The notes below the pieces were generated by a model. It searched no databases. It was not told the origin of the DNA and was given only the letters and a program-made list of their open reading frames with translations. A stretch of DNA of 64,000 nucleotides from Mastigias papua (Eukaryota > Cnidaria > Scyphozoa > Rhizostomeae > Mastigiidae), in NCBI GenBank assembly GCA_964019165.1, contig OZ025271.1, positions 3,372,501-3,436,500 of the forward strand, written 5' to 3'. This document shows positions 1 through 64,000 of this stretch, one piece after another. The position numbers and the translations under genes were made by a program. Positions within the stretch are counted from its first letter, which is position 1. Every line of letters begins with the position of its first letter.

Positions 1-700
1 TGTTCATGGGGGGAGGGGGGAAGGGAAATAGGAAGAGGAGAGTTATCCACTGGCAGTAAAACAGGAATAACGTTGTTCTCCTGGATGACTAAACCGGTGG
101 TGTTCCAACTAATTTTGGCGATGATTGTAGGAGGCAGCCGGTTGACGAACAATGTGGGGACACTTTACGTCAAGCGGCTGCCTCCTGCCGTGCGAACACT
201 TCGGCAATACATAGCTTTTTCCCATATCTCATCACTTCCGAGTAATCGCTAATTCGGGCAAACTTCTGTGCTGCGAAAGCCATGTTTCCGAGGGTTCAAC
301 CGTCTTCCCGCATGACACAACCCTCAAAACCATCTCAGGATGTGGGTAACTTTAAGTTTCACCCTACAAATCAAGCTGTTTATGCTAGAAAAATAAAGGG
401 TCATTTATGCTAGAAAAATTTCTATGATACGCATCAAGTCCAGATTTCATAAAAAATTTAGAATCTCTGGTGCGTATAAAGGAATGTAATGTTGGTGCAT
501 ATAATGTTGACCTTTCGATGCGTTACAGTACATTTGTTCCCCTAAGAGCATAGCTTGCACAGTAGATGTATATGTGATGCCACAGTAAAAGCGCACTGGT
601 GATAGGTCAAGATGCGTTTCATAGGGAGAAAATAATTTTTACAGCTCACATCTTTTGCTAATGTCCTGTTGATCGTGAGTATATGACTTATCAAACTTGA
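1..700. other. No gene recognised; contains a GC-rich hairpin
   Basis: I see no convincing coding region here. The first 60 bases are purine-rich (runs of G). The only clear structure is a near-perfect inverted repeat at 130-185, listed separately. The first 350 bases are more GC-rich than the rest of the window, so a promoter or the end of a gene lying outside the window is possible but not shown. Confidence 0.4.
130..185. repeat. 18-bp inverted repeat (hairpin)
   Basis: The arms at 130-147 and 168-185 are complementary at 17 of 18 positions around a 20-base spacer. The arms begin GGAGGCAGCC and end TTGACG. The high GC content inside AT-rich DNA makes chance less likely. It could be a fragment of a fold-back transposon or a structured RNA element. 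No function is assigned. Confidence 0.6.
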
Positions 701-949
701 AGATACATGTTATCTTTAGAAAACCGAAACCAATAGGGTAGAGCAAATTTTGCATCTGGACATTTGAAAGTAGTTTTTGCAGGCAAGATGAGAAATTGGC
801 TGGCTACCTTCCATTTTTTGACATCCACTCACCTTGCTTTAGAAGATTCCTTTAATTGATATTTCATTTGAAATAGTGAGAGTTATTGCGGCCATAACTT
901 TCTTTTCTTATTCACTATATAGTCTACTATTTCAGGAGCTTCAATCTGT

Positions 950-1900
950 ATGCTTCAACTTGTTTTGCTTTTCCGAGCTCTCTCTTTTGTGTTCATTGAG
1001 CTAACCTCAGTTTCACAGATGGAATTCCATCAGCTATTTTATATGGCATATGGGAAATATTCAACGTTTGTCCACAATGTCATTGTCCTCAATGTCATTC
1101 TTCTCACACTGTCCCAATTTGATACGTGGAGCACAATTTCTTCCAATACACAGTTTACTGCCCCATGTTATATTTCCTTTTATATATGCTGCAGACCAAT
1201 AATTTTTACTCAGTTGTTTCACTGGCTAACTGAGATATTGTTTACGATTTGTTCATCTTCTCCAACTTGTTTACGGTAATGCTCAAGAAGTTCAGTATAC
1301 GACTTTTGATTGTTTCACCTCGTTCCAATATCATTTTGTTAAGATTCGGGATGCATTGTTATCTCGCCAACACAAAGTTTAATGTTTATAAATTTGACAG
1401 TGAATATTTCTCATTCAATATTAACAATCTTGATGCCCGTGTTTATTGCAATCTTTGAAAGTCAGGCCCTCTTGAGCTTGTTTTGTTCTTATTTACCCAT
1501 GTATTTTTCCATTATTGCCATTTTCTATTTATTCCATGACCCCAATAGAATTCCCAAAGAGGAAGAAGAGGAGTTTTCTATCCTTTAGCTACAAGCAGGT
1601 TAGTTATGATGGTCACTTTGATAGTAATCGATATCTCTCTACCTTTCTAACATCTATCCCTTATCCTTTTGAGACTATCTTAGTAGAACATTTGCATCAC
1701 ATTTCATTAAGTAATGCCATATTAAAAGTGTCAATTTTCACAACAGATCTTTTCATGAATTTTTTCATGCCTGTTGCAAGAATATCAGTTGACTTAGAAG
1801 GAGTGAAGTATGCAGAAGCTTTTAACATTATCCAAACATATTTTATTTCGCTTGTTTGGAGTTGAGGAAAAGAAAACGTTCCAAAATTAATGACCAAGGA
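950..1900 (-). repeat. Degenerate dispersed repeat, copy A (old pseudogene-like)
   Basis: This stretch shares patchy but collinear similarity with 20,200-20,740. Shared blocks include a CCTCGTTCCA/CCTTGTTCCA block near 1,320 and 20,515, a GATCTTGCCCG-like block near 1,430 and 20,590, and GTTATGATGG near 1,604 and 20,717. The minus strand gives short protein-like runs broken by stops, so it looks like an old coding repeat or retrogene. I cannot name the family. The open frames on the plus strand here are short and overlap one another, and I do not regard them as genes. Confidence 0.4.
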
Positions 1901-3220
1901 CAGAGATTATAGATCTTGGATGCATATAACTTTTGTAGTTGTTTTTGTGACATAATGAGATTACAGTATCTTCAAAAGCAAAAGACCAGCGATAGTTATG
2001 AGAAAAGTATCGGAAAATATGAAGTGAAGGGATTTTGAAGAAACAAGGCTACATTTCAAAAAATCATTGATGCATCTCTACCTTACATTGCACGTGTTAC
2101 ATCTGAATATCTAAGGTCTTTTATGCTAGTCATTTTACAATAACGAACTGCATTCAAGATGAGAAGGGAATACTTTTAGATCATGCGAGCTCTTGTGGAT
2201 AGAAAAGCCCAACAATAATCTATCATACGGGATATCCAATAATTCATTCATTTTTACAACAGTTGAATTTCAGTACTTCTATAAAAGTATATGTTAGCAA
2301 TGAGACATCACACAATCGCACTCTATATTTCCTTCCTTTTCTAGATGATCATGCATGCTAATAGAATCAGTCAAGTTCACCCTTTTATATTTGGTAGTTT
2401 TACACAAGTACTGTTTTGAACCAGTTGTATCCAACCAACATTGATTTCATCACATAAGAATTCTTTCAGTCTGATTGCATGAATTCAAAATGCATCCTAT
2501 TAATTGCACCAACCACTTATTCAATTTTGTAGAAAGGTATTTGCAGCCCCATTATGATTCAAGAATTATGTTCTTCATATTTTTGAACTAAAAAAATTAA
2601 AATTTTGTCTTCTCTTTTCCGCTTTTTGCTGCCTGAGCCCATGTACAATATTTATAACTGCGTATCAATTCTATCCCACATTACCCTAACAGATACCTTT
2701 TGGAAGGTACAGTTGCTTACAATGTTATTAACTGGTAATAACTGTGCAACTTTCTTTTCCATTGATTTTTGGCTTATTTTAATTGAAAATTCATATTGCC
2801 TGTACACAATGAGAGTAAACTCGATCTTATGGCTGAGACGCATAAGAGGAGCCGCTACTCGTTCTAGAACAGTCAGTGAATCTATATATATTTTATACCG
2901 CTAGACAATAGCATGCTCCAAGTTTTGCCTGGTGACTTTCTAATACAGTCTTCTGCTATCTTATGGCAATTGAAAATCTGACGCAGAGACAAACTTTAAT
3001 GCACATTCTAGTGAATGATGGCTTAACAAAGCAATGTGTGCTCTTGCGGAGAACAACATCGTTTCAAAGATTCTGACAAGAAAGCACAACCCATTCAGTA
3101 CATTTAATACCACTATCTTCCCTTAAAGCACATGATTCACTCTTCACTCTCCCTCACATGAGCAATCCTTTTCAGGCGCAATGCAACACATTATAGGCCG
3201 ACTGACTGATAGCATAGACT
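1900..3220. other. No gene recognised
   Basis: AT-rich, no conserved protein motif on either strand, no tandem repeat of note. The short open frames around 2,600-2,900 have no recognisable domain. Confidence 0.4.
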
Positions 3221-3227
3221 CTGATAC

Positions 3228-4365
3228 TTAGCGAATTACATTGTCAATTAGGCACCTGGCAATTATTTTTTTTTTAGTATGTAATGTCAGGAAAAGGCCA
3301 ATAGAGCCTATAGCACAGCCCTGACAAAGGAAGAAAGAGAAAGGAAAGTTAATTAGATAGGGAGATGAGATCCAGTTTGTTGAAGTTAGATTTGAAGGAA
3401 GAGAAGTTGTAGGATTCAGGAAATGAATTGGAAGGTAAGGTGTTCCAAAGTTTACTAGTTCTTGGAATGAAAGACGATTTGTGGGAAAGAGTTCGTGGAT
3501 TAGATAGTATGACTTGGAAAGGGTGTGATTGACTAGAGCGTCTTGTAGATCAAACATGCTTCAAGGGGTCAGGATTAATACTCTTGATTTCCAGTGAGCA
3601 ATGTCCATGAAAATATCGATAGAAAATGGACAGATCTGCAACCAGACGACGATGAGAGAGAGAGAGATTGGAGAGATTTGGTGAGGCTTGAATTATTTAT
3701 GAGACGAATGGCTTTGGAATGGACTTTGTCAAGAAGATGTAGAGAAGATCTGGGCGCACCACCCCAAACATGGGAGCAGTACTCCAGAGAAGGACGAATC
3801 TGAGATTTGTATATAGTCAGTAGCTAAGAAGGAGAGAAAAAGCCACGGGCTCTAGAAAGGAAGCCAAGTTTCTGAGATGCATGTTTAGCAGTGGAGTGGA
3901 TGTGGGTTTTCCAAGAAAGATTGGATGACACTGAAAGACCAAGTTGAGTGAAAGAAGACAGAATGTCCAGTTCATGGCCACTCATGAATACAGGGGGAAA
4001 TCTTGATGATGTTTACTTGAAATAACAACCTGTGTCGTCTTTCCATGATTAAACATAACACGGTTATCATTACCCCACATCTCTATGGTTGACAAGTCAT
4101 TTGTGAGAAGTGAAGCTGAGGTGTTACGATAGGAAGAGACATTAGAGTGGGAAAGATTTGGTGAATTAGATGAAAAAGATGAACTTAGATAAATATCATC
4201 CGCAAAAGAGTACATACTAGAAGATGTAGAGAAAAGTAGGTCATTTATGAAGAGGATGAATAAAACAGGCGAGATGTGAATTTGAGAACGATGAGCATAA
4301 AACCCGGCATTTTGAGGGAGAACCATACCATTCACTGGTTCACGCAATATACCTAAGAAAGGCAA
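3228..4365 (-). pseudogene. Decayed LINE reverse transcriptase, 3' half
   Basis: Reading the minus strand from 4,365 down, there is an RT core piece with a PVLFILFINDLL block followed by FADD, the catalytic-site motif of non-LTR reverse transcriptases (usually YADD or FADD). It continues through stops and frameshifts into the typical LINE C-terminal region (a KTHIH block, an EYCSHVWGGAP block near 3,780, and QLVSH-type arginine-rich text). The segment 3,228-3,557 is the terminal part. The N-terminal endonuclease is absent, so this is a 5'-truncated copy. Jockey-like affinity is my inference only. The plus-strand frame at 3,594-3,803 is its antisense shadow. Confidence 0.75.
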
Positions 4366-4379
4366 GCCCTTAACCTCAC

Positions 4380-5930
4380 AGTTTTAACCAATATTACACA
4401 ATGAGCTATAGGCTATGTATTGTACAATAGGAAAGCGAGTGGACCATATATGAGCAATACGACCAGCGGACCATATATGGTCGTCTGACTGACTTTGAAC
4501 TATTTCCAACATTGATTTTATTCATAAACATCTAGCAAATATTATATTCTGAAGATCATATTGTATTGAATAATAGTAGCAGCCATTTCTCACCAGCTAG
4601 GGAAGGAAAACGAGCATAGCTGGGCAATTCACTAACCTCGAGCCATATACGGCCTACTGGATGACTCTGACGGGCCATTGACAGGCTACGTATACAATAT
4701 GCATATTATCTAATTCGCTCCGATGCATGGACTCAATGCTTTAATATTCACGTTTTCTAATTAAATCACAAAAATATCAACTCATTGTAAAATCAAGTTT
4801 AGATTTTCCAGCCAGAACTTGTACAATATATTCTGTTGATAATGACATCAATATTGAAAACTTTTTGCGGTTACCGGTTACCGTTTAGATCCAATGGTCC
4901 ACTACAATGTTACCATGTTACCGCTATTTTTTCTGATAAGGTTTGCCAGAAAATTTTAGGTCTTTACATTCACTAAACGTAGCCTCATTCAACCCTGTGT
5001 ATTGTTGAGTAGCATTCAGGCCTAGCGTTTGGCCACATAGCAACTCCGTAATCGCATTTGGTGGCCATATGACATTTAGTACGCTTTGGTAGAATTATTT
5101 GCAAGCTAAAAGATAAATAAGAACAATTTTGTTCTAACAACTTAGTAGGGAGTGATGTGACTATTTCATAACTATAGCTAATATTATTTCATAACTATAG
5201 TTAATATTATAATAGTATATTAACATATTATAGCAATATTAAGTCGAAGAATTTTTATGGACAAATCTATAGGTCATTAACATGGAAACGTTGTAGCGAA
5301 GAAGCAGAATTCAGTTTAGTTTAATCAATATCTTGCAGCTATTAACCATCAATATCTATCATCAACCATCAGTCATACTAGTGAAACTTGGGTAACTGTG
5401 CTAAAGATGGTAACCTATAGGTAATCTCCTAAACAAGAATCCTATGTTCTGCATAAAGCAAATTCTGAGAAAAGTGTATGTTGATAACTTTATCCTCCGA
5501 TGTAAAATCGATTTGATGACATGGGCTGAATTACAGAAAAGAGCAGACTCTAAAAGAACAATTTAGGCGTAGTCCGTATGGCAAAATATAGCTTTATCAG
5601 CGGTTCAAGTTTGTTAAGGGAAGTAAAACGGGAGACAGGAACAAAGACAACAACTATGAAAATACGGGGTAAGCAAACTGGAGCAACGGTCCGAATCAGA
5701 ATATCCCTAAAACAGTCCGCCTCTATTGAAAACCCCGACGGAGCAAACATATAGGATAACCAACATTCCTAGTTCATTACATCTGCTACTATTATTTGCA
5801 ATGTGGCTAACATCCTAGTTTATCAAAGGTTCTAGATACAAGCATGTTTTAATCTTAAAGTCACTGGACGGGCAGAGAGGGGTTATATCTTTTACTCCAG
5901 CAAGCAAGGCCAATTTAACCAAGCAACTTT
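4380..5930. other. No gene recognised; short tandem duplication
   Basis: No coding signal seen. Around 5,162-5,215 a 26-base AT-rich unit (ATTTCATAACTATAG followed by TAATATT) is present twice in tandem. Around 4,440-4,500 the palindromic word CCATATATGG recurs. Neither is assigned a function. Confidence 0.4.
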
Positions 5931-5936
5931 ACCCTC

Positions 5937-6400
5937 TTACCTAGTAAAACAAAGTGCTCCTACGAGCATCAGGAAAACAAACATCACAGTGAGAGAACAG
6001 CTAACTCGCATGTGTAAACATTTTAATCCTAAAATGGAAAGTGATTCGGCGATAGGGCATCATCTCATAAAAACTCCAGAATGCGCCACAACGTATGCAA
6101 TTTTCGGATCATTGGGCAAGCAAGATCATCCTTCCATTTAAGTACTTTGTAATCAGTGTACATTAGGGCTCAAAACCCAATCGTATATAAACAAAAAGAG
6201 TCAATTTTTTTATTTGGAATCTATTGGCAAACGATAGTGATTAGGTGCCCATTGGCAAATCATATGGCCAACTAGACGCATAATTCATCACAGCATGTGC
6301 ATTTGCATCGAGCTATATATTTCTGTTCATCTTTCGGTCGTTAAACGACGGTTCATTCTCTGATGAGAGCTTATTCTGTTACTTTATCTGTTGAGAAAGA
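5937..6400 (+). mobile_element. Penelope-like element remnant (GIY-YIG end and 3' region)
   Basis: This stretch aligns base for base, with decay, to the better preserved PLE at 45.3-45.95 kb. Matching blocks are TACGAGCATCAGGA near 5,960, AGTGATTCGGC near 6,040, the TGGCAAATCATA block near 6,255 and the CTATATATTTC...TTTCGGTCGTTA block near 6,313-6,350. The frame is broken. The downstream part keeps a CTGATGA box at 6,360-6,366, the conserved core of the hammerhead ribozyme in the 45-kb copy, but the second core strand (GAAA) is not recognisable here. It is an inactive fragment. Confidence 0.75.
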
Positions 6401-6559
6401 ACCTTACGCCTTGAAGCAACTGACACTGCATCCATTCATACATAACTAGGATTTTTCCTACTCAGCCAATGTTTGCCCACTGAGGACCTGTTTGATACCC
6501 CTTAAAGATCTAGACTTATAACCGATCTTACAGCCACAAATTGTAAATGAATCTTAAGG

Positions 6560-7935
6560 AGTCGTAGGTCGAAGGTACCAATAGGATTTGGATTCATGAA
6601 TCATTCATTCGCTTAAATTGCCTTAGTGTGTGGTGTCACCCATTCTGATTGTAACGCATATATACGGTTTCGAAAACATCAATCTCATTTAAACCACAGA
6701 GTCAAATTCCAGAAGTGATAAGCGATATACCCAACGTACATCAATGGTTATCATATATTAAGATTCAAATCTTTTTTCTGCTTTCTGATTCAAACATTTA
6801 GCTAGTCGTAACTGAACTTAGTTTACTTATTCTAAGATAACATGATCATACACAAATTCGAAACTAGGTGAAACTTTATAAGGAAACAGCCTTTAATAAG
6901 CATTATTACAAGCAATGACGTCTGGACAGCTCAGTATAAGATTACAAAGCTACACCAAAAAAATATAGGCAAAATCAATTGCTGGCAAATATCCTGTGCT
7001 TGTGTATATAGCTTCATTTAACCCCCATTTGTCGGCAAGACCTAGATGATTTACTGGATAAGAGAGTTGATTCTTTTCGCTCGTGTGAATTCAGCTGATG
7101 CTACCTAAGTCATGAATGAATTTTTCGGGAAATCGTGTCTTCAGACTGGCACACTCGGCAACCCATAAAATTGATGGTAAAAATGACACAGTCTTAAACT
7201 CTTAGTTTCAATTTAGTACTTAATGACCTATTTTAAACTGCAGCAGTAAACAAAGTGTCTCCAAAATAGAGCAACAATATTACAAACACTGGTAAGACTT
7301 GTGATGAGTGAATAAAACGTTCTCAAGACTCATTTTGAAGTGGAGTTCACTGAACAAGTAGGCATAACAGTCTAATTCAAACTTCTGTTAAGAAGCAAAA
7401 GCAATGTCTGCTAAAAGAGAAAATCTCCAGAGTCTTGATTATATCAAACCAATTTTTGATTCCTCCCTCCTGTTCAGAATAGCGTGAAGAAATATTTGGT
7501 GATGTTTTCATCAACTAGTCAATTTCAAATCATTAGCGAGCAAAAGCTATTGTCACTGCGGTAGGGCCAAATTTGATTGATTGTGAAATTGTCTGAAATA
7601 ACATGGCACCAATGCTATCACCCTGCTGACTAATCAACTATACTCACATGGTACAATTACAAGATTTTGATCAATACCCAGTGCTGTTCCTTTGACATTC
7701 AACACTGCTGGACAACAGTCTTGACAGTGAAGCAAGTAACATTAAGTTGTGGACATATCTCCACAAACTACGAAATTGTATGATAGTCCTCCAATATCCA
7801 CACAGGTAATCCATCTCTTGGCTTTGACCAGTCGATAACACTAAATAGGGTATTTGTGTCGAAAATATCCAGATTGTAGAGTTATTTGTGAATTCATCTG
7901 GATACATTAAGACATTCTATGATTGACCTCGATTG
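6560..7935 (-). repeat. Degenerate exon-like repeat unit (family X, copy 1)
   Basis: Two blocks here match the family X units at 10.5-11.5 kb. The first (7,560-7,930) shares the TCCAGATTGTAGAGTTATT box, the CAGTCGATAACA box and the CTGCTGACTAATC box with 11,040-11,370. The second (6,560-6,790) shares GGTTTCGAAAACA and a CAAATTCCAGAAGTGATAAG block with 23,790-23,860. About 800 bases between the blocks have no counterpart in the other copies, so an insertion is likely. On the minus strand the blocks translate to protein-like pieces with stops. I cannot name the protein; it may be a relic of a tandem gene or exon array. Confidence 0.45.
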
Positions 7936-8179
7936 CATGATTAATCCCAATGCATATAACCCGTAGCCAGGGTGTTTCTGTAATGGGACACAGCATGGCA
8001 CCATGGCAACATGGCACTCGACAGTCCACTGAGATTTGGGAAGGTTGATCGTGTCATTTAGCAATTTAGGAGGGCCCATGATTGTAGGGCTTGATGCAAT
8101 AGAATATTTCAAAACTTTACTTTTTGGAATAGCTAACAGTGCATCTCCTAGACTACAATTCTGCAAAATTGGCACAGAC

Positions 8180-8760
8180 GCAATTGCGAATTTTTATTAG
8201 AAGCTGTTAGGCTAGGGGGTCAACAGTGAATAAGTGGGCGGGTCTAGGGATATGCTCGCTCTACATAAAAGCGGAGCAAATGAATTCATTGAAGCATAAG
8301 TGAGAGATTTTGATAGGTATTATAACATTTAAAAAGCAATCAAAACTAGGACAGCCTAAACAAAAATAGCCCCGTTTAGTGATGAACGAGGGCGTACTAT
8401 TGTTGGGTGGGACAGGGAAGAAAATCTTTATAACTTACCCTCCAGATTGGCTGGAGTAGCACCTCTCAGACCAAATTATTATCCAAATGGTATAGTGCTC
8501 AGGTGCGAACCTAGGAAAAATCTGCAGTGAAAAATCAAATAGCCAGGAAATACAATTTCGTTGTAAGAACATGATGGCTAAATCCCCAGCCTCTCAGAAG
8601 GAGCGTTTTTTTGCTTATTACTATATACAATAAGCAGCAACTCAAGCTCACCTTCAATTCAAGTTCAGAGCTGGATAAAGACTGTTTTTATGAAATAGTG
8701 AATAGGGTAGGGTGTTTATATTATTGGAGGGTGTTACACCAGTCATTGCGCCTGCTTATT
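8180..8760. other. No gene recognised
   Basis: Non-coding AT-rich sequence between family X copy 1 and the next LINE. No repeat or motif identified. Confidence 0.35.
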
Positions 8761-8769
8761 CGCGCCCAC

Positions 8770-10117
8770 GCTTAATGGGGATGTTATCTATCACATACCA
8801 GCTAAAATATGCGAATTCAGTCAAAAAATCAGTTTATCAAATTTAATGGAAAAATTAGAATCCGTTCAGTACTCTGCTGCCCGCGCTGTAACAGGGACTT
8901 GGAAGGGAACATCACGCGAAAAGCTGTACATTGAACTTGGCTGGGAGTCGCTGAGCTCCCGAAGATGGAGTAGACGCCTAACCTTGTTCTATAAGATTTT
9001 GAATAATCTCACACCCTTGTACACAAAAGAACCGATCCCACAGTCTCATCAGTCAAATTACTCTCTTCGCAACCAGAATGTCGTTGGGCGGATAAGGGTA
9101 AGAACCGAGCAATTTCAATCCGGCTTTTATCCCAACTGCTTACATGAATGGAACAAGCTTGATCCAGAAATTAGGCATGCACCGTCTGTTGCTGTTTTTA
9201 AGAGAAAGCTTTTGTCAATAATTCGCCCCCCTGCAAAATCTGTATTTGGTATTCATGACCCAGTAGGCTTAACATATCTTACCCAAATAAGGGTCGGTCT
9301 CAGTAAATTAAAGTTTCACAAATTCAGTCATAATTTTCGAGATGCCATTGACCCAATGTGCCCAACGAACGATGGCATTGAGGATACGGAGCACTTTTTG
9401 TTGCTCTGCCCTTCATTTGACATTCAACGACGAGACCTTCTCGCTGGAGTTTCGGAATTATTGCGACCATATGTTCGAATAAACAGCCTCCCAAATAATG
9501 CGCTGGTCCAAATTTTATTGTATGGTGGTAAAGACCTTCCTACTGATATTAATAAAAACGTACTAAAATCAACTCTAAATTTCATTCACCAAACAGGTAG
9601 GTTCAACTGAAATGGTTTAAAGTAGCCGCTATACCCCCCCCGCAAAGTCTCCTTTTTCCCCCTTTATTTGTTTTCCAGTTCCTTGAGTCTGTTTCGCAGT
9701 GGATTCCAGACAGTTTATCTACACTATATCGTGATCCATATCGTGATCCATAAACCCAGAAAACTTGGAGGCGCGGTGTCATGGGCAGTGGGAACTCCGG
9801 GGGGAGGCAGGAACAGCAGCAATTATTGCTGTTGTTGGTTGCTCTCTCGGCCGGAGTTTCTATTGTTCAGCATCAGGAGCCTCCGTCGCTGGTCTGGTGC
9901 CGGGTGTGAAACAGACTCCAGGATCTGTCAGTATCGTATAGTGTGTGTATCGCTCTGTGGGTGTGTATTTAGTTCAATTGTATGTCTTAATGTGTTGCCA
10001 TGGGGCAGACATCGTCTTTTGCTCCCCATGGTATAGTTCCTTGTAGTATTGTATAGTAATTAGAGTATAGTAGAATGTAGCATTATATTGTAACTTTTTA
10101 TATTGATATAAGAAAAA
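8770..10117 (+). mobile_element. 5'-truncated LINE with intact RT C-terminal region and 3' UTR
   Basis: The open frame 8,846-9,610 (254 aa) is the post-RT region of a non-LTR retrotransposon. It has the LESVQYSAARAVTG block typical of the RT thumb and a C-terminal cysteine-histidine cluster (MCPTN...EHFLLLCP, residues about 170-190), the zinc-knuckle-like end of many LINE ORF2 proteins. The frame reads open upstream to about 8,775 with related text, where the copy is truncated. Downstream, 9,610-10,117 is non-coding, with a C-rich tract and an A-rich end near 10,111-10,120, consistent with a LINE 3' UTR. The RT core and endonuclease are missing, so it cannot move by itself. Confidence 0.8.
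8846..9610 (+). pseudogene. LINE ORF2 C-terminal fragment, 254 codons open
   Basis: This is the uninterrupted coding part of the truncated LINE. The start methionine is an internal residue of ORF2 rather than a true start, since related sequence continues upstream in frame. The end is a natural stop, just after a TGRFN tail. The open frame suggests a relatively young insertion compared with the other decayed copies in the window. The C-terminal motif CP...H...CP resembles a CCHC-type knuckle. It is not a host gene. Confidence 0.8.
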
Positions 10118-10499
10118 AAACGCTTAATAGTATGTTCCTCAAGTGTGGATCAACCAAAAAGTCTACAATAAACTATAAAATACAGAGGAAAAACATTTCT
10201 TAGATAATGATTGTGTTTAGCGCTCTCATCTCTAGTAGCACCATACCTTTTATCATGTCTCTTCGAAAACATCGACAAATAAACGAGCAAATTAGATAGC
10301 AACTTGACTTCCAAAGAGTAAAATGCAAGTAAAGTATTTGCTTCTATTAGAATTTTGCTTTTATATGAGAGATGAGCAAAGCCATACTCTCTATTTACTG
10401 TCAGTGTGGGGACAGAGGGACGACTCAAATCAGTTCAAATCGGAAGGATTATGAAATGTAGGTAATGTTGAGAGTGGAAGACTAGAAAAACGAGAATAA

Positions 10500-11535
10500 A
10501 TGAGCTAATTTATGTGTGCATGTCTTCTACTCACCCTAAGAAACATTTTAGAAGACAGTCTGTTTGCAATCAAACCTAATCCGACAAATGCCAAAATGAA
10601 GCAACAATATTGGATTGCAATACAGTATTTTTCTCGGAGTATTGACACAGATTTTATAGATATAGGGCATGCTCCAGGCTCTCTGACTATGAGCCAGTAT
10701 ATAATCCATCTCGCAGCCTTGAACCGTCGATAACAATTAGGTATTTTCAAGCGGCTCGAACTGAATTCAAAGAGTAGAATTAGTACCTTGATGTCCGGAT
10801 GAATCATTAAGTAGCTTAAAATCTTATACCATATGTTTTAATAACGCCTGTCAGACTTAACTATTTATATGGACTTGTGCGCTACTAACCATGAAAAGTA
10901 AAGTTTCGAAAACACTAATCTTGCCAGAGTAACACAATGTCAAATTCCGAAGTTGACATGAAGCACGTACAGGTATAATGTACGCTAGCCTTTTTCCCAG
11001 GCTATTGTTGCTGAGGTAGGGCAAACATAGATTGATTATGAAATTGTCTGAAAATAAAAAGACACCAATACTACAACCAACCCTGCTGACTAATCGACTA
11101 TACTTGCGTGGTACAACTACATGATATTCATCAATAACCAATGCTGTTCCTTTCACATTCAACCCTACGGTAGTACTATCTTGATTTTGAATCAAACTCT
11201 AAAGATGTGTAGCTAACCTGTGGACATATCTGCACAATTTAAGAAATTATATGATTGTCTTCGACTAACCATACATAGAACCCATATCCTGGTTTTGAAC
11301 AGTCGATAACAATAAATAGAGTATTTTTAATAGGGTCGAACATATCCAGATTGTAGAGTTATTGTTTTGATGCTTGCATGAATCATTAATGAACTTAAAT
11401 TTTCATAACGTATATTGTTAGCATGCCTGTCAGACGTAGCCTTTGAACTGGACCTGCCAGCTACAAGCAACAATAAGTACAGTTTCGAAAATAATAACCT
11501 TGCCATATAGCCAGTGTGTGTCGTAATGTGTCGGG
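10500..11535 (-). repeat. Two tandem degenerate exon-like units (family X, copies 2 and 3)
   Basis: Read on the minus strand, one unit runs about 11,530 to 10,890 and the next from about 10,890 to 10,500. Both contain, in the same order, a TTTCGAAAC box, an AATGATTCATGCAAG/AATGATTCATCCGG box, a run of AACTCTACAATCTGG type, and a TTATCGACTGTTCAA/TTATCGACGGTTCAA box. The first unit also keeps a longer reading run of about 110 residues at 10,857-11,195 (VKGTALVIDEYHVVVP, then RNLTLCYSGKISVFETLL). The pattern suggests tandem duplication of an exon or small gene followed by decay. Protein family unknown. Confidence 0.5.
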
Positions 11536-11579
11536 ACAACACTCCTGTATCGTTGGTACCGGCAGCAGCCGGCAAAGCG

Positions 11580-13155
11580 TTTCTATATTACATTTTATGG
11601 TAGTGGCTCCTCCCCGTGCTATGCTAGTACCACGCAGTAAAGTTAAAGGAAAGTTCAAATTATTCAACTCTTCAAAGTCATCCCGACACTTGAGTTGGAA
11701 TGGCTGAGACTGTCGGCGGCACTTTGAAAAGTGGTTTCCATATAAACTGAAATGAATACGGCAAACCACATGGATATATGGAAACCAGTCTTAACACAAA
11801 GTCAATTTCCGACGTCGTCCGGCAGTAAATCCAGTTATACTGTAAGCTTGCTATATTACTTTTAGGATTCTGCATCGATTTCAGTTGCTAACAATGTATG
11901 CAAACAACAGCAGCAGAAATACGCATCACTTGCCACCTTTCTTATCAACAGCAAACCATGCTCTCTAAAGAAATATCCCTAAAAATATCGAAAAACCAGC
12001 TGGGCAAATAAGAAAGCCTTGCTAGCTAATGCGAAGTATTTATTACTATAGGTGGCATCATCATGTGACAAATCATTGAAGATCAATATTTAGCAATCGT
12101 GGGATTGTTGCAAATAGCACAACTTGTGTCATAACGTTTAATTTGACACATAACAAAAATATTGCAATTCTGATCGACCTCGGCTTTGCAATTTAAAAGG
12201 CTCTGTATTGTTTATACCACTCCTTGGTAGTATTCTTTGATCCTGGAATTTTCACATAGATTGAAGTTGATGCTTCTTTCGACCAGATTCCCATATTCTC
12301 CAGAATTATTTGTCAATTTTCCTAGATCATTTCACATGATCAGATTCTTTCATTTTCATTCGCTTCTTGACGTTTGATCTAAGTGATTTAAAAGTATGAT
12401 AGGCAATACTCTCTTGTTCTATATACAGACTTTGATTATTTCATTATTTTATTTGATAATTTTTACTTTTCTTTCCTAATTTTCTAGCATTATTCATCAA
12501 AACTTTTAGACTGCTCAATGTCACTTTTATGCAATCCGTTTTTATATAGTATTGGCTGGAAAAACATGACAAAATTGTTATTCAGCTAATTCAATACTTC
12601 ATTCATCAACATCAAGTCTATTACATCCAAATAGTTGATTAGCTAGTATAATCTTCGAGTACTTCTCGGGTCTTTTGGGCTTCCATAGAACTTTCATGCT
12701 CGATGCATTTTTATCAAGTATCAGTTTATCGCCCCCAACAGTCTTCCCCTCCATAACTAGTATATAACTAATTGATGCCGTAAATGTAACGTGATCATAT
12801 ATTCCGTAGATAACATTAATTAACTTTTACAACTCCACTGAAAGAGCATTATCATCATATATTATCATATATTATCATATATTATCACATAGCAAGAAAT
12901 GCTTTTGCGTAGTTACTTCCTAATTTGTCCCTACGTAGATTGTATGCGTTAATTGCAAATTGGTCCAAACCAAGGGTAGGCGGGCCCCGATTGGACCTAA
13001 GAGGTTTCCTGAACACCGCAAATGAATTTCTTGGGATTTCGAGAGGTTTCTGTCACTTGTTTTACTCACTGTTCATTTAATCTATATCACTGGTTATGTT
13101 AGAGACTGTTAAGGAGTTTGGCTGCCAAGGTGCAGTACATTACAACGCCAAGGCA
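11580..13155. other. No gene recognised; short AT tandem repeat
   Basis: No conserved motif on either strand. Around 12,850-12,890 a 13-base ATATTATCATATT-type unit is repeated about three times. Otherwise ordinary AT-rich non-coding sequence. Confidence 0.35.
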
Positions 13156-13159
13156 GTTA

Positions 13160-13445
13160 TAAAGAAATGAAAGACTTAAATAGAAGAATTACCATAGCTA
13201 TAAAGGCAGTTGCTTCCTTTGCGAAGGTTTGGAAGAACTAATAGATCTCAGTTAAAAGAAAATGCAACTTCTTAAGTGCTTTGTATTTCAAATAGCAAAG
13301 TACGGAGCTGAATGTTGGGTAATGAAAGACAGTGATCGTATGAGAACTCAAGTTTTTTAATTAAGGAGCTAACGCCGGTTTCTTCGTGTTAAGTGGATAG
13401 CGATGCGTACAAACGCGTGGATTATTGGAATAACGCGAGCAAACT
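13160..13445 (+). pseudogene. Decayed RTE-like LINE fragment
   Basis: Conceptual reading through stops gives an ordered set of blocks typical of the post-RT region of RTE-type LINEs: KDLNRRITIAIKAVASFAKV, then a YGAECWVM block (the family's usual text is YGCETW/YGAECW), then RRFLRVKWIAM. Several stops and shifts are present and no flanking domains survive. Assignment to RTE is inference from this block pattern. Confidence 0.5.
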
Positions 13446-13714
13446 TGGAAGGACACCATGTCTAGTTAATATCTAAAATGCTCAAAACGTACTATACAGG
13501 TTTAAAACGATTAAAATAATTTTATATACATTGACTTTAGTCAAATATGGCACTTGAAAGCTTTAATTGAAGATGCCTGTTTGACCTCAGTTGAAAAGTC
13601 ATCCCAGCATTTTGTGACTCTGAATAAAAAGCATTAATGTCCACTAGCAGCGCCTTCTAAAGGCAGCCTTAAGTTAATATCTGTATTACGAAGACTAATG
13701 TAACAATTGTAACA

Positions 13715-14058
13715 ACGCATGCGCAAAACTGTTTTGCATACAGGGGGGGGTGCTCGGTTGGAATTCCTTACCTAGGGATTGTAAGATAGCAAATAGTTTC
13801 CAGTCATTTAAGATGAAACTAAAAACCATGCTTGCTGAGTAGAAAAACCTCTGCCCTTTTTTTCCAAATCTTTCTTTAATTTTTAATTTTATTCGCATTT
13901 TTCATTGTAATTAACTTATTATTTTAAATTGCATGTATTAGTTATTAGGTATTTTAAATTGCATGTAATAGTTTTGTAACATGGCACCCTGTAAACCAGA
14001 TCTCTGTATCTGAGGGGCCACCATGTATCAATAATTAAAAATGAAATGAAATGAATGA
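13715..14058 (+). mobile_element. LINE 3' end with (AAATG)n tail
   Basis: A short C-terminal coding piece (GWNSLPRDCKIANSFQSFK, then KLKTMLAE and stop at about 13,842) is followed by a 3' UTR ending in CACCATGTATCAATAATT and an AAATGAAATG tail at about 14,036-14,058. The same UTR end and tail, in the other orientation, close the LINE at 46.6-47.3 kb, so both copies belong to one family. Everything upstream of the last 40 codons is missing. The insertion lies against the C-terminal end of the minus-strand LINE that starts at 14,073. Confidence 0.65.
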
Positions 14059-14072
14059 TACTACGTGCGGCA

Positions 14073-15345
14073 TCAACGGCGCTTTTTGCAAAATGTTGCC
14101 AACATATTTAAGAATAATGGTATTGAGGTATGTAAAACCATTAGATTTACTTGTCTATTTATCAACTGTTCAATTGTTTTCCAACTTAAACTGTGGATCA
14201 GAGATTTGCTGGGAGTATCAAAATTACTATTAGTCATTATGCATGCCGCTCTGTTTTCGAGCCTCTGTAATTTTAAAATGTCAGTTGAATTACAGCAGCA
14301 CCAAACAGAGCTGCAGTATTGGACCTGAGGCTCAACAATGCTATTATAGAGACACCTTACAGCTACATCAGGAAGAAAATACTTGGCATGCTTCAGGAAT
14401 CGAATAGCATGAGAAACTTTGTCTGTGATTGATCTTATTTGAATTTTCCAGGTGAGATTTTCGTCTATTTGAACATCTAGAAGCTTAGTACTATATGCAA
14501 CTCCTGCAGTTTCCCCTCGATTGGAAGGTTGAAAAGTTTGGTCAGATGCATCCAGATATTTCTTTCTTTGCTTCGTGGTAATTAACATAGCGCGGGTTTT
14601 TCCAACAATGAGAGATTACCCTTAAACCAAATATCGAGTTTCTCTAGAACTTTGCTTAAAGCCCTATTTACAAGAGTACTATCTAAAGGCAGAATGATAA
14701 ATACTAGTTTCATCAACATACATTGAAACGTTAAAGTTTGTCATAATACAAGGAATGTCATTTAAATAAATTAAAACTAGGAGTGGAACTAGACAAGACC
14801 CTTGTGGGATGCCTACTTCCACACTTGTCATTTTTGAATCCACACCGTTAATTCTACAATGCTGATTGCTATTACCAAGATAGGATTTAAAACATGATAG
14901 TTTAAATACCGATAATACAATAATGCAGAGATTTTGACATAGAATTTTATGACCCACCATGTCAAAAGCCTTCTTGAGATCTATACACATTAAATCTGTT
15001 AAAATCCTTTATTCATACTGCTGTACCAATCATTAGTGCATTTCACTAAAAAAATGGCTGACGAATGTAAGGCCCTGAATCCAGGTTGATCTGATGAGAG
15101 GAACTCGTTCACCCCTAGGTGTTGGTACAACTGGTCATAGATAAGTTTTTTAAATAACCTAGTTAGCACAGATAGTTCTGATATAGGTCTATGATTTGTC
15201 TGACATATCTCCTTCTTTGAAAATTGAAGTGGCTCGAGCAAACTTCCAAGTATCTGGAAACGTGCTGGTTTCAATAGAGACATTGAATGCTATCGTTAGA
15301 ATTCTGGAAATTAAAAAACAAACAATCTTCAAAAGAAAACCAGAG
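14073..15345 (-). pseudogene. Decayed LINE reverse transcriptase (minus strand)
   Basis: From 15,300 down the minus strand reads an N-terminal RT block (NHRPISELSVLTRLFKKLIY), a palm block (DLKKAFDMVGHKI), the EVGIPQGSCLVP box and a damaged catalytic box (YVDE where YADD is usual), then the thumb and C-terminal region (LYNSIVEPQVQYCSSVW, QRLENRAA) in the open frame 14,073-14,588. At least three frameshifts or stops separate these. The last D of the catalytic motif is lost, so RT activity is not possible. It is cut at its 3' end by the plus-strand LINE tail at 13.7-14.06 kb. Confidence 0.8.
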
Positions 15346-15355
15346 ACAATATCAT

Positions 15356-16740
15356 TATAATAATAATAATAATAATTAATGATAATAATTTACGAATATT
15401 TCAACAGGGTCACCTATCAATACTTATAGATATTGTTATCATTAGGGTCCTGCTGGCCTAAATTTACAATGGTAAAAGAAAGGAAAAATGTCCATCTTAA
15501 AACTGAAAAAATTTACATCAAGAAAGTGTCATTAAAACTTAGATCATCACACAATTAAATGTCATTAAAACGGCTATCTAAAAAATTTCTAAAAACAAGT
15601 CGTGATTCGATTGTCCTTGCCTGTAAAGGCAAGTTGTTGTATTCTTTGGCAGCCATGAAATAAAGTCCCTTTCGTCCAAATTCCGTTTTCATTAGTGGTA
15701 ACTTTACCGATTGTTCCTCGTTTCTTATGTTCTTTCCGTGTGCATTCTTAGTGAAGTATTCTTTCATTACACCACATACATTATGTTGTAAATTATCAAA
15801 TACCACAGTACAAGCTCTTTTTCTAACTACTGCAGCAATTTTAGGTATCCGTATGTCAACCGTGAGATTATTTGACTTTATAACAACTCTGGCTCTGCGT
15901 TCTATGCTTTCAATTCTGTTCTTGTGCGACTGAGACCGAGTTAGGAAGGTCAATCCGCAGTACAAAAAACAGGCATTATCATTGTTTTGTAAATCAATTC
16001 CGCAGTTGATGAGTCATTGAGACATCGGATTCTTCTTAGTAGGCTTAATCGACCAGTGGCTTTTTTGTAGATTTTATTGAAATGATCTTCAAATTTCAAA
16101 GTAGGATCCAGATGAACCCCGAGGTACTTATAGCTGGAGGTTGCACTGACTTTCACCCCATTCAAGTTGATTTCCATTTCTCTTGATTCAAGTTTATTTA
16201 GCCTTTTTGATGTTCCAAAAATCATGGTTTCTGTCTTTCCTTTATTCAGGTTAACAACTAATTCATTGCTATCAAACCAAGATTTGAGGCTATTTAGGTC
16301 TTCGCTCAATTTTTTTTCAATTTCGTTCAGAGAGCTAGAAGACATGTACATAACTGTGTCATCGACATACGTTATGAATTGAGAATGCTTTAGGACCTTA
16401 TGAACATTTGAACTGGAGTAGGAATAGCAACGGCCTTATAATCGATCCCACAGCTTATTGGTACAACTTCTGAAGAGAATCCATTACAGTGAACTACCTG
16501 AGTCCTATTAAAGAGATAGTCAGTGAACCACATTAATTCATTTCCACAAATTCCAAACGATGGCAGCTTGTTGAGAACACTTGAATGGCTAGCATAGTGG
16601 ACAAATAGGCAGAAGATTCCCCAATTGGGGATCGCGCTAACAGCCAATCAAGATTTGTCCACTATGCTTGAATGGCTAACAGTGTTGAAAGCTTTTAATG
16701 AAGCTTTTATTTAATGTAATCTTATACATTGCTTCTTGGG
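15356..16740 (-). pseudogene. Second decayed LINE (minus strand) with AAT-rich tail
   Basis: The 3' tail is the AAT/ATT microsatellite at 15,356-15,395. Moving up the minus strand come the C-terminal block (15,555-15,965: FGRKGLYFMAAKEYNNLPLQ), the thumb (15,950-16,351: YKYLGVHLDPTLKFEDHF, LNLNKGKTETM-type block) and part of the palm (16,390-16,647: WFTDYLFNRTQVV). The PQGS box and first part of the catalytic region are deleted between the last two; a YVDD motif remains near 16,370. A related C-terminal piece lies at 32.5-33.1 kb. A 78-bp MITE interrupts the palm at 16,591-16,668. Confidence 0.8.
16591..16668. mobile_element. 78-bp MITE with 16-bp perfect TIRs and 9-bp TSD
   Basis: The termini at 16,591-16,606 and 16,653-16,668 are perfect inverted repeats (AGCATAGTGGACAAAT). 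The copy is flanked by the direct repeat TGAATGGCT at 16,582-16,590 and 16,669-16,677. Removing the element plus one repeat would give the continuous LINE palm text at this point, so this is a real insertion. A 9-bp duplication is typical of Mutator-like (MULE) transposons. The boundary can slide by one base (15-bp TIR, 11-bp duplication). The 46-base interior holds a CCCCAATTGGGG palindrome and no coding capacity. Confidence 0.85.
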
Positions 16741-17306
16741 TTTTCCTTGCATTAATTCCCTTGAAATTAAAGCTCCTCTCGCCTTTGTTGACACTAATTT
16801 ATTAGGAGAGAAGGGGGTTTGCTGTATCATCAATATCTGCAGATAACTTTATGCCAATGTAAAATAATAACTCATTCATTTTATTCGATATAACCTCTCT
16901 ATCGAACATGGTTTGGTTAGAGTCTTTCAAGTTATATATTGTTATATATAGTTATATAAGATATATTATTGGACCATACCATGGCAATATGATTTATCAA
17001 CGTTTCCATTTCGCAAGTAACCCTAGTTTGCTTAGTACTTAGTTAGATCGTCCATCACTTACGTTCCTTCATTTAAGTCTTCCTACCCCTCCCCCGTCGG
17101 TACTGTGACAAGGATTACGTCATAGCATAACTTGGTAGTTTCCTTATGAAACAAAATATAAGGAATGAGCTCAAAGTGATTAGTTTGGCATTTCCTTTGT
17201 AAAATATACAAATATATGCAATTGCTATTTTGGAGTTTTCACTGTGATTATACGGATTACAAATTACAAACCAAAGATATTTATGAGCATTTATGTTTCT
17301 CAGTTC

Positions 17307-17506
17307 TTAAATTCCGCAACCAAAAGCACCGCCTAGTACAGTAAATTTACCCTGAACACGCAGGAAGAATTGTTCATGCTCACTTTGGATCAAATCATAG
17401 TCACTCCTTCCCGCTTCAAATGCTTTCAAATATTCGGGTGTAATGTACACTGCTACCAAGCTCAAATCGCTGCTTGAAGTAACGTACACTTTAAATTGTT
17501 CTTGGA
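17307..17506 (-). CDS. Terminal exon of a secreted-protein family (orphan domain)
   Basis: The minus strand reads 66 codons to a stop, after a good splice acceptor (TTTTTCTTCCAG, AG at 17,507-17,508). The exon enters in phase 1. The text contains AVYITPEYLKAFEAG, EQFFLRVQG and GGAFGCGI. A paralogous exon in the same phase lies at 29,954-30,185, sharing VYH/ITPEYLKAF, QFF.R..G and the glycine-rich end, so selection on this reading frame is likely. It lies 540 bp downstream of the secreted gene at 18.0-19.5 kb on the same strand and may be its last exon. The most obvious donor of that gene (18,046) is in phase 2 and does not match; a phase-1 donor at 18,095 would. Function unknown. Confidence 0.5.
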
Positions 17507-18030
17507 CTGGAAGAAAAACCATCTATAGAACTGTTTATATCATAAAAATTTGTACTATTCCTTACTTTGACTATCGACATATACTATTGCCAATTAACTG
17601 AGGATTCCATTCTCAACAATTGAAGGGAAATGTCACTAATAGACCTTAATCTCACTTTTGGACCAAAGTGCATATGTGTGATTTTTGGCGAAAAGGTAAG
17701 TAATCTGTGCCCGCATGAATGCGTGTTCATTTTGTTAGTATAGCTACTTCAAGCTTCCTATAAATTTTAGCTACATCACTGCCTTCATGTCGGATAGAGT
17801 AATTATTCATGAAACCTGTCAACATTATGACGGCTCTTTAGAAGTAAAAGAAACGGCAAATAGGTAGACTTGAGTATATTGCAAACAGTTGTGTAGGAGA
17901 TAGTATATCAAACTATAATCTAACAAAGTAATTACTTGCTCAAAACAAAGTAATATCTTGTTGATTTCTACCAAAAGTATAAGAAAGAATTGATAGTCAA
18001 AGCAAAGACTGTCTTTAAGTTCGGAGAAAG

Positions 18031-19532
18031 CTACTCTTCAAAGTACCTTGAAGCAGCCAGCGTGAACTTGTTCTTTTCTCCCAATCTTCCATCACCGCGA
18101 ACAATGACCGTCACAGGTCCCACATTCTCTGGCCCAGAAATTGAAACACTGACAAAGTTTGCAGCACTTGCTGATGTGTCACTGAATGGTGCAGTGAACG
18201 TTTTGCAATCCTTTACTCCCGTTGGGCATGCATAGGTTGCAAACGCTGACTTCCCATCAGTTGCTATTACAGATATGAACAGTTTGTACTTCAGGGCATC
18301 GTTTGGGAAGCAGTAGTCCAACTGCAAGTATTCTAGTTCGTTTGTCGCTACCGTCAATTGCTCTGTAGTCATGAACATTGGCACGAGTTCATAGAATCCT
18401 TCTCCCTCTGTAACAGCTGCAACCTGCTGCATACATTGACCACGTGTTTCAATATAGCTCACAGTCCATCGATTTTCGCAATCTATGATCTCATTGTTGT
18501 TCCCGAACATTACTGCCATGGTATACATCATGCCAGGGCCTGGACCGTTGACGACTTTAAATTTCAAATTCCCATAGAACTCAAAGTATGTGAAGTTGAA
18601 TGTTGCTACCCACTTGTGATCATTAGCATCCCCAACATCATTCGTTGTTATCACGTCACCATTGTCACTCATAACTGTTGCATTTAGGAAATCGCCCTTA
18701 TCCAGATCCCATTCCTGCTGTTGTAGGATCAGCATAACAACCACCGGCTGCTTGTGATACTTACAACCACCACATAAGTTAAGGAAGAAATTGTTCACGT
18801 CGTATGCTCCACCTTCGATATGCTTTCCCGTGATGTACTGGACGGGTACATGCTGGATAGCCATACCAAAAACCGACATCAGTGCTAGAGAAGATGAGAA
18901 TGCAAATAATTAACACTAGCCTGACGATGATGTCTGATCTATTTAGTATATATAAACATATTTTATCATTGACATATTTTTATTGCTCATTAGTGCTAAT
19001 AGGGTATAGGTTGAGCTACGCATCACTAAAAGTCATCTACATTGGCCTTTGTCAACTTCCTTCACGGCATGAAATAGTTTCCATCGATAACCAGAAATAC
19101 TAGAATGTGGAGCCTGAATGTAAAGAAATATTTTTGCGTAGATATTTTTATACTATTGTATGTCTTTACTTCTGTAGAGACATAGCCACTACATTAAATA
19201 CAGCATAATGAGTTTTTCTATCTCTCATGGCTGTTTGGGGTGGACGGAGCTAGCACTGAGTAAGATGCCAATTGACCAAACGATACAAAAGTTATCATAG
19301 ACAAAATAACATTTGACCATTCCAATGTCACACCGAATGAGACGGGTAGATATATAGCTTCGCATTCCATAATATATTTCAGAACTAATGAACATATGAG
19401 GTACCAAAGTAGAAGAGTTATTTATTTTCAGTTGATTAAGATCCGTACCAATTTCATAAACAATTTTCACATTCTTAACCTTAAAGCAATTCACATACCT
19501 GTTACGATAAAGATCTTCAGAATGAACCCCAT
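18031..19532 (-). CDS. Secreted orphan protein, two exons supported (295 aa if ending at 18,031)
   Basis: Exon 1 (19,499-19,532) starts with ATG at 19,532 and ends at donor G|GTATGT; exon 2 begins at 18,884 after acceptor TTCTCTAG. The phases match (1 to 1) and the joined N-terminus, MGFILKIFIVTALMSVFGMA, is a convincing signal peptide, so the product enters the secretory pathway. The mature part is rich in beta-type sequence, has a CGGC pair and about seven cysteines, and ends in a segment (FVSVSISGPENVGPVTVIV) reminiscent of pre-peptidase C-terminal-like beta sandwiches; that likeness is weak. The frame ends at a stop at 18,031, but strong donor-like sites at 18,046 and 18,095 allow extension to the exon at 17,307-17,506. 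With the 18,095 donor the three-exon model is 340 codons in frame. I do not recognise the family. Confidence 0.65.
18884..19498 (-). other. Intron 1 of the secreted-protein gene
   Basis: Bounded by GTATGT at 19,493-19,498 and TTCTCTAG ending at 18,885 on the minus strand. It separates the 34-base signal-peptide exon from the main exon. No other feature recognised inside. Confidence 0.6.
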
Positions 19533-20199
19533 GTTTCTTGGAATCAAATGATCATTGATTTACCAGCTCTTGATTCTAAGTGCACTGTTCATACTGTTAC
19601 AGCAATTAGCTAGCCTCTATTTATATGAAAGTAGAGACAAAAGGCTTTATTCATATTGAAATACGCTAATCCTGTATCTCCAACAAGATAATTACTTTCG
19701 AAACTCTACTAATACAAATTACAACGCAAATTTCAATAGTGTGGCTACAATCATGTAAGATGATTCATACATGATCAATTGTACATTCCTATTCTTTGTT
19801 TGCTACATTTTATGCCATGAACAGTCTATAATATTTTCATCTTGGTAGGTCCTGTAATTTAACTAAGCAATAATCTTTGCTGGCATGGCAAAGTAGAGTA
19901 AATCACGTCCAAACAACACTGCTACTGAAATCAAAGAGCTATGGCCTTGAAGAAATTGGCTCAAGATTGACAAGATACTTCAGGCCCCTCATTGTTAACA
20001 ACCTCTTTTAGTCGACATAAATGATCTACCAAGAGAAGCTATTTCCTTACCATACTCTTAGGTATCTAGTTGTAGGGGATCTGGAATTATCTGGGGGTCT
20101 TGGACGTTTTCGGAAAATTCAATTAGCGGGGATAGTTCTGTGGTTTTAATCAGTGTACCACCGCATTAATACCAACAGAAAGGGCATATTGGTCTCAGT

Positions 20200-20740
20200 T
20201 GCATGGATGAATCTTCCAGTCCTGTCACCCATTTTATAAGATATGGGAGATACCAGCTTCAGGATCAATTTTGATCTACAACTTCATTTCTCTGAGTAGA
20301 CCTCAACAGATCAAGGTTTGATACATGAAAACCATTTGTTCCACTAGATAAACGACAGTTTCACACCTTCTAACCCTCTTGTGTATGCTCCAATTCCAAT
20401 ATCCTAGTAGTTTCTACATTATTTATCTGCAAGATGTTTTACGTTCTCTTCAGCTTTTGATACTTTAGTGATGTAATGTAGAAGAATGTTAGCTTATGGC
20501 TTTCCAGTATTTCACCTTGTTCCACTATGATTCCTTTAAGGTTCGCGATGCATATTAATGGTGTAAATCACCCATTCATTACAATCATTGATGATCTTGC
20601 CCGTACTGCCTGCAATCTTCAAAATTAAGGCCTCACGATCCTCTTCAGGGAGATTTGATGTCCTTCATGGAATGCATGAAGAAATGGCCTCTATCCTTTG
20701 ATAACCTGCAGGTTTGTTATGATGGCCATTGTCAGTGCAA
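20200..20740 (-). repeat. Degenerate dispersed repeat, copy B
   Basis: Collinear with about 1,000-1,620 (copy A) over several blocks, such as TTTTATAAGATATGGGA (copy A: TTTTATATGGCATATGGGA) and the blocks listed for copy A. The minus strand reads protein-like runs such as PEEDREALILKIAGSTGK and IINDCNEWVIYTINMH between stops. I cannot assign a family. Since both copies decay in the same frame, they probably derive from a coding element or a processed gene. Confidence 0.45.
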
Positions 20741-20797
20741 TGCATAAAGATTTGATTGAATTGATTTGTTTCTACATATTTAGGGAAGGTACACATC

Positions 20798-20905
20798 AGC
20801 GTTGCTGAGATTCATCGGACCCTCATCGTTGCTGAGAATCGTTGGACCCTCAGCATTGCTGAGAACCTTGGGACCCTCAGCGTTGCTGAGTTTCAAGGGT
20901 CCCTC
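20798..20905. repeat. 27-bp minisatellite, four copies
   Basis: Four tandem 27-base units with consensus beginning AGCGTTGCTGAGA and ending GGACCCTC. The period is a multiple of three. Plus strand reads S-V-A-E-x-x-x-T-L repeats; minus strand reads E-G-P-x-x-L-S-N-A repeats. No longer reading frame flanks it, so a coding role is not supported. Confidence 0.85.
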
Positions 20906-21059
20906 TAGTTAACAACTATCAAAATTAGATTAGTTTCATTAAAGGGACCAAACTATTACCTAATAAAAACTTTTCGAAATAGATTAAAACACTAATGTAC
21001 CACCTAATAATCAAATAAAATGTATCTAGGAGTACTTCAGTATAGAAAATTAATAAGAA

Positions 21060-21560
21060 AAGTGTATATGTAATGTTTAAACCATGAGTAGCTATTGCTT
21101 GATTGCGTTTGGTAAGAAGTCTATTTCATGTTTCGCCTCTCTATAGGAAAAGCATTACAGATTATCTTAAGTTGTTGGAGTAACCGTACATCAGTGGCAA
21201 TGTTGCGGATGTTCTGAGGCTAGCTGGTAGATTTTTGCGAATAAATCACCCGTACACAGCGCAGCTAACCCATGTACAGATGTATATACTATCAGTTCTG
21301 ATTTATGAGCTATGAGTTCCTCAAGTTTTTTGCAGCGCATCCTATCCACGAAATGTTTCTCTGGGGTGAGACAACGGCTATTTGCTATAACTCTTGCAGC
21401 TCGGTTTTGCAATTTCTTCAAGTGGTTTATTCAGATACACCACACAACCTCCACACGGAACAGCAATAGACAGTGGGGTTCTATAACTCCCCTGTATAGT
21501 TTAAGTAACGCTATAAGGTAAGAAAGATTTCGCATGGCTTAAGGAGCAAAATGATATAGA
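21060..21560 (-). pseudogene. Decayed LINE C-terminal fragment
   Basis: The minus strand reads LYRGVIEPHC near 21,500, then KKLQNRAARVIANSRCLTP and the helical C-terminal region down to 21,191, then a last decayed piece to about 21,080. These are the thumb and C-terminal blocks of the same LINE clade as the copies at 14.1 and 54.5 kb. The RT core is absent. Confidence 0.7.
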
Positions 21561-21564
21561 TAAT

Positions 21565-23640
21565 TCCGAGGAGACAGCACTAATGTAGTATTGCCAATGT
21601 TGTACACGAAGATACAGTTGGGGGACGCTTTAATAAGACACTAATGAGCATGCGTAGCAATCTCAGAATTAACTTTAAGAACTATAGAGATTTAATTTTG
21701 TGTTTCACGTTTGTTGGTTTGCCTATGACAGCATTGTTTCCTCGTGCAAGTGTTGGTTTCTTTTATGGGATTACTTTCTGCCACTACGCAAAGTGATTCT
21801 TAACAGATACATGATTGTAGCAACGATTTCTATTTCATGATCCTTGAGATGTTGTGAGAGTTGTTGCTTAAGGTTTTTGAAAACTTGATATCAAAACATA
21901 GTCAATTGACTTTGGTCAAAACGACTTTTATGATTATATTTTCTGGCATACTACTTCTAAGAAATTTCGCCAATAATATGCTGCTGCAATGACAAACTGC
22001 GAAATTGACAACCTGCTTTTGTTTTTTCCCACGCTTTATAATCATTTTAAGCCCTTTCTCAAATTCCGACCCCCCCACAATTATTCTGACCCCCCATTTA
22101 TTAAAATTCAGAACTTTTTCCGATCCCCTATTTAGTAGGACCCTCCCCACCATTTATTTGCCACTTGAAATTAGAAATGAGCAGTTACATGGCTTTCATT
22201 GCATTAGGGGAGGAATTGTAGCCCATTTGCAATTTATACAATTTTCAAGATCAGAATAGGATGGCATGGGGTAATTTGGGTCATTTTTCATTTGTGTTTG
22301 TGTTTGAAAGCAGGAAACTAATAAAACAGGTGAAACATGAACCAGGAATGTTTTTCACTGTCGCAAATAGACATCATAGTCGGGACAGCGTTTCTTCAGA
22401 AGTAATGAAATTTCATGTGAGATGGTATGTCACTTTGGGACAGAAGGTACAACCATCCTTCCAGCGGAGGAGACCTAGCGCATATGGAAACAGGAAGAAG
22501 AAAATTTCCAATATTTTACAGGATTGCTACGCAACTACAGCAACCAACAACTTATGTACTGTATTTTTACATACCTTTCCGTAGGAAATTCAGTACCTTT
22601 TTAATTCATTTTCCATATAGTTTAGACATCCTTCATTAAAAGTCGTCCGGAGTTAAGGTGTCAATCAGGTATGCTAGAGGCTCAGAGGCAACGTTCCTTA
22701 TCAAATTCATACTAGCATTTAGATGGGAGGAACTTCCTTTTGACTTCCAAGTGTTTGAACCCAGTCTTCCATTCGTTTATCTTGCCCAAACTTTGCAATC
22801 TCATTTAAATTTTTGTTCTCATGATTCTAAACGGAATTGCAGAGTTGCTTCAATTTAGCAAAGATTCTGTGAAATCTCATGGAATGACTTGGATCGACTA
22901 TATACAGTCCTGACAGACACTATTGGGGAGATTTTGAAGTAGAGAGTCTGTTTGAAAGTCTCTTGTTAAAAATTTAGCACTTGATACTACTGAATCAAAT
23001 GCAAGTAGGTTTTAAGGGCCTGCGAAGTCCGAAACTCCTAAAGGCTTCTAAAGAGTCAGTATCTACAAAAGAGCATGATTCCTTGATCGACGGCAGAAAA
23101 TTCATTTCACTGAACAGGTTTACCTACATATAAATGGTCAGAGCAATTATCAAAGTGTGAGAAACTTGTCAACGTCGTGTTTCATTATCCAAAATTTGTC
23201 GAAAACAGGTTAACTGAGGTTCAATTCCGATATTTTATATGCTGAAAGCTTGTGTAGTTTATGTACTTAACACAGTAGAAATGGTAATACACAGTAATAC
23301 ACAGTAATCTACCATGGGATACACAGTAGAAATACCAGCTGAAGAGCAATTGCTTTTGCAAGTTGTTATCTAACTGGCGCTGCATAAAGCAATATGAAAT
23401 TCTGAAATAGCTTGCTAACTTTACTGCGTTGAATAATATTTGGCCTACCAAAAAATGGTTGTATATTGATAAAAAAACGTATATTCTAGTACTTTACTTG
23501 TGCACTGCATGTAAACACGTTATAAACTTCATCAAACAGAATATATAAAGCATTTTTCTACAAGGCGGATGTTGGCTCTCTGATGTACAGTGTCACACTC
23601 ACAAGAGTTGAACCTATAGCTATTCATTTCAAATGAAACT
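21565..23640. other. No gene recognised
   Basis: Several 60-110 codon open frames exist on both strands (for example 22,005-22,580) but none has a recognisable domain, good start context or splice partners. A pyrimidine-rich stretch lies around 22,060-22,150. Treated as non-coding. Confidence 0.35.
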
Positions 23641-23905
23641 TAAGTGATCAAAATTTTTGGGCGAATGCATCAATAATATCTGGATGAATCAGTCATTCAC
23701 TTAAAATTCCCTATGGTATGCTCTCATCCGATCTTATTATTGCCACTAATAGCCATTCAACTGTACTTGCCACGCCACGTAGATAGATAACTACGGTTTC
23801 GAAAGCACAAATGTTCTTAAAACCACATATGTAAATTCCAGAAGTGATAAGCGATATATCCAACTGACATCTTTTTATGTTTCATTTTAATGTATAAGTC
23901 AGACT
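23640..23905 (-). repeat. Family X repeat fragment (copy 4)
   Basis: Shares GGTTTCGAAA, the ACATATGTAAATTCCAGAAGTGATAAG-type region and GATATATCCAAC with 6,690-6,745, plus the CTGGATGAATCA...TCATTCACTTAAA region with 6,590-6,620. It is an isolated piece of the degenerate exon-like family. Confidence 0.5.
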
Positions 23906-24804
23906 AATTGAGTCTTGAAAACCTCAAATCACAACTGATGCTTCCAGTTTTACAAAACAAGTTTATTCACCCACCAGACTAGAATAAATTATGGGTGCTT
24001 TGAAAATCAGAGGGCAAGCTCTCATCAAATATTTGACTTGGACACGGCACTTACAACAACAAAGACCCCCTCTATATGAATACTAGTTCAACACCACTGG
24101 ATGTAGTTGAACGTTAGTCAATTATTCTAGGACAGCGTTATCATATACACTATCCAAGTAACGTATTAAGGTGAAATTTTTCTCTCAAACAGCTGCTCAT
24201 AAGAACTTTTACAACAAAGAACGTCAGACGTCAGAAAAAAACCATTTCAAAGTAAGAAATGTTTTCCAAAAACATGTTCAAACCTTCATTGTCAAGCCTT
24301 ACTTTGTCGTAAATATTCTACGCTTGGGTATGTATAATACATTCTCCATTTAAAAAACCTCCACGAGAATGAAAAATACTTCGTTATATCTAGACTTCGC
24401 TAACTGGAAAATTGATAAAATCTGGATTTTTTTGTGCAAATATGAAATCATGTCTATGAGTTGTTCAGCTAGTTAATCAAAAATTAATTTCAGTTAGTCA
24501 ATCAAAAAAGACAGAACGGTTTTTAACTTCTAGCTAAAATAGGACCTTATAATCTTCTTTCCGGGAACTATTTTAAAAACCACTTCTTACTTTCGTTAAT
24601 GATAGTATTTCAAAGTATGTGAAAATTGCCAGTCTTGCAACTTTAAAAAGTCAGTAACAGGAGATTGCTCATATACTCCGTAAATAACACTAAACTTTCC
24701 AATTCTACCGAAAAGGGTATTATTAACATATACATATACCTCGTTAGTTACTCTCTATCTTATCCATGCTTCCTAAATGCCTCACAAGGTACATTAAATG
24801 CATC

Positions 24805-25011
24805 TATAGAGTAGCCTAGTCGCCAAATGTTTGAGAGCTCTAATCATGTCTATTTTCCCTCGACTTATTTGACCAATAATCACGCTGGATTCTGATCGCA
24901 CATGCATCCCACAAATAGATTAAGGCCCAATTGAATGCTGATTGGTCAATTAGGTTTAGAGAAAATAGACCTGATCAGAGCTATAGAAACATTTGATGGC
25001 TATGCTCTATA
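24805..25011. mobile_element. 207-bp fold-back MITE
   Basis: The ends TATAGAG and CTCTATA are inverted, and similarity continues inward for about 50 bases on each side (GGAAAATAGACATGATTAGAGC-type arm against GAAAATAGACCTGATCAGAGC-type arm) and again at TTGACCAAT/ATTGGTCAA. Arms cover most of the element. A TA target duplication is possible but trivial in this AT-rich context. There is no coding capacity, so it would depend on a transposase elsewhere. Family uncertain. Confidence 0.65.
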
Positions 25012-27335
25012 CAGTAATATAGCCACATTTTGTTCGCGACCAATCAGCGGATTTGTATACATAAAAGTAGTAGCCAATAAGATGCCTCGATATTTTATAT
25101 CTTTCATTGTGTCGCCAATTTGAGACGGATTTGCTGCGGAAAAATCACTACTCGCAGCTTCTGTCTCGGAAAATTTACGTACATATACAGAGGCGAGCTT
25201 TAAAGTGGATACTAGTAAGTACACCTTCATTGATACCTCGGAGCCCTGAGCTGGCAAATGAATGGTTTCCAAGATATACGACATTTCGCGCGGTGCCCAT
25301 TGTTTACTTTATATACAAGAGGCACTTGCTGAACCACTCTTGACTTTTAAATCGGCAAGACCGTATCTACTCATGCACAAAATGCGAAACAGACTTAGGC
25401 TTCCATGCGCACTCCTCAAAATCATCTGAGAAATGAAATAAATGCCGTGTTCCCAGTATAAGCCATTTATGACGTCCGCGACGACGTGGGCGAAGAATGC
25501 TCAAGAAAATGCATCGCAAAGAAAATGAATTGCAAGGTAGGGTAAACAAAGAACGGTACACTCAACAACAACTTATTCACAAAGGTAAAAAGCAATCAAT
25601 GGTACATAAAGCAGTAAGAAGTCTTCTAAATCCTCTTTAGACCAACGAGAGCTAACATTGGGAACCAAGAACACGAAGAAAACTAGAAAGCCAACAGTAG
25701 ATGAAAGCAATTCGAAGTTAAGCACTAAGAGATGAACAACTGAGCATGGACACGCTAATAAACCTGAGACTTATGAATGGAAAAAGGGACCCGTTCTTAT
25801 ACTTGGAGACTGCATGATTAGCGGAATTGATGAAAAAAGACTTGGTAGCAATGGGTCAGTTAAGGCAAGAAGCTTCCCTGAATCCATAATCCATGATCTT
25901 CACAATTATTACATGAAGCCATTGCTGAAGAAAAAGCCAAGCAAGGTGGTTCTACACATTGGAACAACGTTGCTACGAACCCAGGGGCATCACCTGGAAG
26001 CATTCTAGATGCACTACTACATCTAAAGTCACGGATTGAGAATGAGCTACCAACTTGTGAAGTAATTATTTCAACTTCTGTGAAAGGAATGGACAAACAA
26101 GTTGTTCGTAATGTTATTGATTCTCTCAACAAAAAATTAACTGATCTGAATCTGTGTCGCATCGATAATAGTAACATTGGTATCAGAGGCATTGGTCGAA
26201 GAGGACTGCATCTGAACAATCAAGGCATAAAAATGCTCACAAGTAATATCTTAGCAAAACTGCGTAATTTTCGATGCTAAAAAGGGCAAAAATAGAGGGG
26301 ACGCTGTGCTTGATGGGGGCAAAGGCTACTATCATCATCCGCTAGTTTTTAAGAAAGGCTTAACCATTGCTTCTCTCAACAGTAATAGTCTTAGAGGTCA
26401 CTTTGATGAGCTTCAGCAATTTTTGCATGGTTCACGTCTTTATGTTCTTGCATTGAACAAAACTAAGCTTGGTACTCATTAACTAATGAACTGCTAGCAG
26501 TACTTGGTTATCAGCATCAGCTTCCTGATAGGACTTGCAACGGGGTTGGAGTCTCTCTTTATATCAGAGACTCACTGGCATACAAACTAAGAAATGATAT
26601 CCCAATTGACGATCTTGAACTAATTTGTGTGGAGATGCATCCGCCTGAAAGTAAACCTTATTTCACCATTTCGTGGTACAGAACACCTGACGACAGTAAG
26701 GGCACCTTCAATAAGGTTGTAAAAGTTCTCTTATATCTCGACAAAGAGGGAAAGGTAACTATCCTTCTTGGAGATGCAAACTGTGATCTCACCACAAGGC
26801 CCCTTGAATTGTCTACCAATAATAATTCTAAGCATATTTGCAGTCTCTATCAGCTCTTTAGCCTCAGGCAGCTGATTGAGGAACCAACAAGGGTCACCCT
26901 AACTAGATCTTCCACATTAGATCATATTGCCACAACATCTCCCAGTAGCATAATTGAAGCTGGAGTGCACAAACGTTTCATAAGTGATTCACTATACGGT
27001 ATTTTTTGTTCGTAAATTTGAAGGGGTATTGAAAAAGGATAGCAAAATTGTTACCACCAGATCAATGAAAATCTTTGATAAGGATGCGTGCCTTACTGAT
27101 GTCGCTGAGATTGGTTGGGAACAAGGTTTGAATGAGACTGATGATGTTGATATTCTTGTCACTTATTGGTCCTTTCTTTTTCCCCTGTTACTGACAAGCA
27201 TGCTCATATCAAGTCCATTTGGGTTTCCAAAAGGTACTGCAAATTTTAAAACGTTAAAGCATAGCAGGGATATGATTAAGAGAGCTGCCATAAAAACAAG
27301 TCACCACTTCTTATGAGCTGCTACAGGCATATTAG

Positions 27336-27413
27336 TCGGATGAAACTGGCTTGTACCTGGCAAATTAGAACTTTTATACGCTCAACTTGCCAGGCACAAG
27401 CCAGTTTCATAGA
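27336..27413. mobile_element. 78-bp hairpin MITE with 8-bp TSD
   Basis: Arms at 27,340-27,363 and 27,387-27,410 are complementary at 23 of 24 positions (ATGAAACTGGCTTGT start). The insert is flanked by the perfect direct repeat CATATTAG at 27,328-27,335 and 27,414-27,421. Without the insert and one repeat, the LINE linker reads on in frame. An 8-bp duplication is the hAT signature. The element is almost entirely palindrome and has no coding capacity. Confidence 0.8.
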
Positions 27414-28331
27414 CATATTAGAAACAAAATAAATAAGCTTAATTCCGAGCAAAAAACGCAATACTTTTCTGAAAGAATATCTCGAGCTAAAGGTAATATG
27501 AAGGAATCGCGGAGGAAAATAAACCAGGTTACTAAGAAGTGATCTCAATCGACAAAGATTGACATATTGAAAGAATCTCGTATTGATATTGTTAATATGC
27601 AGGATATAGATAATACTATGAATATTTCTGTTCAGTTGGTAAGGACCTAGCAAGCAAGATAGAAGCTGTACCTAATCCAATGGTCACAGGAAAATACAAT
27701 CCGAACCCTCATAATAAGCACTTTAATATTTTTAAGGCGATAGGGGTACCAGACATTGGAAAAGCAATGGTTAAAATTAAAACATCAAACAGTTTTGGGA
27801 GCGATAAAGATGTCTAATTATTCTTTAAAGCTTGCGAACCCTTTTATTGAGAGATCGTTTGCATTCATGTTTATCACTTCTCTCGAAACTATCCATTTTC
27901 CCGACTTGTGGAAAAATGCTCACATAACGCCTATTTTTAAGGATGGAGATAAGACTGATAAATCAAATTACCGTCCAATCTCGATTCTCCCTGCAATTTC
28001 AAGAATCTTTGAGAAGATTTTTTTAACCAATTATACCGGTATCTAATTGAGAATAATTGTATACACCCTGGTCAATCAGAATTTTTGAAAAAAAACATTC
28101 TACATTGACATGTCTACTTAAAATTACTGATGACTGGTATAATGGACTAGACATTGGTGAAATGGTGGGATAAGTATTCATTGATCTTAAAAAAGCATTT
28201 GATACGGTTGATCATGATCTTCTCCGTAAAAAATTAGAACACTATGGTATTCAGCAGTGGGCACTAGCTTGGTCTCAGTCTTATCTTAGTAACAGAAAAC
28301 AGAACTGCAGAGTTGGAGGGATTGATTCGTG

Positions 28332-28545
28332 AAAAGTCTGTTGGTACTACAGAACTTCACTACAGCACGAAAAAGCGGCACCATGTTTTAGACATACTGA
28401 AAAGCTTTTTTCGTCCGACACTCGTAAGAGTATGAAACGTCGGATAGCGACCGAAAGGTGGAACGCAATACATAGCCAGATGCGGATACACGTGATATGA
28501 TGAATAATGTGCCAAGTTAGCCGTATGATATGGTTAACAGGAAAA
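28332..28545 (-). mobile_element. PLE 3'-region fragment inserted in LINE RT
   Basis: The LINE palm is broken after GGID and resumes at EVGMPHGS; the 214 bases between match, on the minus strand, the 3' region of the Penelope-like element at 45.8-45.98 kb (TTCATCATATCACGTGTA, CACCTTTCGGTCG, TATCCGACGTTTCATACTC, GCTTTTTCGTG, TAGTGAA). It includes a hammerhead-type core (next entry). No PLE coding sequence is present and no clear target duplication is seen. Confidence 0.8.
28394..28433 (-). ncRNA. Inactivated hammerhead ribozyme motif (PLE)
   Basis: On the minus strand: stem I ATACT/AGTAT, core CTTACGA at 28,422-28,428 where CTGANGA is required, then GTGTCGGAC, GAA and a self-complementary AAAAGCTTTT stem III. 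The G-to-T change in the catalytic core (G5) should abolish self-cleavage. The stems remain intact. Confidence 0.6.
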
Positions 28546-29904
28546 AATAGAAGTCGGTATGCCTCATGGGTCATGCCTAGGACCACTTCTCTTACTGATC
28601 TACATTACTGACCTTCCTGAAGCTGTTCAATGTTCCACTGTATCTATGTATGCTGATGATACTAGCCTTTGCTTTAAAACATAATCAATGTTAATTACAA
28701 CCAAGCCAAGGCACCAAGCGCTTAGCAATACTGCAGAGAATTTAAAGCTCGAGGTACTTGGCAATGACCGTGACGCGTCATGAAGTTGTCAGAAAAACCA
28801 GATATCTCGGTGTTTAAGTTGATAACAGTTCAGATTAAAACCATATCTTCCAAAGTTTACGGAGCCACTGGTTTTCTAAAATATACGAAAAAATCCTATC
28901 TATTTCTACTGTGAAAACGCTGTATGCAAGTATTCTTGGGCCCCATTTCCGATGTTGCAGTTCAGTGTGGGGCTGCTGTGGTTCATCTAACATTAATCAG
29001 CTCTAAAACCTTCAAAACAGAGCTGCAAGAAATTTGATGGAAAGCGGCTTTAATGCCCCTAGCCACTCATCAACCGCCTCCGTTGGAAGACCATTCGTGA
29101 GCTCATAGATGAAGAATCAAAATTAATGATCTAAAACTCTATCAATGGGCTTGCACCACAGTACCTGCACAATCTTCTCAAAAGAAACTCTAGTTGTAAC
29201 TTATGCCCTCTTCGAAATACAACAACTGACCTGAAGATTCCAAAGAAAACATCAACAAATGGCCAAAAATCTTTCTCGTATCGAAGTGCAAAACTTTGGA
29301 ATAGCCTCCCAAATGAGACAAAGCAGTCATCTTCCATTTGTGCTTTCAAAAACAATTTACAATCGACTAGGAGTTTTCCTAGTGGTCGAGTGTAAGCTAA
29401 CTATATTGAAAGGTACTTCATTCCAACCGATCATAAGATCATCATATCATCATCTTTATGAGTTAACGGAAGGGGCAGCTTCGTACCTAGATTTCTGGAG
29501 AGATTCTCAGTTCCTTGATTTTATACTTGATTTCGATTTATACCTTAATATAGCAAATTACATTACAATAGATGGAGGTCCCCTTGAAAACCAGCATTTG
29601 CTGAACGGTCACCTTTCTGAAACTACATGAAATATGATACATGAAAATACGAAAAATATAATAATTCCAACATTTTGTCATGTAATCTTAAAAATCAGAA
29701 ATCTTCTAAGACTATAATGGGACGGAATGTAGTAAACAATGGTTGCTGGCATGATAAAATGGACGCCAAAAATGAATATCGATGTCAGGTAATGATATGA
29801 CAGCTAATCTCAGATATTCAGTAAAGTGTGACTTTCTAACCCTAAGCAGTGAAATATGAGAAATTCAAGGATTACGTATGCAAGCTTAAGTTTGTTTCAC
29901 AATT

Positions 29905-29955
29905 TACGTGGATATACGTGGATTGGATATACGTGGATATACGTGGATATACGTC
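29905..29955. repeat. Short tandem repeat (GGATATACGT)n
   Basis: About four units of a 10-base repeat, one with an extra GGATT, directly beyond the stop codon of the exon at 29,954-30,185. Confidence 0.7.
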
Positions 29956-30185
29956 AATCTTCCGTCATTCCAATTCCGGCAATTAAATGTCCTTCTCCCC
30001 CCCCAACGGTACAATTACCGTAAAAACGTTGGAAAAATTGTTGAAGTTCACCTTCTAGCAAATTATCTATATACTTTTGCTCTCTAAATGCTTTTAAATA
30101 TTCGGGTGAATGGTAAACTGTTCCAAAAGCCAAATCGCTCCATAAAGTAAGCAGTCCCTTATTCACCTTACTAGTGATTATATCT
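29954..30185 (-). CDS. Isolated exon paralogous to the exon at 17.3 kb
   Basis: The minus strand reads about 76 codons from a likely acceptor (CATAG, near 30,186) to a stop, entering in phase 1 exactly as the 17.3-kb exon does. It contains DLAFGTVYHSPEYLKAF, LQQFFQRFYG and TVGGGEG. Shared positions with the other copy are concentrated in PEYLKAF, QFF.R..G and the glycine-rich end. No partner exon similar to 18.0-18.9 kb is visible within the next kilobases upstream on this strand, so it is either the 3' end of a gene with distant exons or a duplicated exon without a gene. Function unknown. Confidence 0.45.
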
Positions 30186-30189
30186 TCTA

Positions 30190-32480
30190 TGTCTGGTATT
30201 TATTGAAATGTGTTCTGTATGGAAGAAAATTGAATGTGTTCTATAAAAACGTCAGTAGCATGAAAATGAACATAATATAAACCAATTTGATGATCATATC
30301 AGATGATTTAACACACTATAAGCACAGAGCCAAACACGCATCACACAACGAGACAAACGAGTACGGAAATTGCCCTAGGTTCAACGTCACCTAAACCTCT
30401 TGTACTGAGAGAGCTAATACTGCTCATGACCTCAATATTCTCTACTTTTAACAGTAAGACTCGTTCGTGGAACTTCATAATCCTGTTTTAATCAAAACTC
30501 TTGCCCTAGCTGAACAGCTAGCCCTATATTCACAGACCTGTGATACAGTGTATAACCTTGGCACACCTCGTTATATGGTCTGTAGTCTTGGATGCAAAGG
30601 TTTCCATGAAGCTAATTATTTCATGTTTACCACATCGCTCACTTTCATATGAATCGGTCACCTCCTTGATTACTGTGATAATAAAATGACATGAAACATA
30701 GGTATGACCTATTTTACACCAGCGTATATATATTTTATATACTCTAGCCATCGAGCTGCACACACCAGCACGCTATTATTTCCGGCCCCAAACCAGGTCA
30801 GAAAGAGAAGTCTCCAACAGGAATAGCATCAAGCATGTGGACACAGGATGACTCTTCTATACTTCATCGATTGGAATCCAAGTTAATACACAACACCCAC
30901 CACACGTCTAGATCATTCCTAAAAATTCTTTTGAGTGCTTAAGACCTATATTTTATCGGCATAAGTAAGCATTTCCTCAATGATTGTAGAATACCTGATT
31001 ATAAGTAAAGACATTTTGAATATTGTAAATAGAACTGCATGTATTAAATGCAAATTTCCTTGATTCCTAAAAGACATAATTCTCAGGATTCTAACACTAA
31101 CAAAGCACAGTCATTTCCCAACAAAAATGGCAAATTTGATAATGAACCAATAGGTATCTTGCCTTAGGGTTGTGTGACACATATCATTCAGGAGAAAGCT
31201 GATATTACTTTAAATCAATGGACTTTAAATCAACGGACTTTAATTCAATGGACTTTAATTCAATGGACTTCAAACTGGATACTTACAAAACCAGAGGCTT
31301 TTGAAAACGCTCTAGATCAGTATGAACGCAAAAACCGGATTAAAACAAAAACATTGTCATGGCAACAACACAAAATGCATACTCAATGGCACCAACTCAG
31401 TGTGACCTCACAAAAAACGCTGCAGTGTATCGTTTGAAGCCACAATAACGGACATCTTTTTCTCCTTTATTGTGAGCAGTGAGAACGAACAAAAACGGAT
31501 ATTATTACCTCCATTTTTACACAAAAACGGAGCAGTTTGAACGGGCAACAGATATCTACAAAAACTGATATGTTTGAGAACGGAGCAGTGTGAAAATGGC
31601 ATAAGATTTCCTGCTTAGCACATTTTTAGATACATGGTCACCCCCCTCCGTTGATTAAGATCTGGCACTGAAGAATATGCAAAATGAGGTGTGGGACCTT
31701 GCTGAGCCTCCAAATGGAACACGTGCAGGGGGAAGTTAACTGATTTGTAAACCTGACGCTGAAGTGAGAATTAACAGGTACTAGGCTCGGCTTGTGACTG
31801 TGACCCATAACCTGTTTCACACAGAGATATGGGCAAGAATATGATGAAACATATTGCTCCTCCCTTGAATCACCAGTACTGTCGTACGCTTAGATGCAAA
31901 ATCCAGGTTGAAACTTCAGCAGATAGACATCATTACCGCTTCCTTGATTAGTGATTTGATACAAGAGTATCTATACGAAGCAACAAGAGGAATAACCTGT
32001 CAAAAGTAAAGAGAAGCTTGGATTCAAGCTAAAGACAGGTCTATACTGGCCCAAGCAGTCGTCCAGGTGCTGAATGAGGCTCTATATAGACACTTATAAA
32101 CAATAGATTTGGAGCAAGCAAACAGTGACCAATGTATCTATAATGCTTCAAGAGGGAAATTTTCTTACTTGCAGTATATATTGACTACGTAATTCTCTCG
32201 AGAAGAGCAGATAACCACATGAAAAAGCATCGATGACAATTGCAAACAAATTTACAGTAAAGACTAGAGTGAATTGCATCCTTTCTAGGCCTCAAAGACG
32301 CTTAAAAGAAATGCGCCAGCGCGAAAGTGAGATTTGAAATAGCCATGAAGGATATAAAGGAGGTTTGTTGAATTCACTTTAGTAAGACCTTATTAAATCG
32401 ATACATGAAGATAGCCAAGAAGAGGGTTCTTTGATAAACAGGTTGACTTACTAATCTATCGTTGGCAGCTTACTCCATTT
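30190..32480. other. No gene recognised; 15-bp tandem repeat at 31,205-31,270
   Basis: No conserved coding motif. The CTTTAATTCAATGGA-type unit of 15 bases is repeated four to five times around 31,205-31,270; the open frame across it is probably incidental. Confidence 0.4.
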
Positions 32481-32489
32481 TTAGACTAG

Positions 32490-33115
32490 AACATAGACTG
32501 ACATGAGCCATACTGTAAGCAGTGTTGCACCCTTCACTGCAAAGCCAACGAAAGCATACTGGATAGCAGTACAAAGTGAAGAGATTCTTCTGGGACAAAA
32601 TGAGAAAGAAGAGAAATAGCAAAGGCCAAAAGGGAAAAATACAATTCTGTTCATAAGTTATGAAGTGCGGAGGTAATAAGAGCTTTGAAATTCGTGCATG
32701 CAAACCTGTACGCAAGTGCATTGACAGAGACATTTACGAGGCTTTTCAAGGGTACTTTGATATTAATGAACACACTGTGCGAACAACAAACCATCAATCT
32801 TTGTTGAAGATTCCAAAATTCAACACTGAATTTGCGCGAAAATCTTTCCTTTTCATGGAAGCGACCATCTACAAAGATCTTCCTATTCAAGTGCGAAGGA
32901 ATGAATCATTCATTGCTTATCAACGGAGCATTAAGCAACATTTTGCATGAACTCCAATTAACTGTAGCTATACATAAACTTTTTATTTAAAAGAAATTTT
33001 AACTTTTTGCTATCTAGCTTTTATCTGGTTTTTCATTAGACAGGACACACATTGATAAAAGCTCTTAAGTTGAAGTGTTTTAATCCTGTATAAAGATTTG
33101 TATTATTATCATTAT
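32490..33115 (+). pseudogene. LINE C-terminal fragment with ATT-rich tail
   Basis: The open frame 32,660-32,950 matches the C-terminal block of the LINE at 15.4-16.7 kb: FNTEFARKSFLFMEATIY here against KTEFGRKGLYFMAAKEYN there, with LPIQVRRNES/LPLQARTIES following. The copy ends in a TATTATTATCATTATT tail at about 33,100-33,117, as that family does. Upstream of 32,660 the frame is broken. The copy is truncated to the last tenth of the element. Confidence 0.7.
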
Positions 33116-33578
33116 TAAAACGAAGGATACAGATCTATCAACGGAGAAGTTAGGACTAGCAATGAAGACAAACCACCTAAAGAAAGGGCAAATATAGAAC
33201 ACCATTGTCTGTATAACAGTTGTGGCACACACATGAGTTTGTTTCACTCACCAGGCCAAAAATGGGAAACAATTTGTCCCATTGATTGCTTTAATGATGA
33301 TCGAACATTCTGGATTACAAAGATGAGAAAGGCTACTTCAAAGGTCTTTGGTCATTTCTAATGAGTCTTTCTTCTAACAGACCAAATGAACCGTGACTAG
33401 CCTGCAAAAGAGGACTATTAATCAATATGTTAAACAGACACTTCCATGTGAAAACAATTGGCGAATGGAAGTGCAGAGTGATATGGCAGAATCAATAGAT
33501 TGGCATAAATCCAAACCTACGTGGTTCATCATTTATGAACCTTATTTGTTTTATATAGTTTAGTAATGCCATTCAAAT

Positions 33579-34546
33579 TCACAAGCTCATTTGGCGCTTT
33601 TTAAGCTTTACTTTAAATCGCTTTGGCTTCAAGACTATTGAAAACTCTCCATCCAGATCAGGCAACTCAACATCAGGTAGAATCTCATATCTATACAATA
33701 TACTTGACAGGAAAACAAATAGCTCCATTCTGGCTAATGCTTCCCCAATACAGACTCTTCTTCCAGCACCGAAGGGCAAAAAGCTCTGATCTGTGGTTCG
33801 CATGAGTCGTCCTTGTTCATCGAGAAACCTTTCTGGGGTGAAACAGGAAGGCTCATTCCATTCTCTTTCGTCATTGTGCAGAGCCCATGAGTTGTACCAG
33901 ATTTGTGTGCCAGCAGGAATCTTGCGACCACCGTACTCGATAGAGTGGAGCGCTTTATGAGGAACAGCTAAAGGTGCTACTGATACCATTCGTAATACCT
34001 CTTGGATCACAGCTTCGAAGTAATGCAAACTGCCTCTATCACTCAATACCGGCATCCTGTCACCCAATATCTTCCTTCGCTCCTCCGCAACGCGATCTTG
34101 CACATCTGGGTATCTTGCGAGGAAGGCAAAGCACCACGTCAGGGTTGTTGTTGTTGTTTCGATTCCAGCCAAGAACAAATCACTCAAAATTTGCTGCAAA
34201 TTTATATCATCGATACAATCCCGCGTGCTTCTGTCTTCTTTACTTTGCTTTTCAAATTCACTCAAAATGAAATCAGTAAAATCACGAAGATTGTCAGGGT
34301 CATACGTTTCCCTGTGATCTTTTAATGCCTTATCCAGGACATAATCCCGCATTTCTAGTCCACGTTTTAGATCTGTCAAAGATGCATTCGGCAGCAGTCG
34401 TAGAAGTTCCAAATAGTTAACAGGTGCAGTGAGGTCAAAGTCAGCAATCAACTTAATGGAATTAAGAATATACAGAAAATCACCTTCATCCTCGGAGTAT
34501 CTCTTGCCAAATATAATAGCACAAATCACATTTGTAACAGAGAGGG
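33579..34546 (-). CDS. P450 exon 3 (catalytic core and heme-binding region)
   Basis: Starts after the acceptor GATATCTTTTCAG (AG at 34,547-34,548) and carries 321 codons: F-G helix region, I helix, K helix, PERF and heme loop, ending KKRQMSL. Having all these in one exon is compact for an animal P450. Confidence 0.93.
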
Positions 34547-37500
34547 CTGAAAAGATATCAAAAGTAGAGATTTAGCGGACGCAAAACATCATTTTATGAG
34601 TTTTAAGATAAGCACCACATGGTGTCGAAGTTGAAAACTGTTGGGAAATGTTTTACTTGATAGCTCTAACTAAAGAGGAAGCCTAAGAGCATCAAACCAT
34701 GTGAAAGTAGTTTCGGTTATTTTTATACTAATTTCATGGTGCAACAATGGGTAACTTGTTTAAACTGCTTGACTTTGTAGTGCTCTAAATAAATGAACGA
34801 TACATGAAATTCCCGGATACAAGGACTTACTGCTTGTGTGCCAGGCAGAATAAGGCCCTATTCGTAGGTTCACTTGAACAAACCATTATGGAAATGAAGA
34901 CTATGAGCTTTAATACATGCTGCAGATCATAGAGTTTTGATTCTAATGATTTTTAAGAAGACATGTAAAATTTTCACTGGTAAAGTGACGTCAAAATTAT
35001 CTTTTGATGAAATCCATAAAATGCTGAACATACACAACTGACATGTCTCAAAACGATTTGCATCTTTTCTCCTAGAATCTGGAAGCATAAGCTTCAAACC
35101 TGAACTTAATTATCTGGTAAAATTAATAAATAATTAATATTAATATTCTGTAGAAAACTGGTGATACTGGGTCTTATCTACAGAGTGCAAATTTGACGAA
35201 AAAAGCTAGGAGCTTCTCTTCTTGTAGGCCCTTACTTGCTGAAATTTATACCGTATTTTCTATGTAAGTAATATCTAGATAACATTGCCTGTCCAAAAGC
35301 AAAAGGTTGCGACGTTGCATCTAAAAGCAAAGACGCATGACGCAAATATTTAAACACGAATAAGTATGACGCAATAAATGAGACAGCCTAAGAGTGGTGC
35401 TCTCAATACGTGTAACCAGTGGTGGCCTGTCCGAGAGAAATAGCCGGGCTAAGCCGTACTAAGAATTTCCAAATATATCTTTTAATCCATTTTCAATTTC
35501 ACCTTTTTACTAATATCTAGTTATGGTATTAGTTGACATAATTTCTATTCAATTCTCATTCCAAAATAATTTGTAGGTTGCAGATCTCACGTGGGTTTGT
35601 TTATCATGAAGAAGATGCTCTTGACGACGTCATAGAAATCCACGCATAGAAGTATAATCCTAGCCCAAGCAAACCCGAATATCAATTAAATCTATGAATC
35701 ATATTTAAGGTGGCTCTCCTCTTGGTCCATGATGCTAACATACTATGTCACTCAGGAATTATTTTACATAGTTCAGAAGCATACAATTCAATATTAGATA
35801 CTGGATCTTTTCATACACTTAAGAGGAAGATCTGAAATTCGACCATAGCCTTCATTCTAGATCTTTAGATGTCAGGTGAGATACCGGCTTTCTTCAGGTC
35901 ATATAAGAATTTGCAATCCAGAACTACAGATATGGTACAGTTAGTCAGATATGATGCAGTTAGTCAGGAACGAACTACCATTCCTTATGCATCTTTCAAT
36001 ATGGAAATAGGAATACTCTCTATATTTGATTGTTTCTTATAAAGAGAGTCTATCTGCTTCATCACCTCAGTTGCATTTACATGAAAGAGCTAAAAGTTGC
36101 TATGATCCACAGTTATGTGTATTTCATAATGATGCAAATACTTTTGTGATCTCTAAACTTGTCAATTGCCCTCACAATCAATTGCACAGTTTTTAAATGA
36201 TCAGAAATCACCAGGCAGGGTCAATATCATGGGATTTCTTAATGTTCCTGACTTAAATATTAAAAAGCACTTTGCAATCAAGACGTTGATATGATTCGTA
36301 ATACTCAAATGCTTATGGTGTGCACTTATGCAGTGAGTGTAAAAGGGAACTTTCAATAAAGGCAGATGCTCTAAATGCTATCTATCTGAGTTGTCTGACG
36401 AAACATAAAATCAGTTGGATCTAGTCTCATGTGAAAAATTGGGTAAAGTACAAAGAGCTTAACACGGTAGTTAGGAGAAGTTATACATATCCAGTATGTG
36501 TAAGATGGGTTCACACTAAAATTAGACGAACATGGGACAGCATCACCAATTTGTCATGTAGACTTTAAAAACTTAAAGCTTGGATGAATAAGAGAGTGAG
36601 TAACTTGTCATATATATTAAAATTATTTAGCTGTTCTAATACTTATGCCATTTTAACAGCAGTGACAAGGCATACCTTTACGAGGTGATAGAACATACAA
36701 CAGGATTTCGTACAAAATTTAAATGAAAGTGGAAGAAAATGAATGACCTGAGCGGGATTTGATCTCACGGCTCTCCACAGGACCCGCACAATAATCTCCG
36801 GATGAAATTCCATGACTTTATCCTGACTTTTCGCTAAAATTAGATTTTCCTTAACCATTTATGGCATTGAATACCGTGTTTAGAAGCCATCTTCAAAGAT
36901 AACTGCTAAACATGTGATCGATGAAAGCTTTGAAATTCAGGTAATTGTACAGGTAGTTTGACTGGTTTTTTAGCATTGAATTTAATTATCAATGGGAGCT
37001 TTCTGAGCACAGGGCAGCTTTGGAGAGTTCCTCTCAACAAGATCAAATATCAGAAGTTCCTGACTTTTCACCGAAACTCTTATAATTAAACAAAATCCCC
37101 GATTATTCCAGGTTTTCCCTGGCTTCTACGAAAGTTAGCCAATTTCCAGATTTTCCGGATCCTGTATGAGCTCTGTCTCAACTCTATGTTGAATGCCCGA
37201 TTTCAAAATTACTAAAAACTTCGAAAATAAAAAGCTGCGCTGTTAGCCTTTTGCTTTAATGATAATCTAGTATTGCAAAATGGAGAGAAGTTATCGTCAA
37301 GTAGTTGCAAATTGGAAATGCCGCTAAAGAGGGCAAATACACTTTCTACAAGAACAATTTTATAAGAACACTAGCCCCAAAATTGATGGAAAATTAAAAA
37401 CAAATTAAGAACAAACTGAGGCTGACGCACTGTAGTGAAATGTTTTGAAGCTGATGTCAAAACTCTCTAAGCCCTACAATGTTTGACAAAAGTCCTTGAA

Positions 37501-40500
37501 ACAACCTAATTATCAGTGTGTAGAGAGCGGCAATGTATCAAGATTTTTGGCAAGGATTTTGCATCTGTAAGAACGTATATTGTTTGTCTTCTTCAAATGT
37601 TATTAAAACTAATATTTGTTCCATGAACACCTAATGTTGTCTTCAATATTGTCTAATATCAGAATTGCCTACACCCCAATGAACTAAGAACAGATTAAGA
37701 AAAATTCAGCCTGAACATTTTGGACCAATTAAAAACAGCCAGCCTGAACCTCAAATTTACTGGTACTTATATAAAAACAAGAGTGTATCATGAGTCTCCG
37801 AATAATGAAATTGGATTCCAGATATTGAATGGAGCAGTAGCAGGAATCAAGTCACCCTGTGAAAAACTTGGTTTGGCCGAATTACTTTCTGCTAAGCAGC
37901 TGATTGCTTTGGCCATTTAGGCTACTTTGGCAGCCGCCTTTCAATCATATGCATCCTGTTTTGGCATCCTTAGATGAAATTTTCATTGTCAGGCTTCTAG
38001 GGAAAAAACCATACTCAATTTCAGATACTAACAGTAAAGAGAGCTTACTTATATCATTCCGAGGGTCAAATCCTTCTCCACCTTTCTTATCAAATCTCTT
38101 AAACAAGGCATCTACTTCTTGCAATACAGATTTCTCAAGCTTTATCAAGCCATCTCCGTATGCCTTGAGTGCACCATGGGCGATCTTTCTCATCACCTTC
38201 AAAGAGGAGCTGTAATCACCAAACACGATGTTCTTGTACCCACGTGACGTGATACGTGCTGCAAAATTATCTTGAGGCCGACCTATATATAAACATACAT
38301 GCAAATTACTAACTAAAATAACAATGAAACAATGCATAGTTTTCAAACATAATGAACAGTGACTGAGCAGGCCTCCCACCCTAGATATAAAAATTTTTCT
38401 ATGAATATAGGACACTTTTTGCTGTATTCTTAGAACATTTTATGATATCATTCATTGATTTTTATGACATTTCATGAAACAATTTACGCTTTAACTTGGT
38501 GATTTTGAAATGTTATTTTGAAAGTTCATCAAAACAGAAATGAAATTATTGAAGCAACAAGAAAGTCAACATAAAACATCAGTTTACAATTGACAGTTGA
38601 TTTTTTGTTCATTCGCTTTACTATCTGTTCAAATCCTTTCAATCTCGTCTGCAATACTTCTTTATCTGCCTCAAGTTCCGGCCTTCACTTAAGGATCATC
38701 TCGATTTTGCTATGAGCTCTCTGCAACTGGTGCTTTGTGTATTTTTTCAAGCTCTTTAAGTTGATCACTTCCTTCCTTAACAATGTCATCCGCAACTGCC
38801 AAGCCGTTCTGTAGTTGTTGTAAAGATCACTTATGACAGAAAATATCTCGCTCTTCTCAAATTCAACCTTGTTTTTGGCATCCAGCTCCCTTTTCCTTGC
38901 TGCTTCTTCTTGTTCAATCTGCCTTATCGATTCCAAGTCGGCCATATACCGTTTTCTCGCATCTTTCACATTATCTTTCAAAGATCTTGGGATAGGATTA
39001 TCAAATATTGATGGGTACTGTAAAAGTGCATCTTTTATCAAGCGCAAAGCCTCAATTGTTGATTCACCCAACGAAGTTCGCATCCATAGATCATTGTGCA
39101 TTGCTTTACTGATGCTTTATTTCCATTGCTTTATCATGTCCATTGCTTTATTGATAGAGAAACCATTCTCAGGTGCAGTGTTTCCATGTGAAATCCACAG
39201 AATTACCTAATTCGGCGAAACAAGGAATGCATACTTTGGTCTACCATCAGATCCCATCAATTTCTCTAAATGGAGCACAAATTTCACCATGTCACATTTG
39301 GGTGACTCCTTTGATACCGAGTCTACCCCAGTTAACATGAAAGCTCCTTCCCAATAAAAATGTTTCTTTGAGGACAGCGTGAATTCTGCTCTTGTTTTAT
39401 AAGCTGAGTTTGGAAATTTTTCAGTCTAGTAGAGCCTCCAGTCCTTGCGCACAATGTCACACAGATCTTCAGTAGTGAGACAAAAGAAAATACCTGGCAA
39501 TACATTTGGCAATGCTAACAAAACCATTTTTGTAAGCTACGTGAAATCTTCAGGAGGTCTACTAGCATTTATTTTTTAAGGATTGAAGAATGCTGCATTC
39601 TCAATGAACGAATTGATCGGTAAAATTCTTATCAAGTAATCAGCTGCTTTTCGGCATGCTTGAAGGCAGTCACTGCGAAGGTTCTTTTAAATTTCCCAAT
39701 ACTAAAAGAAGATGACAAGAACAGCCCACTAGCTTTTGTTCCAATATCAACGAGACGGAAGCCCTTGACAAAATCTTAATCACAAGCATTTACCAGCATT
39801 AGCTGATTCACAGAGAGAGCATGTTTCTCTCCATCTTTCATCTAAGTAAGATGCTTTGACATTACAAACTTAGCCATGACGTTCCACTGTAATGTCCCAA
39901 TTCCTTCATGCACAGTGTGGATGAACGGCTTCATAGACTGAAACTTTGTCAAAAACGACTCAAATGAGTTGGAAAATGAGCTAAAACAAATTTTCTAGAT
40001 AACGCCCTAAAAGACGTCTTGAATCGTCCTTTGCAGAATACAGCGTAAATGTCTTTATCATTGATTTTCATGCTAAGAAAGGGAACCCGGTTTCATCCCT
40101 CAACCTGGTTTTATCAGCCAAATATATGCGTTGTGATAATCTAGGAGTCTAGAATTGGTAAAGGCCAGTTCAGAAATGACTGAAAAGTGCAGTTTTGAGC
40201 GCTTCTCTAAGCAACCTAGGTGAATTATTGGGGGGGGGGGATGTTGCACTTCCCCCAGTGTATATGGGCGTGATTTCGTGACTCGCCTATGTCATAATAT
40301 TTGCAGAAAATTATTAACAATTGTCAATTTTGAAAAGGTGGTATTGGATAATTTCCCACGGCACAACTGAGCATCTCTCACGGCACACTAGTTTGCCGTG
40401 GCACAGTGGTTTAAAATCTCTGTTTAATAGCATGGTTTGTTGGTAACTTAATTGCTGTGATAAAAGAGAGAAAACTTTGAGTTATTTTATACTTTCTGTG

Positions 40501-43413
40501 CGAGATTTCATTATAAAGACACTAATAAAACAACCAAATACTTGAGTATTTATAGGCGAGTGGCCACATGGTTAGAGCGCTTGACTGCTGTGCGAATCAT
40601 CGATGGTTCGAGCCGAACCCTCGGATCATAGTTGGGATGCTCGCCCACTGTCCAACCAGCAGCAAATGGGTACCTGGTGGCAACACTGGGGAAGTTAAAG
40701 GAGGCGAAGAAAGGAACTGGCCACCCTACCTCACTATGCCGGCGGCTCAGGATAAGTGTCCCTCTAACGGGCACTCCCCCAACGTACGGAATCGTACATG
40801 GGACTCACCTTTACCTTTTACTTGAGTATTAATCTCAAATGCTTCATCTTTACTTCTAAAAAAGTTACAGTCGAGGTATCACTTGTTTTGCAAGGGGCCA
40901 ACGAAGTACTCTAGTCACAACTTATGAGAAAGACTCATTTATGCAAATATTTATGACATTTTATTACACTTGACTACTTTTTACGAAATTTTATAACAAA
41001 ATTTCAATAATCCAATTTTTTATGACGTCTTATGGTTTTATGACAGAGTGGTAAGCCTGCTGACAGTGCTAAAACATGCATTATAAAAATGCAAACAAGT
41101 TGATAGTTTTCAATTCCCAGCAAAAACTTCGTAAAGCCATGGCATAATAAATATATTTCCAGCATTCTCTCACTATTGAAGACTCTAAACCCGTTTGTTT
41201 AACATTAACTATACCACCACCACCACCACTACCCGCTTCCTCAATTCAAACATCAATCTGTAGTTGAAAATTTATCTATAGTTGAACATTTATCTATAGT
41301 TGTAAAGTCCGGTCAAACTGATCAAATATTTCACATTAACATTTATTAACATTCCTATTTTGTCTTCTGCCCACTTTGCAGGGAGATGGTCAGAATAAAA
41401 TTTTCACTTAACGTTTCGTCACACATGTTGAAATTCGGCGATATGAAGCGCAGTGACGAAGACGCTGTGGAGCGTGCACAAAGAAACAGTGTGAAAGTGT
41501 AATAATTTGCTAAGTTTCGAAATTTAAAGATAGGATTGCAAAAAAAAGGAAACCACAACAAAGAATTCTAGAACAGAAACCTTTAAATAAAGCATTGATA
41601 TAAGCGTGGCGAATGGAGATATGTACATCTGAAGAAGGAATCTATGTAGCTATGAAGTTATTTTCCTTTTTAATAAGTTATTTTAGTTTTGATTGATACA
41701 ACACCAATAGCTTATTCTGGTCTAATTTCAATGAGAAAAACTATGTGCTAATATTCGTACCTGAACGATCACCCTAGCAAGCACATTCATTTCATTCATT
41801 TCAACTCAAACATTTGCTATGCATTTATGCACGCATATACGTGCTTTTTCCACGAAACAGCCTGCAAATTTGACAACTTTTAATTCATGAAACATCACAA
41901 CTGTTGGCTTTTAGAACAGTCACATCTCGTAAAACAAAGTAAGCAAATAGTCTATATGCAATCTAATAGTTACTCGTTTTTCATTATTCTTATAGTTACT
42001 AGACCTAAAAAGACTATAAGCCTATCTTTTTAGTGGAGGAAAAATGATAAAAATCATAATTAACTTTGAAACGCAACAAGTGATTTGAAAAAGAGTGTTT
42101 TATAGCTCTGTCGCTTCTTATTCGTAGTGAGACTGTGCAGACCTGATTCAACGCAAAGCCCTTCACTTCCATCTGGTATGTCAGAAATACTGTCGACTTT
42201 TTTCCCTTTCTAAAACCCTGAAAACTCTCAAGGTGAGGAAGAAGGTGCTAATACTTGATGGTATAAGCACAGTTACTTTCACAAACTTCATTTCAGAAAA
42301 AATATTATCGCCTTTTGTAAAGTTTATGAGAAGGCTTCCTAAGTTTTTTTATGGTATAAAATTCGACAGTTCGAGCGTTCTAAATAACAAAAGTAATTAT
42401 GGACCAAAAACTTCAAAATATTCTGTCGATAGAGGTCTTCTAAATTCTAGAGGCTGGAAGTGTGCTCCATATCCAACCTTAAACCTTTCAGGAGCCTTTA
42501 TTTTGGTTGGAGATTGAAGGTCTGAGACGTGCAGATGATAATCTCATCATAGTTAAATAACTAGTCTGCGTCTTTCATCATTCAAGTTGTTGCTGTTGAT
42601 TAAACTACTAAAAGTATTCATCCCTTTTTATTGTTTCAATCTATTCTTATCATGTTTGTTTCTCTGCTAGCTGCGCTAAAAAAATTTCTCCAAATTATTG
42701 GTGGGGCTTAGCCCACACATCCCCATAGCCCTGTGGTCGATATATAGTAGCTACTCTGAACCCCATAACACTTCACCACACACTTCAGTGTCTAGCGGAG
42801 CGAATTACCACAAATCGGATGATTTCTTCCCAGTAAGGGCCGGAGTAAGATGTTTTTGTTGTTGTTGTTTACTTAATTTTGAATGGGATGTTACTATACA
42901 GCTTTCATTCAGCTAATTTAGGCCTACTGTGCATGCTGCATCCAGACATGGGATCCCTAGTACAACGTGAGTAGTTTTTGTCATTTATCCAGAAAGTTGC
43001 GCATCCAGTTTTTAACTTCAGTTAAGCTAATGGGAACTGGCTGAGCTGCTCGGTCACTCACCCCACAAATGTCTTCTGAAGAAGACCATTTCCATGAAAA
43101 AGAAAGAGCAAGTTTAAGTCATACCAGCAAAAGACTGTCCCTTTGTTACCAGCATTTCCTTAGCTTCTTTGATGCCTTGAATAACAACCATCCGCTGACT
43201 GCCAAAACTGAAACTCATAACAGGACCATACTTCTTTGCCAACTTTCTTAATGCCTTGTGGGGTGCATTGCCAAGAAGATGCAAATTACCAATTATAGGT
43301 AATGGCCATGGCCCTGGAGGATATTGCTTAAGCTGTAGCAGATGGTGGCCATATGTCACTGATATGTATCCGATTACCACAACAACCAGTGCGATGAAAA
43401 TCTCCAACAACAT
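33579..43413 (-). CDS. Cytochrome P450 monooxygenase, CYP2 clan, complete three-exon gene
   Basis: Exons on the minus strand: 43,125-43,413, 38,049-38,282 and 33,579-34,546. Donor and acceptor sites are GT-AG, both introns are phase 1, and the joined frame is 496 codons, the usual length for a microsomal P450. It begins with a hydrophobic membrane anchor (about residues 1-20) and the proline-rich hinge PPGPWPLPIIGN, as in enzymes held on the ER membrane and fed electrons by NADPH-P450 reductase. Later motifs are the I-helix oxygen-activation site (AGIETTTT), the K-helix EVLR, PERF, and the heme-binding loop FLPFGAGRRVCIGE with the cysteine ligand. The C-helix tryptophan that usually contacts heme is leucine (SLKVMRK). 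The nearest families are CYP1/CYP2/CYP17-like; the substrate cannot be read from sequence. A pyrimidine tract and CAG just before the ATG suggest a 5'-UTR intron. Confidence 0.93.
34547..38048 (-). other. P450 intron 2 (3.5 kb)
   Basis: GTAAGC donor at 38,043-38,048. It is AT-rich. It contains a low-confidence repeat at 36,640-37,165 with recurring CCTGACTTTTC words. Open frames such as 37,720-37,920 have no recognisable domain. Confidence 0.8.
36640..37165. repeat. Possible dispersed repeat with tRNA-like B box
   Basis: On the minus strand, 36,745-36,800 reads GAGATCAAATCCCGC, resembling a pol III B box, and the flanks at 36,805-36,860 and 37,060-37,165 share CCTGACTTTTC and CAGGTTTTCC-type words that look like a low-complexity dispersed repeat. 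No target duplication seen, so the SINE label would be a guess. Confidence 0.3.
38049..38282 (-). CDS. P450 exon 2 (B'-C helix region)
   Basis: Begins after TATATATAG (AG at 38,283-38,284) with GRPQDNFAAR, includes the C-helix segment SLKVMRK and ends FDPRNDI at a GTAAGC donor. Phase 1 at both sides. The usual C-helix Trp is Leu. Confidence 0.92.
38685..40010 (-). pseudogene. Decayed hAT-like transposase, C-terminal half
   Basis: Read from 40,000 down: KFQSMKPFIHTVHEGI, VMAKFVMSKHLT, then a DFVKGFRLVDIGTKASG block, ILPINSFIENAAFFNP, a CDMVKFVLHLEKLMGSDG block and finally the open frame 38,685-39,101, with TSLGESTIEALRLIKDAL and a charged coiled tail (about 138 codons). The order (target-like helices, then an LPxxN..AxFNP block, then a TSLxExxIxxLR segment) fits the C-terminal half of a large animal hAT-type transposase family. 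Several stops, and no N-terminal zinc finger seen. It lies inside P450 intron 1 on the same strand. Family assignment is inference. Confidence 0.5.
40551..40818 (+). mobile_element. tRNA-derived SINE with 12-bp target duplication
   Basis: The head has a pol III A-box-like TGGCCACATGGTTAGAGCG and a B box GGTTCGAGCC about 35 bases later, the spacing of a tRNA promoter. A 190-base unrelated body follows and the 3' end is ACCTTTACCTTT. Perfect direct repeats TACTTGAGTATT flank it at 40,539-40,550 and 40,819-40,830, showing LINE-driven insertion. The acceptor stem and anticodon arm do not fold into a convincing functional tRNA. Confidence 0.88.
43125..43413 (-). CDS. P450 exon 1 (membrane anchor and N-terminus)
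   Basis: ATG at 43,411-43,413; 96 codons plus one base to donor G|GTATGA. Contains the signal anchor, PPGP hinge and KKYGPVMSFSFGSQ beta-1 region, ending SFAG, which joins GRPQ of exon 2. Confidence 0.92.
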
Positions 43414-43704
43414 GACTGAAAAGTTAACATAATAAAGACAGATATTATATTTGAAGTATATACTGTTATACTACACATAAATGTATTGCTATCATTGTCA
43501 CATGGTTTGATGATCACTTTAAGTGTAAAAGAGCTTGGTGTGGAAAAGCTACCTGAGTAGGGATGATTTCAAGGGGGATCAGGGGTGGAGACTTTCGTGC
43601 TAAAAACAATTATCATTCTGGGGTTATAGCCCCCAAACTACTAAAGACAGGTTGCATTGATCCTACTCAAAGCTACAGTCTTCACAGATTTCCCATTTTC
43701 CACT

Positions 43705-43929
43705 ACAATCCCCAAACATGTTGTTTTCAAAGATCTTACATTACAGTGCAGTGCACATCACTTGTTACTTGTCACATCACATCACATCACACATCACGTG
43801 CGCGCGCGTGTGTGTATGTATGTGTTTATATATATATATCAAACCCTTTCGTTCTACGCGGGCGATCACCACAATCCCCAAACATGTTGTTTTCAAAGAT
43901 CTTACATTACAGTGCAGTGCACATCACTT
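43705..43929. repeat. 59-bp direct repeat flanking a simple-sequence tract
   Basis: The same 59 bases (starting ACAATCCCCAAACATG, ending GTGCACATCACTT) occur at 43,705-43,763 and 43,871-43,929. Between them lie CACAT repeats, a CG/TG tract and a TA run. A duplication by slippage or unequal exchange around the simple repeats is likely. Confidence 0.85.
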
Positions 43930-44534
43930 TTTGTTTTTCTTTTTCCTATGAACTCCTCAGACTATGGGCTATTGCTTCTTATAAGTTCTGTTTTCTAATA
44001 ACCATTGACCCCAAAGACCGAATTAAGGAAGAATAGATGACTTTAAGCATTTCCGTCAAGGCTATAAGCTTGTTGATCACACTGTTTGGTATGATCAATT
44101 AGCTTAACTATGATCATTGTATCGTCAAGGAAATTGGCGAGGTTACAAAAAAATCCACACCCTTCATGCTGTTGAATGGAGAGGGCCCTTTTGCTAAAAA
44201 TTCTATAAATCAGCCCTGTACTTCAGGTACTCCATTTATTTGTGTACTCAGCATTCTAACATGCACATATGTTAGCTAAACATAAGGTGCGTAATGAGCT
44301 AAGTCTTTTACTGATGAAGGTAGAATTCACAATTGATATTCAATAGGGTACACTACTGTTGTCTGGCCTCTTCTAGATATAACAATAAGTATTTCTGTGC
44401 GATTTGGGTATGTGCATGTGTGTAACATATATCATACGCATATAGTTAAGTGTGCGTGTGTGTTCGTGTATATCTGATGCATAAATATATCTATATAACT
44501 TTTCCTTACACATTTTCTTAATACTTTATTTTAT

Positions 44535-44546
44535 ATATATATATGA

Positions 44547-44628
<82 letters not shown>

Positions 44629-44643
44629 TATGTATATATGTAC

Positions 44644-44710
<67 letters not shown>

Positions 44711-44720
44711 CATACATATA
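44535..44720. repeat. (TA)n microsatellite
   Basis: Almost pure alternating TA with occasional C or G. Open frames of Tyr-Ile repeats here are artefacts. A second TA tract lies at 44,878-44,916. Confidence 0.95.
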
Positions 44721-44721
44721 G

Positions 44722-44824
44722 GAGAGAATCAAACATATACTTCACTTAAACTATAGACGTTTCGATAAACTACCTTCGATAAATATAGTCTATAGTTTAA
44801 GTGAAGTATATTTTTGATTCTCTC
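44722..44824. repeat. 37-bp-arm palindrome between TA tracts
   Basis: Arms at 44,722-44,758 and 44,788-44,824 are complementary at 36 of 37 positions (GAGAGAATCAAA start), with a 29-base spacer. Bordered on both sides by TATATA sequence, so a fold-back element that inserted into TA repeats is plausible; it could also belong to the 5' side of the adjacent PLE. Confidence 0.75.
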
Positions 44825-44881
44825 TTATATATATTTATATACTACGCGAGTGCGGCTCTGATTCAGTGATATACAGTATAA

Positions 44882-44920
<39 letters not shown>

Positions 44921-45100
44921 AGTTTTAGAGGAAATCATAAATTAGATTCTGAGCTGGACACGCAATAAAACAACTTTTAATTGACAATGGATATCCAGAA
45001 TATGTCTTTGTTTCGTGCATTAAGGAAAAACTAGCCAACATTTCATCAGACAAAGAGTTTGCTCCTGAAAAGTGCCCGGTTTATCTAAATTTGCCCTGAA

Positions 45101-45616
45101 TTGGAAATCTTTCATCAGAATTTGAAAGCCAAATTAATAAAGCCATTACATCTTGCTTCTATGCTGGGAAGCCCCCGTGCGGTTTATAATACTATGGCCA
45201 TGCTACCATCTGCTAAAAAAGATAGCGTTCCTACCACTCAAAAAAGTAGTGTAGTTTACGAATTTTCGTGTCGATGTGAAGCTCGGTACGTAGGGCGCAA
45301 CACGCAGAGACTAGCAGACAGAATAAAACAACATGTACCCACGAGCATCAGGACGAAAAACACTACAGAAAGAGAACAGCCACCTCGTACGTGTAAAAAC
45401 TCTAATTCTAAAATGAAAAGTGATTCGGCCATAGGACAACATCTTATTACAAATCCAGAATGGGGCAAAACATACACAGACAATAATTTTCGGATCATAG
45501 GGCAAGCAAGATCGTCCTTTCATTTAGGCCTTTTGGAATCAGTTTACATTCAGACTCAAAACCCAGTCTTGTATAAGCAAAAAAAGTTCATTTTCGCACT
45601 TGGACATTTCAAGTAG
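45101..45616 (+). pseudogene. PLE GIY-YIG endonuclease domain, frame open but N-terminally cut
   Basis: 171 codons. Residues from about 46 are PLE text; the first 30 are out of the ancestral frame, which continues upstream in another frame after a shift near 45,130-45,170. Conserved GIY-YIG features seen: tyrosine and YVG strand pair with a CxC, R of RLADRIKQH, and E of the LLESVYI helix. The family is known to use this nuclease to nick target DNA. Without the RT this copy is not autonomous. Confidence 0.8.
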
Positions 45617-45891
45617 ACAATGGTGAATAGGTGCTAATTGGCCAATCATAGGGCCACACAGACGCATTATTCATCATATCTCGTGTACCCACATCTGGCT
45701 ATATATTTCGGTTCACCTTTCGGTCGTTATCCGACGTTTCATTTTCTCACTTGGACTCTTCAAGTAAAAAATGGCGAATAGGTGCTAATTGGCCAATCAC
45801 AGGGCCAAATAGGCGCATTATTCATCATATCACGAGCACCCGCATCAGGCTATATATTTCGGTTCACCTTTCGCTCGTTATCCGACGTTTC
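45591..45891 (+). repeat. 151-bp tandem duplication in PLE 3' region
   Basis: Units start TTTTCGCACTTGG (45,591) and TTTTCTCACTTGG (45,742) and run in parallel through TAGGTGCTAATTGGCCAATCA, CTATATATTTCGGTTCACC and TATCCGACGTTTCAT. The second unit alone continues into the ribozyme core. PLEs often carry tandem or LTR-like terminal copies (known for the family). Confidence 0.85.
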
Positions 45892-45930
45892 ATACTCTGA
45901 CGAGTGTCGGACGAAAACAGCATTCAGTAT
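45892..45930 (+). ncRNA. Type I hammerhead ribozyme motif
   Basis: Stem I ATACT (45,892-45,896) pairs with AGTAT (45,926-45,930). Core CTGACGA is at 45,897-45,903. Stem II is GT/AC around a GTCGG loop (45,904-45,912). GAA is at 45,913-45,915. Stem III is AA/TT around a CAGCA loop (45,916-45,924). The predicted cleavage is after C45,925. All conserved core bases are present. Minimal stem III is usual for PLE hammerheads, which may need a dimer to cleave. The base pairing was done by eye. Confidence 0.7.
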
Positions 45931-46619
45931 ACTAAAAGAATGTTCCCGCTTTTTCGTGTTATAGTGAAATTCTAATCTTCTTTCATTTCGTTCATTCATC
46001 CATCAGTCTTAAATACAAGTCAACACATTAAGGGATACAATTCAACTCAATTCAATTCACATTTAGGGATATCAATTCAACAACTAATTTGCATGATTAG
46101 ATACAATACTAAGAAATCAGAATTTATAACAAAAACAGAAAAAGCATCCCTCACTTCCTCACACACCAGTCCTAGTTCGCTTCAAGCCAACCCTCACCTA
46201 CTCAGCCTGCAAACTACCGTAACCGACGAAACAATCTCGGCAGGTGAAGACCATTCATACCTTACAGTATCCAAACTCAATACATCTTTTAATAGAATTA
46301 AAGTATAGCATAGATCACAAAAGGCTTATTCTAGTACCATTATAAGAATTTAAATGTCTGATTACAGTATCCGAATCAAATCTTAGGAGGCATAACTTAG
46401 TGAACATCGAGCGAATAATATAAACATGCCTTAGGCCTGCGCTTTTGTTGCCACTATAAACCTATCACGCTTCTAGATTCTTGACAGGAGATACAGATAT
46501 AGTAAGAGAGATGCTTCAGACTAACCTTCCTTATTCCACTGTGAAGTCTACCGCGATATTTCACATATCACCTGAGAAATTACAAGCACAACTATCTGCG
46601 CGAGACTCACCGCGACGAA

Positions 46620-47266
46620 GTTTCATTTTCATTTCACTTTTCATTTCATTTTTCATTTCATTTTTCAGTTCATTTTTCATTTCATTTTTCATTTCATTTT
46701 AAACTTATTTATACATGGTAACAATTCAGTGTCGAAACCTGTTTTACAATTGGCCCTGTGAAAGAAAATACCTAATAATGCCTAGTTATATTAATTAAAT
46801 ATAAAATTACAATATAATACAGGCTAAAAGAATAAATAGAAAGACAAAGAAACGGAACAAAGGATGGATTTGTCCATGTTAGAGACCCTTGTAAGTTTTA
46901 AGTCTCGATTTACAACAATGAATGGAGGGTGAAAATTTTGATTCGAAGTCTAGTTGATTCCAAGCTTCTGCACCACGATAAGCGAAGGATTTCTGTCCGT
47001 AGGATGGTCTCATTCGGGGTAATAGCAGGTCAGTCTTTGAGTTACGAAGACCGTGATTATGGCAATCTGACAGTTTAGACAAGCACCCACTAAGGTATTC
47101 AGAGGCTGAATTGTTCAGACATTTAAAGGCCATAGTTGGTGTGTCAGGGTAAATAGGTGTCTTGACTGTAGAACATCCCAATTTTTGGATCAAGGGTGCT
47201 GCAGATGTATCAAAATCATTGTTTATTACTATTCTCGCTGCCCTGTTTTGGATTGCTTGTAATTTA

Positions 47267-47268
<2 letters not shown>
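46620..47268 (-). pseudogene. LINE C-terminal fragment with (AAATG)n tail
   Basis: The minus strand from 47,268 reads DKLQAIQNRAARIVI, a central region and AYRGAEAWNQLDFE, ending KTYKGL at 46,879. The 3' UTR ends in the AAATG/TTTCATT repeat at 46,620-46,700, the same end as the copy at 13.7-14.06 kb. The upstream methionine run is the ATG tail of the neighbouring CR1-like LINE and is not part of this protein. The rest of the element is absent, cut where the CR1-like tail joins. Confidence 0.8.
46623..46700. repeat. TTTCATT-type simple repeat (LINE tail)
   Basis: Repeats of TTTCATTTCATTTT; on the minus strand this is an (AAATG)n tail. Confidence 0.9.

Positions 47269-47306
<38 letters not shown>
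47269..47306. repeat. (CAT)n microsatellite, the LINE tail
   Basis: About 12-13 CAT units; on the minus strand (ATG)n at the end of the CR1/L2-type LINE. Confidence 0.95.
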
Positions 47307-47430
47307 ATTTATTTACAGTTGGCTTTGCTATATATATAGCTAAAAGAAGCTAATTAAGGCCAACTAATACTAAAATTAAAGAAAAACAAAACTAAGAATA
47401 ATCTAATTACCGGTAATTGTTAAATACAAA

Positions 47431-50400
47431 CTAATTTAAAAACCCTATATCCTTTATAAAAACTTTACACAATCTGCAGTTGCAACTTATTTCATCCCAA
47501 TGTTTTATTCTTCTTTTAAATTCTTGCAGAGATTCACCGTTTTTCATACTATTGGGTAGTGAGGACCATAAGGAGCAGCCTCTAAATTGAATATTTTCTA
47601 TGCCATATATTGTTGTTCTTACATTCGGCAGTTGAAAATGATTTGGATTTCGCAAGCTATAATAGCTATTTTTTACTACAAAGATATCCTTCATAAAAGT
47701 TGGATTAAGGTTATTCTTTGTCTTGAATATTTCTATCATAAGCAACTGCAGATTGCGTTGATGAACAGTCAGAGATTTATTATAATTACAATAATTATTC
47801 ATAGAATTATTTCCACTATCATTGAATGCAATTCGCAAAGCTCTCTCGGTGACCTTATTTATCTTGGCATTAGCCTTTCTGTCGTGGAACATCCAAACAA
47901 GTGGACAGTAGTTGAACTGTGATGTAATGAAAGCATCCATTAGTAGTTTTAATTTAATAGGATCTATATAATTAGATAGTCGGGCAAGCGCATGCAATTT
48001 TTGGTGTGCCTTTTTGCATAAATCTTGGACATGTTTTGTGAAGCTTAGCTTTTTGTCAAAAGTGACGCCCAGAAGATTTTCATATTCACTTTCTTTGATG
48101 GTGGATTTACCAATGGCAACAACTGAATCTTTATTTTTGTTGCCAAATATCATAAAGTGGCATTTCTCTTTGTTCAGCTTCATGTAATTCTCTGAGAACC
48201 ATTTCGCAAGTATTGAACTGTCCGTTTCAAATCTATTAATTATAGTATCGAGGTTTGAGTTGCATGCGTAGATAGTGGTGTCATCGGCATAATTACAAAC
48301 GCTAGTATTTTGCACAAATAAGAAAATGTCGTTAATAAAGATATTAAACAAAAGTGGCCCTAGAACTGACCCTTGCGGTACCCCTATTGTGATATCTCTA
48401 TATGTACTATATGAACCATTAATTTTAACTCTTTGCTTTCTCTTTGTTAAATAGTTTTTAATGAACTTAAGAGCATCGTGACCAAGACCATAGGCAGCTA
48501 ATTTCGCTATCAAACGATTGTGGTCAATGCAATCAAATGCTTTAGAAAGGTCCATTAGTATTGCTCCAGCTAGTTCCTTATTATCAAGACTTGCTTTGCA
48601 TGTCTGTAGGAATTTTAATAAGACGTGCTCGGTGCTACATCCTTTTCTAAAGCCACCCAAAAGTGGAGATAGAAATGCGCTAATGTAATCGATCAATTGA
48701 TTGTAAATGATACGTTCAAAAACCTTGGAGATGGCTGGAAGTAAGCTTATTGGTCTATAATTTTGCTTTTTCATATTATCATCTTTCTTGTAAAGTGAGG
48801 AGATATCCGTAAGTTTCAGGTCATTTGGAAAAGCGCTTTCTACTACAAGCTTGTTGAAAAACTGTGTCAGCGGTAAGGAAAATAAATCGGCATTTTCTCG
48901 TAGGATTTTGGGTGGAATAGCTTCTTGAGGTGTCGCTTTTTTAGGGTCGAGTTTTATTAACTGATCAAACATTTCTTGGATAGTAATTTGACGAAATGAA
49001 AAAAGTTGGAGACAGCACACAGTAGTTCCAATCTTTGCAACGCTAGAGTGACAGCGAAAGCGTTCAATAGTCGTTTGCAGAGTATCTTCTGAAGAGCCAT
49101 CCATGTTTGTAGGATCCTGTTTTTTAGCTATACCTAATCCTTTAGCAATATCAACAAAATACTCATTAAAAATTTCCGCAACGTTAGTATCATCGGATAC
49201 AACGACATTATCCTCAAGAAGAGTAATGCAAGGAGTTCCGTGAATTTTGTTCGAAAAAAGTGGCTTTACAGTTTTCCAAAATTGTTTATTATCACTGACT
49301 ACTATAGGATCCAGCTTACTATAGTACGATTTCTTGCTTTGACGGAGTAATTTTACACAAAAGTTTCTTTGCTTTTTGAAAGCAATCCAGTTTTCATTTG
49401 TCTTGCATTTGTTTAACTTGTTTTTCAATCTTGACCGCTTCATGATTGCTTTTCTAAGCTCTTTGGTCATAAAGGGGCCATCATTTGCTCGAACATACTT
49501 TTTCTTACATGGAGCGTGTTTATCTAGAACTCTTTTCGTTATTTTGTTGAAATCAGTGAAATCTGTAATATTTTCCATGCTAAATGCAAGTTCTCCCATA
49601 AGTTCTGCTGTGAAAGCTGAGTTTCTGAATTTATTATAATCCCTGTAAGTTACAACTTTTGGGCCTCTTTTGTGAAAACCTCCTTTCAGAGCGGTAGCTA
49701 TCATAACGTGAAAATCCGACAGCCCAGTTTCAATGGTCGCAGTATTTGTGAGCCTGCTTGTATCACTTGTAAGTATCAGATCAATGCATGTTGGGCTGTC
49801 AGATTTAAAGCATGTAGGTTCCTTAACGACATTTTCTAAATTAAAGCTATTCATAAAGTCCTTCAAATTAGAGCTTTTCTCATCTAAGTTAAAATCTCCA
49901 ACTATTAGAAAATTTTTGTAATTAGCTAAATAAAGTTCCATATTTTTACTTAGTTCTTCAAAGAAGAATTTTTCTGATTGTGATGGAGGACGATAGATGC
50001 CAATAAGAAGCCATTTTGTTTTGTGAAGATTTATTTCAACAACCTTAATTTCCATTTCTTTGGAAGTCAGTGTTCTTATTGCAACTTCTCTAGCAGGAAC
50101 ACCATCTCTAATATATATTAGAAGACCTCCCCCATGCTGATTCCTATCTGCTCTTAGGGGTGGCATATAACCATCAATACAAAATTGGCTTGTTGGGAAA
50201 GTGTCATCTACTTTTGTCTCTGCTATAATTAGGATATCTATATTTCCAGAAACCACACATTTCAATGCTTCTATTTTATTTCTAATAGAATTGATATTCA
50301 GGTGTGCGATTAGTAATTTATTCTTAGTAGATAGTCGCATATTTTTTATAATCATATTGGCACTCTCATCCTCCCTCTCATCATCATCAGCATCATCCCT

Positions 50401-50436
50401 AATATCATTTCTATGAGCTTCAATATTACAGCTCAA
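47431..50436 (-). CDS. LINE ORF2: AP endonuclease and reverse transcriptase, 1001 aa
   Basis: Residues about 40-245 are an APE-type endonuclease: LNINSIRNK, AETKVD, IGIYRPP, VGDFNLD and LSDFHVM hold the family's catalytic asparagine, glutamate, aspartate and histidine positions. Residues about 500-760 are the RT: NYRPISLLPAISKVFERII, GFRKGCSTEHVLL, MDLSKAFDCIDH, GVPQGSVLGPLLFNIF and YADDTTIY with both catalytic aspartates. A C-terminal region follows (FNYCPLVWMFH, NAKINKVTERALR, then RGCSLWSSLPNSM) ending with a C.C....C cluster (SCNCRLCKVF). The known mechanism is nicking target DNA and copying its RNA there. No stop or frameshift. The first ATG in frame is used, though coding-like text starts some 30 codons later. 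Confidence 0.93.
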   Translation of the reverse strand: MSCNIEAHRNDIRDDADDDEREDESANMIIKNMRLSTKNKLLIAHLNINSIRNKIEALKCVVSGNIDILIIAETKVDDTFPTSQFCIDGYMPPLRADRNQHGGGLLIYIRDGVPAREVAIRTLTSKEMEIKVVEINLHKTKWLLIGIYRPPSQSEKFFFEELSKNMELYLANYKNFLIVGDFNLDEKSSNLKDFMNSFNLENVVKEPTCFKSDSPTCIDLILTSDTSRLTNTATIETGLSDFHVMIATALKGGFHKRGPKVVTYRDYNKFRNSAFTAELMGELAFSMENITDFTDFNKITKRVLDKHAPCKKKYVRANDGPFMTKELRKAIMKRSRLKNKLNKCKTNENWIAFKKQRNFCVKLLRQSKKSYYSKLDPIVVSDNKQFWKTVKPLFSNKIHGTPCITLLEDNVVVSDDTNVAEIFNEYFVDIAKGLGIAKKQDPTNMDGSSEDTLQTTIERFRCHSSVAKIGTTVCCLQLFSFRQITIQEMFDQLIKLDPKKATPQEAIPPKILRENADLFSLPLTQFFNKLVVESAFPNDLKLTDISSLYKKDDNMKKQNYRPISLLPAISKVFERIIYNQLIDYISAFLSPLLGGFRKGCSTEHVLLKFLQTCKASLDNKELAGAILMDLSKAFDCIDHNRLIAKLAAYGLGHDALKFIKNYLTKRKQRVKINGSYSTYRDITIGVPQGSVLGPLLFNIFINDIFLFVQNTSVCNYADDTTIYACNSNLDTIINRFETDSSILAKWFSENYMKLNKEKCHFMIFGNKNKDSVVAIGKSTIKESEYENLLGVTFDKKLSFTKHVQDLCKKAHQKLHALARLSNYIDPIKLKLLMDAFITSQFNYCPLVWMFHDRKANAKINKVTERALRIAFNDSGNNSMNNYCNYNKSLTVHQRNLQLLMIEIFKTKNNLNPTFMKDIFVVKNSYYSLRNPNHFQLPNVRTTIYGIENIQFRGCSLWSSLPNSMKNGESLQEFKRRIKHWDEISCNCRLCKVFIKDIGFLN

Positions 50437-50508
50437 TTTTACTTTTAAATTTTTATTTCTATGGTACTCACTATCATTGGTTGTATATAAGCAACTGCAG
50501 TCTTCCCG

Positions 50509-51780
50509 TCAATTACATCTAATGACGGACAAATAATTTAAGGCTAGCCTTGCATCGCCAAATCTGTTTAAGTGGAGTCCACTTTGGTTCAGGTGTTTCT
50601 GAGAATCAATATTTCCATTGTCAATAAAGCCAATATGTCTTTTTATACACTCATCCTCTAGTATGTTGTTGATGATATGAATTCGAGTATTCTTTTCTTT
50701 GTCAGCAGTTTTGATCAAACCTGATATAAAAATTTGACTTTCGTCTGATTTAATGGATTCCGCTAATGTGAGAATGTCTTCAGCAACCTTTTCGTTGTCA
50801 TTTTCATTGTTAAGATCGTTCACTCCTGTGTGTAGTATTATTCGGTTAGGTCTTTTTCGAGATGTTGGTACCGAATAGGACGACATATTGTCCGTTGTTG
50901 CTCCTGGGAAACTTTTAACATAAACTTTCTCTGTATTACTCAACGACTTCCTCATTCTCCAGCTTTGCACATTTTTAACCATCGAATCGCCAATAATAAC
51001 TGTTGTTGCTGCCTTTCTGTTTACATGATTTTCCGATTCCTTACGTCTCTCTTTCTTATGAATTTCCGTTGTTTCAGTTGTTTCCAGCTTGTTCATGGAA
51101 TGCGAATATTTTGAACTTTCATTTGATTTTCCTTTCTTCTGATCTCTGGTAAATTTTCTGAGTTGTTTATCGCATTGGTCTTGTTTTTGTGTTCTCTTTT
51201 TGTTCTTTTTGCTATTCTCTCCGTTGTAATTTCGCACTATTTCATTGTCTTGAATGTCCTCTATTACAACAGGGCACATTTCCTGCGTTTGAATTGAGCT
51301 GCTCGAGGATCTCAGCATACCACATACTGATTTATTTGGCGAATAACGCATCTCAGTATTGACATTTTCAACCTTTTGGGATTCTTTCAGTTCCGAGCGT
51401 AATCTGTTGTTTCCCAGTTTCAGTTCATAATTTTCTAAGAGCAATTTTTGATTTTTTCTGGCAGATTCATCATTTTTTAACTGGAGGCCTCTTACATCTT
51501 CGGTCAATTTCCCGACAATGTCTAAAAATGTCAGAAAATCCGTTTTCTCTATAGAGTTGGCTTCTCTTTTGGGCTCAAGCTCAACATGTGGGGTGGTTAA
51601 GTCAATGTCAACAACCTCATTTATGTCACTAGATGTATCAGCTTGGCTCTCAAGATCTACAAGATCTTCATAGTCTTCTATATTTGATATATAATAAGAT
51701 TCGTTACCTTGCATCGTTTTGACCACTCTAATATTGCCCGAATTTACGAGAGAGAACAGGGTCTCCCGAAGTTGTTCCAT
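50509..51780 (-). CDS. LINE ORF1: coiled-coil and SGNH esterase, 423 aa
   Basis: The N-terminus resembles a small winged-helix region (RETLFSLVNSGNIRVV). Residues about 85-140 are a leucine/lysine-rich predicted coiled coil, followed by a lysine-rich basic stretch suited to RNA binding. Residues about 250-420 are an SGNH-hydrolase domain with VIIGDSMVKNV (nucleophile serine), ILHTGVNDL and SGLHLNRFGD (histidine). Esterase ORF1 proteins are typical of CR1/L2 elements; the role of the activity is not settled. Coding-like sequence continues in frame upstream of this ATG (TIYEAIIRIRKINKKRP) to a stop near 51,910 without an ATG, so the original start may lie upstream and be shifted. Confidence 0.88.
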   Translation of the reverse strand: MEQLRETLFSLVNSGNIRVVKTMQGNESYYISNIEDYEDLVDLESQADTSSDINEVVDIDLTTPHVELEPKREANSIEKTDFLTFLDIVGKLTEDVRGLQLKNDESARKNQKLLLENYELKLGNNRLRSELKESQKVENVNTEMRYSPNKSVCGMLRSSSSSIQTQEMCPVVIEDIQDNEIVRNYNGENSKKNKKRTQKQDQCDKQLRKFTRDQKKGKSNESSKYSHSMNKLETTETTEIHKKERRKESENHVNRKAATTVIIGDSMVKNVQSWRMRKSLSNTEKVYVKSFPGATTDNMSSYSVPTSRKRPNRIILHTGVNDLNNENDNEKVAEDILTLAESIKSDESQIFISGLIKTADKEKNTRIHIINNILEDECIKRHIGFIDNGNIDSQKHLNQSGLHLNRFGDARLALNYLSVIRCN

Positions 51781-51984
51781 GGCTAGGCCATTCGTCTTTG
51801 ACGCTTCTGTTAGGATATTCTTTTCATGCGGTCGTTTTTTGTTGATTTTCCTGATGCGTATTATTGCCTCATATATAGTTGTTGCTTTTCCATTCCCATG
51901 ATTATTGCATTACGAAAGATTAGTTGCTATCATACGAGTGAGGTCGTCTAAGCTCATGCACCTACCAGCATGAACAGAATTTGT

Positions 51985-52045
51985 CAGACACTCGTCAGAG
52001 TATGAAACGTCGGATGGCAACCTCCAACCTGAAGAGTATGAAACG
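51985..52045 (-). ncRNA. Degraded hammerhead-like motif upstream of LINE ORF1
   Basis: The minus strand has TATCCGACGTTTCATACT-type sequence (here CATCCGACG...), core CTGACGA at 51,992-51,998 and GTGTCTGAC, as in the PLE copies, but GAAA is altered to AAAT and no stem I partner is found downstream. A second partial GACGTTTCATACTC lies at about 52,030-52,050. It is in the same orientation as the LINE and directly abuts its 5' region. Confidence 0.5.
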
Positions 52046-52078
52046 TCCAACCTGGTGGTCCCACAGAAACCCCATGCG

Positions 52079-52176
52079 GCGCAACCATAGAAATAATAGG
52101 ACTAGAAGGAGGACTTGGTCACGTGACGCGGGCCATCCATGTAAAATCATAATGGCTGCTAACGACTGGTAGAAAG
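52079..52176 (+). repeat. About 100-bp dispersed repeat, copy 1
   Basis: Shares GCAACCATAGAAATAATAGG, GACTAGAA.GAGGACT and ATGGCTGCTAACGACTGG with the inverted copy at 54,449-54,557. It is non-coding. It could be a MITE or the 5' end of a longer element. Confidence 0.6.
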
Positions 52177-52189
52177 CCACAACCAGGAA

Positions 52190-54440
52190 CTAAGCTCATA
52201 GTGATGTCGCAATCCCAAAGTCGCCAATTACACCTCATATTTCCTTGGTAATCAAATATATATATGGTAATGTGATGTTCTTCATTCGTCTGAAAGAGTA
52301 ACTGGCTATTAAGGACGGATCTCTCGTTAAAAGAGAAGAATTCCACTTCAACCGGTAGGGTACAGTCTGTTTATGCCACAAACCCACGTTCCCTGCTAAA
52401 GGGTTGTCGAGTGAACTTTGTTTATTCTAGTTTCAGTGTATACTTCAGCTGCTGAATGGTACATTGTTTTTGTGTGAATGTCTCTGTCAAAATGATTATA
52501 AAGCGTTTTGGCTCCTACCTACCGGAGACAGGATTTCATGGCCATTTGGTAAATGATTTGCCAACATCCTATATATACTTTAGTATAAACATTGTACATT
52601 TGACAAATCATTTCGAAATAAACTATCAAGTGGGAGAATCATGACATAAATGTTAGAGTTGTAGCGTAGACTTTAGTGCTAGTTCAGCTGAAACTTCAGG
52701 AGTTCAAAGATAGGATAGCACAGGGTGCATTTACTTTGCAAAAAGCCTCACTTTGATTATTCAAATATCAGTGTAAGTCTGGAACAAAACACAATCAACC
52801 AATTACCCCTAACAATACTCTTAAAATGGATAAGAATGCACAAATATCAATAACATATTTGAATGATTTAGGAATGAAAATAGAGTTCCTTCCTACAAGC
52901 AGTCTAAGGCTGTTGCTGTATTAACTTTGATCTATTCACAATCAATATTGTGTTTGAGTAAAAGTATACTATGCTGTTTAACCATATCATACTTTCTGAA
53001 ATGCTGCTTTTCTACTAGTTGAAGATCAGTTAGCAAAGTAGTCTCCCTAAATTAATGCAGATTTGATTTGAGTAATAATTCATATGCAACCAGGAAATTC
53101 CTTTTGAAACAAAAAAAGCAGTCTCCCTCTACTGCTAAGTGCACTGATTAATAAATTGACTAAAGTTGGTCATTGACTCAATAATACTGCAAGCCTACTT
53201 AGATATCAGTAATTCCATATCTGGTTAAGCTGTGAATATTTTTTAGATTCCATAAGCTGTTGTTAGTGAGCTCAAGGGCAACATGGCAGACCTGGCATCA
53301 CAAACTTCTAGGCAAATCAAAGGCACCTAAAACACTTTCCAGGCTAAAGAAATGGGAACTTAAGAGCCTTATGACATTATGTATGTAGAATTTGTGAATG
53401 TATTGATAGAAAGCATAAACTAGAACTAAACAACTAGGCTGTAACCCTACCTGACACAGTATTTGAAACAGACCTGTAGACAATGGGAAGGGCAATCACC
53501 CCAATAATTCACTTGGTTGTTATATATACACTGTCATTTCAAATCATTGCATATTTTACTTCTACATCTATGCCCCCCATCCATATTCAGCTCAGGTAGC
53601 TCTGGTACTGATATGAAAAGATCAAAAGTATACTTTAACTTTAAGTTTCTACCTTACAGGATCATCATATAACAAGTGTAATGAGATTCTTAATTACTGG
53701 ATGGTGGCGCAGTACCTCATCCTGTATCAGAAGGGACAATCCTATCTCTAGTGAAAAACTCAAAATTTACCATTACTTTGTAATAAAGGAAACAAATCTA
53801 TATTATAATAGAGAAATGATTATAAATAAATATATGATATGAGAACATTAATATACAGAAAACATACTATAGGGTAAATAAGCTGTAACGTGCCAAACCA
53901 GTTAAGCAGTTGTATCAGGAACTCATATCAAATATGCTTTCAGTTGCTTTTTCTCGATTTCTGCATCATAACAAATACTTTGCGTATAGTCATAAATATA
54001 GTTGTTGACATTGCATAGCTGGGAACTGTAAATCTTGAAGTATCTCGGTATATATTATTTCAATATTTGCAGATGTATTGAGGTTTTGGTTTCTCATAGG
54101 TTTTTCTATTCGATCGGGCATTTTGTTACAGAACGTTTTCAAATGCACTTAGTTCGCAAATGGCACTATCCTGACCGTGCGCATGAGTGAAATATCCTTT
54201 TTCACTATTTGTTGGCGTTAGAACACTCTCTAACCAGTTTGCAGTGCTGTTATCCCGTCATTTTAATAGACTTTCCCTTGTCCTAAAATAACTTGCCACT
54301 GTAAATAACGCTCGATATGTCCGAAAATGTATCTTCCTCTAGTGTCGTTTCGAATAAAATCGAGTATGTCAGATATATAAGCCAAGGCATGTGCAGTAAT
54401 TTTACGAAAATAGCTTTTCTACAGTTAGCGACCAGTCACA
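52190..54440. other. No gene recognised
   Basis: Over 2 kb of AT-rich sequence with no conserved motif, tandem array or splice-supported exon. The open frames at 52,456-52,644 and 53,298-53,495 are isolated and have no known domain. Confidence 0.4.
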
Positions 54441-54448
54441 ACAACAAT

Positions 54449-54557
54449 CTTTCTACCAGTCGTTAGCAGCCATATTGCCTCCCCATGCATGCCCCACTGG
54501 ATTGGCCGGAGAACAATAGAGTCCTCGTTCTAGTCCTAGTATTTCTATGGGCGCAAC
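54449..54557 (-). repeat. About 100-bp dispersed repeat, copy 2
   Basis: Inverted relative to the copy at 52.1 kb. It replaces the C-terminal sequence of the LINE at 54.56 kb just after its NYCC block, so it either inserted there or marks the break of that LINE. Confidence 0.6.
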
Positions 54558-56840
54558 AGTAGTTAAGATAAGGCTCCATTATACCCTTATACAAATTATT
54601 AAGTGTGCTAGTTGGAACATATCGCTTAGCATATTTCAACAAGCTAAGAGCCCGCGAAATCTTAGTTTGGATGTTCTTGATTTGGCTATCCCATTTTAAA
54701 TTATCATCAATCATTATGCCAAGATATTTAGTTTCGTTCACAAACCCAATATCATCATTTCCTAAATTGAAACTTGGATTAAGAGACGATGTTTTCTTTA
54801 TATGACTTAGATTTTGTTTTGAGCCAATTATCATTCCTTGAGTTTAATGACGTTTAATGAGAGTTTATTCCCGCGAAGCCATTCATTGGGACTTGCAAGT
54901 TCCGCATTGACAATAGCATTCAGTTCCTCCATATCATCAGAGGCGTAACATATGGTAGCATCATCAGCGTACATTGTAGCATGGGTCTTTTCAGTGCAAA
55001 GGGCAGATTATTGATATACAGTATAAAGAGGAGAGGCCTAAGGCATGAACCCTGTGGTACTCCTATTTCTATGGCCTGAATTTCGGAGGAGACACCATTA
55101 ACATTGCAGAACTGCTTACGATTATTTAAATATGAACGGAACCAATCATGTTCAATGCCTTTGATGCCATAGTGAAGCATTTTCGCTAACAGCATATCAT
55201 GATCAACAGTGTCGAACGCCTTTTTTAGATCAATGAATATTGCAGCGTTGAGTAGATTCAAGCAAACATGCTATGACCGAGTACAAAGCTCGGAAACCCG
55301 ACTGATGCATGTACAGATGTTTATTTCTATCAAGTTGATGATCATATACCTATTATCATATATCATATTACCTATTATCATATATCATATTACCTATTAT
55401 CATATATCATATTACCTATTATCATATATCATATTACCTATTATCATATATCATATTACCTATTATCATATATCATATTACCTATTATCATATATCATAT
55501 TACCTATCAGTATAGCTGATCATATACCTATTATCATATATCATATTTCTATCAGTATAGCTGATCATATACCTATTATCATATATCATATTACCTATTA
55601 TCATATATCATATTTCTATCAGTATAGCTGATCATATACCAATTTTTCGAACAACCTGGATACAACAGGAAGAACGGAGATGGGTCTGTAGTTAGACCGA
55701 TCGTCACGCTCTCCACTCTTGAAAGTAGGCGCAACACGTGCAGTTTTCCAACTATCAAGAAATTTGCCGGCATTAATAGAAGAGTTGAAGATACTGCAAA
55801 GAGATTGTGAAAGAATGGGAAAAGCAACATTGATAAAATGACTGGCTATACCGTCAGATCCAAATCCAAATGATTTCTTGATTCTACCAAGGGCCCTTCA
55901 GCATTTGCACCATCAATCACTCGAAGTTGGTAGTGTTCTCATTAATTGTATACTCATTAGACAGAAGTAGGTTAGGTTGCGGCGGTATCACATCTTGAAG
56001 CTATTTACCGATATTACAAAAGTAATCATTCATAGCTCGGGAGACTTGAGCTGGTTCATTGATCACATGGTCATCTACTTTTACGCTGTCGATGTTTGTA
56101 GTTTTGGACCTCTTATTCTGCAGTTGATTAATAGTTTTCCAAGAGTCCTTTAAGTTGCCTCTATAAGAAGCGATTTTATTTGAGAAATAGTCTCTCTTCA
56201 GTTGTTTGTTGAGATTGTTAACCTTATTACGCAAATGCCTGTAAGAACTCATAAGAATAGATGACTCATTTTTTACTGCTGCAATCTTTAGTTTATCCCT
56301 CAAGCGAGCTAACTTTTTTAACTTAGTGGTCAACCAAGGGGTGAATTTATCCAAAACGCTCATAGTTCGCAGGGGAGCATATTTCTCAATGATTAACGAA
56401 AGTATATGTGTCCATTCCTCTACGGCTGAATTCACATTATTACTAGAGGTAACAATTTGATGTCAATCGATTTGACGTAGATTCGAGCGAAATTTTTCGC
56501 TATTGAAATTTTTCATTTTTCTAGAGGTGATGGTGTCTTTTGATAGAACTCATGAATTTCCCTATACAGTACACTGCATAATGGTCACTAAGTGCAACCC
56601 TTAAAACACCCGATTCAAGGATATTCTCAGGGCTACTCACTGCAATATGATCAATCAGGCTAGCAGTGTTCAAAGTCACTGTAGTGGGTTCCTCAATTGG
56701 TTGTTGCAGGCCGAAAGTATCGAAAACGGCTGTCATGTGTATGGCAGCATGGTATGCACTGCTGTTAATGTCAGACACGAGGATTCCTCTACCAACATCA
56801 GCAGTATCCCAATTACTTTTCAGATACTATCAAATATTCG
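54557..56840 (-). pseudogene. Decayed LINE (endonuclease end to RT thumb) with internal minisatellite
   Basis: From 56,780 down: end of the endonuclease (LQQPIEEPTTVTLNTASLID, LSDHYAVY), a linker at 56,001-56,435 (DKFTPWLTTKLKKLARLRDK), RT start near 55,700 (SNYRPISVLPVVSRLFEKL, frame shifted), minisatellite 55,341-55,640, the palm at 54,920-55,261 (DLKKAFDTVDHDML, IEIGVPQGSCLRPLLF) and thumb at 54,560-54,834 (TKYLGIMIDDNLKWDSQI). The catalytic box is destroyed by a shift after INNLPFAL. Same family as 25.7-29.4 kb. Its upstream end abuts the DNA transposon at 56.85 kb. Confidence 0.85.
55341..55640. repeat. 22-bp minisatellite inside a LINE RT
   Basis: Seven to eight nearly perfect 22-base units (CCTATTATCATATATCATATTA), then three higher-order units that include TCAGTATAGCTGATCATATA. 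The TAGCTGATCATATACC word is the LINE's own sequence coding for the YDQLY-type end of the RT start block, so the array seems to have grown from the LINE. Confidence 0.9.
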
Positions 56841-56851
56841 GGTATAGAGCA

Positions 56852-56993
56852 GAAATACATTGATTTTCTGTTACTTTGGAGTATTTTACATTAAAAATCT
56901 CATCATATAGAAAGCTTGCATATATCGAGATCTCGATCGTATACAGTTGAAATACATTGATTTTCTATTAGTTTGGACAAATTTACATTAAAA
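56852..56993. repeat. 45-bp direct repeats around the left TIR
   Basis: GAAATACATTGATTTTCT...TACATTAAAA occurs at 56,852-56,896 and 56,949-56,993 (40 of 45 identical). The left TIR lies between them, which makes the true left end of the transposon ambiguous. Confidence 0.75.
56894..56943 (+). repeat. Left terminal inverted repeat
   Basis: Begins AAAATCTCATCATATAGAAA; pairs with 63,115-63,164 with five mismatches in 50. Confidence 0.85.
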
Positions 56994-57191
56994 TACACTG
57001 AAATCACTTTGTAGGATATTTCCTATATACGTTATATACGTTTAAATGAAATCTTTGCATGCCAAGCAGGCGAGTGCCTTTCTTGTACAGCATTGACCTA
57101 GCAGATTTAATGACATGTGAGGTCTCTGTGAGTTGTCTTCAATATCAATACCTCTTCTCAATAGCCAGCTCGTTAGTTCTGTTTCGTAGAT

Positions 57192-57578
57192 TTAAGGCAG
57201 CATTTCGTATTCTCCATCAAAATAATGTGCATTGCAATTCATGACAAACTTGATCTGTTGTTTGATTCCTGACATATTGCGACTGGTAATATTTCTTATA
57301 TCTTGTTGAAAAAACACAAGTAGGTCTGGCCGTTTTCCAGCACAAATCTCAAACAATTCTTCCATTCCAGTTGACATAAATGTTCTTGCTTCTTTTATCA
57401 TGCCATGAATTTTCTCACTGGGCATGAATGTTTCGGCATCCTCCGTAATTGTCTGGCACACAAGACTGTTTGCAAAGTTTAGATGAAGCGCTATGGGTAA
57501 ATTTTCGTTCGATTCTAGATTATCTAAGTATATCCATGCTACTTCAGAAATTTCGGCTACTTGTTCATCTTTTCCCAT
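57192..57578 (-). pseudogene. C-terminal tail of the protease-bearing transposon protein
   Basis: Open for 128 codons, out of frame with the Ulp1 part just upstream. Contains AEISEVAWIYLDNLE and LLVFFQQDIRNITSRNMSG. I do not recognise a domain. It ends 250 bases before the left TIR, so it is probably the natural C-terminus of the element's protein. Confidence 0.45.
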
Positions 57579-57583
57579 AAAGC

Positions 57584-58030
57584 CTATACCAGAAATCTGT
57601 TGGTCTTAAAGCATTCCCAAACGTTTAGGCAACGTTTCTCGAGTTCATTATGCACTTCATGACGCTGATGCAATACATTTACACGTACTGGAATATAGGA
57701 AGGGCACATAACAATAAATTTTAGTAGCATACATACGTAAATTCCGCAGCTAGTTGCATCTTCTTGCTTTGGAAAGTGTTCATCATCGGCCATGAGTTTG
57801 TATACCTTAACTGCACTTGTATTGTTGTATTTCAAGGCAGCATACATATTGATGTATCGTGTAAACTAATCGTGTTCAGTTCTGTCAATCTTGCCACACA
57901 GTTGATCTATGTATGTAAAAAATGATGTTTCAAAGTCATACACCATCCCAACCCAATGCATACCTGCTTGACACCACGCAGTAATGGCATAATCATAAAG
58001 ATCTGGGTCAGCAGAGTCGTCGCGTCTAAT
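57584..58030 (-). pseudogene. Ulp1/SENP-like cysteine protease domain
   Basis: The minus strand reads AWCQAGMHWVGMVYDFET, with the HW pair of the catalytic histidine, then TYIDQL with the catalytic aspartate (family text YxDSL), a stop, and FPKQEDATSCGIYVCMLLKF with the glutamine and cysteine positions (family: Q....DCG). So histidine, aspartate, glutamine and cysteine are all present in the right order and spacing, in two frames. Ulp1 enzymes remove SUMO or related tags. Within transposons their role is unproved. Interrupted by a stop near 57,870. Confidence 0.7.
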
Positions 58031-58300
58031 GGCCATTTTTTTGAAGCTGTTCTTCGTGAGCTCTGGCGATTTCTTTGTATGGAGGACATGTGTCTGAATT
58101 ATAAGAACTCTCTTTTTCTATCTGATTTGCAGCATTGGCGATTAATAGCATATATCCATCCATCTTCCACTGTGCAAAATATCATTCAGTGAGTTCTTTT
58201 TTATATTGGCCCATTGCTGCTGAAAGGAAGATTGAACGTGTATATCTTCTTTTGCATTGACTTGAATTGATCTGCTGTACGCTTTTCTTGCTACACAATA

Positions 58301-58780
58301 CTAGTGATGCAATGTCTTCCTGTTATACCAGGGTTTCTTTTCGATGTAGTATGCACTGGGATGACTGTTCACTTTATGCAGTATTGCTATATAGTCTTGA
58401 AGCAGAAACTGAACGTCATCACTTTTCATGTATTCTGACAATTCTGTCGTTTTTACACTAGTTGTACATTCATATTGAGCAATTAACTCCTCGTGATGGC
58501 CCAATGAAACGAGCATCTGTTTTTGAAATAGAATAGAGATAGAGAATTTGATATGCTTTTGTCAAATGCCCTTCACCTAAACATATGCTTCCATGCTCCT
58601 GTTGCAGTTCATGTGAGGAAATACCATCTGTTGTGCAATGGAGTTAATGCGTGCGAAACTATGATGTTTGTACTGCATCTGCTTTGGCAATCTGGTATAT
58701 GGCAGACTCTGTAACTTTTTCCTAGCCATTTCAGAGCTGCTTGTATATCTTCTTGAAGTAGCGATTAGACTGTTATATTC
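58301..58780 (-). pseudogene. Linker between USP- and Ulp1-like domains
   Basis: Two open pieces (58,577-58,777 and 58,301-58,516) with no recognised domain; text includes MARKKLQSLPYTRLPKQMQY and YMKSDDVQFLLQDYIAIL. Helical character. Separated by stops. Confidence 0.4.
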
Positions 58781-60031
58781 TATATTACTTTTAGATACGA
58801 TGATGAACTGTTGCAACGGTGGTATTTCATATGTTCGATTGCTATAATATCACTCTGCACTGGATATGACAAGGCACTTTTCATGTACTCTGCGAAACAG
58901 TAGTGAAACATAGCCTTGTGTGGTTTCGGAAGCAAACGTTGAGAGAGCTCTCGAGCAAGAACCCAAAGAACTGCGTGATGTTCTGTTGGTGTCAGGTCGC
59001 TCTTCCACTTCCTATCTTCCAGTTCAATACGTTTAAAGATGCCGTTCAATCTGCTACTGGGGATTTTATAGGAAATTACGGACAGCAAGGCAAAATTGTG
59101 TTGTTCCATGTCTGCAACGATATCAAATCTTTCATACAGCAAGATATAGGCGTCAGTTTCCAATCTAACTTCCTCTGGCGTTGTTCTTTCATGTATCGAT
59201 GATCCATTTAAGGTGAACATAATTTCCTTGATATAAATAATTGTCGAGTAGTGTCCGACATGTGGAGAGGAACCATGGTGGGCTATCACAGCACGCAAAA
59301 TATACACTGAGCACTCCCTTTCACATTGGTTCTTCTCAAAGCAGCTGTTGATTACAGTAGAGTCAGCGCTGACTTTATTTGAATGTTCGTAAAGATCAAC
59401 CACATTGGTGAAGAATATAAGAGACAAATCTTTTTGCTCTTTCCCATCCGAAGCAGAACACCGTTTTATCATTGTCACAAGAACTTTAGGAAATGTCTGT
59501 ATTACTTTTCCATGCCCTGTTAAATGTCATATGAATCAATTCACATATAATTGCATTTATTACAATTGGTAGAAAAAGTACATTGTCAACAGCATTTACC
59601 TTAATCATTTCTTGCTTTCCGCATTTAAAGCATGTAGATATTTCTGAAAATTGTGCACCAAATTGCGTATCGTCAATTGCAGAAATTTCTTCAATCATTT
59701 TGCACAGCAAAAAAGAGGTATCATTTTGACGTCCGAAGTGCAACTCCAAACCAAAATCTCGCGATAAATGACGTAGGCAGCTATCACCTATGCCTTCATT
59801 GATAAACCTCTTTTGAAACGGTCTGCTTTGAATTTCAATACGCTCTAGCACTGGAAATGATGCAGTTTCTTTCCCCATGGTCTGCTGCAGCTCCAGCAAC
59901 TCAGTGACATTGCAGCAACAACTTACTGCTTTGACTACCGCATTCAACCAGCAATTGTCCCTTTTATTGGGAATGCTCCTCGTCAATTGTCTAAGTGTCT
60001 GATTTGCACTCTGAGGTAGGCTCTTTAACAT
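58780..60031 (-). pseudogene. USP-type (peptidase C19-like) deubiquitinase domain in a transposon
   Basis: The first part (59,486-60,031) has the cysteine box NKRDNCWLNAVVKAV, matching the N..N.CY.N.....L pattern of USPs, and a CFKCG half of a zinc ribbon. The second part (58,780-59,478), after a shift near 59,480, has the histidine box HHGSSPHVGHYSTIIYI and, 30 residues later, DAYILLYERF, matching the USP end (H.G....GHY, then AY.L.Y.R). Cysteine and histidine of the catalytic pair are thus both kept. The family hydrolyses ubiquitin from proteins. About 90 codons after the domain are unassigned. Domain size, about 300 residues, is normal for a compact USP. Confidence 0.72.
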
Positions 60032-60582
60032 TTAAATATGACAGACAGCAGCGGTCGTTCTTGTAACCTTGCATCCATGTTTCTCACTATGTTCGATGTG
60101 GTCATGCTCGGTCTTGAAAGGCATTATGTAACCCATGCCCTCCTTTGTAGCACTCTCAGGGCCAATAGATGAATGGTCATCTTCCAATTTTGTTCTTCTA
60201 ATTTTGGCAGGACTTGTTTGCTCTCTTGCTGCTGTCTTCACAACTTTCATTACGATTAACGCCTTATTTTTGGGTGACTGTTGGAAGTATCCTTTGTTGG
60301 TTGTCATATAATCATATAATCATTAGTTTACGTTGGTTTACAGAGACCAGTATTAGTAAATACTAATTCAGACAGTGAAAATGTCAGTGAAAATCCTTTT
60401 CGATTCTTGTCCCATTTCTCTTCTATTAGTGCAACATTTGAAATCCGTTTCTTCTTTCTTTCTCTAAATTGGCCGCCATATATCCTTTGGATTCCAACAA
60501 GATCTTCCTGTACCTCACGTGCAAAGTCATCAAGTGGCATTTTTATTTTTCCTCCTAGCTGCTGGTTGAAGAGAACTCCCAT
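60032..60582 (-). pseudogene. Basic linker or N-terminal part of the protease protein
   Basis: Two open pieces: 60,328-60,582 (QLGGKIKMPLDDFAREVQED, RERKKKRISNVALIEEKW) and 60,032-60,307 (lysine-rich, PAKIRRTKLEDDHSSIG, then HDHIEHSEKHGCKV). The lysine/arginine clusters could be nuclear localisation signals. No named domain. Confidence 0.4.
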
Positions 60583-60689
60583 TCTGCGCTCACAAACACC
60601 AATAGTTCTTTTGTCTTTTAGGAAACCTTTGAAGTTGTCAGCTGTAATGTTTATAAGTAATAATTATGATTGATATCTTAATCCCTGTA

Positions 60690-61365
60690 TATATGTAATC
60701 CTTGTAGCCCTGTTATTTTAGTTATGATTAGAGACAAGCAAGAGATATACACGCGTTTATTCACCTCGTCTAGTAGTGTTTAGCAGAACAATAAATCAGC
60801 AAGCTTGTTCCCCTGAAGATGCGTTTTTCATTATATTCCATGTATGCTTCGCTTTCACCGTGCCTTGTTAGATTGTCAAGCAGTATGCCAGACCATAAAG
60901 ACATAGTTCCCATTAGTCGTTAAGTGATGTCTGTGACAAACTGGGGTTTTTAGTAGATGTTCTCTATTGTCCTCCTCTCCATAGATTCTACCTGATGATG
61001 AAAAGCACGCAACTTAATAATTGAAACAAAATCTTTGCAAACTGAAAATAGTAAACACTATGGGCTTCGGGCAAGGATGAGGATCACTGTCTTTTAGGGG
61101 TAACTTCCTCTAAAGTAAACCAGATGCTAGTGTCTTAAATGAGTCAACACTCTGGCTTTCAAAGAGAGATGACGAGAAATTACGCTAGAACTGAATGCAG
61201 CTTCAGAATATGCCTTGACTTTTCTATACATATTAAATAACATTCTAGGTCTGTAGACAGTTGATTTGAACAACCTTGCTTTAGTTATGCATGTAAATAG
61301 CAACTTTAAACATAGATCAAATAAAGTACCTTCTTTTGTTCTAATGTGCTCAACTTCTGGAAGTG
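60690..61365. other. Non-coding gap inside the transposon
   Basis: No coding run on the minus strand connects the transposase relic to the protease relic. It may be an intron, an intergenic region between two transposon genes, or decay. Confidence 0.4.
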
Positions 61366-61368
61366 TTT

Positions 61369-62920
61369 TCAGAAGGGGGGTGTCATCGTGGCTTCTAACA
61401 CATCTTTTTCAGTACCTCCTCGGACTTTCAAATCCACCTGCATTTCTTCAAGCTTACTGTTATCCACATTAATGGCATTTTCTTTCATGCTAAAATCGAT
61501 TGTTTCCATATACATGTTCAGAGATTTCACATCTGCAGCTAGCCGATCACATGAACTTCTTGTATGACTTATACGAATAAGTATTGAAAATAGATCTTCT
61601 ATAGCTTCTAAGTTATCAGCGTTCATCAATAGACTGCGCAACCACATTGCAAATCGAATGCACTCTTTGGATTTTAAATGCTGTTTAGCCAAAGCCCCCA
61701 CATCTCTTAAGAAGTGAAACGCACAATCATGTACATTCATTTTCAACAAATCTGAATGAATTGAATCCGCTTCACCAGCCACTATCCTCCAAGCACGTTC
61801 AATGACATCCGGATGTGATTCACGGTTAATTACGTGTAGTCCAGCCAAAATGAAGACCATTGATCTATCATTGTTAATTTCAACCGGCATATAAAGATTC
61901 CTTGCGCCAAATACCTTTTTTCATAATGCCTGAATAGTTCTAGCCAATTCTCCACATCAGGTACAGTGTGGCTATCACTCAGCATTATTGAAAGAGGAAC
62001 ACTGACACTCCCATTTACCCATTAACTGATGGGGTGTTCCAAATCATCACAATTGTTGGAATAACACTAAATTTAATCTTTGTCTTATTGTCGCTGTTCT
62101 TGTTCTCAAGGGCTTTTTCCTCCGCAAATTTAATCAAACGTGCTACTTCATCTGTGTGAATTCTCTTCTTTATTCTCCCCTTCTTACGCAATTTGGCGAA
62201 AAAGTTGAAAGCTTTTGCCAACATTTGATCTATTGCCAGCTGCACTTGCTTCCTCTGTCAGGTTTGCCATCCACTTCACTCTTTCTTTGTAGGCTTTATG
62301 CCTATCACCAAGTCTTTCTTGCATTTCTACTCGATCTTTCCCAACTATCGGTCTTGTGTGTAGCTCATCTATCTTATGGTGTACTTTGTTTCCTTTGAAA
62401 AAAATAGTTCCTCTTAAATTGCCGTATAGAACTATCCTTACATCCTTTACAAGACATGAAGAATACTTGCATTATCCATAAGCTCTGAGCAATATTCCAT
62501 CGACCTGCTCTGGTTGTGTACACTTTGCACTGACATAATGCCTTATGAACATTATTTTACAGTTAGGATTGTGCTCCTCTATAATTCTCGTGAAGAAATT
62601 GCACCATTCTCTAGTCTGGAATACATGAGCATTTACTCGAGATTCCATCACAAGTTTCTGTCAATCATCCTTAGTCACTTCAAAATAGCACAATTCGGAT
62701 ACCTCTACCTCGAAAAAGGTTTCTGGAAGACGGTAATGACTTCAAGCTTCTAATTTGTCATGTGATATTACCTCATTTGTCCAGAAATTCTCTGTCCAGA
62801 AATTCTCTGTTACTGCATTTTCTTCACTAATGATAGTGCATTCACTCCATATCTGCTGCATATTATTGTGAATGTTCTGTACGCAATCCTTTGCTTTTAC
62901 TGGGGTTCATTTCATCTCCA
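61369..62920 (-). pseudogene. Mutator-like transposase, decayed
   Basis: Reading from 62,920 down through shifts: an N-terminal region with EWCNFFTRIIEEHNPNCKI, HYVSAKC and, after a stop, CKYSSCLVKDVRIVLYG (cysteine pairs of a possible zinc-binding domain), then DELHTRPIVGKDRVEMQERL, then PLSIMLSDSHTVPDVENWLE and MPVEINNDRSMVFILAGLHV. The last two match the MULE core layout, with a PxxxMLxxxHT strand and then an E...D.S box that supplies a catalytic aspartate. After it come DCAFHFLRDVGALAKQHL and an alpha-helical tail to 61,369. At least three shifts and two stops. The first aspartate is not confidently placed. Known function of the family is cut-and-paste transposition. Confidence 0.6.
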
Positions 62921-63114
62921 TTGCTTTCTAACTTCATCGATGTGCCCATCGCTCTTTCAAGATTTTTTTATCTCATCATATTCATTGGCAAATGAATTGT
63001 ATTTCCCCTATGGATGTATTTGAAACAAAATGTTTCCTCAGAGCAGTTTGCTAGGGCAAAATGGAATATCAGCTTTCTGGCTAGGCTTTGATTTGAAAAT
63101 ATATCAATAAAATA

Positions 63115-63164
63115 TATACGATAGAGAATTCGATATATGCGAGTTTTCTATATGATGAGATTTT
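63115..63164 (-). repeat. Right terminal inverted repeat
   Basis: Inverse of 56,894-56,943 (45 of 50 positions). The outer end is at 63,164, in a GATGAGATTTT context. Confidence 0.85.
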
Positions 63165-63169
63165 AGTAC

Positions 63170-64000
63170 AGAACCCTTCTGTCAAATGCTGTACTCATCA
63201 GAGGCGTGGGCTGGGTAGAAGAATTTTGATACAAAGTGATGCCAATTGTTTGCAATTTAAGAGTGTACAAACGAACAGAAAGGCAATGTAGTTCTACTCT
63301 ATTCCCTGAAGTTTTTCTATTGTCTGAAAGGTATGGGGATGCTGCTTATAGAGGAATCCTCATGTTTCTTCTTCATTTCGTCGTGGTGCGCCCTGCAGGT
63401 TTCGATCGCAGATCGTTGTGCGGGTAATTTCTTAGTTGTAATGTGAAATATAGCCACAGACTACTGACGTGAAATAAGGAAGATCAATCTTGATTATCTG
63501 TCTGACAAAGTCTGTAGCTCCTGTCAGGAATCTACAAGCGTGCTGGATTTACAGCGCTAACAAACGTACGGGCCGAAGTCATGCTGGTAGTATTCGTTCG
63601 ATGTTCACTACGTTATGCCTCCTAGGATTTGCTTCGGATACGCTATCCGAACATGGGAGTGCTAGTAATGGTACTAGGATAAGCCTTTTGCAGTTTATGG
63701 CGTAGTTTACTTCTAGTAAGAGAGGAGTCCTGTTTAAATATAGTAAAGTATGAATGCTCTTAACCTGTCGATACTGTTTCGACGGTGGTGACAGTTTGCA
63801 GGCTGAAAAAGTGAGGGCTGGCTTGACGCAACCTCTTTCCTATCAATGCTATACAAATCAGGATGACTGAGCAGTGAAAGTCAATAGAGAGTATCTAGAT
63901 ATGTTATTCACTAACTCAGTGCGGATACTCACGGGTGGAGTGGTTTCCAACAATCTTCACAAAGATATGACAGTTCTAGGGGGTGGTCGCTAAAGGTTTT
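63170..64000. other. No gene recognised
   Basis: Open frames at 63,236-63,427 and 63,490-63,705 have no known domain and no splice support. No repeat identified. The right flank does not visibly resume the LINE found left of the transposon. Confidence 0.4.

Follow-up and report, generated by a model that had tools for sequence, protein, structure and literature searches.

A dead DNA transposon of Mastigias papua carrying USP-like and Ulp1-like protease domains beside a transposase relic

The occurrence of Ulp1 domains in DNA transposons, noted in a preliminary description of the locus studied here, is documented for Ginger1 and for MULEs (PMC2836005, PMC13317346). Ginger1 elements are animal cut-and-paste elements with a protease, either Ulp1 or OTU, at the C-terminal end of the transposase (Bao et al. 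2010, PMC2836005); the families tabulated there carry OTU or Ulp1 each, one together with PHD and one with the domain not given. The same paper also names hydra and lancelet Mutator elements among the Ulp1 carriers and mentions the Trichomonas protein XP_001314237.1, which consists of Transposase_11 and peptidase C19. Plant examples of Ulp1-bearing MULEs are Kaonashi/KIU (PMC13317346, PMC6117577). The function of Ulp1 in the plant elements has been called unknown (PMC13317346), and a role of the protease in transposition has been raised as a possibility (PMC2836005).

The present element is similar to Ginger1 in having an Ulp1 protease probably carried by the transposase of an animal transposon, whereas the Ginger1 transposase is Gypsy-integrase-like, with a GPY/F motif, and the one found here, without an assigned class, is accompanied by C19 and C48 together. 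The Trichomonas protein likewise has C19 joined to a transposase, but of another class, and Ulp1 is unmentioned in the available account of it. Ulp1-bearing MULEs are also transposons with Ulp1, but in the accounts available USP is unmentioned for the plant, hydra and lancelet ones. In the same genome, a MULE+Ulp1+PHD protein on contig C5 has transposase and Ulp1 in one ORF; it showed no USP in a Pfam scan and, unlike the transposase described here, it matches the Pfam MULE profile. No transposon with C19 and C48 together was found among the matches listed in our literature searches.

The window, i.e. the whole stretch of 64,000 nucleotides of Mastigias papua DNA that was analysed, contains an element spanning about 46178-63833 with terminal inverted repeats of about 0.7 kb each (Table 1). 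The preliminary description had bounded the element by 50-base inverted repeats and was thus framed too small, though otherwise largely right. The pair itself (56894-56943 / 63164-63115; 45/50, 90% over 50 bp) is real, scoring 68.9 bits against 50.0 for the top of 100 dinucleotide shuffles, but it forms the inner portion of the longer repeats. The outer repeats, reaching 46178 and 63833, led to the rejection of ends at 56894/63164 and of another pair of ends, about 56790/63350, for which an 11-bp palindromic duplication had been noted. The outer left repeat was recovered by a genome search with the outer arm and has further matches at the ends in contigs C23 and C13, and the end of the right repeat is placed at the same position by C23, left-arm and C18 matches. 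Between the outer and inner parts of the left repeat lie about 10 kb of mostly retroelement sequence. This stretch is regarded as an insertion since no more than about 40 bp separate the two parts in C13, as also in the right arm of the window copy. EN/RT remnants extend to 56772 within it, and the inserted retroelement is presumably of CR1/L2-like class, judging by its motifs. The inner left repeat has an internal 55-bp duplication (56842-56896 / 56939-56993).

Table 1. Coordinates of the features of the element in the window and of its second copy on contig C13
Feature	Position	Strand	Basis or remark
Left terminal inverted repeat, outer part	46178..46600	+	75% inverted match to 63407-63829
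Inserted sequence splitting left repeat	46601..56771	.	ORFs and tblastn
EN-RT ORF, 1025 aa	47431-50508		inside insertion 46601..56771
466-aa ORF	50509-51909		inside insertion 46601..56771
Left terminal repeat, inner part	56772..57029	+	89% to C13 2978209-2978335, from 56772
Left arm of the preliminary description	56894..56943	+	90% inverted match to 63115-63164
C-terminal extension 3' of Ulp1	57050..57605	-	ORFs
Ulp1 (peptidase C48) domain and N-terminal extension	57584..58561	-	PF02902; P0003 tblastn
USP (peptidase C19) domain and extension	58577..60031	-	PF00443; P0004 and C13 comparison
Transposase C-terminal part	60328..60998	-	66% protein identity to C13 copy for 60663-60032
Transposase, N-terminal and catalytic parts, broken	61127..62807	-	45-76% identical to P0001 by tblastn, depending on the piece
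Right terminal inverted repeat	63110..63833	-	79% over 609 bp to left end, short C23 copy
C13 transposase	3041882-3043047	+	
C13 transposase C-terminus and linker	3043255-3043773	+	66%
C13 USP	3043786-3045003	+	64%, E 9e-160
C13 Ulp1	3045415-3045926	+	70-74%

The transposase relic of the element was recognised through its relative P0001 (404 aa, E 6.8e-100). Its N-terminal and catalytic parts are broken by stops and frameshifts, and at about 62018-62024 the segment that would hold the putative first catalytic Asp is missing. By eye, the motifs WDATG and SDRS were identified in P0001, and the window relic shows CAFH and ...GVCERRMG..., the last of which holds the putative catalytic Glu and lies in the C-terminal part. 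Inside this part, a stretch of about 157 bp is absent from C13. The predicted structures (pLDDT 31.6, and 33.3 for P0001) were too poor for a fold search.

Long terminal inverted repeats are typical but not universal in MULEs, which also have an 8-11 bp target site duplication and a DDE triad with CxxH between the second D and the E. The element may be read as a Mutator (MULE) element of the ordinary kind that has Ulp1 and, in addition, USP; we consider this reading rather unlikely, although it has several features on its side, namely the long repeats of about 0.7 kb, the D...D...CxxH order seen by eye and a 10-bp direct repeat bordering the C23 copy (9/10; 18 of 1000 random pairs were as good). 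Against it, PF10551 (MULE) gave no match at E<=5 or E<=10 with the relic, P0001 or the joined query, in a search limited by the HMMER filters, which discard most matches above about 0.1, whereas the C5 protein, taken as positive control, matched at 3.2e-13. Profile comparison of the transposase with the C5 MULE, a weak test with two sequences, gave no match either, and the window copy showed no target duplication (407 of 1000 random pairs were as good). Among the Pfam matches of these queries there was no integrase profile. The transposase relic named in the preliminary description is present, but its MULE type is not borne out by profiles.

The minus-strand USP-like and Ulp1-like domains reported earlier were both confirmed by profile searches. 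PF00443 (UCH) matched the single uninterrupted ORF 58780-59526 (E 1.3e-10, 41.8 bits) and, with the halves joined manually, nearly the whole profile (5-254 of 254; E 3.6e-15, 56.7 bits, cut-off 23.9). The USP boxes of the window copy are NKRDNCWLNA (Cys), GHYST (His) and TLNGSS (Asn), and the USP2 alignment spans the His and Asn boxes. P0002 and C13 have Asp as the third catalytic residue, where the window copy has Asn. A 62-bp deletion in the window USP removes the putative second zinc-ligand pair; an intron as the cause of this gap was rejected, as comparison with P0004 and with the C13 copy shows a deletion that changed the frame. In the C13 USP, 8 residues beside the Cys box are gone. Searching P0002 against phage gave nothing of use.

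PF02902 matched the joined Ulp1 pieces of the window at E 1.5e-4 and 22.1 bits (cut-off 20.7), the single ORF at E 0.0034 and 17.7 bits, i.e. under the cut-off, and the relative P0003 at 29.3 bits. P0003 matches the window Ulp1 by tblastn with E 8e-89 and 56% identity over 248 aa. The catalytic His, Asp, Gln and Cys, aligned with SENP1, are the same in P0003 as in the window copy, and around them 10-14 of 15 positions are identical against 138 of 241 overall. Neither protease-bearing locus is among the 21 matches listed in a genome-wide Pfam C48 search, which suggests that this Ulp1 part is distant from the curated family and that remoter copies of the unit may have been missed. For the C-terminal extension, a Pfam scan of 57192-57605 gave no match at E<=1.

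A second copy with the same order of transposase, USP and Ulp1, all on the plus strand, is present on C13, another chromosome-sized contig. DNA identity of the two copies is 84-93% by piece, and the similarity runs through the domain junctions, indels aside. Genome searches with P0002 (USP) and P0003 (Ulp1) gave two places each, which are these same two loci. The earlier proposal of one transposon with transposase, USP and Ulp1 thus withstands its own check, since at every place found for either protease the transposase is adjacent and the order is kept. Since the same arrangement recurs, the combination looks like a real family feature and not an accident. The order was seen directly at two loci and the frame at one; relatives of all three parts occur in other records, where P0001, P0002 and P0003 lie on separate contigs, and the three-part linkage comes from the source genome alone. 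No intact copy was found in that genome, the window and C13 copies both being dead. For the C13 copy a single terminal repeat was found, the right one not appearing in the sequence inspected as far as 3072000, so a position between the repeats is shown for the window copy only. Further contig and viral-contig scans and Rfam and tRNA scans gave nothing of use.

The C13 copy also largely refutes a composite in which a protease element lies inside or abuts a transposase element, with repeats that stem from just one of the two. The nested insertion in the left repeat and the extra 157- and 177-bp stretches in the window transposase part would suit such a composite, but on C13 order and strand are the same and, indels aside, the DNA stays similar across the junctions, and this origin appears extremely improbable. 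Hardly more probable is a segmental duplication, by which both loci would be one copied insertion and the association would have arisen once by accident. The finding of two protease-bearing loci only is in line with it, but the flanks compared between window and C13 have a dispersed repeat alone in common; moreover, the window copy, the C13 copy and the short C23 copy share their terminal sequences but not what surrounds them, and relatives of the parts are found in other records.

A single frame of the C13 copy extends from the C-terminal end of the transposase across USP into Ulp1, interrupted by 8 stops, all of which (8/8) are sense codons in the window copy. Hence the ancestor probably encoded one fusion protein, and an architecture of transposase, USP and Ulp1 in this order on one strand, most likely in one frame, is very well supported. 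Between the two copies, dN/dS is 0.39 for Ulp1 (95% bootstrap 0.23-0.69, 186 codons), 0.73 (0.52-1.05) for the USP core, 0.90 (0.67-1.21) for USP with linker and extension and 0.82 (0.57-1.2) for the transposase, 1 being not excluded for the last three. For single pieces the values spread from 0.19 to 3.28, and two of the pieces counted overlap in different frames. The transposase value omits the piece 61920-61369 (43 codons, 0.21), the C13 counterpart of which is mostly deleted. The overall pattern is compatible with drift of the copies after their death and does not demonstrate selection.

These values bear on the possibility that the proteases are host gene fragments captured as passengers (transduplication) with no role in transposition. 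Capture of Ulp1 by plant MULEs has been described (PMC13317346), the USP values leave neutrality possible, and a related transposase on C13, in three near-identical tandem units, had no proteases within the 9-kb stretches inspected. However, on C13 both domains are in frame with the C-terminal end of the transposase, the Ulp1 catalytic residues are kept in P0003 (56-73% identical) and dN/dS of Ulp1 is below 1, so we regard passenger capture as improbable.

The locus is best explained as a dead DNA transposon, the autonomous form of which probably encoded a DDE-like transposase with C19 and C48. In this explanation, the transposase would cut and paste the element through its long repeats, and the two isopeptidase-type domains would work in cis on or around their carrier protein. 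Ubiquitin and SUMO, or modifiers related to them, may be taken off the transposase itself or off silencing and repair proteins at the transposition site, by which the transposase could be spared degradation or the element spared silencing; such a stripping role, raised already in the preliminary description, is put forward tentatively. Equally tentative is the proposal that the transposase was a three-enzyme polyprotein, a single chain uniting a DDE-like nuclease with one domain of deubiquitinase type and one of deSUMOylase type. If true, the polyprotein would bring its own removal of both modifiers wherever it is bound, and its possible targets would be SUMO-dependent silencing complexes on transposon DNA, or the polyprotein itself. 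Ulp1 and OTU domains recur across unrelated transposons, and the presence of C19 and C48 with one transposase suggests a part for both modifier pathways in a single transposition cycle. This family hence offers a domain-by-domain test of the role of the proteases.

Our analysis shows that the dead DNA transposon copy combines a transposase, a USP (C19) and an Ulp1 (C48) domain between its repeat arms, with the coding order on the minus strand being transposase, USP, Ulp1 and extension. Both protease domains of the preliminary description were recovered. The USP part matched Pfam UCH over profile positions 5-254 of 254 (3.6e-15) with its two frames joined; a single unbroken ORF reached 1.3e-10. 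The Ulp1 part scored 17.7 as a single ORF, which is under the Pfam cut-off, and passed narrowly when joined (22.1 against 20.7); P0003, a protein relative of the USP/Ulp1 part, has shown a clearer pass than the window copy (29.3). USP2 (E 0.0023) and SENP1 (E 0.00074) were the nearest solved structures by sequence to the USP and Ulp1 parts, respectively. The window copy keeps the Cys, His and Asn boxes typical of a USP, and its Ulp1 part keeps His-Asp-Gln-Cys.

Coding features of the window copy
Feature	Position	Strand	Basis
Transposase	62807 to about 60328	-	ORFs and tblastn
USP-type domain	60031-58577	-	ORFs and tblastn
Ulp1-type domain, with extension	58561-57584	-	ORFs and tblastn

The 50-bp inverted repeat noticed earlier (56894-56943 against 63164-63115) was found to be 90% identical and scored 68.9 bits; when the region was dinucleotide-shuffled 100 times, the best inverted match reached 50.0 bits. 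Its outer positions, 56894 and 63164, had been taken as the element ends and are superseded, as the outer repeats reach about 46178 and 63833. Within the window, 63407-63829 matches 46600-46179 in inverted orientation (75%), and the left arm picks up again at 56772 beyond inserted sequence (46601-56771) which is mostly retroelement. A short copy on contig C23 (1961875-1965590) has both ends, and its left end is 79% identical to window 63230-63833 over 609 bp. When the outer right arm was searched against the genome, matches stopped at query 450-454 for C23, C18 and the left arm of the window copy, and the C13 match stopped at 437. On the basis of the self-match, the C23 ends and the concordant stops, the element covers about 46178-63833, and its terminal repeats are about 0.7 kb long. 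None of nine query proteins matched the C23 copy at E<=1e-3; at its ends lies a 10-bp repeat with one mismatch, a candidate target duplication (18 of 1000 random pairs equally good), and no target duplication was found for the window copy (407 of 1000 equally good). A CR1/L2-like retroelement with two open frames, a 1025-aa EN-RT ORF and a 466-aa ORF, lies within the left terminal repeat (47431-51909). Further family fragments are present at C22:7722354-7722514 (94% match to window 57045-57205) and C18:3054277-3054362 (a terminal-repeat end). A satellite-like array of related units starts about 0.4 kb past the right end of the element, directly to the right of the window (64262-67100 in extended window coordinates, L029).

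The genome (346.8 Mb, 172 contigs) holds the window at C6:3372501-3436500 and is probably that of an animal, to judge by its retroelements, genes and size. In it, P0003 (Ulp1) and P0002 (USP) each had two matches among the best candidates scored, the window and C13, and copies of lower similarity may have escaped; the transposase relative P0001 gave 18 matches. The C13 locus (3041882-3045926) carries transposase, transposase C-terminus, USP and Ulp1 on one strand, its pieces being 84-93% identical in DNA to window 62691-57956; the proteases stand beside the transposase in this second copy too. This copy stops within Ulp1 at retroelement-like sequence, and reading on to 3072000 revealed no right terminal repeat. 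Upstream, C13 2977837-2983267 matches the transposase start and left terminal repeat. Since the window positions 62688 and 62691 correspond to C13 2983267 and 3041882, the copy seems to be split by a large insertion of about 58.6 kb, its two parts overlapping by 4 bp at the break.

A single frame of the C13 copy runs from the transposase C-terminus through USP into the N-terminal part of Ulp1, with 8 stops (local positions 6820-9490), and shifts near 9478, Ulp1 continuing in another frame. The window copy has sense codons at all eight stop positions, and as no stop is common to both copies, the ancestor would most simply have had one open frame. The window stop directly before USP (60032) is likewise a sense codon in C13. 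Several frameshifting indels separate the two copies, and three extra stretches in the window (80, 157 and 177 bp) may be inserts or introns.

Comparison of these copies gave dN/dS (95% bootstrap ranges) of 0.39 (0.23-0.69, 186 codons) for Ulp1, 0.73 (0.52-1.05, 407 codons) for the USP core, 0.90 (0.67-1.21, 583 codons) for USP with linker and extension, and 0.82 (0.57-1.2, 397 codons, one 43-codon piece omitted) for the transposase; single pieces ranged from 0.19 to 3.28. Neutrality is excluded for Ulp1 only. P0003 and the window copy agree in all four catalytic residues of Ulp1 and in 10 to 14 of the 15 positions around them, against 138/241 overall, and the surroundings of the USP His box share 17/20 positions with P0002 against 116/191 overall.

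A Pfam C48 search of the genome gave 21 matches, neither the window nor the C13 locus among them. The three that were read (C5, C22 and C18), none with a UCH match, comprise one MULE+Ulp1+PHD and two YqaJ+Ulp1 proteins. The first (C5:2063724; L053:958-5205) is a canonical MULE whose single open frame of 1415 aa also encodes Ulp1 and a PHD-like finger, and frames of equal length and score were observed at C1:19087840 and C1:19243973. On C18, a 906-aa YqaJ+Ulp1 open frame (L055:2117-4837, minus strand) adjoins a DDE_Tnp_4 transposase (L055:356-1906, plus strand), and C22 has a 438-aa YqaJ+Ulp1 frame (L054:1649-2965).

The MULE-type assignment of the transposase was not supported by profiles: it matched no Pfam family at a meaningful score, against 3.2e-13 on Pfam MULE for the C5 protein, and profile comparison with that protein found no relation (a weak test, with only two sequences on the side of the present transposase). 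WDATG and SDRS of P0001 are candidates for the first two catalytic Asp, and the first putative motif is lost in the window relic. A weak relation (E 1e-7 over 67 aa) was seen to an ORF on C10 that carries a DATG motif. Other P0001 matches include two on C10 (21% identical) and three tandem copies from C13:502716-503432 (37-48% identical; two repeats 41,058 bp apart), around which nine query proteins found transposase alone, without USP/Ulp1, in three 9-kb stretches. Equal spacing and identical scores at C13:502716, 543774 and 584832 suggest a large tandem duplication.

Three protein searches yielded four relatives: P0001 with the transposase query and P0002 to P0004 with the short USP+Ulp1 query, the 389-aa USP query having no protein match. 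P0004 and the C13 copy share 99.5% identity, so this protein is probably from the same species or a sister species and is not an independent source. Over the aligned stretches, identity to the window copy is about 54-73% for P0001, P0002 and P0003. Each part thus has relatives elsewhere; these lie on separate contigs, and any linkage between them is putative.

No description of C19 and C48 in one transposon was found in the literature covered (mostly open-access, Repbase outside its scope), and the protease terms searched for are absent from PMC12062965 and PMC12730594. The nearest systems found in print, those of PMC2836005, have Ulp1 (Ginger1 and Mutator), OTU (Ginger1 and Helitrons) or, in one Trichomonas protein, Transposase_11 with C19. 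Within the same architecture, an alternative is that one protease would free the domains from a polyprotein. In the reading proposed here, both proteases would be active and would strip ubiquitin and SUMO from the transposase or from donor-site or target-site proteins.
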